Below are positions 1 to 38,614 of a stretch of 38,614 bases of DNA, in pieces. The stretch comes from Coriobacteriales bacterium (lineage in GTDB: Bacteria; Actinomycetota; Coriobacteriia; Coriobacteriales; Atopobiaceae). A program made the position numbers and the translations under genes. Under the pieces are notes generated by a model. The model had not been told where the DNA came from and ran no database searches. It saw nothing but the letters and a program-made list of their open reading frames with translations. Each line of letters starts with the position of its first letter. The first letter of the stretch is position 1. The stretch is taken from the NCBI GenBank assembly GCA_030529665.1, contig JAUMWL010000007.1, positions 1 to 38,614 on the forward strand, read 5' to 3'.

Positions 1-1
1 C

Positions 2-619
2 CCTGAGATTCCAGAAGAGGTTCTTCGAGAAGTGATCGCCAACGCCATGGTGCACCGCGAGTACTCCGACCTCTTTTTGGGGCAGGCCGTCGTGGTGGAC
101 ATCTACCCCAACCGTGTGGAAGTGACCAGCCCGGGCGGACTCTGGGGCGGCAAGACCTTGGAAAACCTTGCGGATGGCATCTCTCGGTGCCGCAACGCTT
201 CTCTTATGCGGCTTTCGCGCTCGCTGCCCTCGCCTTCGGGTACGGGCATGAGGGTGGAGGCACAAGGCTCCGGCATCCCCATGGTTCTGTACGAGATGAG
301 GCGTGGGGGTCTTCCCCGTCCCTCGTTCGAAGCGGGCGGTGACTACTTCAAGGTCAACCTTTGGCGTCCTGACGTGCACTCGCGAGCGTCACTCGCATAC
401 GGCGCGGCTCATAAATTGCCAGCGCGCGTCACGTCCGACGAGGCCATCCTCTCGCTCATGACACAGCACGAGGCGGTGACGGCCCGCGAGCTTGCAGAGA
501 AGACGGGCCTCAAGCTCGATACCGTGCGCGGAAGGCTTCGAAAGCTCGTATCGGAGGGTAAGGTTGTCGCAACCGCCCCGGCAAGCAGCAGGATGCGCCG
601 CTACCTGCTCGCCTCATGA
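2..619 (+). CDS. RecG-like ATP-binding transcriptional regulator, C-terminal part (5' end outside window)
   Basis: The frame is open from base 2 and begins PEIPEEVLREV before the stretch IANAMVHREYSD. This is the hallmark of the RecG-like HATPase_c_4 region (E-x3-NA-x3-HR-x-YS) of the AlbA_2/RecG-like regulator family. A glycine-rich segment (GSGIPMVLYEM) follows around residue 100 of the visible part. The end is a winged helix-turn-helix (EAVTARELAEKTGLKLDTVRGRLRKL) that should bind DNA. Full-length family members usually carry an N-terminal AlbA_2 domain, which lies outside the window. The segment LMRLSRSLPSPSGTG replaces the expected NPLI-like core, so mild decay is possible, but the frame is intact. 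Role: probably DNA-binding regulation; the targets are unknown. Confidence 0.75.
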   Translation, partial: PEIPEEVLREVIANAMVHREYSDLFLGQAVVVDIYPNRVEVTSPGGLWGGKTLENLADGISRCRNASLMRLSRSLPSPSGTGMRVEAQGSGIPMVLYEMRRGGLPRPSFEAGGDYFKVNLWRPDVHSRASLAYGAAHKLPARVTSDEAILSLMTQHEAVTARELAEKTGLKLDTVRGRLRKLVSEGKVVATAPASSRMRRYLLAS

Positions 620-640
620 CAACTTGGACAGTAACATGGG

Positions 641-751
641 GACGGGGTGTTTGTCCTCCGGCAATGCCCACCGATTTGTCGTGGAACACCGGGGTCGTCA
701 GAAAGCGCCCGTTGTTAGCACTGTCAAAAGGGGTTTAGCCCCTTTTGACAG
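641..751. repeat. Gap 620-871: palindrome and decayed repeat
   Basis: No gene is seen between 620 and 871. A perfect inverted repeat of 13 bp (CTGTCAAAAGGGG at 721-733 and its complement at 739-751, 5-base loop) forms a strong hairpin. It has no T-run, so it is not a clear terminator. At about 641-658, GGGGACGGGGTGTTTGTCC resembles one arm of the large palindrome at 15174-15255, so it may be a decayed copy of that repeat family. Confidence 0.55.
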
Positions 752-808
752 TTCGGCCACCCGGATGGTGAGCATGAGACACGACCCTCCGTTCCCATTG
801 TCACGTTA

Positions 809-849
809 CTTGATTTTCTCCTACTAAATCTCTTGAATTTCTCCTAATA
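809..849 (+). promoter_or_regulatory. Direct repeat upstream of the AAA ATPase, possible operator
   Basis: CTTGATTTTCTCCTACTA (809-826) is repeated nearly exactly as CTTGAATTTCTCCTAATA (832-849), with a 23-bp period. It lies immediately before the AAA ATPase gene, which has an AAAGGA ribosome site and starts at 872. Two similar half-sites about two helical turns apart suggest an operator; the regulator is unknown. Confidence 0.4.
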
Positions 850-871
850 GCATCATCGGCAAAGGAAAGCC

Positions 872-2155
872 ATGCCACTAACCGAAAAAGGATACCTCCC
901 ACGCGTAATAGACGATGAACTTAGACGGGCGCTTTCCACCTTTGGCGCCGTGTGCGTGCAGGGTCCGCGCTGGTGCGGAAAGACCTGGACGTCGCTCAAC
1001 CAAGCGGAAAGCGTTACATTCATTGGTGACCCGGCTGGCAGCTTCCAGAACCGGCGTCTTGCCGAACTGGATCCCACTCTCGTTCTGTTTGGAGAACCGC
1101 CCCATCTCGTTGACGAGTGGCAGGAAGTGCCAGGTATCTGGGATGCTGTGAGGCTTGACGTAGATTGCAGCCGCTTAAGGGGACGATTCATCCTTACGGG
1201 CTCATCGACCCCTAAGCGCAGGGGCGTCATGCATAGCGGTGTGGGTCGCATATGTACATTGGACATGCGGCCGATGTCCCTCTTTGAGTCGGGCGACTCA
1301 TCGGGGGACGTTTCTCTTGGCGAAGTCTTTGACGCTCCTCCCAGAAGCATTCCCTTGCGACAACCAACCATAGCTGAGCTTGCCCAGCTCATTGTGCGTG
1401 GCGGATGGCCAGAAAGCTTGGGAAGGTCGGAGGAAGAGGCTCGCATGCTCGCGAGAAGCTACCTTAAGCTCACAGTCGAGGATGACGCAAGCCGTATCGA
1501 TGGCGTGCGGAGGGACCCACAGAAGCTCATGGCCCTCCTACGGTCGCTCGCCCGAAACGAGAGCACGCTCGCAAAGAATAGCACACTGCGGAAAGACATG
1601 TTGAAGTTTGATGACGAGACAATTGCGCCGGACACTGTTGCGGATTACCTGTTGGTGCTACGGAGACTCTTCGTGGTGTGGGAGCAGCCCGCCTATAGTC
1701 CTCACCTGCGCTCGTCTATACGCGTGGGAAAGTCTCCCAAGCGTCATCTGGCAGACCCTTCCTTGGACGCAGCCGCGCTCGGAGTTGATTCGCGCGGCCT
1801 TATTGCAGACCTCAACACCTTTGGTTTTCTCTTTGAGGGAATGTGCGAGCGAGACCTAGCGATATACGCTCAATCCCTCGACGCGAAGCTTTACCACTAT
1901 AGAGACGCATCGAATCGCGAAATTGACGCCGTGGTGGAACTGCGCGACGGCCGCTGGGGTGCCTTCGAAATCAAGGTAGGGGCCAACCAAATCGACGAAG
2001 CCGCTAAGGGACTCCTAAGAATGAAGCGCCTGATGGAAGAAGATTCCACGGCGCAGCCTCCATCAATACTTGTAGTGATTTGCGGCATGTCCGCTGCAGC
2101 GTACACCCGGCCTGACGGCGTTATCGTGGTCCCGCCCACTGCGCTGAGACCCTAA
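872..2155 (+). CDS. AAA ATPase with C-terminal DUF4143 domain
   Basis: A 427-residue protein of the AAA_14/DUF4143 family, which usually runs 380-450 residues. The N-terminal ATPase shows a Walker A-like GPRWCGKTWT near residue 34 and a Walker B-like LVDEWQE near residue 85, followed by the sensor-like FILTGSS. The family motif GGWPE lies near residue 175. The second half is DUF4143, with a nuclease-like tail (NREIDAVVELRDGRWGAFEIKVG) resembling the D-(D/E)xK fold seen at the end of many members. The start is chosen at the ATG preceded by AAAGGA. Family members are common in accessory regions and their exact role is unclear; no partner gene is evident. The next gene is a truncated paralogue. 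Confidence 0.85.
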   Translation: MPLTEKGYLPRVIDDELRRALSTFGAVCVQGPRWCGKTWTSLNQAESVTFIGDPAGSFQNRRLAELDPTLVLFGEPPHLVDEWQEVPGIWDAVRLDVDCSRLRGRFILTGSSTPKRRGVMHSGVGRICTLDMRPMSLFESGDSSGDVSLGEVFDAPPRSIPLRQPTIAELAQLIVRGGWPESLGRSEEEARMLARSYLKLTVEDDASRIDGVRRDPQKLMALLRSLARNESTLAKNSTLRKDMLKFDDETIAPDTVADYLLVLRRLFVVWEQPAYSPHLRSSIRVGKSPKRHLADPSLDAAALGVDSRGLIADLNTFGFLFEGMCERDLAIYAQSLDAKLYHYRDASNREIDAVVELRDGRWGAFEIKVGANQIDEAAKGLLRMKRLMEEDSTAQPPSILVVICGMSAAAYTRPDGVIVVPPTALRP

Positions 2156-2172
2156 GATAAGACCGACGGGCA

Positions 2173-2952
2173 ATGGTCGGGCGATGGGGATACTCCCCTT
2201 TGCTTGGTAACGAGATAGAGAAGTATGCTACTATATTTCTAAATTTTCTTAAGAAGTTAGGGGATATCGTGCGAGACGTGGTTGCGCGCGACGTAGCGGA
2301 ACGCCACGGAAGGACAGACATTGCCCTCGCCAACCAGCTCGCACGATTCGCGCTTCGCAACACGGGCTGCGACTACTCTCTTAACAATCTCTCGGAGACA
2401 CTGAGCGCACTGGGCTACAAGGCTTACTGGACAAAGCTCAACGCACTCTCGGAACTCATGCGTCAGGCGTATCTCTTCCACTTGCTGCCAGAGTTTACAG
2501 CACAGCTTATGCCGTCAACCACGGCAATGCCAAAGGTCTATGCGGCGGATCCAGGGCTTGCGCTCGCCGTCTCGCGTGCCAACCAGCAGGACCTAGGCAA
2601 GCGTTTGGAGACTGCCGTCTTCCTCGAGCTCGTTCGTCGGCGTGCGGGCAGCCGAGACGACTCCGTAGCGTCATGGAACGCACCCGCTCCATCGCGTGCA
2701 AAGGTAGACTTCGTGGTTGGGGATGCCCTCGAGCGTGCTCCATACCAAGCCTTCCAAGTGTGCGCGGAGATGGTAGCGGCAAAAACCCGCAAGAGGGAGC
2801 TGAGGGGGCTGGCGGAAGTGATGCGTATCGCCGGGCTTGACAATGGAACGATAATAACGCTGGACCAAGAAGAGCAGATCGCCACCGACGAGGGCACCGT
2901 GCGCGTTGTTCCAGCTTGGCGCTGGTCTTTGGAACACAACGAGAACGGGTGA
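2173..2952 (+). pseudogene. Truncated DUF4143 ATPase lacking its AAA domain
   Basis: The readable frame aligns only with the second half of DUF4143 ATPases. RDVAERHGRTDIALANQLAR corresponds to the mid-protein segment of the family, and KVYAADPGL and LGKRLETAVFLEL are the later motifs. The whole N-terminal nucleotide-binding domain (Walker A and B) is missing. The first codons (MVGRWGYSPLLG) are read out of a palindromic repeat rather than a gene start. A second copy of the same repeat follows the stop within a few bases. The fragment is therefore bracketed by two direct repeat copies, which suggests repeat-mediated rearrangement. It is unlikely to make an active ATPase. Confidence 0.7.
2181..2207. 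repeat. Palindromic repeat, copy 1
   Basis: Core ATGGGGATACTCCCCTTTGCTTG. It is shared almost exactly with 2956-2987 (same orientation) and 17955-17984 (opposite orientation). GGGGATACTCCCC is the palindromic centre. It supplies the apparent start of the truncated DUF4143 reading frame. Confidence 0.7.
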
Positions 2953-2955
2953 CAC

Positions 2956-2987
2956 AAGCAATGGGGATACTCCCCTTTGCTTGGGCC
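2956..2987. repeat. Palindromic repeat, copy 2
   Basis: AGCAATGGGGATACTCCCC followed by TTTGCTTGG. It is a direct copy of 2181-2207, located right after the stop of the truncated DUF4143 gene. Confidence 0.7.
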
Positions 2988-2990
2988 AAG

Positions 2991-3023
2991 GTGGCACACC
3001 GTTTCCCGGAAACGTTGTGCCAC
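2991..3023. repeat. Inverted repeat GTGGCACA...TGTGCCAC
   Basis: GTGGCACA (2991-2998) and TGTGCCAC (3016-3023) enclose a second stem CGTTTC/GAAACG. The same palindrome type forms the terminator after the DegV gene (9548-9581). Here no T-run follows, so it may be only a repeat copy. Confidence 0.6.
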
Positions 3024-3044
3024 AGGGACGACCTGCCTGCATGG

Positions 3045-3417
3045 CTAGTCGCGCATCGGTCCAGCCGTGCCGCTCAGGACGTATTTGCGTGCGCGACCGT
3101 TTCCCACCGCCATGGCAACGGTCGCCTTGAACACCGTCCCCTCAAGGAGGACGGGGTCCTTGCCGGAGTAGCGCGGAGAGTACCTGAACAGGTTCCTCGT
3201 GCCGCTGCCGAGCTCTTCGGCGAGGCCGATGTTCGAGAAGAACGAGGCTATGAGCGGGTTCTTTGGCAGAGGGGTGAATCCGTCCGGGGAGATGGGCCCC
3301 TCGAACATAGCGCGGCTCGCGTTTTCGGTCACTATCCTGCCCGGGTCTATGGTAATTGAACTCTGTGTTCACGTTCTCAACGAGCTCAATCGTCTCCGCC
3401 AGTTGTCTTGATTCCAC
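3045..3417 (-). pseudogene. Decayed RecG-like/AlbA_2 ATP-binding regulator
   Basis: The N-terminal remnant MESRQLAETIELVENVNTEF (from 3417) is a typical beginning of AlbA_2-type regulators. Shortly afterwards the frame changes, and a second frame (3332 down to 3045) reads PKNPLIASFFSNIGLAEELGSGTRN, the conserved HATPase_c_4 region of the same family. It then continues KYVLSGTAG to the stop. More than 250 residues between these parts are missing and at least one frame change is present. This is a deletion relic of a gene similar to the one at the left edge of the window. Confidence 0.7.
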
Positions 3418-3429
3418 TTCGACTCCCTC

Positions 3430-3681
3430 CTATCGCACCAAGTTTGATTGCTTGGCGCGATTATGGCGCGATTGGCACGTGTGCTTGAGTGACAGCATCT
3501 CCGGTTCGTTCCGCAGGTAAAACAAGGCGTCGCGCTCCCACCAAGCGTCATGCTCTACGGCGCTCTTCGCGTGCGCGCCGATGTACTCGATGTCTTGGCA
3601 TACGGAGTCGAATTCCGTGGGACCCTCGTTTTTATGCCGCTGGAAGATATCGCGGACAACTGTAGCAATGGGGTTGGACAA
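3430..3681 (-). CDS. Short hypothetical protein or gene remnant
   Basis: An 83-codon frame that begins at a TTG without a clear ribosome site and ends 12 bases before the AlbA_2 relic starts. The sequence (DIFQRHKNEGPTEFDSVCQDIEYIG, then DAWWERDALFYLRNEPEML) looks protein-like and charged, with no membrane segment. I do not recognise the family. The close spacing suggests it once formed an operon with the downstream relic, and it may itself be a 3' fragment. Confidence 0.3.
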   Translation of the reverse strand: MSNPIATVVRDIFQRHKNEGPTEFDSVCQDIEYIGAHAKSAVEHDAWWERDALFYLRNEPEMLSLKHTCQSRHNRAKQSNLVR

Positions 3682-4126
3682 AAATTGTGGGGCGAGAGCA
3701 CGTATTCGCGACCGGCAAGCTGCTGGAAGGTCTAGACGCTACCGAGATGAGGCATTACCGTGGGCGAATCGACGAAACAGCTTGTGCTAGTGTTCTGTCT
3801 AATGCGTTATAACACGCTCGGTAGATTGAATGCGCTCGTAGACTAGGGTGCGTTCAGCTCCGATAGACTTTTAGCATACCATTCGTACGAATTCTACGTT
3901 GATGATTGGCCCGTTTTAGCCCATTCGAATTCTTGGGTTAATCCTGTTCATTTTCAAGCGGTTCAAATCACGTTTAAACAGATGGATGGGGCATACCCTC
4001 CCCCGTGGGTTCCGCTGATGCCTTCGGCGTATAGCGGAACACTTCCACGATAACATTTTTTAGTTCGGCATGGACCAACCGCGGGGGCTGCGAGGAGAGA
4101 AAAGCGCCCGCCACGCGTGCGCCGCG
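3682..4126. other. Gene-free stretch with one strong hairpin
   Basis: No supported gene. A GTTCCGCT/AGCGGAAC stem with an inner GCC-TTCG-GC hairpin lies at 4009-4040, and a T-rich run (CATTTTTTAG) follows about 15 bases later on the plus strand. It could end transcription from the left, but the distance is long for a classical terminator. The rest is AT-richer than its surroundings. Confidence 0.4.
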
Positions 4127-4345
4127 TCACTGGTACTCTATGGTGATCTCCCTGCCCTCGCCCCTCAGGACGAGCTCGAAGCCGCACGCCGCCGCGATCT
4201 CCACGAACGTGTCCAGCTTCGGCACCGACCCCCTCGATATAGTCATGGATACGTACGTGTCAGACCTTCCCATCTCGCGCGAGACCGCGATGGGGCCCTT
4301 GCCCGACATCGCCACCAGCTCCGCTACCGCGTCCCCTGCCCTCAT
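4127..4345 (-). CDS. Small Cro/C1-type helix-turn-helix protein
   Basis: About 72 residues, beginning MRAGDAVAELVAMSGKG. The helix-turn-helix is visible as IAVSREMGRSDTYVSMTISRG, followed by SVPKLDTFVEIAAACGFELVL, the usual HTH_3/HTH_XRE layout. The start at 4345 is preferred because GAGGGGG lies 8 bases upstream. An alternative ATG at 4366 adds seven residues. It is divergent from the frameshifted gene at 4497, and a pair of direct repeats lies between them. Likely a stand-alone transcriptional regulator or the remnant of a toxin-antitoxin or phage-type repressor; the target is unknown. Confidence 0.7.
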   Translation of the reverse strand: MRAGDAVAELVAMSGKGPIAVSREMGRSDTYVSMTISRGSVPKLDTFVEIAAACGFELVLRGEGREITIEYQ

Positions 4346-4375
4346 GCGCACCACCCCCTCGGACATTCTACCCCA

Positions 4376-4426
4376 AGGCTTTATCAGATGTTGTGGTCTT
4401 ATCCTGGAGGGTTTATCAGTTGTTAT
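4376..4426. promoter_or_regulatory. Direct repeats in the HTH/4497 divergent region, possible operators
   Basis: AGGCTTTATCAGATGTTGT (4376-4394) is repeated as AGGGTTTATCAGTTGTTAT (4408-4426), with a 32-bp period (about three helical turns). It sits between a minus-strand HTH gene and a plus-strand gene, as expected of an autoregulated operator. No direct evidence of binding. Confidence 0.4.
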
Positions 4427-4496
4427 TGTCTGGGGGCCATGGTGCTAACGTGTCCGTACCATCCGGCATGCGCGACGAGGAGAGAGGACCACCGCG

Positions 4497-4930
4497 ATGA
4501 GCCACAGAATTCAGACGACGTTCGCCCCCGGAGCATTCGACCTGCTCCTGAAGAACACGGACGACAAGGGCGTTGTGACGAGGGACCTGTGCGTCTCGCT
4601 ATCGTGCGTCCGGGGCGTGTGGGTGGTGGGTGACGGGGAACGAGAGACCCGCGATCACCTGACCATCCCCGCAGGGTACGACTTGGACGCCATAACCAGC
4701 CTGGTCGAGCAGTTCGTTTCGTTCGCGAGACGCATGGGGACGACCACGGCAAGGGGTGGAGGATGCCGCCGCTCAGCACCGCCCACCTCTGCGACGACGG
4801 GAGGATGCGCACGGTCGGGCAGATGCTCGAGGGGATATCAATCGAGCTCATGCCGCGCGACGAGCTTAACCTCCACACGCTGCTGTTCGCGTTCGGCGTG
4901 GACTGGACGCACCCGCTGGTTCCGACGATG
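4497..4930 (+). pseudogene. Frameshifted gene of unknown function
   Basis: Starts at an ATG with GGAGAG upstream. The first frame reads MSHRIQTTFAPGAFDLLLK and stays protein-like to about 4740 (LVEQFVSFARRMG). There it runs into an arginine/cysteine-rich nonsense frame. In another frame the protein-like sequence continues at once (DDHGKGWRMPPLSTAHLCDDG, later IELMPRDELNLHTLLFAFGVDWTHPLVPT). One base appears lost in the G-run at 4736-4739. The restored product would be about 145 residues. I do not recognise the family. It may be a genuine frameshift or a sequence error. Confidence 0.45.
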
Positions 4931-4933
4931 AAT

Positions 4934-5765
4934 AAAAGGGGGACCGCTCGCTTGACGCTCTTTCCCACATGTAGGACCGGGAGGACCATCGGCATCAAAG
5001 TCGGTGGTCCCCCTTTCTCTGGACATCCACGGATTCGACGGTTGTGATCCCATCTGCTCACTGAGCATGCGTGACGCATCGATCCGCATGCTGCGATTGG
5101 GACTAAAACGTGCATGGCGATGCTGTCTCCCTCACGTTACATCGGCATGAAAAATGCCCCGTATGGGGTTCGTTGTAGACGTGGTGTGGTATTGTCTGTT
5201 TAGGCGCTACGGCTGTTCCCAACGTGGGACACCTGTGGCGCTTGTTTATCCGGTGAGTTTCACCGACACCCCGCTGCTGTTCCCCTCACGCTGCACCAGC
5301 ATGATAATAAATCATTTCAGGACTGTGGTAAGCACGGTGTGGTGTTGTCAATACAAGCGTCAATCGCATCTCCCCGGTCCTGAATACCGGATAGAGATGC
5401 AGGCGCTTTTGTAATACGCCGCACTCGGTCCCGTGATAGCCAAGCATCAGCGGCCATGCATCTGGCATCTGAACCTTCACCGACAATCAGATGCTACCAC
5501 GCGCATCTTCCATCAAAGAAAACACCGGAGGTTTGCCCCGGCAGGCGTAGCTCAGGCTTTCTCCGGTAAGTGCATTTTACCACGCTGTATCTTGTGGCAA
5601 TCCTTCCGCCGTACCGGAAAAGCAGGTACAGATTTTAGACGGGGAGAAAATCGGTGGTCGCCCAGACACCCGTGACCTGAACCCGGGTAGGAATCGCCCT
5701 CAACGACAATTAACAACAGAAGCCGCTGCTCCATACAATCACGGCGCCCGCGGCTCTTGAACTGA
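4934..5765 (-). ncRNA. Candidate large structured non-coding RNA beside tRNA-Thr
   Basis: About 830 bases lack a credible gene but contain many strong hairpins. Positions: GAGCCGC/GCGGCTTC at 5719-5756; CTCCGGT pairing at 5524-5567; GGTAA/TTACC at 5565-5581; an 8-bp GCATCTGA stem at 5465-5494; GCATCTC with an inner CCGG stem at 5366-5400; GGCAT/ATGCC at 5144-5158; and an 8-bp AGCATGCG stem at 5064-5092. Two blocks (about 5120-5245 and 5272-5415) resemble each other: CCCTCACG at the start, GGTGTGGT-x-TTGTC in the middle, GGCGCTT near the end. On the minus strand the region closes with an 11-bp stem (4935-4945 with 5006-5016) followed by TTTTATT, like a terminator. Size, hairpin density and position next to a tRNA recall the GOLLD/ROOL class of ornate large RNAs. 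Strand, ends and class are inferred. Confidence 0.35.
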
Positions 5766-5880
5766 TTTTAGCAAACCATACGGGTTATCATTCCCCAGTT
5801 TCGGGGGCGTTTTTGGAGTGTTTTCGCGTGTTTGCTAACCATTTGGTGCAAGTTTGCATACATTTTGGTGCCAAAACGCC

Positions 5881-5923
5881 CAAAACGAAAGCAGGCCAAC
5901 GAGAAACACCCCCGTTGACCTGC
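5881..5923 (-). terminator. Terminator of tRNA-Thr
   Basis: On the minus strand, GCAGGTCAACG pairs with CGTTGGCCTGC (5913-5923 with 5891-5901, 11 bp with one G-U), followed by TTTCGTTTT. It lies 8 bases beyond the encoded CCA end of the tRNA. Confidence 0.8.
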
Positions 5924-5931
5924 GAAAATTC

Positions 5932-6007
5932 TGGAGCCAGCTATCAGACTTGAACTGATGACCCCCGCTTTACGAGAGCGGTGCTCTACCGACTGAGCTA
6001 AGCTGGC
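5932..6007 (-). tRNA. tRNA-Thr(CGU)
   Basis: Complete cloverleaf on the minus strand. The acceptor is GCCAGCT paired with AGCTGGC, and the D-arm is GCTC/GAGC. The anticodon stem CCGCT/AGCGG holds the loop CTCGTAA, giving anticodon CGT (reads ACG, threonine). The T-arm is ATCAG/CTGAT with loop TTCAAGT. The discriminator T and CCA are encoded, for 76 nt in total. It has its own sigma-70-type promoter upstream and a terminator downstream, so it is a single-gene unit. Confidence 0.95.
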
Positions 6008-6019
6008 TTGCGATAGCTA

Positions 6020-6048
6020 ATCATCGCTGTTTTGCATGCTCTTGTCAA
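6020..6048 (-). promoter_or_regulatory. Promoter of tRNA-Thr
   Basis: On the minus strand a perfect -35 TTGACA (6043-6048) is separated by 17 bases from the -10 GATGAT (6020-6025). Transcription should begin a few bases before the tRNA 5' end at 6007. Confidence 0.75.
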
Positions 6049-6216
6049 GTGCTTTTTTCGAAGTCACACGGATGAGTCCCGATCGTCCTCCTCTTGAGGT
6101 GTAACCCACGAGGATGAGCGGGACACATCCGGTTTTGCACACAGCCAAGCCGGCGCGTGCAAAAGCGGAGGTTAGCCGCGCGGCCCGACGCACCAGAGCC
6201 CACCCGACGCCGCGCG

Positions 6217-7131
6217 CTAGCACACAAGCGTGCCGAGCTCCACGGTAACCTCGGAAAGGATCTGGTTCACATACGTGGACCATTCCTTTGCAATCTGCTG
6301 CTCCACCGCCGCATACTGGCTCCGGGCAACAAAGTAGGCAGCCTGCGCAGCAGCATACGTCGCCCCCTCGTTGGAGATCGAGAAGTTGATGAGCTGGTCC
6401 CTAAACGGTCCCTCGTCGCGCGCCCACCAGTTGGCACTCGCATCCCACTCGTCACCAACAAGCTCCAATATATAGGTCGCATACTCCTGCGTGGCATACC
6501 CCTCCATGCCCTCCTCAGGCACGGGAGGGACGCGTGGCTCCTTGAGGGCCTCGGTCGTCACCACCTCGTCGCGAAGCTTGCGCAGCAGAGCCGACCGTCG
6601 CATAAGCTCACGCACGCCGTCTTCGGTCATGCGGTAGTCCTTGGCCAAGGTGGCAACGTCGTCGGTACCCCACGTGTCCTGCATGTAGGTCGCCACCTCG
6701 TCATCGCTTACCGCGATTCCCTGCGCGTCTGCATCCAGCAGCAAGAAGTGGTTACGCGCCACAGAAAGCACCGCTTCCACGCTGGGAATGTCGTATGTGC
6801 CATCGGCGTTTTGCGCCGCCTCAAGCGAGCTCGTCTCCTCAATGGCCTCGCGAACCGACACCCACGTTGTCTCGCCGTCGTAGGTGTATGACCCCAACGG
6901 CATGTCCAGCTCCCGCTCGGTAACCGATGTTCGCCCGGGAAGGGTAGCCAACGTGCCGGGCAACGGCAAGTGCGGATACAGCGCAACGCCAATCCCCACG
7001 CCAACAACCAAAGCCACCACGACTGCCAGCGCCACGGGCAAGGCGCGCAGCCTCAAGTCGCGAACGGCCTGCCACGTGAGGCGCCTCTGCGCATCTGCCT
7101 GCCTTAGCTCATCCGCGTCGGTCTTCTGCAT
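6217..7131 (-). CDS. Membrane-anchored SurA-N-like protein of unknown role
   Basis: 304 residues. A short charged N-terminus is followed by one hydrophobic segment at about 31-52 (ALPVALAVVVALVVGVGIGVAL), then a large extracytoplasmic domain. The region around residues 70-200 (VTERELDMPL..., VSDDEVATYM, LMRRSALLRKLRDEV) has the helical spacing of the SurA/PrsA N-terminal chaperone domain. No parvulin (PPIase) domain is seen, so it is not a classical foldase. It lies 3 bases after the HEAT-like gene and is the last gene of that run before tRNA-Thr. Function is inferred only from the fold-like pattern. Confidence 0.65.
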   Translation of the reverse strand: MQKTDADELRQADAQRRLTWQAVRDLRLRALPVALAVVVALVVGVGIGVALYPHLPLPGTLATLPGRTSVTERELDMPLGSYTYDGETTWVSVREAIEETSSLEAAQNADGTYDIPSVEAVLSVARNHFLLLDADAQGIAVSDDEVATYMQDTWGTDDVATLAKDYRMTEDGVRELMRRSALLRKLRDEVVTTEALKEPRVPPVPEEGMEGYATQEYATYILELVGDEWDASANWWARDEGPFRDQLINFSISNEGATYAAAQAAYFVARSQYAAVEQQIAKEWSTYVNQILSEVTVELGTLVC

Positions 7132-7134
7132 GCG

Positions 7135-7725
7135 TTACGCCTTTCCGCCTGCCACGGCACAGATCTCGGTGGAGTACGCCTTCATAAACCCACGACCGTT
7201 CTTGGCGTCAAACTGCATGCGATCAACAAGAGAGGCCCGCACCTCATCGCCAATGTTGCCCTGCGCGAACTCAACGAGCCGCACCAGCATCTCGCGATAC
7301 TCGGGATCACCGTGATAGCACTGGATCGCCTCGCTCATAAGCGCCCACGCACGCGCGGCGCACTCGGGAGAGATGGCCCCGTAGCGACACAAAAACCTAA
7401 ATGCCGAGAGGCGCACCGAGGCAGAGATGTCATCAAACAACGCCTCCTCGGCGCCTTCAAACGCACCGAGGACCTTGTTGGGCTCCACCGTTGCAATCTG
7501 GGCGAGCATATCCAAGCACTCCCACCGCGTCTGTGCCTCGGGAAGCGTAAGTGCGTCTATGAGCGCATCGGTTATGTCCAAAACATAATCGATGTCTTGG
7601 CGAGCTGTAACGGCAAGCAGGTGGGCAGCATCCTGGCGCATTCGTCGATTGGTTCCCGCCAGCTTCTCCACCAATACGTCACGCATCTCCTCCGTCATCT
7701 GGACGGCATCAACCCCATTAGACAT
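7135..7725 (-). CDS. HEAT-repeat-like protein
   Basis: 196 residues starting MSNGVDAVQMTEEM. The start at 7725 is chosen for its AAGGAAG site. The sequence is almost entirely helical with HEAT-like pairs: RRMRQDAAHLLAVTARQDID, RWECLDMLAQIATVEPNKV, and SVRLSAFRFLCRYGAISPECA. Such proteins act as scaffolds; no partner is evident, and no membrane segment or enzyme motif is visible. It is tightly spaced between the NYN protein (14 bases upstream) and the SurA-like protein (3 bases downstream), so co-transcription is likely. Confidence 0.7.
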   Translation of the reverse strand: MSNGVDAVQMTEEMRDVLVEKLAGTNRRMRQDAAHLLAVTARQDIDYVLDITDALIDALTLPEAQTRWECLDMLAQIATVEPNKVLGAFEGAEEALFDDISASVRLSAFRFLCRYGAISPECAARAWALMSEAIQCYHGDPEYREMLVRLVEFAQGNIGDEVRASLVDRMQFDAKNGRGFMKAYSTEICAVAGGKA

Positions 7726-7739
7726 GCATGCTTCCTTCC

Positions 7740-8519
7740 TCACTCGCAAAGTCCGTCAACGGCAATGGTGCCGCTCTTCTCGTCTTGATGTATGTCAATA
7801 AAACCAAGATTTGCCGCTTCTTGCAAGAGCTGAGTAAAGGATCTGTATCCAAAGCTGCGCTCCGAGAACTGCGGACGCTTGCGTTTCATGGTTGTCTTGA
7901 GCAAGGAAGCCAAGATGGCACCGTCGGACTCGTGTTGCAACGCATCAACGGTCTCCAACAGCAACTGATAACACGAGTGCTTCTCGCGTGGCACACGAGC
8001 TTGGAAGTTGGGGAATCCGCCTGTGCTCACAATATCTTCATAAAATATGAACTCGTCGCAGTTCTCGGCAAGCAGCGTGCTGGTGGCCTCCTTCATGCCC
8101 ACGCCCACGACCACCTTGCCAAACTCCTTGAGCTTGGAGACGAGCGGCGAGAAGTCCGAGTCGCCCGACAGAATCGCAAATGTGTCTATGTGGTCGCGCG
8201 TAAGGCAGATCTCCACCGCGTCCACCGCCAGACGGATGTCGGCGGAGTTCTTGCCCGTGTAGGCGCGGTCGGGTATCTCTATGAGCTCGATGCCCAGCTC
8301 GTGCAGCGGGCCCACCGCCGTGTCAAAACGCTGCCAGTCGCAGTAGGCGCGCTTGGATACGATGCGGCCCTTGTCGACCAGCCGCTCCAGGATTCGCTTT
8401 ACGTCTGGCGCTGGGCCGGCTGTCTGATGTCCGTTGCGCCGACGCCGTCCCGTGCCAAGCGCAAGGTTTTCGTAGTCTATGAGTACCGCTATGGAACTCT
8501 GCGCGGTTTCTTCGCTCAC
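7740..8519 (-). CDS. NYN-domain (LabA/DUF88-like) protein with LOTUS-like C-terminus
   Basis: 259 residues. The NYN/PIN-type nuclease fold is shown by AVLIDYENLAL near the N-terminus (first acidic residue), DIRLAVDAVEICL in the middle and FAILSGDSDFSPLVSKLKEFG (the SGDSDF metal-binding motif). These are the usual conserved aspartates of the family, so RNA cleavage is plausible. The C-terminal 80 residues (AILASLLKTTMKRKRPQFSERSFGY... then FTQLLQEAANLGFI) fit an OST-HTH/LOTUS RNA-binding domain. The start is a GTG at 8519, with AAAGGA about 12 bases upstream. Confidence 0.85.
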   Translation of the reverse strand: MSEETAQSSIAVLIDYENLALGTGRRRRNGHQTAGPAPDVKRILERLVDKGRIVSKRAYCDWQRFDTAVGPLHELGIELIEIPDRAYTGKNSADIRLAVDAVEICLTRDHIDTFAILSGDSDFSPLVSKLKEFGKVVVGVGMKEATSTLLAENCDEFIFYEDIVSTGGFPNFQARVPREKHSCYQLLLETVDALQHESDGAILASLLKTTMKRKRPQFSERSFGYRSFTQLLQEAANLGFIDIHQDEKSGTIAVDGLCE

Positions 8520-8592
8520 TCTATATGGTTCCTTTCGTGTAGCGCGGCACGCCGACTCCTTGGCGCGACGTGCCGCTCGTATCTATTGCAAT

Positions 8593-9516
8593 CTATTGCA
8601 CCAGCGACCAATCCAGGCCTGCGGCGGCACAGGTCTGCTCGTCTTCGTACATTAGGGAGACGGCCTGGGACCCCAGCTGTCCGCCACCCACCTCGCACAA
8701 CAGATTGTACAGGTCGCGGGCGTTGCCGGTGCCGGGAAGATTGAGCTCCAACTCGTCGGCCGCCGCAAGGGCGATGCCAAGGTCCTTGAGAAGGTGCTCC
8801 GAGCGGAAGCGGGGCTTGTAGTCCCCGTCAAGCGATAGCGGGGCGAGCTTATCCATGGCCCCCGACGCCCCGGTTCCGCTAAGGACGAGCTCTCGCACGG
8901 CCGCCGGGTCCAGGCCGGACTGGTTGGCAAGTGCCAAGGCCTCCGCGTACCCCACCATGCAGGCGGCGAGCGAGATCTGGTTGCACAGCTTGGCCGTCTG
9001 TCCCGCGCCCGGGGCGTCAAAGTAGAAGATCTTCTGCGAGAAGGTCCCAAGCAGGCCCACGATGGGCTCCGCCTCCTTTTGCGTGCATCCCAGCATAAGG
9101 GTGAGGGTACCGGCAATGGCCCCTTCCTCCCCACCCGTAACGGGGCAGTCCACGGCATGCCTGTCGGTGACCTCGGCCACGCCGTGGATGTCCCGCGCAA
9201 GCTGGGGCGACGAGGTGGTGAGGTCGATCATCCACGCGCCTTTGCGTGTGGCGGCGAGCAGGCCGTCCGTGGAGAGGTAGACGTCCTCCACATCCTTGGG
9301 ATAGCCCACCATGGTAAACACCACGTCTGCGTTGCGGGCGGCCTCTGCCACGGAATCCGCCCACGTGGCACCGCGGTCCAAAAGCGGCTGGGCCTTGTCT
9401 TTGGTACGGTTGTACACGGTGAGCTTGTACCCCGCGTCCATAAGGTGCCCTACAATCGCCGCGCCCATAATACCCGTGCCAATAAAGGCAACGTTGCGCA
9501 TGCGCACGATGCTCAT
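8593..9516 (-). CDS. NAD(P)-dependent beta-hydroxyacid dehydrogenase (3-hydroxyisobutyrate dehydrogenase family)
   Basis: 307 residues, the usual length of the family. The N-terminal Rossmann motif GTGIMG lies at about residues 12-17, the substrate motif DCPVTGGEEGA at about residue 130, and the catalytic-lysine motif GAGQTAKLCNQ near residue 180. The C-terminal all-helical domain is complete. It likely oxidises or reduces a small 3-hydroxyacid (tartronate semialdehyde, 3-hydroxyisobutyrate or succinic-semialdehyde type); the exact substrate cannot be read from the sequence. The start at 9516 is chosen because AAAGGAAC lies 4 bases upstream, whereas the longer frame runs into the terminator of the gene before. 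Cytosolic. Confidence 0.88.
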   Translation of the reverse strand: MSIVRMRNVAFIGTGIMGAAIVGHLMDAGYKLTVYNRTKDKAQPLLDRGATWADSVAEAARNADVVFTMVGYPKDVEDVYLSTDGLLAATRKGAWMIDLTTSSPQLARDIHGVAEVTDRHAVDCPVTGGEEGAIAGTLTLMLGCTQKEAEPIVGLLGTFSQKIFYFDAPGAGQTAKLCNQISLAACMVGYAEALALANQSGLDPAAVRELVLSGTGASGAMDKLAPLSLDGDYKPRFRSEHLLKDLGIALAAADELELNLPGTGNARDLYNLLCEVGGGQLGSQAVSLMYEDEQTCAAAGLDWSLVQ

Positions 9517-9538
9517 GTTGGTTCCTTTCTGCATGTGG

Positions 9539-9581
9539 AAAAACAAAGCGGCACACCCTTTTCGGAAAACGGGTGTGCCAC
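9539..9581 (-). terminator. Terminator after the DegV gene
   Basis: On the minus strand, 4 bases after the DegV stop, GTGGCACACCC pairs with GGGTGTGCCGC around a TTTTCCGAAAA inner stem (9548-9581), followed by TTTGTTTTT. This is a classical intrinsic terminator. Its stem belongs to the same palindrome family as 2991-3023. Confidence 0.85.
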
Positions 9582-9585
9582 GTGT

Positions 9586-10629
9586 CTATTCGGCATCCGA
9601 CCGCTGTCCGCGCACCTTACGCGCAAGCCTGTCGGTAAACGAGAGCTTCTCTCTTCGGTCGCTCCCCCAGAAGATAAGGGCCACCATGCCAGGGCCCACA
9701 TGGCTACCCAGAATGGGCGATACCTGGCTGCGAATGATGGTCACCTGGCTGCAGCCCTCTTGTCTGCGTACTTCCTTCTCGAGCCAGTTTGCGTCCTTCT
9801 CGGCATCGGTGGAGACGATGGCCAGAGGAAGCGACGTGTCGTGGTTGTAGTTCTCGCGGAAGTCCTGCAGGATGGCGCGCAGTGCCTTCTTGCGCCCGCG
9901 ACACATGCCGCACAGGCTCAGGGCACCGTTGATGTCGTACGAGAGCTCCGGCTTTATGTCCAGCTTGCCGCCCACGGTGGCCGCCGCCGGAGGGATCCTG
10001 CCACCTGCCGCCAAGGCAGCAAAGCTGTCCAGCGTAAAGTAGCCATGGATGAAGTAGCGAGCCTCGCGTGCCCACTCGTACAGCTCGCGTGCGGTAAGGC
10101 CGCGAGTGGCCTGGCGCATAACCTCAATGGCCAGAAGCTCGCCCGCCGCAGAGTCGCAGCGCGTGTCGATGACATACAGCTCGAAGCCGGGATGGTTCTC
10201 GCGCACCATCTGGGCCGCCTGCCTTGCGTTGTGGATGGAGGACGAGAGACCGCCCGTAAGTCCCAGATAGATGGTGGGAAGCCCCTCCTTGGCCGCGTCC
10301 TCAAAGATCTCCATGTACCTGCCAGGGGTAATGGCAGAGGTGCTGTAGTGGAGCTCGGGGTTCTTGCGCAGGGTCTCGTAGAACTCGTGCGGCTCGACGC
10401 TCTGCCACAGGTCGTCCTCTCTTTCGCCCTCGGGCGTAACGTAGGTAAAGGGAATGTACTGCACGCCCAGTCGGTGCAATACCTCCGGCGCAAAGTCGCC
10501 GCTTGAGTCCACGATTATGCGACACGTGCGCTTTTGATGGAACGCGCGCCCCACGGACACAACGTCCTCTGGGGCACGCGACATGGTGAGTTTTGGATCT
10601 ACTGCTTCTTCTTCTGTGTGCTTACTCAT
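9586..10629 (-). CDS. DegV family fatty-acid-binding protein
   Basis: 347 residues. The DegV signature is clear: RIIVDSSGDF at the start of the fold, TSAITPGRYMEIFED, then GLTGGLSSSIHNARQAA (the fatty-acid/phosphate loop) and YVIDTRCDSAAGELL. The second lobe includes TLDSFAALAAGGRIPPAAATVGG and GPGMVALIFWG. DegV proteins bind fatty acids, in known cases as the FakB subunit that presents fatty acid to the FakA kinase; no kinase gene is in the window. The start ATG at 10629 lies within the end of hpf (ATGAGTAA overlap of 8 bases), so the two are probably translationally coupled. An N-terminal tail of about 35 residues precedes the fold. Confidence 0.88.
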   Translation of the reverse strand: MSKHTEEEAVDPKLTMSRAPEDVVSVGRAFHQKRTCRIIVDSSGDFAPEVLHRLGVQYIPFTYVTPEGEREDDLWQSVEPHEFYETLRKNPELHYSTSAITPGRYMEIFEDAAKEGLPTIYLGLTGGLSSSIHNARQAAQMVRENHPGFELYVIDTRCDSAAGELLAIEVMRQATRGLTARELYEWAREARYFIHGYFTLDSFAALAAGGRIPPAAATVGGKLDIKPELSYDINGALSLCGMCRGRKKALRAILQDFRENYNHDTSLPLAIVSTDAEKDANWLEKEVRRQEGCSQVTIIRSQVSPILGSHVGPGMVALIFWGSDRREKLSFTDRLARKVRGQRSDAE

Positions 10630-11200
10630 CCTCGTCCTCGATCTTGGGCCTAATGATGCCGTAACCGCCATTCTTGCGACGATACACCACATTTGTCAAG
10701 CCGGTACGAGAATCCTCAAATACATAGAAGTCGTGTCCGATGAGGTCGATCTGAACCAACGCCTCGTCCACCGTCATGGGCGTAAGGTCTACGACCTTCT
10801 CGCGTACAAGAACATCGTCGTCTTGGGACTCGTCGACTACCGGCAAGTCGGCAAGTGCCTCCATTACGGGCTCGGGCCTCTTGGAGCGCTGACGCTTGTC
10901 TACCACGCGCGTCTTGTACTTGCGCAGCTGACGGGTAACCTTGGACGCGGCCTCGTCGATGGCGCTCTCCAGATCGTCTCCGGTGGCTACAACGCGCACC
11001 ACGTTGTCCCTTACGAAGACCGTTACCTCGCAGGCGTTGCGCTTGCCGTATGAGTGGTTCTTGTCAACGCGCAAGACCACGTCACACGTCATGGGCTGAA
11101 TGTCAAAGACCTTCAGAGCATTGCCTATTTTGAGGTCCACCTGTTCGCGGAGAGAGTCGGAAATGGTAACTTTACGTCCCGAGAGCTTGATACTTACCAT
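10622..11200 (-). CDS. hpf: Long-form ribosome hibernation promoting factor (HPF/RaiA)
   Basis: 192 residues. The N-terminal S30AE domain (MVSIKLSGRKVTISDSLREQ through EAASKVTRQLRKYK) is followed by a variable linker. The C-terminal dimerisation domain ends VQIDLIGHDFYVFEDSRTG and NVVYRRKNGGYGIIRP, typical of long HPF in Gram-positive bacteria. It binds the 30S decoding region and dimerises ribosomes in stationary phase. The start at 11200 has a GGAGG site 6 bases upstream. It is first in a two-gene unit with DegV, which overlaps its stop. Confidence 0.95.
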   Translation of the reverse strand: MVSIKLSGRKVTISDSLREQVDLKIGNALKVFDIQPMTCDVVLRVDKNHSYGKRNACEVTVFVRDNVVRVVATGDDLESAIDEAASKVTRQLRKYKTRVVDKRQRSKRPEPVMEALADLPVVDESQDDDVLVREKVVDLTPMTVDEALVQIDLIGHDFYVFEDSRTGLTNVVYRRKNGGYGIIRPKIEDEDE

Positions 11201-11363
11201 TGCTGCCTCCTTGCCTCGCATCCTGCCACTTGATTGGATAAGTAATGAATGTGGCTGGTTCTATACTACCCGCCGCGCTCGGGTTTTTGCTCGTCGATTC
11301 GGCGATGTAGTGAATGGGGCCGGGAACGGGGTGATAGGTGACGCTCCCCGCTCCACTGCCCGC

Positions 11364-12308
11364 TTATGGCGTCACTGCATTGGCCCCGGCGGTGGACCCG
11401 TCCATCCTGGTGTTGATCGCCTCCACGTCGGCAGAGAGGCTCTCCAGCGACTCGCCCGTGGTCTTTTTCATGGGGATTCCGGCAATCTGCGACTTTGACG
11501 AAAGCAGGGGCATGTCACCAAGCCAGCAACGGCGAACCTCGGCAAGGACGCCGTTCTTCTCTAGCCGCTCGTAGCCCTCGCGCACGGCCTTGCACACGCT
11601 GTCGTTTGAGTTGACCACGGCGATGCCATTTGCCACGGGCTCGCTCAGCGTCCCCGCAAACGATGCGTCCTTGTATCTGGTGCAGAGGTACGCCCCCGTG
11701 GTGGTATGGCATAGCACATAGTCGATGGTCCCAACCTCCAAAGCGCCAAAGGCACGCCCTAGGTTTCGGTACGAGTTCTCGCTCGCATTGAAGTCCGTAA
11801 TGCGCAGGGCGCGTTGGGCGGATGAGCTGTCTTGAACTCCAACGCTCTTGTCCTTGAGGTCGTCGGATTTCACCACCGTTGTTGGTCCCTTGTGAAAGAA
11901 GGCAGTCGCCGAGTCGGCGTAGTGACCGATTACCTCAAAGTCCTTGTTTTTGTCGGCCGTTGCGTTCATTACCACGTCGCACCCCTGTGCCAAGCCATCC
12001 AACGTGTCCTCCACGGTGACAAACGCAACCTTGAGTCCGAGTTCGTTGGCCAAGGAGTGGGCAAGGTCTATATCGAGGCCGGTTGTGGACGAGCTCGTCT
12101 CCATTACAAAGGGGGTGGTGGAGCTGGAGAGAATGCCCACGGTAAGCACGCCGTCTTTTTGCAGTCCTTCGATGGCGGCGGGAGTCGATGCCTGCTTCTT
12201 GTTTTGGGATACCTTCTTTGGGGCGGCGGTGTTGCCGCAGGCAGCGAGCGCCATCGCAACGGCAAGCACCCCGCACAGAAGGGCTGTTCGTACCTTGGCT
12301 ATGTTCAT
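11364..12308 (-). CDS. Amino-acid-type ABC transporter substrate-binding lipoprotein
   Basis: 314 residues. The signal peptide (residues 1-23) ends in the lipobox LAAC, so the mature protein should be lipid-anchored outside the cell. The periplasmic-binding-protein type 2 fold (SBP_bac_3) is indicated by GVLTVGILSSSTTPFVM, GLDIDLAHSLANELGLKVAFV, and later DYVLCHTTTGAYL. Such proteins deliver polar amino acids to an ABC permease. No permease or ATPase gene is adjacent in this window, so this is an orphan or its partners lie elsewhere. The start at 12308 has AGGAG upstream. The tail after about residue 270 (MKKTTGESLESLSADVEAINTRM) is an extra coiled-coil-like end. Confidence 0.85.
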   Translation of the reverse strand: MNIAKVRTALLCGVLAVAMALAACGNTAAPKKVSQNKKQASTPAAIEGLQKDGVLTVGILSSSTTPFVMETSSSTTGLDIDLAHSLANELGLKVAFVTVEDTLDGLAQGCDVVMNATADKNKDFEVIGHYADSATAFFHKGPTTVVKSDDLKDKSVGVQDSSSAQRALRITDFNASENSYRNLGRAFGALEVGTIDYVLCHTTTGAYLCTRYKDASFAGTLSEPVANGIAVVNSNDSVCKAVREGYERLEKNGVLAEVRRCWLGDMPLLSSKSQIAGIPMKKTTGESLESLSADVEAINTRMDGSTAGANAVTP

Positions 12309-12744
12309 ACCGGGTCTCCTGCCCCTCGCGGCCGTGCCTCGCGCCCGTCCCTCGCATCCATAAGAGTCGCATCCCAGCTGACCTGGTATTTGGCCCCACA
12401 CTCGCGCACGGGGACGTTTGCTTCGGGTGCTCGGGCACCCCCACTACTTGCCCTCTCCCCCGCGAGACACCCTTTGCCTCGATCAACGGGAGGTGCGACT
12501 TACTTCTAGGACGAGCCATGATCGCCCGGATGCCCACACCCGAACTTACGTGGATCCCTTTGGCCTCGTCTGCCATGGACTAGGGCGCGTTCCACGGTGG
12601 CGCACGCCCGCAACCACAGACCTGGGATGAGACACGCACAGTATAGCATGGAGTTAGAACGGACGTGCGCCAGACGGACGTTGGCGCCGGGACGGGCGGG
12701 GTGCTCGGGTAGGGCCGGTGCTCGCGTCGCCGCTCAGTCATATC
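12309..12744. other. GC-rich leader region upstream of the lipoprotein, no gene supported
   Basis: About 430 bases without a convincing gene. On the minus strand, upstream of the lipoprotein, a tight GGGTGC-TCGG-GCACCC hairpin lies at 12425-12440. A sequence AAAGGGTGTCTCGCGG (12461-12476) faintly recalls a T-box core but lacks its UGGN. It could be a regulatory leader; nothing firm can be assigned. Confidence 0.3.
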
Positions 12745-12861
12745 AAAGTTTTAACCCGTACACAAACAGTGACGAATTCTTCCCTACCGCGTACACTATT
12801 TGCCCATTTGTGTACGCGGTAGGGGTCTGATTCGTACCAAAAGTGTACAGGTTTTAACTTT
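12745..12861. repeat. 117-bp long palindrome
   Basis: Outer arms AAAGTTTTAACC (12745-12756) and GGTTTTAACTTT (12850-12861) are perfect complements. The inner 15-bp arms CCCTACCGCGTACAC (12782-12796) and GTGTACGCGGTAGGG (12810-12824) are also perfect. GTACAC/GTGTAC and ACGAAT/ATTCGT pair in between. All arms share one centre near 12803. No open frame lies inside. It resembles a miniature inverted-repeat element. Confidence 0.8.
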
Positions 12862-13024
12862 TATGTTGTACAGCCGCAATGCGATTCGTGGCCACCCGGT
12901 AAGGGTCACTTACTTATCTGTAGGCCGTGCGGATTCGGAGGCCATCGTCCCCGGAATCGGCTCCAGAGTCCCGCTGCCACTTTTAACCTCGCTTGGCCGC
13001 GCAGTTTGCAACCCGTATGCCCAG

Positions 13025-13226
13025 AGCGCCATTTCGAGATGCCAAACTGGCCACTTTTTCCGTGTTTTGGGTAGTTTTTGAATGCGATTTCCCCACCAGC
13101 GCGAAACCTGACCCGCAAAACCGGTGCAGGTAGATGGAGTCGAAAATGTAGCCCCGTATTTTTCGAGACCGTAAAACTACCCAAAACGCCATTATTTTGG
13201 CTAGTTTCGCATGCCGAAATGGCGCT
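13025..13226. repeat. 202-bp element with 54-bp imperfect inverted arms
   Basis: The left arm (13025-13078) starts AGCGCCATTTCG and ends GTTTTGGGTAGTTTT. The right arm (13173-13226) is its complement with a handful of mismatches. The centre of about 94 bp has no gene. It lies directly beyond the variable-repeat end of the broken TIR-DUF6273 gene. It looks like a non-autonomous mobile element. Confidence 0.75.
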
Positions 13227-13295
13227 TCCCCAAATGGGCTGAGCCAAGCCCGATGGCAAGCACGCGAGGCGGGCACTATGCAAGATTCTGGATGG

Positions 13296-14638
13296 CTAGA
13301 AGCAGAAGCCGGGGGACACGCCCCAGCCACGGTCGGCGAATATCCAACCGTCCCAACCGCCGTCGCGGTAAACACAATGAAAGCTGTTGGAGTTACCGAC
13401 AAGCAGCGAGCGTAACCACCACAACGAATATGCCCCGTCCTTTTTGCAAAAAGAATAACTGGTAGTCGACACTTCTTTACTCTCATAGAGCTGGTACTGG
13501 GCACCCTCGGCGTCGTAGGTGGAGGGCGACCAAAGTTTGTCTTCATCCTTTGACGAAAAACTCCCGTACACTTCGGACAACGAAAGGAGCCAAAGCCTAT
13601 CGGGACCATCTGCGTTACGCCGCACCACCGAGACGTCATTCTCCTTTCTCACCCTACCCACATTGTTCGTCAGCTTCCACGCAGGCTCCACTAGCGGGCG
13701 GAGGTCATCTGGTAGCTTCGCAAAATAGTCTTCGTTGAGCCACGAACGCATCTCGCTCTTTTCCCAGCCACCGACGTTGATTGGACTTGGGTTCATCCTG
13801 TGCGTCGCGGACACGTTCGCGAACTCGAGGGAGATGCCTGCAATACCACCTGCCGCCAGCTCGTCGTGACGGAATCCAAGGATGCGGACGGACGTCTTGG
13901 TTCCGCCCTTGAGTTCGAGGGGCTTCTCGTCGCCCTGTAGCAAGCCATCCTTGTCCACAAGGCAGTACGCCTTCGCGATCGCTAGCCCCTCCGCGTCGCT
14001 TCTCACCGCAGCAATCATTTGCGGCAGCACCTTGAGTCCCGCCCACGAGTACTCGGCGAACGAAGCTCTGCGCACGACACCACTCACGATGGCAAGGTTC
14101 TTGTTTTCTGGCCGCGCTTCCATCGCCTGAAAATGTGTGACCTGCACACCTCCCGACGAGAACTCTCCCCAAGGGTCCACGCCTAGCCGACTCGCTCCCT
14201 CCGATGTAAGACACGCGCAGCACTTGCGCCTTAAACAGCTCACGACAGAACGCGTCTCTGGAGGGAAACTCTAAACAGTATATAGACTGCCTGGTACCGA
14301 GTCGCATTCGCAGCCCACGTCTGAGCTCAACGTTCTCCAGATAAATCGGGAGTATCGGCTTGCCGAGGCCCAGCACGTAGTTGGCCTCGTCGCAGCACCA
14401 TTGGGAGACGTTGGAGTTTGCTGGAGATGAACATCAGGAACGCCGCGCACCCAAATACGTGGTCTGCGATGTAGTCGGGGAACGACGAGCCCATCTGGAT
14501 GCCGTCGTCGTACCACACGCGGTAGCCCTCGTCAACGAGCGCGCGGATTATGGGCATGACCGCGCCGTCCGCGTGCGCGTAGCTCACGAAGACGTACGGG
14601 TAGTTGCCCTCGTAGACCGTCGGCTTCATCTGTGACAT
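13296..14638 (-). pseudogene. TIR-DUF6273 fusion, DGR target relic broken by two frameshifts
   Basis: Three frames together make one protein. Frame one starts at 14638 (GAGGGG ribosome site) with a TIR-like domain: YPYVFVSYAHADGAVMPIIR, GYRVWYDDGIQMGSSFPDYI, FLMFISSKL. It breaks near 14415. Frame two continues VLGLGKPILPIYLENVELRRG to about 14210. Frame three carries CLTSEGASRLG and then the whole DUF6273 domain (YSWAGLKVLPQMIAA, VRILGFRHDELAAGG, NVGGWEKSEMRSWLN, LWLLSLSEVYGSFS, YDAEGAQYQLY), ending WWLRS...GVSPGFCF. The last 40 residues correspond to the DGR template repeat. TIR domains act as NAD-cleaving or scaffold domains in defence. Two frame breaks and a poorly preserved downstream hairpin argue that it is dead. 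Confidence 0.8.
13300..13437 (-). repeat. DGR variable repeat of the TIR-DUF6273 relic
   Basis: Aligned to the template repeat at 27441-27571: shared ends are CCGGGGGACACGCC (13309-13322, plus strand) and the WWLRS-coding part. The middle is highly different. The sequence after the stop codon (TAGCCATCCAGAATC on the minus strand) is the same as after the kinase variable repeat. Confidence 0.65.
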
Positions 14639-14803
14639 CGCCCCTCAGTTCGCGTTGGTTTTTGAATACCTTAACGCAAGTCTGGTGCTGCGACGGAGCG
14701 GGGCGGTACGGCGACGGGTTGCCGAGCAAAAGGGAGGATTTCCATTTCTTGGTTGCACAATAACAGTCACGGCCCGCACGCAGACACCTCCACGGCTCAA
14801 GGG

Positions 14804-14976
14804 CTAGCAAAAGCGCACGTGGCTACGCGGGTCAATACGCTCGCTCGTATAAACCAGCAATCTGTGGCCCTTGGCAGTTGCACGAGACTGGACACTCACC
14901 TCCACCTTCTTGCCCATCTTCTTATACATTTCCTTGGTGAGAGTGATTCCCCTCCCCATGCTTCTTGTCGTCATCT
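14804..14976 (-). pseudogene. Small AbrB-like gene with a 2-base frameshift
   Basis: After GAGGGA and an ATG at 14976 the frame reads MTTRSMGRGITL, then derails at a GAGAGAG run (about 14938-14945). Removing two bases restores KEMYKKMGKKVEVSV and about 30 further residues to a stop. The RGITL-KEMYKKMGKK pattern resembles the swapped-hairpin AbrB/MazE-type antitoxin N-terminus. Too short and damaged to assign; family membership is a guess. The surrounding stretch 14640-15343 holds no other supported gene. Confidence 0.25.
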
Positions 14977-15173
14977 GAATTCATTCCCTCACACAAGACT
15001 TTATACATGAATCAATATTACGATAATAACGGCGAAGTACAGAACTGGATAGCCCATCGGATGGGCGACTGCCCTCATGCGGATGTCCCCATTGTCTATG
15101 CGTACATGTTGGCGCGCACCAAGCAGACCAAATCAGAGAAGTCCTTCGCCGCGCCTTCTAAGGCGCGAAGAGT

Positions 15174-15255
15174 GACAAAGGGACGGGGCGTTTGTCCCAA
15201 TCTTTTCTCAGCGGGATACAGGAAAACGGGACAGACGCCCCGTCCCCTTTGTCCC
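15174..15255. repeat. Large palindrome GACAAAGGGACGGGGCG...
   Basis: GACAAAGGGACGGGGCG plus TTTGTCCC (15174-15198) is complementary to GGGACAGACGCCCCGTCCC plus CTTTGTC (15228-15254), with a loop of about 29 bases. One arm type recurs in decayed form near 641-658. It is probably a dispersed intergenic palindrome that could also stop transcription before the next gene. Confidence 0.75.
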
Positions 15256-15343
15256 TGGAGTCGATTTATCCATGCTACTTGCAGACTTCTAAATTTACGA
15301 TAATATTTCAATATAGTGTAACATTACGTAAGATTGGAAAGCA

Positions 15344-16330
15344 ATGCAGCACGTCAGGCAGTCGATTCAATCGGTACTCCGGAGAAACGTGGACTCCGCG
15401 GCCACCGTGGAAGAAGTCGACGCGAGCAACCGTGTAAGCCCTTTCCTTCTGGGAGAACTTGGTGTCTACGAAGCGCGCGTGCTCGGCAGGCACATCTTCG
15501 TAGCCGAATGCCTCCATGAACCAGTGGATCTAGACGCACTTGCGAGGCAGATTCTCGCACTCGAAAACGCGCTCGGCGACGAAGTCGTACCGTACCTGCA
15601 CAGGCTCGAGCGAAACGTACGACGCTCGCTCGTGGAGGGTAGACAGGCGTTCATCTGCGAAAGCGGAGACCTGTACCTGCCATCCTTTGCCCTCGCTCTC
15701 TCTGAGGCAGCAGCACAACCACAAGCAATTCGCCGCGCCTTTACTGCTTCCGACCAAGCAGTGTTCCTCTACGGGTTATACACCGAGCGCTTCACCGCCG
15801 CTGACGTTATGACCACAACCGCTCTCTCCTCGGCGACTGTCTCTCGCGCACTGCAGAACATGGTAAGCGCGCAGATGATTGATTACAGCGTGGGAGGAAG
15901 GACTGGCAGGCTCAAGGAGTTTTTCAAGCCGGATAACCGCCTGTACTTCTTGGAGGGCAGGAGGCTCTTTGGTCACGCCGTCCGTTCGACACTCTTCACT
16001 AACGTGCCGCCCTCGTCGTGGCCGGTGCCTGCGCTGAGGAGCGGCCTCTCCGCGCTATCCGCGCGCAGCAATCTGGCCGAACCCAAGCACGAGGCCTGGG
16101 CTGCATGCGAAAGCGACGCGACGAGGATACCGCAGGCAACGAACATACCTGGACGGGGACGCACCATCGAGGTGCAGCTCCTCGGTTACGACCCCGCACC
16201 GTTCGCCCTCGACGGCATAGTGGACCCGTTCACGATGCTCGCCACCATACCTGAGGAAATCCATGAGGACGAGCGCGTGCGCATGGCAATCGAGAACGCA
16301 ATGGAGGGATACACATGGTACGAGGGTTAG
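15344..16330 (+). CDS. Winged-helix regulator, putative antitoxin of an AbiE-like pair
   Basis: 328 residues, start ATG at 15344 with GGAAAG upstream. The N-terminal half is of unknown type. Residues about 140-215 form a MarR-like winged helix (DQAVFLYGLYTERFTAADVMTTTALSSATVSRALQNMVSAQMIDY, then GRTGRLKEFF). The C-terminal part is not recognised. It overlaps the next gene by 16 bases, and that gene is a nucleotidyltransferase of AbiEii type, so the pair looks like a type IV-like toxin-antitoxin operon in which this would be the DNA-binding antitoxin. The toxin is truncated, so this gene may be an orphan antitoxin now. Confidence 0.65.
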   Translation: MQHVRQSIQSVLRRNVDSAATVEEVDASNRVSPFLLGELGVYEARVLGRHIFVAECLHEPVDLDALARQILALENALGDEVVPYLHRLERNVRRSLVEGRQAFICESGDLYLPSFALALSEAAAQPQAIRRAFTASDQAVFLYGLYTERFTAADVMTTTALSSATVSRALQNMVSAQMIDYSVGGRTGRLKEFFKPDNRLYFLEGRRLFGHAVRSTLFTNVPPSSWPVPALRSGLSALSARSNLAEPKHEAWAACESDATRIPQATNIPGRGRTIEVQLLGYDPAPFALDGIVDPFTMLATIPEEIHEDERVRMAIENAMEGYTWYEG

Positions 16331-16548
16331 ACACTTTCCGCGATTGGTTCGAAGGCTATCACGGTCGCCACGCAATAATCGGCGGCACCGCCTGCAACCT
16401 CGTGTACGCTCGCTACGGCGCTCCTGAGCGGGCCACGAAGGACATCGACCTTGTTGTGCTAGCCGATGCGTTCGACAGGGGCTACTATCGCAGGTTCGTC
16501 GAGTTCGTGCTCAAGGCCGGCTACGAGCACCGCACGCGGGACGTGTCC
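16315..16548 (+). pseudogene. Truncated AbiEii-like nucleotidyltransferase
   Basis: The first 78 codons are clearly of the family: HAIIGGTACNLVYARYGAPERATKDIDLVV, containing the G-G...(R)-x-T-K-D-I-D nucleotidyltransferase signature. It continues to RRFVEFVLKAGYEHRTRD. At about 16549 the frame runs into the end of comF on the other strand, and the translation beyond that is antisense to comF. Complete proteins of this type are 200 residues or more, so the catalytic core's third acidic residue and the C-terminal part are absent. A deletion fused it to the comF end. Confidence 0.75.
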
Positions 16549-17280
16549 CTACCACACGCGGGTGAGGGCACAGCACGTTACCTCGCTTGCACCACGAGCC
16601 AAAAGCGCGCGAGTGGCCTCGCGCATGGACGCGCCGGTGGTTATGACGTCGTCCACAAGCAACAGGCGCATGCCCGCCACGTCGTCGATTACCTCCACCG
16701 AGCCACGCAGGTTCTTGGCACGCTCTTCTCGGCCAAGCTTGCGCTGGTCCCTGCCCGTCGTACGGGCAAGCACGTCAAAGAGGGGCAGGTCCACAAACCG
16801 CTGCAACTCGCGGGCCACGAGCTCCATGTGGTCGAAGCCGCGACGCGCAAAGGCGGCAGAGGTTGCCGGCACAAAGCAGAGCGCGTCCACGTTGCTCGCA
16901 TCGTAACGTGGCGCGCCGTCCAATGCCGGCCAAGAGCCAGCCTCGTCAAGCGCCGTTGCCATAGCCGCCGCGTTGACGCCAGCCAGCCGGAGCTCAAAAC
17001 GGTCCTTAAGACAGGCAACCATCTGCGACGAGGTCTGCTCGAATCCCAACGCGCATATGGTCGCGCGCTGCTCCCAACCGCCCTTGCACGACGTGCAGGT
17101 GAGCCATCCAAAAGGCGCTCCGCAAACCGGACACGCCCATCGTTGCGCGATCCAAGGCATGGAGTCCCTGCATTCCTCGCACAGCAGCTCGCCGGGCATG
17201 TCGCACGACACGCAGCGCGTGGGCCACAGCAGCTCCTCCGCGGCCCCCGTCGCTCCTTTTAGCAGCCGCCGCACGTCCAT
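16549..17280 (-). CDS. comF: ComF family protein (amidophosphoribosyltransferase-like)
   Basis: 243 residues. The N-terminal zinc-finger is made of CVSC-x8-CEEC and then CPVC-x8-CTSC. The C-terminal phosphoribosyltransferase fold carries the PRPP loop LLLVDDVITTGASMREAT. ALCFVPATSAAFARRGFDH and QRKLGREERAKNL are typical ComF segments. ComF supports DNA uptake in competence, in part at the DNA-import step. The start at 17280 lies 4 bases after the TatD stop, so the two are probably co-transcribed. In relatives comF often lies near hpf and secA (recalled, not shown here); here an island of 4 kb separates it from hpf. Confidence 0.88.
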   Translation of the reverse strand: MDVRRLLKGATGAAEELLWPTRCVSCDMPGELLCEECRDSMPWIAQRWACPVCGAPFGWLTCTSCKGGWEQRATICALGFEQTSSQMVACLKDRFELRLAGVNAAAMATALDEAGSWPALDGAPRYDASNVDALCFVPATSAAFARRGFDHMELVARELQRFVDLPLFDVLARTTGRDQRKLGREERAKNLRGSVEVIDDVAGMRLLLVDDVITTGASMREATRALLARGASEVTCCALTRVW

Positions 17281-17284
17281 GCGC

Positions 17285-18310
17285 TCAGTCGCCCATCCCA
17301 AAGAAGCGAAGCGCGTTGTTCCACAGGTCGGCGTATGTCTGGGCTTGCGTTGCAACGCCCGCCTCCTCGCGCACCCTCGCCACGTGCGCTGCCGAGAATG
17401 CCACCATGGCGGGCTCGCACCTTTGACCACGCAGGGGCACGGGTGTCATGTAGGGCGAGTCCGTCTCGCACAAGATCTTGTTGGCTGGACACGCTGCCGC
17501 AGCGACACGGATGTCCTCGCTTCGCGCAAAGGTCACGGCGCCACCAAAGGCCACGTGGCATCCCAGCTCCACAAAGGGCGTCATTACGTCGGGACCGCTG
17601 GTGTAGCAGTGGAGGTCGCAGCCAGCGGCGGGAACGCCCTCCTCACGCAGCACGCGCAGGGCATCGACGTGAGCCTGGGCATGGGCGTCGCCATCCGCGT
17701 CACGAATGTGCAGCTCCACGGGGAGGTTGCGCTCGTGCGCGATGCGCAGATGCTCGCGAAAGGCCGCAATCTGCACGTCTGCGGGCAGCTTGTTCCAAGG
17801 ACCATAGTCCAGGCCAAACTCGCCCACGCCCTTGCAGAGCGCATGGTCCAAGAGCGCCAAGAGCCGCGCGCGGACCGCGGGGTCTTCCATGAACCTCTGG
17901 GCACCGTAAGGATGAACGCCCGCAAGAAAGAATGTGTTGTGTGGCAGTGGCTCCGGGCAATGGGGAGTATCCCCATTGCTTGCAAGAAGCTCGGTCGCCG
18001 TATGCAGCACCTCATCGAACCACGATAAGAACGCCGGAACGTCCGGCACGTCGTCGGCAGGATCCACAGGCACGGCCAGCAGGCGCACCCCAACCAACGC
18101 GGCGCGCGCGACTGCCACAGCTGGATGCATATGCCTGAGCGGCGTAAGGTGGCCATGGGTGTCGGCCAGCGGGGCAAGGGGCGTGGGCACCTCCACGGGT
18201 TTGCCCTTCTTTGCCGTAAACAAAGGCGCTTGCAGATGTTCCAACAGCTGTTCGATTCTCTGCGACTGGTCGATTTCCCGCACAGAGTCCGAGCTCGTAT
18301 CAAATGCCAT
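17285..18310 (-). CDS. tatD: TatD family metal-dependent hydrolase
   Basis: 341 residues. The metal-binding residues of the TatD fold are in order: ADTHGHL near the start, GEFGLDYG in the middle (Glu), HIRDADGDA, the LHCYTS histidine, and CETDSPYMTP (Asp) near the end. It should be a cytosolic DNase/hydrolase. The start at 18310 has an AGGAG site 5 bases upstream, and about 40 residues precede the fold. Oddity: the segment ASNGDTPHCPEP before the VHPYG region is encoded by the palindromic repeat (17955-17984) read in frame, so a mobile palindrome has added about ten residues to a surface loop. It is followed at once by comF. Confidence 0.9.
   Translation of the reverse strand: MAFDTSSDSVREIDQSQRIEQLLEHLQAPLFTAKKGKPVEVPTPLAPLADTHGHLTPLRHMHPAVAVARAALVGVRLLAVPVDPADDVPDVPAFLSWFDEVLHTATELLASNGDTPHCPEPLPHNTFFLAGVHPYGAQRFMEDPAVRARLLALLDHALCKGVGEFGLDYGPWNKLPADVQIAAFREHLRIAHERNLPVELHIRDADGDAHAQAHVDALRVLREEGVPAAGCDLHCYTSGPDVMTPFVELGCHVAFGGAVTFARSEDIRVAAAACPANKILCETDSPYMTPVPLRGQRCEPAMVAFSAAHVARVREEAGVATQAQTYADLWNNALRFFGMGD
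17955..17984. repeat. Palindromic repeat, copy 3, inside tatD
   Basis: GGGCAATGGGGAGTATCCCCATTGCTTGCA is the opposite-strand version of the repeat at 2956-2987. It lies within the tatD reading frame without breaking it. Confidence 0.7.
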
Positions 18311-18423
18311 CGTGTCTCCTCTCTGGTTGTCACACACAATATACGCTTGGAAACGCTCAGGCAAATGTTTAGTCCAAATTGGAATAGTCAGAGAGAAGCG
18401 CTTCCCGTTGCAAAGTTGGAAGT

Positions 18424-18645
18424 GTGCTGTAATCGCTCGCTGTGGGGTCGCCAGCTCCGAAGCGTGCTGTGATTTGGAGCTGTGTGGGTGGTGCGGGGTG
18501 GTGCGTGCTGTCTTTTCGAGCGGTGTGGGTGGACCCGCGCCTCGTGTGCTGTAATCGCGAGCGGTGTGGGTGGACAAGCCACACAGCTCGCAATCACAGC
18601 GCGCTTCGGGCCGAGCGAGCCACACTGCTCGCAATCACAGCACAC
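18424..18645. repeat. Six-unit 41-bp repeat array that switches orientation
   Basis: Units carry GTGCTGT, AATCGCGAGC and GTGTGGGTGG. Plus-strand units start at 18424, 18464, 18505 and 18546 (spacing 40, 41, 41). Two further units are inverted (CACAGCGC at 18595-18602 and CACAGCAC at 18636-18643, spacing 41). The junction near 18575 is itself a hairpin (CGGTGTGGGTGG against CCACACAGC). It occupies the space between the large surface gene's 3' end and the tatD start. Not a CRISPR array: the repeat is degenerate and the spaces between are also similar. Confidence 0.75.
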
Positions 18646-18718
18646 CATAACAATACCAAGGCAAGGTGCTAGCAGACCCAATGGTGCCCGCACTATCATC
18701 CGCCCCACCACCCGCACG

Positions 18719-21700
18719 CTACTTCACCCGGATGGTATAGGTGACGGTCTTGGCGCCAGAGACGTAGGACTTGTTGCCAGCGGCGGTGGCGGTCACCACC
18801 ACGGCGTACTTGCCCTTCTTGGTCTTCTTTGGCACGGTGACCTTGCCGGTCTTGGCATCTACGGCAAACTTCTTTGCTATGGAGCCCGTGCTGGCATTAG
18901 AGAAGGACACGGCGCCCTTGGCCTTGGACACCCTCACGTTGGCTGCCGTGGCGACCGCCTTGGACTTTACCTTGCCGTAGGCGACCGAGATGGTCTTCTT
19001 CTTGGCCGAAGCGACGATTGGGTTGGCCTTGCCCACCTTTACCTTAACGACCTTGGTAGCCTTCTTCCAGTTCTTGGTGGCTGCCGCCGTAACGGTTACC
19101 TTGACGGTGCCCACCTTCTTGCCCTTGACCACGCCCTTGGCCGAGACGGTCGCCACCTTGGAGCTTGAGGACTTGTACGTGAGCTTGCCGCCTCCGCTGG
19201 CCTTGGCGCCAAGCTTGACGGTCTTGCCCAGGACGCACTCCATGTTGGCTGCCGCAATGGTCTGCGCGCCCTGCGTCACCACGACGGTGACCTTCTTGGT
19301 CGTCTCCTTGTAGTTACCCTTCGCAGCGGCCGTCAAGCTCACGGTGACGGTGCCCACGCCCACCGGCGTGACCACGCCGGACGCGCTCACCTTGGCCACC
19401 TTGGCATCGGAGGTCTTGTAGCCAATCGCCCCTCCGCCGGGGGTCTTGTTCGCGCCACCGAGCGCCACGGTCTTGCCCATGGCCACACTGTAGCTTGCCT
19501 TGGCCGTCACGATGGTCTGCGTGGCCGCCTCGATGGTAAAGGTCACGCTTTGGGAGCCGGCGTATCTGCCCACGCCCGTAACGGTAACCGTTGCCGTGCC
19601 AGCGTTCACGTTGTTGCGGAACCCGACCTCGTAGTCGGTGCCAAGCGCGAGCCCCACCCCGTCGTGCGTCACGCTGACAGCGGGCCTGTGTTCCTTGCCA
19701 TTATAGACAAATGAGGCTCCGCCAATGGTTATCTGACAGTCCGCGACGTCGATGACTTGCGGAACGTCCTCACCCGTCCCCACGCTCACGACAAGCGTCT
19801 GTGCTATGTCAGTACCGCCAAGCGACATGCGAAGCACGCCTTGGCCGGGCAGCCTTCCCTCAAGCTCGATCTGCGCGCGGCCGTTTTCGTCCGTAACGAC
19901 CTCGTCGCTCCGCAAGCCCACGATGCTTGGCGAGTAAGACACGACCGAGAGCGTCTGGTTCGCGCCGGCCCTCGCGGGCAGCACTTGGACGTCCACCACG
20001 GTACTTCCATGGTGTCTCACGCCGACTCCGACGGGGAGTTCTAGACCCATGGGCTGCTCGCTCACGGCATGGTCCCCACAATAGCTCGCCTCCATCGCGA
20101 TGCCGTTGTAGTTCCTCGCACCTTCGACTGCGACCGTCACGTTACCCGACATCTGGCTTTCCGCCCTGAACGAGAAGGACGATGCGTACCGCGCGGTCCC
20201 CTCGTAGTTGTCCTCGGCATTCAGCGGCTCGACGGTGCCGACCACAGCCTTTCCGCCACTCGTGACCTCGATGGTACCCGCCGCGCCAACGCTGTCGATC
20301 TGCATGTACTGGCTAAAGTCTATGCGCACGTGGTCGCCGTACGCCCTCACGCTGCTCACGGTAGGCGCACTCGAGGAGACTATGGCCGTGTTCACCTCCG
20401 TCTGGATGGGCGGCACCGGCAGGTAGCCCTCGTCGTCGCAGGCGACGTCGCTGTGGCTGTCCGCGTCCTGGTATCCGTCCTTGCTAAACCTCACCAGCCA
20501 CTGCCCCTCGGGCACGTCCCAGCCAAAGGTGCCGTCCACACCCGTGTGCTGCGGGTTCGCCTGGTCGTAGCTCTCCGCATCCCACAGGACCTCTGACTTC
20601 TGGTCCGCCGGCATGCCAAACTCGTCCACGGGGTAATCGTATTGGTAGATCTGTGCCTCCACGCCCTCCACGCGGTTGGAGGGGACGGCCTCGTACACGT
20701 AGCCGGACGGGTCGGCTATGGGATCGGCTGGTCGGTCTTCTCCCTCGTCATCGTCATCGTCGTCGCCATCATCGTCTAAACACCCGCAACCCTCTGATCG
20801 GCAGGTCTTGTCACATATGTCGCAATACAGCTTGCCGTTGACTTTATATCTATCTATTGCCTTGGGAATCAGCGGCGAATAATACTGCACGCATGCCTCG
20901 AATCTCGATTCGACTGTCGATATCCAAACCTGCAAGTCTTCCGCACACGGCTCTGGGACCTCCGCCCAGTTTATACTCATGAGCGGAAGGATAATTCGCA
21001 CCAGCTCGTCCATAAGCTGGTCTAGAACTGCTGTCGCATCCGCCCTCGCCATTATGGCATTGGTGTTTTGGCAACAATGGCAGCACACTGAGTACCAAAT
21101 AATGTTCTCTATTTGGATCGTATACCTGTTTCTTATGTCATCAAGCCTCTTTGAGTAATCAATTAGATAGTCTCTAATACCACGCGATTTTGCTCCGGAA
21201 GGATTCTGGTCATTGGATAAGGTCTCTTTTAGGACGGTCTTGCTTGCGGTATCAACAGTGTAGAAGACCGATGTGTCACCCTCTTTCACGAATGACAGGT
21301 ATATGGTGTCCTTGCCATCAGCCTTCTCTATGACATCATGGCTATCTGACCACTGCTCAAAGTCAAAGCTCTGGTAGTCCAGCCTTTCGACACGATAGCC
21401 GAACAAGCGCTCGTTCTCCAACATCAAGTCAAAGGACGTGGCATTTCCATCCTGCTCGACGTTCTCGACCTTTAATGCATCCCCAAGATGGTCTGCCATA
21501 TCTGCGCTAAGGTTTTTGGCAATCGCTGCCAACTCCTCCATCTCTTCACCATCAACAGTGTAATCAAAGATAGCTCCCGAGGCGTTGTCGCAGCTCACGG
21601 CAACCTTGCGCGGCACATCGCAGAAGTCCTGATAGTCAAACGTACCAATCCAGACCCCGCCCTCCTCGTCAAAGGCACAGGGAACGCGAGTCTTGTCGCC

Positions 21701-24355
21701 ATAGGAGTCGGTTGTGACAACGGCAACGTTGCTAACGGAGTCGCTCGCGGCGCCCGTGAACTCCACCACAAACGTGAAGGTTGGGTATGCAGGCCAGTAG
21801 TTGTAGGTCGGCACGGCAGACGACGGATTGAGGAAGTCAAAGACCGTCATGAACTCCACGGGGTCCAAGCTGGTGGCGGGGTGCGCCGTGTTTACCATCG
21901 TGACCTTGGACACCTCCACGCAGTTGCAGTTGTAGAAAAGCTCGGCCACGTCGGTCTGGATGCTAATCCCATACGTGTCGTTTGTAACCGTGGCATAGAC
22001 CTCGTGTTTGGAGAACTTTCGCGGAGAAACGAGGTCGAATTCCAAGCTCCACGAGCCAATCTTGTTGGAGGTGGTGCTTCCCACCAACGTGCCGTTGTCG
22101 TATACCGCAACCTCGCAACCCGCAATGGCCTTGCCAGAGGCCGTTACCTTTGTCCTGCCGGTCCGCTTTGGCATCTTGATGCTCGCAGCAGAGACCTCCA
22201 CAGACGCGCTGCCTATGGGCTGCGTCACGGCTCCCGGGTCGTAAGACAGATATGCGTAGATCGTCCTGGTTCCCGGGTCGGTGGGAATCACATAAAAGCG
22301 CACCGTGCCGCTCCTTTGGTCCACGGAAACGCTGACCGCACATCCGCCCGCATCATCGTCTACGACCGAACACGGCGAGGGCTTTCCGTCCACCGTAAGG
22401 CTCTGTGGTACAAACGTCATCCCCGCCGGAATTTGAAGGCGGACGGTCTCGCCCGTGCTTTGGTACTCGCTATCCATCTCGTACGTGGCTCGCACGACAA
22501 CGTATTGCCCTGCAACCACCTCGCTCTTGTTCGCCAACAGCATGGTCTTGTCTTTTACGGTGTGACTGAACTTCTCCTCGTCCAGATTGGGCACCTCCAC
22601 GCCGTCGACCACGCTAATGACGCCGTCTTCCACGGTTACAACACGAAGCGCGTAGTCCGCGTTTTCCACAAGGCCGACCTCCGCCAACTTGGACAGAGAC
22701 TCAACGCTTCTGAGCGCAGGGGTCTTCTTAATAAAGACGAGGGAGTACTCGCCCTTGGCAAGAGGGTCGCTGTCGTAGGAAGACTTTACGACCTTGTCCG
22801 TAACACGCTGCCCGTCCTTGTTAAAGACCATGACGGTGTTCTGCTCGTTGCCACCAATGTTGAGGACGCGAATCCTGCCGTTTTGCAACAACGTCCAGTC
22901 CGCTTCCGCACATTTTGTGCCATCCAGCGTGACCTCGATGTCCTGCGCCGTTATGCCGCCGCTCTGGTCCGTTACGGACAGGCGGATAACGTCGCCAGCA
23001 TCCGCCGTGCCCTCCCCCAAGATTATGTAGGGATACTGGACCACGAGGTCTGTAATCTCTTGGTCTCTGGTCTGGTTGTGGGCAGAAAACACGAGCCCGT
23101 TGGCATTTGTGAGCTGCACGGACGCGCCAGTCTCGCCCTGAGGAGCGGCCTCCTGCCTATACAAGCTAAGCGTTATCTTGTTCGACGGCATCTGTCGAAG
23201 CACGGCATCCACGCGGATCTCCTCGGCCGAGGACTCCATAGGCACGGAGTAATACCCGTCGTAGAACCCATCTGATGTCGCAACCAGCGTGGTCTTGGTC
23301 CTCGCCACATCGCTGAAACAGAACAAGCCGTCGGAGTCCGCCTCGGCAGTCAGCTCCTGCGTATATCGTCCGTTGAAGGTCTGCTTGAGCCTAATTGAAG
23401 CATTCGGCATCGCGCTCCCATCCAAGCGCCTCACCGTCCCCAAGACCGTGACTTTTGCCAAAGGGCTCAGGCTTATGGCAACAGACTGGCTTTTGTCGCC
23501 GGTTGTAAAGCCAACGCCATCTGGCTGGATGTATTCGTAGCTCAGATTCTCCCCAAGCGCAATCCTGCACGTATACGAAGTCTTGGCCGATGCGTTATAG
23601 AGCCTGTGCCCCGTTCCCAGCAGCGTGCCGTCCTGGGCATACCAGCTAACGGTATAGCCTTGCAAGATCACGTTGTCAGAAGGGTCGGTTACGCGAGCGG
23701 TAACGGTAAGAGCGCTGGAATCCCACTCACAGACAAAGCCAACAAGCTCGCCGTAGGAAGGGTCTTTTATCCATTGGTCGTTCCACTGGCCTTCGTGAGC
23801 CGACCCCATGGCAAGATAGTCCTCGCCAGTCTCGTCACCGGTATTGCTGGGTTCGCCCGAGCGCCAATTCGTGTACTCCCAAGGTTCTCCGGTTACCCAA
23901 ACCCAAGAGCCCTCCTCGTCTTCGTCCGTTCCCCCCAGCCAATAGAAGTCTCTCCCGGACTGTTGCTGAATCAAATCAAAGATAAAATCGTTTTCCTCTT
24001 GCGATTCAACCGTGGCAAGGTGACCACCCTGCGCCTCGCAGTACTCCTCCGCGTCATGCCAAGACATGTGCTCGTTTATGCACTGGTAAAGGTGATTGCC
24101 AAACGCAACGGATCCGTCATTGGAGTCTTCTTGTACGCGCAGGTCCACATCAGCAGACGCAACGTCTTCTTCGCCAAGCTGTATGACGGCATCGTCTTCT
24201 GCCGCAAACGCCACAGAATTGCTCATGAGCCCGGCGCAGACAAGCACCATTGCAAGCAGCGCGGCCTTCATCCATTGTGCGGACAAGGGCCTCCATGCCT
24301 GCCTGGCTTTTTTCTTGCTGCCATCCGATTTGGTGCGATGCGAGGTCTTCTTCAT
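18719..24355 (-). CDS. Very large secreted protein with C-type lectin domain and Ig-like repeats
   Basis: 1878 residues. A basic N-terminus and a signal peptide (KAALLAMVLVCAGLMSNSVAFA, cleavage near residue 52) send it outside. Residues about 85-215 form a C-type lectin domain (HLYQCINEHMSWHDAEEYCEAQGGHLATVES, WLGGTDEDEEGSWVW, CEWDSS). Carboxypeptidase-regulatory/Cna-like modules follow (CRIALGENLSYEYI, SIRLKQTF). Near 1170-1270 there is a cysteine-rich patch (CCHCCQNTN; YCDICDKTCRSEGCGC) and a run of aspartates (DDDGDDDDDDEGED). From about 1535 to the end there are tandem Ig-like/Big_2 domains rich in lysine and valine. No LPXTG sorting signal or end membrane segment is seen, so retention may be through the basic end. 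Likely an adhesin or surface-binding protein. The start ATG follows AAGGGCGG. Confidence 0.85.
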   Translation of the reverse strand: MKKTSHRTKSDGSKKKARQAWRPLSAQWMKAALLAMVLVCAGLMSNSVAFAAEDDAVIQLGEEDVASADVDLRVQEDSNDGSVAFGNHLYQCINEHMSWHDAEEYCEAQGGHLATVESQEENDFIFDLIQQQSGRDFYWLGGTDEDEEGSWVWVTGEPWEYTNWRSGEPSNTGDETGEDYLAMGSAHEGQWNDQWIKDPSYGELVGFVCEWDSSALTVTARVTDPSDNVILQGYTVSWYAQDGTLLGTGHRLYNASAKTSYTCRIALGENLSYEYIQPDGVGFTTGDKSQSVAISLSPLAKVTVLGTVRRLDGSAMPNASIRLKQTFNGRYTQELTAEADSDGLFCFSDVARTKTTLVATSDGFYDGYYSVPMESSAEEIRVDAVLRQMPSNKITLSLYRQEAAPQGETGASVQLTNANGLVFSAHNQTRDQEITDLVVQYPYIILGEGTADAGDVIRLSVTDQSGGITAQDIEVTLDGTKCAEADWTLLQNGRIRVLNIGGNEQNTVMVFNKDGQRVTDKVVKSSYDSDPLAKGEYSLVFIKKTPALRSVESLSKLAEVGLVENADYALRVVTVEDGVISVVDGVEVPNLDEEKFSHTVKDKTMLLANKSEVVAGQYVVVRATYEMDSEYQSTGETVRLQIPAGMTFVPQSLTVDGKPSPCSVVDDDAGGCAVSVSVDQRSGTVRFYVIPTDPGTRTIYAYLSYDPGAVTQPIGSASVEVSAASIKMPKRTGRTKVTASGKAIAGCEVAVYDNGTLVGSTTSNKIGSWSLEFDLVSPRKFSKHEVYATVTNDTYGISIQTDVAELFYNCNCVEVSKVTMVNTAHPATSLDPVEFMTVFDFLNPSSAVPTYNYWPAYPTFTFVVEFTGAASDSVSNVAVVTTDSYGDKTRVPCAFDEEGGVWIGTFDYQDFCDVPRKVAVSCDNASGAIFDYTVDGEEMEELAAIAKNLSADMADHLGDALKVENVEQDGNATSFDLMLENERLFGYRVERLDYQSFDFEQWSDSHDVIEKADGKDTIYLSFVKEGDTSVFYTVDTASKTVLKETLSNDQNPSGAKSRGIRDYLIDYSKRLDDIRNRYTIQIENIIWYSVCCHCCQNTNAIMARADATAVLDQLMDELVRIILPLMSINWAEVPEPCAEDLQVWISTVESRFEACVQYYSPLIPKAIDRYKVNGKLYCDICDKTCRSEGCGCLDDDGDDDDDDEGEDRPADPIADPSGYVYEAVPSNRVEGVEAQIYQYDYPVDEFGMPADQKSEVLWDAESYDQANPQHTGVDGTFGWDVPEGQWLVRFSKDGYQDADSHSDVACDDEGYLPVPPIQTEVNTAIVSSSAPTVSSVRAYGDHVRIDFSQYMQIDSVGAAGTIEVTSGGKAVVGTVEPLNAEDNYEGTARYASSFSFRAESQMSGNVTVAVEGARNYNGIAMEASYCGDHAVSEQPMGLELPVGVGVRHHGSTVVDVQVLPARAGANQTLSVVSYSPSIVGLRSDEVVTDENGRAQIELEGRLPGQGVLRMSLGGTDIAQTLVVSVGTGEDVPQVIDVADCQITIGGASFVYNGKEHRPAVSVTHDGVGLALGTDYEVGFRNNVNAGTATVTVTGVGRYAGSQSVTFTIEAATQTIVTAKASYSVAMGKTVALGGANKTPGGGAIGYKTSDAKVAKVSASGVVTPVGVGTVTVSLTAAAKGNYKETTKKVTVVVTQGAQTIAAANMECVLGKTVKLGAKASGGGKLTYKSSSSKVATVSAKGVVKGKKVGTVKVTVTAAATKNWKKATKVVKVKVGKANPIVASAKKKTISVAYGKVKSKAVATAANVRVSKAKGAVSFSNASTGSIAKKFAVDAKTGKVTVPKKTKKGKYAVVVTATAAGNKSYVSGAKTVTYTIRVK

Positions 24356-24683
24356 TGTTTACCGCCCTTTTGCAAATACAAGAAACACTGATGAGCATAT
24401 GATGCTGTATTGGCGTTTAAGCAAGGGTACCTACTGCCCAGTACGCCGCATAATTCGGCAAGCGCAATTAATGCGCCGGGCAAAGGGAGGCTCGGGCGAA
24501 GGCGGCATGAAGCTTCCCGACCCGCGTCAAAGCAGCACGTGGCCTCGCGCGTACTCGCACGTACTCGCGCGTGCCCCGCCTGAACGCAGGCTTAAGGGAC
24601 GGGTGGCCCTCCCCATACATGAATTCGTAAAGGCCCTTCGCGGCGGTGCCGGCTTTGACCGCAGGAACGCTCGTTTTAGCGGC
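24356..24683. other. Intergenic stretch without supported genes
   Basis: No supported gene. The first 70 bases contain the ribosome site of the surface protein and AT-rich sequence suitable for its promoter (a TTGCTT near 24417-24422 is a weak -35 candidate). The rest is GC-rich and featureless. Confidence 0.3.
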
Positions 24684-25642
24684 TCACTGTGCGGTCTTGC
24701 CCACCAGCCCCGCGTAGGTGCCGCGCTGCGACTGGGGGATGCCCAGCGCATCCATCGCCTGCTCGACCGTCAGCTTCAGGTTCTCCATGATGCCGTTGAT
24801 GTGGGCCACGGTGGTCTGCTGCCTCTCGGCATCAACGGCCGTGCTAACCTTCTCGTCCACCCGGTCCCTCACGACCTCCATCAGCACGTCCTCCATAGCG
24901 CCGTCCCTCCTTATCGCCTCTATGAGTCTCGGGTTCTTTTCCAGCACCAGCCGGAGCAGGACCCCGTAGTGCCCCCTCACGGCGTCGTCACTCTCGCGCC
25001 CGACGCCCTCGATTATGCGTTCCACGTCCGCCTCGTCCGCCCTGTCGGTGAGGGCGCGAAACGCCGCGTACCCCTCGCCCTCCAGCTCGCCCGTGACGAC
25101 GACCTGGAAGGGGAGATCCGTGTAGCCCCTCACGCGGTAGATGCCGGGCACCTCGCCCCGCACGAGCGTGCCCTCCCTCTCCATCCTCTCGAACAGCACG
25201 GGTTCCTCGCCGCCCGGAAGACGGATATGGTCACCTGGTCGGCTGGGCGATCGCCCTCGCGCTCGGCCATGCCGATGTAGAGGTTGGCGTAGCCGCACGC
25301 CTTGCGCAGCACGCGCTCGCTGAGCGAGTCGTGCGGGCTCTTGTACTCCAGGACGTTGATCCCCCGGAAGATCCCGAAGATTTCCTTGTCCCACTCCACC
25401 CGCTCGTCCTCCACGAGGACCACGAAGTCCGCCCTCGGCGGGGCTTCGCCAATCTCCTCCTCCGTGCGCACGTGCACGAGCCCGGCGTGCCTGTGCGCCT
25501 CTATCCGCAGAAGCGCCTCGAACCCCGCGTGCCAGTCGCTGCGGGGCGTCGCTCGGAGCTTCCTCAGCTCCGCGAGGTGGTACTCGATCCGCTCCCGGCG
25601 CTCACGCTCCGTCAGCTGCACGCCCTCGGTTGCGTCCGACAT
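24684..25642 (-). pseudogene. PD-(D/E)xK-like (Rpn/transposase-related) protein with a frameshift
   Basis: The first frame starts at 25642 (GGAGG site) with a helical segment, then reads ADFVVLVEDERVEWDKEIFGIFRGINVLEYKSPHDSLSERV. The D...EYK motif is the catalytic signature of the PD-(D/E)xK nuclease fold. At about 25200-25215 the frame breaks (VTISVFRAARNP). The next frame continues EEPVLFERMEREGTLVRGEVPGIYRV and ends with a coiled-coil-like tail (VEQAMDALGIPQSQRGTYAG). The two parts make a normal Rpn-like protein of about 318 residues. One lost base makes it a pseudogene or a sequence error. Members are mobile-element associated in many gut bacteria. Confidence 0.7.
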
Positions 25643-25712
25643 CGGTTGTCCTCCCCCCAATCACAAGGCCGAAACATGCTGTGCAACCATGTTATCGCAA
25701 CGGCGGCCACAT

Positions 25713-25725
25713 AATTGCGTTTACC
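25713..25725 (-). promoter_or_regulatory. Shared motif AATTGCGTTTACC, copy 1
   Basis: Plus-strand AATTGCGTTTACC (minus GGTAAACGCAATT), 70 bases upstream of the PD-(D/E)xK gene. It is identical to 32582-32594; the first 12 bases also occur at 35361-35372. All three copies precede minus-strand genes, as expected for a common regulator or a shared promoter element. Confidence 0.4.
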
Positions 25726-26127
25726 ACTCGCCCATATATCAGGGATACGTGCGTAGGTCAAAAAAAAGCATGAGCTGGTTGAGACTTTCGAGGGCTGCCA
25801 ACCATAGGGTTAGGACCTTCTTTCTCATCCTTGCTGCGTCCTATCCCTCCGCTTGATAACAGCGTCTCGGCTGCGGTCGATGGCAGCGCCTACGTTGTGC
25901 ATATGCTCATGTTTTCAACTGATGACTACCCAACACTGGTTTGTTTTTCTCAACCAGCATAAGAAAGGTTCTGTTGACGGCAAACGGCTTTAGAGAGACT
26001 CACATGTACTTCATAGTTGATAGATCGGTAACAATCGAAATCTGTACCTTGGAACACATAGCAGCTGTGGACCAGATGCTCTTTGGCTATTGGGTATGCA
26101 GATAAGGTCACCTAAACTGTCTACACC
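25726..26127. other. Gene-free stretch downstream of the reverse transcriptase
   Basis: No supported gene. A CTGGTT/AACCAG stem at about 25937-25960 has an AT-rich loop but no clear T-run. A 33-codon plus frame from 26004 has no ribosome site and is not called. Confidence 0.35.
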
Positions 26128-27192
26128 TCACGCCCGGTCTACGCGCAGCAGCACCGACCTCCAAGAGGCCTCGCTTGCGACGAGGTCGTCCGGTCCAAGC
26201 ACGCCTTCCCGCACAAGTCGCTCCATACCCGCAACGTGGCGCTGCCGCCGACGGTATGTCTCCGCGGGCAGGCGCTTGCATACTTCCCCATTAGCGCGCA
26301 GGCGAAAGCGCGTCTTTAGGAATGTGAACTCCTCGCTCGGATGCAGCACACGTGTCTTTTTGGGGTTGAGCGATAGTCCCAACGCAGCGCACCGCACCTC
26401 AAAACTGCGAGCGAAATCCCGTGCCTCGTCCCACTCTCCAAACAGCGCGTACCCGTCGTCCATGTAGCGGCCATAGCCCGCAACGCGCACCTTATCCTTT
26501 GCCCAGTGATCAACAGGGTTCGGATAAAGCACGGCCGCAACCTGCGATGTCTGGTTGCCTAGCCCCAATCCCCGAGGCGCTCCCTCTAGCGTGAGTCGCA
26601 ACAAGGCCAGAAGCCGTGCGTCAAAGACGATCTGACCAAAAATCTGCATTACCAACTCCACGCGAACGCTCGCAAAGTACTTGGAAAAGTCATAGAGTAA
26701 CAAGCCGCCGCCCGTCCCATGGCACCGCGCGTGCTCTCGCAAGTGCCGAACCAACCGCTTTAGCGCGAAGGTCGTACCGCGCCTGGGAATACATGCTGCG
26801 TTATCGAATATTATCACACGTCTGACGGCAGGCACGAGCACGCGGTCACAAAGCGTACGCTGCACCACGCGGTCCCGGTAGGCACAGGCAATGATGTCGC
26901 GCGGCTTGCTCCGCTCGCATATGGTAAAACGCTTGCCTGGCGTTAGATGGTACGTACCGTCCATGAGTTCGTTACGCAGCGTGGAGCAATTGAGGACAAG
27001 GTTGAGGTGGAACGACTGCACCTCCCGCTTCCAGCTCACGCCGTTCTTGCACAAGAGTGCTGAGGCAACAAGGTTGTCCAAGCAGAAGACATCCTCAAAG
27101 GAGCCGAGTCCCTCCGCAAAGCGTCGAGCACGCACGAGCGACCTGTGGGAAGGTATCGCGAACGATGGCAATGTGTCAATGTCGTTGCACAT
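26128..27192 (-). CDS. DGR-type reverse transcriptase
   Basis: 354 residues from the ATG at 27192. Reverse-transcriptase motifs are complete: LLLYDFSKYFAS (first catalytic Asp at about 168), GLGLGNQTSQVAAV at about 209-222, and GRYMDDGYAL (YMDD at 243-246). GNQTSQ in place of the retron/group-II type QG-x3-SP is the hallmark of DGR reverse transcriptases. It lacks maturase and endonuclease domains, again as in DGRs. It makes error-prone cDNA of the template repeat, misreading adenines, for transfer into target genes. It follows the Avd-like gene and the template repeat on the same strand. The start is uncertain: no clear Shine-Dalgarno sequence, and the frame extends upstream to 27279 (ATG at 27270). 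Confidence 0.92.
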   Translation of the reverse strand: MCNDIDTLPSFAIPSHRSLVRARRFAEGLGSFEDVFCLDNLVASALLCKNGVSWKREVQSFHLNLVLNCSTLRNELMDGTYHLTPGKRFTICERSKPRDIIACAYRDRVVQRTLCDRVLVPAVRRVIIFDNAACIPRRGTTFALKRLVRHLREHARCHGTGGGLLLYDFSKYFASVRVELVMQIFGQIVFDARLLALLRLTLEGAPRGLGLGNQTSQVAAVLYPNPVDHWAKDKVRVAGYGRYMDDGYALFGEWDEARDFARSFEVRCAALGLSLNPKKTRVLHPSEEFTFLKTRFRLRANGEVCKRLPAETYRRRQRHVAGMERLVREGVLGPDDLVASEASWRSVLLRVDRA

Positions 27193-27440
27193 GGTTAAGA
27201 CTTTTCGATCTGGCACGAAAGGTGAATTAAAGGGGCGGGCCGCGCACCTGTTCGTGTGAGGCTCCGGCATGGCACGCAAAACGCGCCGCCTGCACCCCGC
27301 CTTCCGCGCGGTCCCGCCGATTTCTCACGCGCGCTTGGGCCAGCGCGCTGGAAAGACGGCCCCTCCTTCTGCTTCTTCCTCCTGTCTTCGCCCCGAGGGG
27401 TTACTAAGCCTGCAAGTCGGACGCGGTCGCGCCCGTATAA

Positions 27441-27571
27441 GCGAATCCGGGGGACACGCCATTGTCGTTATTGGCGTTGTCGTTGTTCCAGTCGCCGTCG
27501 TGGTTGACGTTGTGGAACCTGTCCGAGTTGTTGGCATTCGGCGAGCGAAGCCACCACCACGAACTCGCCCC
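27441..27571 (-). repeat. DGR template repeat (TR)
   Basis: About 131 bp between the Avd-like gene and the reverse transcriptase gene, in transcription order Avd-TR-RT. Its minus strand would read SSWWWLRSPNANNSDRFHNV, then NHDGDWNNDNANNDN and GVSPGF. It is crowded with AAC/AAT codons, the classical signature of an adenine-mutagenised template. It matches the 3' ends of three DUF6273 genes (13300-13437, 28280-28412, 37411-37538). The right-hand edge of the similarity in minus orientation is GGCGTGTCCCCCGG (27447-27460), after which it diverges from the targets (GATTCGCT instead of CTTCTGC). That 14-base GC block is the probable homing-initiation sequence. The region is not itself a gene. Confidence 0.9.
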
Positions 27572-27680
27572 GTTTAGGGACCACCTTGAGGGTTTGCGCG
27601 GACCCTCCTGCTGCACAGACTATATGGACCTCCCGACCACTGCCATCTGTGCATCAGGAGAGCTCGCCAAAACATAGTGC

Positions 27681-28193
27681 CTACCCAAGACCCTCAAGGT
27701 CAAAGAAGCTCATTTGTAGACCCGCCTCGGGCAGCACTTGCTCGCCTTTGAGATAGTCCTTCCATCGCCTCATGTCCGACCGCATCACCCCCTTTAGCAG
27801 CTCGAGTACCTTGTCTAGGCAGTGTATCAAGTCGCTGAACCTCGCTTGTGTGATAGCAGGCTTGAGGGCACCCGTGTCGCCAACGGGCTTTACCGGCGCG
27901 AGCTTGTACACCTCGTCGATAAGGCTGGAAAGCGTCTGTGCGTGGCAGTACGCCTGCTGCAGGTGCATGCGGCGAAGTTGCGCATCTACCGCACAGCTCA
28001 CGTAAATCGAGTTGGCGCTCTTGGCGTGGTGCAGCGCCTGCTCCGCATGGCCCACCATGCGCTCGGAGAGGTAGAACGTCCAGCGCTTGGGTAGCCGCAG
28101 AGCGAGCTCGAACGTTTGGTGAAAAAGAAGCTGGGCCTGCCACACGTACTCAACGCTGGACTGACTGCGCTTGGACTTAGGCACGCCGGACAT
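27681..28193 (-). CDS. avd: Avd-like four-helix-bundle accessory protein of the DGR
   Basis: 170 residues. Four amphipathic helices are visible: YVWQAQLLFHQTFELALRLP; SERMVGHAEQALHHAKSANSIYV; LRRMHLQQAYCHAQTLSSLIDEVY; and FSDLIHCLDKVLELLKGVMRSDMRRWKDYL. This pattern, with basic surfaces, is that of the Avd family, which binds the template RNA and the reverse transcriptase. The start at 28193 is supported by AAGGAGG 6 bases upstream. Position between the kinase target's end hairpin and the template repeat is the canonical DGR order. Similar four-helix bundles occur as rRNA intervening-sequence proteins, but the context decides here. Confidence 0.85.
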   Translation of the reverse strand: MSGVPKSKRSQSSVEYVWQAQLLFHQTFELALRLPKRWTFYLSERMVGHAEQALHHAKSANSIYVSCAVDAQLRRMHLQQAYCHAQTLSSLIDEVYKLAPVKPVGDTGALKPAITQARFSDLIHCLDKVLELLKGVMRSDMRRWKDYLKGEQVLPEAGLQMSFFDLEGLG

Positions 28194-28230
28194 GATGGAC
28201 CTCCTTCCCGAAAATAGCTTGCCATCTGGC

Positions 28231-28254
28231 GCGCTTGCCACACGGGGCAAGCGC
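28231..28254. repeat. DGR hairpin downstream of the kinase variable repeat
   Basis: GCGCTTGCC (28231-28239) pairs with GGCAAGCGC (28246-28254) around a 6-base loop. It lies about 20 bases past the stop of the kinase gene on the minus strand. Its stem sequence and loop size are shared with 37363-37388. A short GC-rich hairpin just beyond the initiation sequence of the target is a known DGR homing element. Confidence 0.8.
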
Positions 28255-28273
28255 TACGCGCGATTCTGGATGG

Positions 28274-30205
28274 CTAGAAGCAGAAGCCGGGGGAAACGCC
28301 ATCATCGTAGTCGGCGTCCCAGATGCTCCAAACCCCGACGGAGAAGACGATGTGGAACGAGTCCGAGGAGTAGGCGTACGGAGAGCGAAGCCACCACCAC
28401 GAATCCGCCCCGCGATTATCCTTCTTGATACAGGAGGAGTAGCTTTTGGTAGACACCCCCTTGTCGGTGTAGAGCTGGTACTGAGTGCCTTCGGCATCGT
28501 AGGTTGCGGACGACCACGGCCTATTCTTCTTTTGAGACGATAGTTTACCGTACACCTCGGACACGGAGAGGAGCCATAGCCTGTCGATGGTCTCACTCAC
28601 CACAGAAGTGTCATTATTCGTTTCGATTTCTCCAACGTTGTTCGTTCGCTTCTTTGCTGGCTCTGCGAGATGCCGAATATCGGCTGGCATCAACGCAAGA
28701 AACCCAGAGTTGAGCCATTTGCGCATCTCGCTTTCCTCCCAACCGCCCTTGTTAGTACGTTCTGGGTTCATTGCATGCCCTATTGGCACGTTCGCGAACT
28801 CGAAGGAGATGCCTGCCTTGCCACCCATCGCGCGCTGGTCGTGACGGAAGCCAAGGATGCGGACGCTCGTCTTTGTTCCGTCTGCAAGCGCAAGGGGTTT
28901 CTCGTCGCCCCTCAACTTGCCATCCTCGTCCACAAGGTGGTAACGCCCTGCAATCCGAAGTCCCTCGGCGTCGTCTTTGGCGGCCGCAATGGCCCGCGCA
29001 ATCCTCTTTAGCTCCACCCACGAATAGTCGGCAACTCCCGAGCGTACAACAATGTTATGTGCGGGCGATACCGGCTTAGGCATCTTACTCACGCTTGCGG
29101 ATTTACCCTTGTCATCGGACTCGCCGGCACGCACATCACGCCGAGCCTCTTGAGTCCTGGCCCGCCTTTTTGCGACGTCGTCCTCCAACTCCGGCGTTAC
29201 AGAATCGGGCACTAGGATGGGGTTGGGAGCAGGGACGGGAACTGGTTCGCCCAACAGGTTTTCCAAATCACCTATAACGGCGCGCAACTTTGGCCGATAG
29301 TTTGGGTTGTAGTTGGTACATGCGCTCACGATTACCGCAAGCTGAGCCTCAAAGTCATCGTGGGGCCTTCCCGCCACGTCCATTCGCTCCACCATGTTGA
29401 GGGGACGAATCTTAGCCTTGGCGATATTCTCCAAATCGTCCCTGCTGAGCCACGCTTTGGTCTTTAGGTCCACGATCTCTGCCGGCCAATACTCCCCCGA
29501 AACCATGGTGACGATGAGCGACCCAAGGCTCCAGACATCGCACAGCTCACGGTTGCGCTCCTTTATGTGACGCCCGCCAAAGACCTCTGGGGCACCATAC
29601 GGAACGGTCGACAGCCTTGGATTGTCCAGGGTAATCGTACTCCTGGTCGTGGGCGTACCCTGCCCAAAGTCAATGACGTAGAGCTCAAGCTCACCCTTGA
29701 GCAAGCCTGCCAAAGAGTGGTTGGTTATCATTACGTTGCCTGGCGACAGGTCGCGCTGCGCAACATGCACCCCAGCAATGCCTTGGAGCGCCCGCGCTAT
29801 GCCCAGAGCGATTCGCGCCGCGTCCCTAGAACCCAGATAGGGGTTTTTCGCGTCACCCGTAAGGACCCCGTCTTCGATGATTGCCGACAAGGTCTTTCCG
29901 TCAATGTATTGCATCACAAAGGCGGGATGCACGCCGGTGGAGTCCCTAAACGTTCCATAGCCATAGGCGCGCGGCACACTTGGGCACCCCTGTTCGTTGA
30001 GGCTCGAAAGCAGCTCATACTCCTTCCGCGCCATATTGTCGCTACGCGTGTTAAAGAAGCTCTTTATGGCGTACTGCCCTTGCTCCCCAGCCCTATACAG
30101 CGCGGCAAAGTGTCCGGCGGCGGTCTGGTGGTATCCCGAAAGATTCAGGGGACCGGTCACTCCGCCCGCATACTCAGATGCCACGAACCCAAATTGCGCG
30201 TTCAT
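28274..30205 (-). CDS. Serine/threonine kinase fused to a DGR-diversified DUF6273 domain
   Basis: 643 residues. The kinase domain (about 20-300) has the ATP-lysine motif YAIKSF (K48), a catalytic loop QRDLSPGNVM (D152, N157; Gln replaces the usual His of HRD) and the metal motif IDFGQG (D179). STVPYGAPEVFGG and CDVWSLGSLI follow. After a proline-rich and charged linker (about 320-390) comes DUF6273: DYSWVELKRIARAIAAA, VRILGFRHDQRAMGG, WLLSVSEVYGKLSS, ending SWWWLRSP...GVSPGFCF. No transmembrane segment is visible, unlike actinobacterial PknA/B kinases, so the variable domain should face the cytosol. The start at 30205 overlaps the region just after the PP2C stop. It presumably phosphorylates FHA-bound partners encoded upstream; the substrate is inferred only. 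Confidence 0.9.
   Translation of the reverse strand: MNAQFGFVASEYAGGVTGPLNLSGYHQTAAGHFAALYRAGEQGQYAIKSFFNTRSDNMARKEYELLSSLNEQGCPSVPRAYGYGTFRDSTGVHPAFVMQYIDGKTLSAIIEDGVLTGDAKNPYLGSRDAARIALGIARALQGIAGVHVAQRDLSPGNVMITNHSLAGLLKGELELYVIDFGQGTPTTRSTITLDNPRLSTVPYGAPEVFGGRHIKERNRELCDVWSLGSLIVTMVSGEYWPAEIVDLKTKAWLSRDDLENIAKAKIRPLNMVERMDVAGRPHDDFEAQLAVIVSACTNYNPNYRPKLRAVIGDLENLLGEPVPVPAPNPILVPDSVTPELEDDVAKRRARTQEARRDVRAGESDDKGKSASVSKMPKPVSPAHNIVVRSGVADYSWVELKRIARAIAAAKDDAEGLRIAGRYHLVDEDGKLRGDEKPLALADGTKTSVRILGFRHDQRAMGGKAGISFEFANVPIGHAMNPERTNKGGWEESEMRKWLNSGFLALMPADIRHLAEPAKKRTNNVGEIETNNDTSVVSETIDRLWLLSVSEVYGKLSSQKKNRPWSSATYDAEGTQYQLYTDKGVSTKSYSSCIKKDNRGADSWWWLRSPYAYSSDSFHIVFSVGVWSIWDADYDDGVSPGFCF
28280..28412 (-). 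repeat. DGR variable repeat of the kinase-DUF6273 gene
   Basis: The last about 44 codons of the gene. By eye, aligning codon by codon with the template, I count about 30 base differences, of which about 19 lie at template adenines. Most of the rest are at third codon positions. Unchanged blocks are SWWWLRSP, SDSFH (partly) and GVSPGF. The initiation block is CCGGGGGAAACGCC at 28287-28300 on the plus strand. Confidence 0.85.
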
Positions 30206-30208
30206 GTG

Positions 30209-30988
30209 TCACACCTGTTCCCCAACCTCACCGGTACCGATTGCACCGGATACTTCAGGCGTTACGGAGAGCGTTGCAGAGGCGCTCTGCGCCGCCCTCC
30301 CGCCATCCTCGCCTCGTATGCATTCCTCCACCACGATGCAGATACACGTACTGTTGTCCATCCCCACGCTTGCGGCCTTGTTGCACAGGGCGTCAGCAAT
30401 GAGCGGCGCGTTTTTTCCCTCGACCAATATGCGCATGAACTCGCCCTCGTCAACATACTCCCATATGCCGTCGGTGCAAAGGACAAAACGATCCCCCGCC
30501 CTCACATCGACTCGCGTCCTGTCCGGGTTGATTATGCCATATCCCACGGCCTTGGAGAGCGCATTGCCGCCTCCAGCAACTCGCCCCGGCACCGTAACAG
30601 GACGTAGCTCACCATTGCGCAAGCGGTATGCCATTGTGTCACCAGCCCACACCACCTCAAGGGATGCGTCCCCATATTCCGCCAAAAGAAGCGTCGCGCC
30701 AGCGCGCTTGTCCAAATATGATGACATAACGCTCGTCATATCGTTTGCAAACCCAAACGACGAATCAATGCTCGACCCCCCGTCGAAGGCACGGATGGCA
30801 GCCTCGCATGCGACCTTGCTCATAATGTCGCCATAGGGCGCCCCTCCAATGCCATCGCTTATGGCATAGAAGTCGTACGTATAGCTTATGGCACAGTAGT
30901 CGTCGTTCTTTTGGCGCGGACCTTTTTGCGACGCCATTCCCACCTTGAGCAGCAACCGATTGCCTCCGTTTTCATTCTTGTTGCACAT
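30209..30988 (-). CDS. PP2C-type serine/threonine phosphatase
   Basis: 259 residues. The PPM/PP2C metal-binding motifs are in order: RQKNDDYC, FYAISDGIGG, FVLCTDGIWEYV and GMDNSTCIC. It should remove phosphates from the neighbouring kinase and its substrates, as PstP does in other actinobacteria. It differs from PstP in having no transmembrane tail, matching the soluble kinase. The start ATG at 30988 is one base after the stop of the FHA gene (TAA-c-ATG), with GAGGTGG upstream. The stop lies 3 bases before the kinase start. Tight coupling of phosphatase and kinase is therefore likely. Confidence 0.9.
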   Translation of the reverse strand: MCNKNENGGNRLLLKVGMASQKGPRQKNDDYCAISYTYDFYAISDGIGGAPYGDIMSKVACEAAIRAFDGGSSIDSSFGFANDMTSVMSSYLDKRAGATLLLAEYGDASLEVVWAGDTMAYRLRNGELRPVTVPGRVAGGGNALSKAVGYGIINPDRTRVDVRAGDRFVLCTDGIWEYVDEGEFMRILVEGKNAPLIADALCNKAASVGMDNSTCICIVVEECIRGEDGGRAAQSASATLSVTPEVSGAIGTGEVGEQV

Positions 30989-30989
30989 G

Positions 30990-31859
30990 TTAGGCCACCT
31001 CGCAATGGAACACTACGGCAGGGTCCTTCGAGGGTCCCACAAAGATCTTGTCATCGTCAACAAGGGCGGTAGAGTCCTCGACCTCAACCCACTTGCCATC
31101 ACGCCGTATGCGCATGGCGTTGCGTCCGCAATTGGTAAGGTACCATTGGCCTCCCTTGTGCGTAAACCTTCCCTGCACCTGAGAACAGACCCCCACGCTT
31201 GGTGCATAGGGCAGCTCTATGGTGGGCAGCTGACGCGCGGAGTCGCGGCGGATTCCCATTGTGCTCCCGTCCAAGACGTCAAACCTCGGTCCGTTGGGTA
31301 CGGCGATGGACGCGGACGCAACTGCGTCTGCCACAAACACGGGAGTTTCGCTCGTGATGCGCGAGGTGGAAGCCTGAACGTCATCGTCCCAACTGAACGG
31401 CGGGGTCGTGCTCCATGGAGAGGCGTGGTCTCCCAAATCGGTTTGACTGGCGTCATCAAACCTCAAGGTCTCGACATCAATGATGGGTTCTGCTGCAAAC
31501 GATGCGTAGATGCGCACGTCGCCACGACGGATGCCCTCCTCCGTCATGAGGGTAACAACGGGAGGCTCCATCTGGGCATGGATCTCTTCCACGAACTTAC
31601 AAAGTGCATGCGTTAGGCGCTCCTCGTTCTGCCGAACCCTAAAGCCGTAGTATTCGTCCCAATCGGCCTCGCTCACGCATACTTCAAACGAGTTTGGCAG
31701 CTCGGTGAGATCTTCCCATGCCTTTGCGTTCGCCATCGCCTCTTTGGTAAGCGCATTGACAAGCTCGGACGGATCAAGCGCGCTGCGCTGCGAACCCACA
31801 TCGAACATCCTTCGCATTGCTAGCATCATGCTGCGAATGAACTCCATGATCTTCTCCAT
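30990..31859 (-). CDS. FhaA-like protein with DUF3662-type N-terminus and C-terminal FHA-like domain
   Basis: 289 residues. The first part (MEKIMEFIRSMMLAMRRMFDV, then ELVNALTKEAMANAKAWEDL ... NSFEVCVSEADWDEYYGFR) resembles the DUF3662 end of mycobacterial FhaA. The last about 90 residues are an FHA-like sandwich (VGVCSQVQGRFTHKGGQWYL, NAMRIRRDGKWVEVED) but lack the full G-R-x-S/N-G set. It is probably a phosphothreonine reader or scaffold connecting kinase to wall enzyme. The start at 31859 is chosen because GAGGGG lies 9 bases upstream; the ATG at 31868 has no spacing. Followed by PP2C with one base between. Confidence 0.75.
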   Translation of the reverse strand: MEKIMEFIRSMMLAMRRMFDVGSQRSALDPSELVNALTKEAMANAKAWEDLTELPNSFEVCVSEADWDEYYGFRVRQNEERLTHALCKFVEEIHAQMEPPVVTLMTEEGIRRGDVRIYASFAAEPIIDVETLRFDDASQTDLGDHASPWSTTPPFSWDDDVQASTSRITSETPVFVADAVASASIAVPNGPRFDVLDGSTMGIRRDSARQLPTIELPYAPSVGVCSQVQGRFTHKGGQWYLTNCGRNAMRIRRDGKWVEVEDSTALVDDDKIFVGPSKDPAVVFHCEVA

Positions 31860-31878
31860 TTCTTGCATCCCCTCTTTG

Positions 31879-32514
31879 CTAGTTGATTTGTATGAACGTT
31901 GTGGGCGTCAACCCAATGCGGCTTCCGGGACCAATGGGCACGCTTCGGTTGTGCACGCGAGCGCCATTTACCATGGAGCCGTTCTTGCTGCGATCCAGGT
32001 ACGTCATCGTGCCATCTCGGCGCACTATGATCTGGCCATGCCGACGGCTGACACCCGCAACGCTCGCGACTATGTCATTTGAGGGGTCGCGTCCAATGCT
32101 CACGCCTTTTACGAGCGGAATCTCGACCCCGTTCCAAAGCTGCACGGCGCTTGAGCGCGCCGTACTGTCGCGCACCTCCGCTAGCGCCACATGCGCGGAC
32201 GCAATCTTCACCTCCTTCGCACGTTCGTTGAGGAATTCGCGCTCGATGCGCAGTTTGCCAACGCGCACCCTGCTGCTCACCATGCAAACGACCACAAGGC
32301 CGTCTGTTGGTAGCCCCTCGCGCTCGTATGCCGCCAGCACGGAGTCGAAGCACCAGTCCGCAATCTGGCCAAGGCCGGTTTCGGCGGCATCCTGCGACGA
32401 CACGCAAGCCTCCCAGTAGTTGGGATTACGCTGCTTGGCCTTGTCCATCTTTACGCGAGGCCAAAGGCCGGCCTCCACGTCACCCCTCGCGAGGCGTCCG
32501 TGTCCCATTCTCAT
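31879..32514 (-). CDS. FHA-domain protein (FhaB-like position)
   Basis: 211 residues from the ATG at 32514 (GGGGGA 5 bases upstream); other ATGs at 32508 and 32526, and a longer frame to 32565, are possible. The N-terminal half (NPNYWEACVSSQDAAETGLGQIAD ... IEREFLNERAKEVKIASAHVAL) is not recognised. The C-terminal 80 residues are a canonical FHA domain: VSIGRDPSNDIV, VSRRHGQIIV, DRSKNGSMVNG. This binds phosphothreonine peptides. It sits between the FtsW-transpeptidase fusion and the FhaA-like gene, as FHA genes do in the actinobacterial rodA-pbpA-pknAB clusters. Confidence 0.85.
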   Translation of the reverse strand: MRMGHGRLARGDVEAGLWPRVKMDKAKQRNPNYWEACVSSQDAAETGLGQIADWCFDSVLAAYEREGLPTDGLVVVCMVSSRVRVGKLRIEREFLNERAKEVKIASAHVALAEVRDSTARSSAVQLWNGVEIPLVKGVSIGRDPSNDIVASVAGVSRRHGQIIVRRDGTMTYLDRSKNGSMVNGARVHNRSVPIGPGSRIGLTPTTFIQIN

Positions 32515-32581
32515 TTGGTCCCCCATTCTTGTTGCCCAGGTCCTCTTGTTGCCACTACCATACAACTGGGTCTCAACCAGA

Positions 32582-32594
32582 AATTGCGTTTACC
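32582..32594 (-). promoter_or_regulatory. Shared motif AATTGCGTTTACC, copy 2
   Basis: Identical 13-base copy of 25713-25725, in the short gap between the transpeptidase stop and the FHA gene start. May be an internal promoter or regulator site for the FHA-PP2C-kinase half of the cluster. Confidence 0.4.
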
Positions 32595-32603
32595 CATGCA
32601 TGC

Positions 32604-35300
32604 CTAACGCTTTGCCGCCGCACTTAGGACAGCAAGCGCACGCGGCTTTGCCAGCGTTGAACCGCGGTCGTCCTTCGTGCCTTCCACGCAGGTTGTCACC
32701 GCCACGTTGCAGTCTGAGCAGATGTACCAGCACAGGCATCCGTCCCCAGACTGCGCGGTTCCTGTTTTTCCCGCAACCTCCACGCCATCCCAATCGACTC
32801 CGGACGCCGCGACCATGGCATCCCATACCTCATGAGCCGTTTGGGGGCTCATGGCCTGGGTCGGCTCGGAGCGCGGCGACACGATTGGTCCGGACTCCAC
32901 CAAATACGGCTGGCGCATAACACCATCATCTGCAATGGTGGCCATAACAGAGCACATCTGCAGCACCGTCGCCTCGGGTCCGGTTGTCTTCTCCCCGCTT
33001 TTCATGGCCAACCCAACCGCAGCCCATGCCTGTGTGTATTTATCGGTGCATGGACCATAGGACGATGTCTTGGCGTTGAGCGCCGGATCTGCCGCATCGT
33101 GGTCAAATCCAAGTGCGCTAGCCATCTTTGCAATGGGCTCCTCCCCCATCTTTAGGGCAAGCTTGGCGAATGCGGTGTTGGCCGACACGCAAAGTGCCTC
33201 CTTAAGCGTAATGTCACCGTACCGTGCATCCCGATCGTTCGTGACTTTCTGATTTTCGCCCAGCGTAAAGGGGTCTCCTGTATACACGCTGTTAAGGGTT
33301 GCCTCCTTTGACTCAAGGGCGGCGGCGAGCGTGACCGTCTTGAAGGTGGAGCCGGGAGCATAGAGGGAGCCGGTAGCTCGGTTTACGTATCGACCGTCTT
33401 CCGAGGCGTCACCACCGGTAGCTGGGTCATATGTGGGACTCGAAGCCTCTGCCAGCACCGCCCTCGTCTTTACGTCCAAAACAACCGTTGCGCCAGTAAC
33501 ACCCTGCAGCTGACTCTCCGCCTCCACTTGGATGGACGAGTCGAGCGTAAGCGTCGTTTGCGGCATCTTCTGTGGCAAGGCCAGCGCGTTGAGGATAGGA
33601 TTGTTGCTCCGCGCGTCGGTATTGCACAGCAAGCGCTCGATGCCATCCGATGAAAGGCCCAGGACGTGGACCGCCATCGTTCCCTGGGGGTATTCGCGAC
33701 CAACAGCACCAGATCCTTCCAGAGACCCACCCCTGGCTAGCTCCACCCCGTCACTCGTGACTACCTCGCTCGCGCTATACGCGGCATTGGTGTTCCCACA
33801 AATACGTATGGCAGGCTGCAGCATAACGACGTTAAAGGCACATGCTGCCATCGCGACAACGATAGAGACCGTAAGAAGACGAGTCCCCGCAGTAGGTCCG
33901 CCATACGAGTCTCCATAGTCGGCATGGGCGGCACAGGCGGCCATGAGGCCGAGCATGAGTGAGCAACCCAGCAGGCTCGACCCGCCCGTAGATACAAAGG
34001 GAAGCGTAATGCCGGTAAGCGGAATAACGCCGGTAACCCCACCGATGATCACGAACGATTGCCAGCACAGAAGGCAGCAACTGCCCAACACCATGTTCCG
34101 CTCGAAGGAACCCCAAGATAACGTGCGGACTATACGCAGCGACTCAACCGCAATACCCAGAATTGCCAGAATTACAGACATCCCACCCAGCACGCCCAGC
34201 TCTTCCACAATCGCCGCAAAGACGTAGTCGTTGTAGCACTCTGGCAAAGCACCCAGTTTAGGTCCAAAGTGCAATCCTGTGCCCACGAGGCCGCCGTTCG
34301 CCATCGTCTCTCGTGCCTTGGCAGCCTGATACCCAACTCCAGACAAGTCGAAGTCGTGGTCGAGCCATACGGTAAAGCGAGCCGCAATGTGGGGCTTCGC
34401 ATGAATCGCCACGGCCACTAAGAGTGCGATGGCAGCCACCAGCAACAAGAAATAAAGCACTCCGGCCCTTCCCGAGCAGAGCGAGAGCATAGCCACAAAC
34501 AGTGCAAAGATAACGATTCCCGAACCAAGATCGTTGGTCTTAACCGCCAAGCCAAGCGAAAGTAGAAGCGCAATTACGATGGGTACCAAACCGCGCAGGC
34601 TAAGCGTACGCACACGCCGTGCGTTCGCAGCCAGATAACCGGCAAGGGCCAAGGCAAGCGTCACCTTAGCCAGCTCCTTTGTTTGTAGGCCTAAGCTATT
34701 CGATTCCCCCGTGCCGTGCTCGCCAGAGGGACCTGCGCCGCCTTCATCCGAATCCTGCGCGTTGGAGCTGCCAATGGAAATGCTCATCTGCGCACCGTTC
34801 TCGGTTTTACCCAATCCTGGCACCAAGGGGAGAGCGCACATGGCTATGCTAAAGACCATAAGGACAACAAACGTCGCGGCTAGCAGGTCGAGGAACCGCC
34901 GGGCCACGAAAGCCACCATTACACACAGCGCCATGCTCACCAGCAGGATAGTCACGTGCTTGGTCGCGCCTTCGGGGATTGTGTCAAACGAAATCGCTGC
35001 ACCCATGCCGCCAAGAAGCGCAACGGGCAGCAGCAGGTTTCGTACCTCTCCTCGCATCGTGGCAAACACAAGATCGCATGCTGCCAGCACCACAAAGGCA
35101 AGCAGCAACCAGACTGCCTGCGATGCGTCTGGCGCAACGATTGCCCCACTCACAAAGAGGCATGCAAGCGATGCAAGCACGAGTATGTGGTTCCGCATCC
35201 CATCGGAATCACGATGCAGAACGAGGCGTGCCATCCCCAAAATCGAGAAGAACAAAAACGCGACGCGAAGCACGAAGGCAATGGTATGGGAAACAAACAT
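32604..35300 (-). CDS. FtsW/RodA glycosyltransferase fused to a penicillin-binding transpeptidase
   Basis: 898 residues. The first about 500 form a multi-pass SEDS (FtsW/RodA) protein: DLGSGIVIFALFVAMLSL, the loop GLVGTGLHFGPKLGALPE, ND-Y-VFAAIVEELG, and GVIPLTGITLPFVSTGGSSLL are all SEDS hallmarks. A linker and another membrane segment near 510-530 lead to a class-B-like transpeptidase: STFK (S651), SAN (706-708) and KTGTAQ (845-850). The two parts are normally separate genes (rodA and pbpA) in actinobacteria; a single fused chain ties polymerase to cross-linker. A Gly/Ser-rich insert with acidic residues lies in an extracellular loop around 180-205. Start ATG with AAAGGA 8 bases upstream. 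Localised at the cell membrane, it should build a specific portion of the wall. Confidence 0.92.
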   Translation of the reverse strand: MFVSHTIAFVLRVAFLFFSILGMARLVLHRDSDGMRNHILVLASLACLFVSGAIVAPDASQAVWLLLAFVVLAACDLVFATMRGEVRNLLLPVALLGGMGAAISFDTIPEGATKHVTILLVSMALCVMVAFVARRFLDLLAATFVVLMVFSIAMCALPLVPGLGKTENGAQMSISIGSSNAQDSDEGGAGPSGEHGTGESNSLGLQTKELAKVTLALALAGYLAANARRVRTLSLRGLVPIVIALLLSLGLAVKTNDLGSGIVIFALFVAMLSLCSGRAGVLYFLLLVAAIALLVAVAIHAKPHIAARFTVWLDHDFDLSGVGYQAAKARETMANGGLVGTGLHFGPKLGALPECYNDYVFAAIVEELGVLGGMSVILAILGIAVESLRIVRTLSWGSFERNMVLGSCCLLCWQSFVIIGGVTGVIPLTGITLPFVSTGGSSLLGCSLMLGLMAACAAHADYGDSYGGPTAGTRLLTVSIVVAMAACAFNVVMLQPAIRICGNTNAAYSASEVVTSDGVELARGGSLEGSGAVGREYPQGTMAVHVLGLSSDGIERLLCNTDARSNNPILNALALPQKMPQTTLTLDSSIQVEAESQLQGVTGATVVLDVKTRAVLAEASSPTYDPATGGDASEDGRYVNRATGSLYAPGSTFKTVTLAAALESKEATLNSVYTGDPFTLGENQKVTNDRDARYGDITLKEALCVSANTAFAKLALKMGEEPIAKMASALGFDHDAADPALNAKTSSYGPCTDKYTQAWAAVGLAMKSGEKTTGPEATVLQMCSVMATIADDGVMRQPYLVESGPIVSPRSEPTQAMSPQTAHEVWDAMVAASGVDWDGVEVAGKTGTAQSGDGCLCWYICSDCNVAVTTCVEGTKDDRGSTLAKPRALAVLSAAAKR

Positions 35301-35360
35301 AACGGCAATCCTTTCCCTCGGTTCCCTCTACTGAGTAGTGTGATGAAACCGAAGGAAAAA

Positions 35361-35372
35361 AATTGCGTTTAC
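35361..35372 (-). promoter_or_regulatory. Shared motif AATTGCGTTTAC, copy 3
   Basis: Twelve-base copy, about 60 bases upstream of the FtsW-transpeptidase start, in the 100-base gap after the multi-FHA gene. The minus-strand reading is GTAAACGCAATT followed by an A/T-rich tract. Confidence 0.4.
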
Positions 35373-35402
35373 ACCATTGGTTTGAGAGGCGTCAACTCGC
35401 CG

Positions 35403-37250
35403 TTACTCCGCTAGGGGAAGAAAGATGTAGCAGGGCGACCCGACAAACGACAGCTTGCTTCCGTAGGGAAGAGTTGTGGAGCTATTCTTCATTTCGAGAA
35501 CGACATCCGATCCATCCGGCTTAAGCACACGAGTGTCGTTTTTCCCCAGCTGGGTGTACATCCACACACCATCCTCAAAGTCGAACCTCCCATGAATCAT
35601 GCTTGCGTATTCGAAGCCCTTGATATTTGGCAGCTCGATTGTTGGCGTCTCTCCATCGCGTGGCCGCACGAGACCAATCGTCACACCCGTTGACTCTACG
35701 ATCAAAGGAGGGTATGGACAGTCGAAGTCCGGTTTGAGCAAAGCGCTAACTCTGCGGAACAAGTACCTAAACCTCACAACGGCACCATCGGTCGACACAC
35801 ATGGCTTGCCATTCTCGACCACCCCGGCTAGAAGAATCTCGTCGTTGTTTGAAAGTATGACATCCCCTGGAGCCCTCACCTTGAGCGTGTATGCGCCATC
35901 CGCTCCGATCACTACAATGTCGTTCTTGTTTGATGAGTTTCTGAGGGATACCCTGCCGTCATCTTCCCCGGGATCGATTACCGCATGCCTTCCCGAAACA
36001 TTCGACCCAAGATTGCTCGGCACCTCGAATCCACCGCTTCTACCAATGGGAAAAGAGAAGTACCCTTCATCGTCTTTGATGTCGGCAAAACTGTAGTTTT
36101 GCCAATCGGAATCTGCACGCACATTTTTTAGCGAAAAGCCATAGATTACGCGGCTTGTCCCCGATTCTCCGCCGTCAAAGATGGGAGTAGTTCCTGCAAC
36201 AGGCTCTTCGTCCTCAAGCACATGCACAAACGATGATGAAACATCGAATCGAAGTATGGCGCCACGCTTGCAGTCTGGCAGCCATTTGCCATTTTTGCTC
36301 ACCGGCGCGAGCCAAATCTCGTCTCCATTTCCCAATGGCATCACATTGCCACGTTCCCTGGAGTAGATGGGTTCTTTGCCCACACGCCATACAGCTGTTC
36401 CGTTGGATTCCGACAAGTTGACGAGTTCCCACGAATACGCGCCACCGGCGTATGACGGGCGAATTACTGCATGCTCATACGAAACGCGTGACTCCACTCC
36501 CTCGACCACGATGGGTGCATAAGCGGCGTCGGTGTTGTACCCACGCCCAACAAGCACCTCAACGCCACGGCCAAAGGCGCATACGTTCGTATCCGCAAAC
36601 TCGTCTCCACGCAAGACAAGCTGGCACAGCTCGAACCCATCGACGCGCTCGCCCAAAAGCTCCTCGCCAAACACCGCAGTCGGTGCGAATCTATTTATCG
36701 CAGGCACCGCTTCCGGTCCAAGCAGCGTGGCAAGCAACAATCGACGGTAGATGGTGAGAGACTCCGCTTCATCCGTGCCAGCGGATGAGGAGATGTAGCG
36801 TTCCAAGTCTGTTGATTCCAGCTGCGTTACGCCGTAATACCGATTGTAAAGGCCATACATCCTCTTGCAAAAAACGCAACCGGGCGTAAGGGGATGCTTG
36901 AGCAGAACGTCGGTCAGGACTGATCCTCTTGCCTTGTCAATCGCTTCGGACAGCATTTGCACGAGTTGATCGTCACCCCTCTCAACTACGAGCTTGTGTC
37001 CGCTACGTCCGATTCTTTGCAAGAGAGACGAGCTGCACTCATCCATTCCGTTCTCAAGGATTTGGCAAATGGCGCCTTTGTGCGCCCTGTGATACGGAAT
37101 CTTCCCTCGTAGGAACCGAGTCGTTTGGTAGTCATCGGTTGGACCCATAATCTCTTTGGCAAGGGCATGCGTGCCTAATGCCTCATTACGAGCGTCGAGA
37201 TACTCATCCAGGCTGTTTACGAACTCTCCGAACAAAGTGTAGTCGTTCAT
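35403..37250 (-). CDS. Large protein with several FHA-like domains
   Basis: 615 residues from the ATG at 37250 (no strong ribosome site; the frame extends to 37301). The first about 240 residues are helical and include CVFCKRMYGLYNRYYGV; their fold is unrecognised. The rest contains three FHA-like modules. One is around SYEHAVIRPSYAGGAYSWEL with NGTAVW. A second is FPIGRSGGFEVPSNLGSNVSGRHAVIDPG with NSSNKNDIVV. A third is GLVRPRDGETPTIELPN, SMIHGRFDFEDGVWMY and NDTRVLKPDG. The second retains the GR...SGRH core; the other two are more degenerate. No transmembrane segment. A multi-FHA scaffold is expected to gather phosphorylated partners of the operon's kinase. Confidence 0.7.
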   Translation of the reverse strand: MNDYTLFGEFVNSLDEYLDARNEALGTHALAKEIMGPTDDYQTTRFLRGKIPYHRAHKGAICQILENGMDECSSSLLQRIGRSGHKLVVERGDDQLVQMLSEAIDKARGSVLTDVLLKHPLTPGCVFCKRMYGLYNRYYGVTQLESTDLERYISSSAGTDEAESLTIYRRLLLATLLGPEAVPAINRFAPTAVFGEELLGERVDGFELCQLVLRGDEFADTNVCAFGRGVEVLVGRGYNTDAAYAPIVVEGVESRVSYEHAVIRPSYAGGAYSWELVNLSESNGTAVWRVGKEPIYSRERGNVMPLGNGDEIWLAPVSKNGKWLPDCKRGAILRFDVSSSFVHVLEDEEPVAGTTPIFDGGESGTSRVIYGFSLKNVRADSDWQNYSFADIKDDEGYFSFPIGRSGGFEVPSNLGSNVSGRHAVIDPGEDDGRVSLRNSSNKNDIVVIGADGAYTLKVRAPGDVILSNNDEILLAGVVENGKPCVSTDGAVVRFRYLFRRVSALLKPDFDCPYPPLIVESTGVTIGLVRPRDGETPTIELPNIKGFEYASMIHGRFDFEDGVWMYTQLGKNDTRVLKPDGSDVVLEMKNSSTTLPYGSKLSFVGSPCYIFLPLAE

Positions 37251-37362
37251 GGTCAATCCCAACTCTTTGAGACAATCGGTACGGCTATGGTACCACCGCA
37301 CAACATGGAGGCGCTTTACTTATGTATGGAGCGAACCGAATCCGTCTCCCATACGCACAACA

Positions 37363-37388
37363 AGCGCTTGCCACGCAGGGCAAGCGCT
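37363..37388. repeat. DGR hairpin downstream of the membrane target's variable repeat
   Basis: AGCGCTTGCC (37363-37372) pairs with GGCAAGCGCT (37379-37388) around a 6-base loop, about 20 bases beyond the stop at 37407. Same stem as 28231-28254. Confidence 0.8.
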
Positions 37389-37406
37389 AACGGGGATTAA
37401 AGATGG

Positions 37407-38614
37407 CTAGAAGCAGAAGCCGGGGGACACGCCGAAATCATAATCGGCGTGGTCGTTGCCCCAGTCGCCATCTGCGTCGACGCGTAACCAGTCAGAGTTG
37501 ACGGCGTTCGGCGAACGAAGCCACCATGAACTCGCCCCTTGCTTATTGCAGAATACAGAGCTGGCAGTCGAAACGTCATTATCCATATAGAGCTGGTACT
37601 GGACACCCTCCGCATCGTAGGTTGCCCGGGAATACAACCAAGACACATTCTCTTGGCCAGATAGCTTCCCATAGACCTCGGACATCGAAAGGCACCAGAG
37701 CTTGTCTTCCGTCACTGTCACCACCGACACGTCGTTTTCCGTCTTAACCATTCCCTTATTATTCGTAGGTTTCCTCGCCTTTACTATGCATTCTCTGAGC
37801 CGTTGCGGCAAGCAATCATAGTATTCAGCATCGAGCCAAGCGCGCAAATCGCTATCCTTCCATCCGCCTTCGTTTGCACTCGTATTATTCATGCAGTGAA
37901 CCACGGCCACATCAGCGAACTCAAAGGTAATGCCGGCTTTTCCGGTGCCGTCAGCCAAATCGTCGTGGCGAAAGCCTAGGATGCGCACTGCGGTCTCTGT
38001 CCTATCATCATCGGAGAGCCTAAAGACTTTGGTTTCTCCCTTGAGCATGCCATCGGCATCCACCAGGTTGTATGACTTGGCGATGTCCAACCACTTATCC
38101 TCATCGGCTTCCGCTATGGCCTGCGACAGCGCCTTGAGCTCGCCCCACGAATAGTCGTTGACCCCTGACTTAACGTTCACGCCGTCCACCAGCCCAGACA
38201 GCGATTCCTCAGACCGTAAATCGTCCGTTTCGGCAGACACGGATCCGGCTTCAGAAGAAGTCGTTGCGCCATACGGCTCCGACTGCTTTGGATGCATCGC
38301 GCTTTGAAGGCGAGGCCACAGCGCAATGCAGATAACAACTATGGCAACCACGGCAAACGGCGGAACGACTTGACGAATGCCCACTAGCCGCAATCGGCTC
38401 TTGAGCCTCTCTTCGAGCCGCTTGACTTCGTAATCATCCTGTGGCAAAGACTGAAGGTCTACAAGAGCCTCTCTCAAGGCCTTCGGGTTGGGGCTTGGCA
38501 TGGCCAACACAAAATCGGCATGCCTGACGGCCGTCGCCTTGCGAGCTTCAGCTTCTGCTTTCTCGCGCTCGGCCTTCTCTTTTGCCAATCGTTCTTCTTC
38601 GGCCTTACGCCACT
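37407..38614 (-). CDS. Membrane-anchored DUF6273 protein, DGR target (5' end outside window)
   Basis: The visible 402 residues are open to the window edge. The first about 35 are a charged coiled coil (EEERLAKEKAEREKAEAEAR). A helical segment follows (FVLAMPSPNPKALREALVDL), then basic residues (RLKSRLRLVGIRQ) and one transmembrane helix (VVPPFAVVAIVVICIALW). A Ser/Glu-rich linker leads to DUF6273: DYSWGELKALSQAIAEA, VRILGFRHDDLADG, LWCLSMSEVYGKLSG, YDAEGVQYQLY, ending WWLRSPN...GVSPGFCF. By the positive-inside rule the variable domain is outside and the coiled coil inside. It is the first gene of the visible cluster; a kinase or other effector domain may lie in the missing N-terminal part. 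Confidence 0.9.
   Translation of the reverse strand, partial: WRKAEEERLAKEKAEREKAEAEARKATAVRHADFVLAMPSPNPKALREALVDLQSLPQDDYEVKRLEERLKSRLRLVGIRQVVPPFAVVAIVVICIALWPRLQSAMHPKQSEPYGATTSSEAGSVSAETDDLRSEESLSGLVDGVNVKSGVNDYSWGELKALSQAIAEADEDKWLDIAKSYNLVDADGMLKGETKVFRLSDDDRTETAVRILGFRHDDLADGTGKAGITFEFADVAVVHCMNNTSANEGGWKDSDLRAWLDAEYYDCLPQRLRECIVKARKPTNNKGMVKTENDVSVVTVTEDKLWCLSMSEVYGKLSGQENVSWLYSRATYDAEGVQYQLYMDNDVSTASSVFCNKQGASSWWLRSPNAVNSDWLRVDADGDWGNDHADYDFGVSPGFCF
37411..37538 (-). repeat. DGR variable repeat of the membrane-anchored DUF6273 gene
   Basis: Ends with GGCGTGTCCCCCGG (37420-37433 on the plus strand) exactly as the template. By eye about 13 of 23 base differences lie at template adenines; several others are third-position C/T changes. 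It is shorter by two codons (WWLRS instead of WWWLRS; one AAC absent). Confidence 0.8.

Follow-up and report, generated by a model that had tools for sequence, protein, structure and literature searches.

The window analysed here, 38,614 nucleotides long, corresponds to contig C278 in the draft genome G000 (3.18 Mb in 315 contigs, 88% complete). Its minus strand carries, in this order, a gene for a kinase fused to DUF6273 (30205-28274), an Avd gene (28193-27681), the repeat in question, which is non-coding (27571-27441), and the gene for a reverse transcriptase (RT; 27279-26128). The sequence-only reading had proposed that the repeat is a template repeat (TR) serving three variable repeats (VRs), and this is borne out by the anatomy of a diversity-generating retroelement (DGR) and by a strong adenine bias; we regard it as very nearly certain that 27441-27571 is the template repeat, TR1, of a chromosomal DGR with the canonical order target-Avd-TR-RT.

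The RT gene (RT1; 26128-27279, minus strand) encodes an RVT_1 domain with YMDD and the motif LGNQTSQ. When a profile built from two rows was searched against solved structures, the best match was 8ub7_A (4.6e-20), whose entry title is 'Diversity-generating retroelement (DGR) ribonucleoprotein reverse transcriptase', and the next match stood at 8e-4. By its motifs and this match, RT1 can be assigned to the DGR clade. The longest open reading frame for Avd begins at 28250, yet the ATG at 28193, which follows GGAGG, is the likelier start (27681-28193, minus strand). A profile search against PDB sequences gave chance matches only for Avd, so a fold comparison was needed: the predicted model (pLDDT 87) is a four-helix bundle that matches BPP-1 Avd (4dwl_C; Z 13.3, rmsd 1.9 over 110 aligned residues), a score that helical bundles often reach and to which the position of the gene adds weight. 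The model also matches the 8ub DGR complexes, and homologues of the protein adjoin an RT in about 30 related loci; on the predicted fold, we take the gene to encode the accessory protein of the element.

TR1 itself (27436-27571, minus strand; ASSWWWLRSPNANNSDRFHNVNHDGDWNNDNANNDNGVSPG) consists of a core at 27447-27570 followed by the IMH*. All 31 core adenines fall at codon position 1 or 2 of the VR frame and none at position 3; by calculation, adenine changes cannot reach a stop codon, and ~20 variable codons give about 10^18 protein variants. The IMH common to the VRs is CGGCTTCTGCTTCTAG and its template counterpart, the IMH*, is CGGATTCGCTTATA. Just past the core the template reads CGGATTC-GCTTATA as against CGGCTTCTGCTTCTA in the VRs, and since the A>C changes and the extra T occur in all VRs, they represent the IMH*/IMH difference and not mutagenesis. 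Between TR1 and RT1 lies a spacer (27285-27435, minus strand) that starts with the motif GTAA-stem-loop-YGAA, as it does behind a second template in this genome (TR2, below) and in related cassettes. In an alignment made by eye (automatic alignment put some stems wrongly), the sequences of the spacer stems vary between cassettes and their complementarity is kept. No Rfam family scored above its threshold in 27285-27435, and the spacer may represent a new RNA family. We also note that its layout persists across distant cassettes, with GTAA-hairpin-YGAA, AAGG(A/G)G and, in most relatives, CGGACGCTnCTTGCAT.

Three genes in the window, all on the minus strand, end in a DUF6273 domain with a VR. 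Target 1 (28274-30205) is a Hanks-type Ser/Thr kinase (kinase residues 31-310, C-terminal DUF6273 384-643) whose translation retains the Lys, RDLSPGN and DFG motifs; no transmembrane (TM) segment was seen in it, and its variable domain is therefore probably cytoplasmic. Its VR with the IMH spans 28275-28412 and is followed, 22 nt past the start of the stop codon, by an inverted repeat of the cruciform-element type (28231-28254; GCGCTTGCC-CCGTGT-GGCAAGCGC). Target 2 (37407-38588, the N-terminus perhaps running off the contig end) has a VR at 37408-37538 and an inverted repeat at 37363-37388 (AGCGCTTGCC-CTGCGT-GGCAAGCGCT); the protein has one membrane segment, and its variable domain is probably outside the cell. 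Target 3 (13296-14376) is a decayed TIR-DUF6273 gene that appears frameshifted, with a TIR-like end in the frame 14376-13705, for which no Pfam match was found, a DUF6273 frame at 14243-13296 and a VR at about 13299-13438. A model of DUF6273 (pLDDT 96) matches the IgA peptidase 9qa6 in its DUF6273-like part with Z 15.2, and C-type lectins with moderate scores of Z 4.6-6.4, among them a variable protein of the Treponema DGR (2y3c, Z 5.6), which suggests that DUF6273 serves as a C-type-lectin-like scaffold for the VR.

Between targets 2 and 1, five genes run on the same strand (30209-37301, minus) with gaps of 1-105 nt: an FHA protein (37301-35403), a SEDS-PBP fusion of FtsW and transpeptidase type (35300-32604), a second FHA protein (32565-31879), FhaA_N (31868-30990) and a PP2C phosphatase (30988-30209). 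The PBP retains STFK, SAN and KTGT in its translation. Each of the 16 members of the genus (16/16), including this genome (contig C306), has a separate fusion of FtsW-PBP type with about 1000 residues, so that the window fusion is an extra copy; the row is not the single housekeeping core operon of pknB type (fhaA-fhaB-pstP-rodA-pbpA-pknB). The best relatives of the kinase in sister species also adjoin related FHA and PP2C genes, and the one relative examined (L138) has a leucine-rich repeat end and no DUF6273 match. Nor does the DGR look phage-borne, its neighbours being FHA, PP2C, kinase and SEDS-PBP genes rather than phage structural genes; similarity searches of phage and plasmid records, with viral contigs covered by pattern scans, gave no DNA match or near copy. 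Elsewhere in the window are a raiA RNA (12369-12630, minus strand, 159 bits) and a secreted-looking protein of 1878 residues (18719-24355), which starts with a canonical C-type lectin domain, also has Ig-like repeats and, as far as we can see, is not linked to the DGR.

Adenine-biased differences between TR1 and the variable repeats

TR1 and the VRs were compared on the minus (coding) strand over a 124-nt core up to the IMH, in which adenines make up 31 of 124 positions (25%). The sequence-only reading had estimated that about 19 of 30 differences in the kinase VR and about 13 of 23 in the membrane-protein VR (target 2) fall at template adenines. Pairwise alignment gave almost the same values: the kinase VR has 31 differences, 19 of them at adenines (A 19/31, non-A 12/93; odds ratio 10.7, p=4.1e-7), and the membrane-protein VR has 24 substitutions, 13 of them at adenines (A 13/29, non-A 11/89; p=4.2e-4), plus two 3-nt deletions that remove two codons. 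With the third VR (41 substitutions; A 20/31, non-A 21/93; p=3.2e-5), the excess at adenine sites is seen in all three (3/3).

The remaining differences had been described as mostly C/T changes and put down to drift since the last homing event. The first description fails for the kinase VR, where the non-adenine differences to TR1 comprise three each of G>T and C>T, two each of T>C and C>G, and one each of G>A and G>C, and the second fails there too, as set out below. For the other two VRs drift is the best reading of the sequence: the membrane-protein VR seems to be TR1-like (7/10 of the discriminating non-adenine sites introduced below) but old, and the third VR, with 21 non-adenine differences and apparent TR1-like ancestry, sits in a gene that looks frameshifted and has lost its downstream hairpin. 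A search for VRs that differ from their template at adenines only, which had been suggested for sister strains, found none within the genus but did find them in the relatives Adlercreutzia muris and A. mucosicola, where VRs compared with their own templates show 26/37 and 22/37 adenine changes and non-adenine changes at 0/95.

A second template and the origin of the kinase variable repeat

A family search of the genome recovered 12 DUF6273 places, one of which is a second non-coding template, TR2, on contig C148; a third template was not found by family or DNA searches. The C148 cassette has the order Avd2-TR2-RT2, IMH and hairpin signals like those of the TR1 cassette, and two TIR-DUF6273 targets (C148_a and C148_b), downstream of which we also observed a TPP riboswitch (L013 333-444, minus strand). 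Avd2 is 79% identical to Avd1 and RT2 is 78% identical to RT1; 57% of fourfold sites differ between the RTs, and the cassettes therefore separated long ago. The same 57% rules out that TR1 merely changed after writing the kinase VR. We also considered whether C148 is a contaminant and rejected this, since its tetranucleotide profile (0.939) lies inside the range of window slices (0.902-0.968) and the kinase VR itself indicates a TR2-like template in the cell.

The best template for the kinase VR is TR2 on C148, not the adjacent TR1. With TR2 as the reference, differences in this VR fall at 17/30 adenines and at only 1/94 other positions, and 11 of its 12 non-adenine differences to TR1 disappear; C148_b gives 21/30 and 0/94. 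Ten non-adenine sites discriminate the two templates, and both the kinase VR and C148_b have TR2's letter at 10/10, as compared with TR1:TR2 counts of 7:2 for target 2, 7:1 for target 3 and 4:5 for C148_a. As a benchmark, the same alignment rule was applied to 28 related cassettes, taken from named genomes and from viral contigs, and the 26 that yielded a TR/VR pair show 0-3 non-adenine differences each between a VR and its own TR (16/2298 in total, from local alignments with ends possibly trimmed and with several viral contigs being near-duplicates). Under the benchmark rate, 12/93 non-adenine differences would have p=3e-12, whereas 1/94 is ordinary. Given the near-absence of non-adenine differences to TR2, the ten discriminating sites and the behaviour of related cassettes, the kinase VR was likely last written in trans, from TR2 rather than from its neighbour TR1, and most of its supposed drift is then the signature of another template. 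Against TR1 the window VRs are adenine-enriched only; the clean TR/VR pairs are both with TR2 (C148_b 0/94, kinase 1/94). No clean TR1 product was found among the assembled VRs, and TR1 may be inactive or may have its clients among the VRs that are missing from the assembly.

The most serious alternative keeps the DGR but has the kinase VR written in cis, with a TR2 signal that arose from chimeric assembly: a short repeat would have linked the body of the kinase gene to a VR, or to a downstream flank, of some other target, for instance the target that lies upstream of Avd2. On either side of the kinase VR interior (28302-28378) are exact repeats (36 and 40 nt) that also occur in C148_b, and misassembly there could mimic the TR2 signal. 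C148 and C72 break off directly past post-VR hairpins (L013 7296-7240; L169 2162) that have 27 nt in common, and C55 stops inside a TIR-DUF6273 gene (L139 10213); at least two target VRs are therefore unassembled. Short-read lengths, and the larger k-mers that common assemblers use, normally exceed 36-40 nt, however; similar repeats are traversed elsewhere by both C278 and C148, and the kinase VR is unlike every other assembled VR. We consider a chimera rather unlikely.

Transfer by gene conversion from the VR of another target, instead of directly from TR2, is less probable again. The VRs do share ends of 36-40 nt that are able to recombine, and a sister genome (G003) holds a relic that looks like a TR/VR recombinant, but the sole assembled donor of TR2 type, C148_b, is mutated at seven template adenines that are intact in the kinase VR; the latter is therefore no copy of C148_b, which cannot have been the donor, although one of the unassembled VRs may have been. 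That TR1 wrote the kinase VR and that all non-adenine differences arose by later drift in VR or TR is very improbable: TR1 adjoins the kinase and the adenine bias against it is significant, but 11 of the 12 non-adenine differences match TR2, the 10/10 discriminating sites contradict the idea unless the assembly is wrong, the related cassettes stay within 0-3 such differences, and the two cassettes diverged long ago. Finally, paralogous DUF6273 copies are widespread and give 12 matches in this genome, but the proposal that there is no DGR at all, and that the repeats are ends of paralogous genes plus one pseudogene copy, decayed and with an AT/GC mutational bias, is already refuted by the 21-29 adenine changes with zero non-adenine changes in C148_b and relatives, by the adjoining RT and Avd, and by the IMH and hairpins.

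The post-VR inverted repeats of the kinase, target 2 and C148_b have stems of 9-10 bases and loops of 6, the stems differing between sites and remaining complementary; in shuffled flanks, a stem of 8 or more arose in 0.3% of trials. The hairpin is lost or reduced behind target 3 and C148_a, which have 21 non-adenine differences to TR1 and 17 to TR2, respectively, and it is kept behind the kinase (1 to TR2) and C148_b (0 to TR2). A link between hairpin loss and old VRs is only suggestive, because target 2 has kept its hairpin and nevertheless has 11 non-adenine differences.

Related systems and a shared repertoire of variable targets

No orthologous DGR RT was found in the sister species of the genus. 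One of them, G003, has no RT but a remnant of Avd fused to a sequence of VR type with an IMH (L132 1598-2055), a relic likely produced by recombination between template and variable repeat; another, G008, has two DUF6273 targets without RT or TR; and in G014 a more distant RT/DUF6273 pair occurs twice (C104/C105, L134), with equal scores on opposite strands. The relatives point tentatively to Coriobacteriia as the class to which G000 belongs. The nearest named relative is the DGR of A. muris and A. mucosicola (L019, L020; RT 48% and Avd 46-47% identical), which likewise has a DUF6273 target with a TM segment and clean adenine-only VRs but differs in that one cassette was seen, the target is of zinc-ribbon/TM type and there is no kinase row. 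The target genes of these two species (about 8400-8760) also diverge strongly upstream of the VR, which template adenines do not explain.

The element resembles the BPP-1 DGR (mtd-avd-TR-brt) in the order target-Avd-TR-RT, adenine-only mutagenesis, IMH/IMH*, post-VR hairpin, structured spacer, Avd fold and RT homology (PMC3240598; PMC12875486). It differs in being chromosomal, in its signalling targets, DUF6273 scaffold and two paralogous cassettes, and in its hairpin loop, which is 6 nt here (CYGYGT) and 4 nt in BPP-1 (GRNA). DUF6273 DGR targets in Faecalibacterium phages and tentaclins have been published (PMC10743442; PMC11792537), as has their relatedness to C-type lectins (PMC10743442); the C-type-lectin-like DUF6273 scaffold with the VR inside the domain is common to both settings (PMC10743442; PMC11792537), but those targets are phage receptor-binding or decoration proteins whereas here they are kinase, TIR and TM fusions on a chromosome. 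Cyanobacterial Ser/Thr-kinase-CLec targets also place a C-terminal CLec VR on a Hanks-type kinase and include remote paralogous targets, with another CLec family than here, where the setting is an FHA/PP2C/SEDS-PBP row with Avd (PMC7517822). Thiohalocapsa PB-PSB1 has several DGRs per genome, TIR and kinase contexts, and trans-written targets: DGR 4/5 are written from DGR 2, and DGR 1 matches the DGR 3 template (PMC10907252). Its trans-written loci are incomplete or remote, whereas the kinase described here adjoins its own complete cassette (PMC10907252). Among the papers searched for DUF6273 and, more loosely, for Coriobacteriia with DGRs, none was found to describe this kinase arrangement. 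Kinase targets, DUF6273 targets and trans homing were thus known already; the novelty lies in a target that adjoins a complete cassette and bears the signature of a diverged second template, and in the FHA/PP2C/SEDS-PBP setting.

We propose that TR RNA, held via the spacer by RT-Avd, would be reverse-transcribed with errors opposite adenines, and that the cDNA would replace the 3' end (the VR) of DUF6273 genes that have an IMH and a post-VR hairpin. Both cassettes would recognise the same IMH and hairpin signals and hence share clients, so that targets could be served by either. The targets (kinase, TM protein and TIR proteins) would be sensors in which a ligand-facing loop is randomised for changing ligands. 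The anatomy of the DGR, its adenine bias and the best template for each VR are read from the sequence itself; in this model we infer current activity, the identity of the writing RT and the sensor role. The picture as a whole, namely a DGR with TR1, a second diverged cassette, shared clients, a kinase VR written from TR2 and sensor targets, has in our estimate a probability of about 0.83. More tentatively, and at somewhat less than even odds, two anciently diverged DGR cassettes may share homing signals to the extent that a kinase heading its own cassette was rewritten from the other, giving a shared repertoire of variable sensors (kinase, TM and TIR) tied to a duplicated FHA/PP2C/SEDS-PBP wall-synthesis operon, with recognition that is possibly innate-immunity-like or directed at the cell wall.

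The ten non-adenine differences between TR1 and TR2 act as natural barcodes from which the DGR that last wrote a VR can be read from sequence alone, making cis preference versus sharing between co-resident DGRs directly testable. DGR-variable domains are carried here by a kinase and a membrane protein whose genes belong to a row that also encodes FHA proteins, a phosphatase and a cell-wall synthase. This arrangement suggests that hypervariable recognition can provide the input to a phosphorylation circuit with a bearing on peptidoglycan synthesis.
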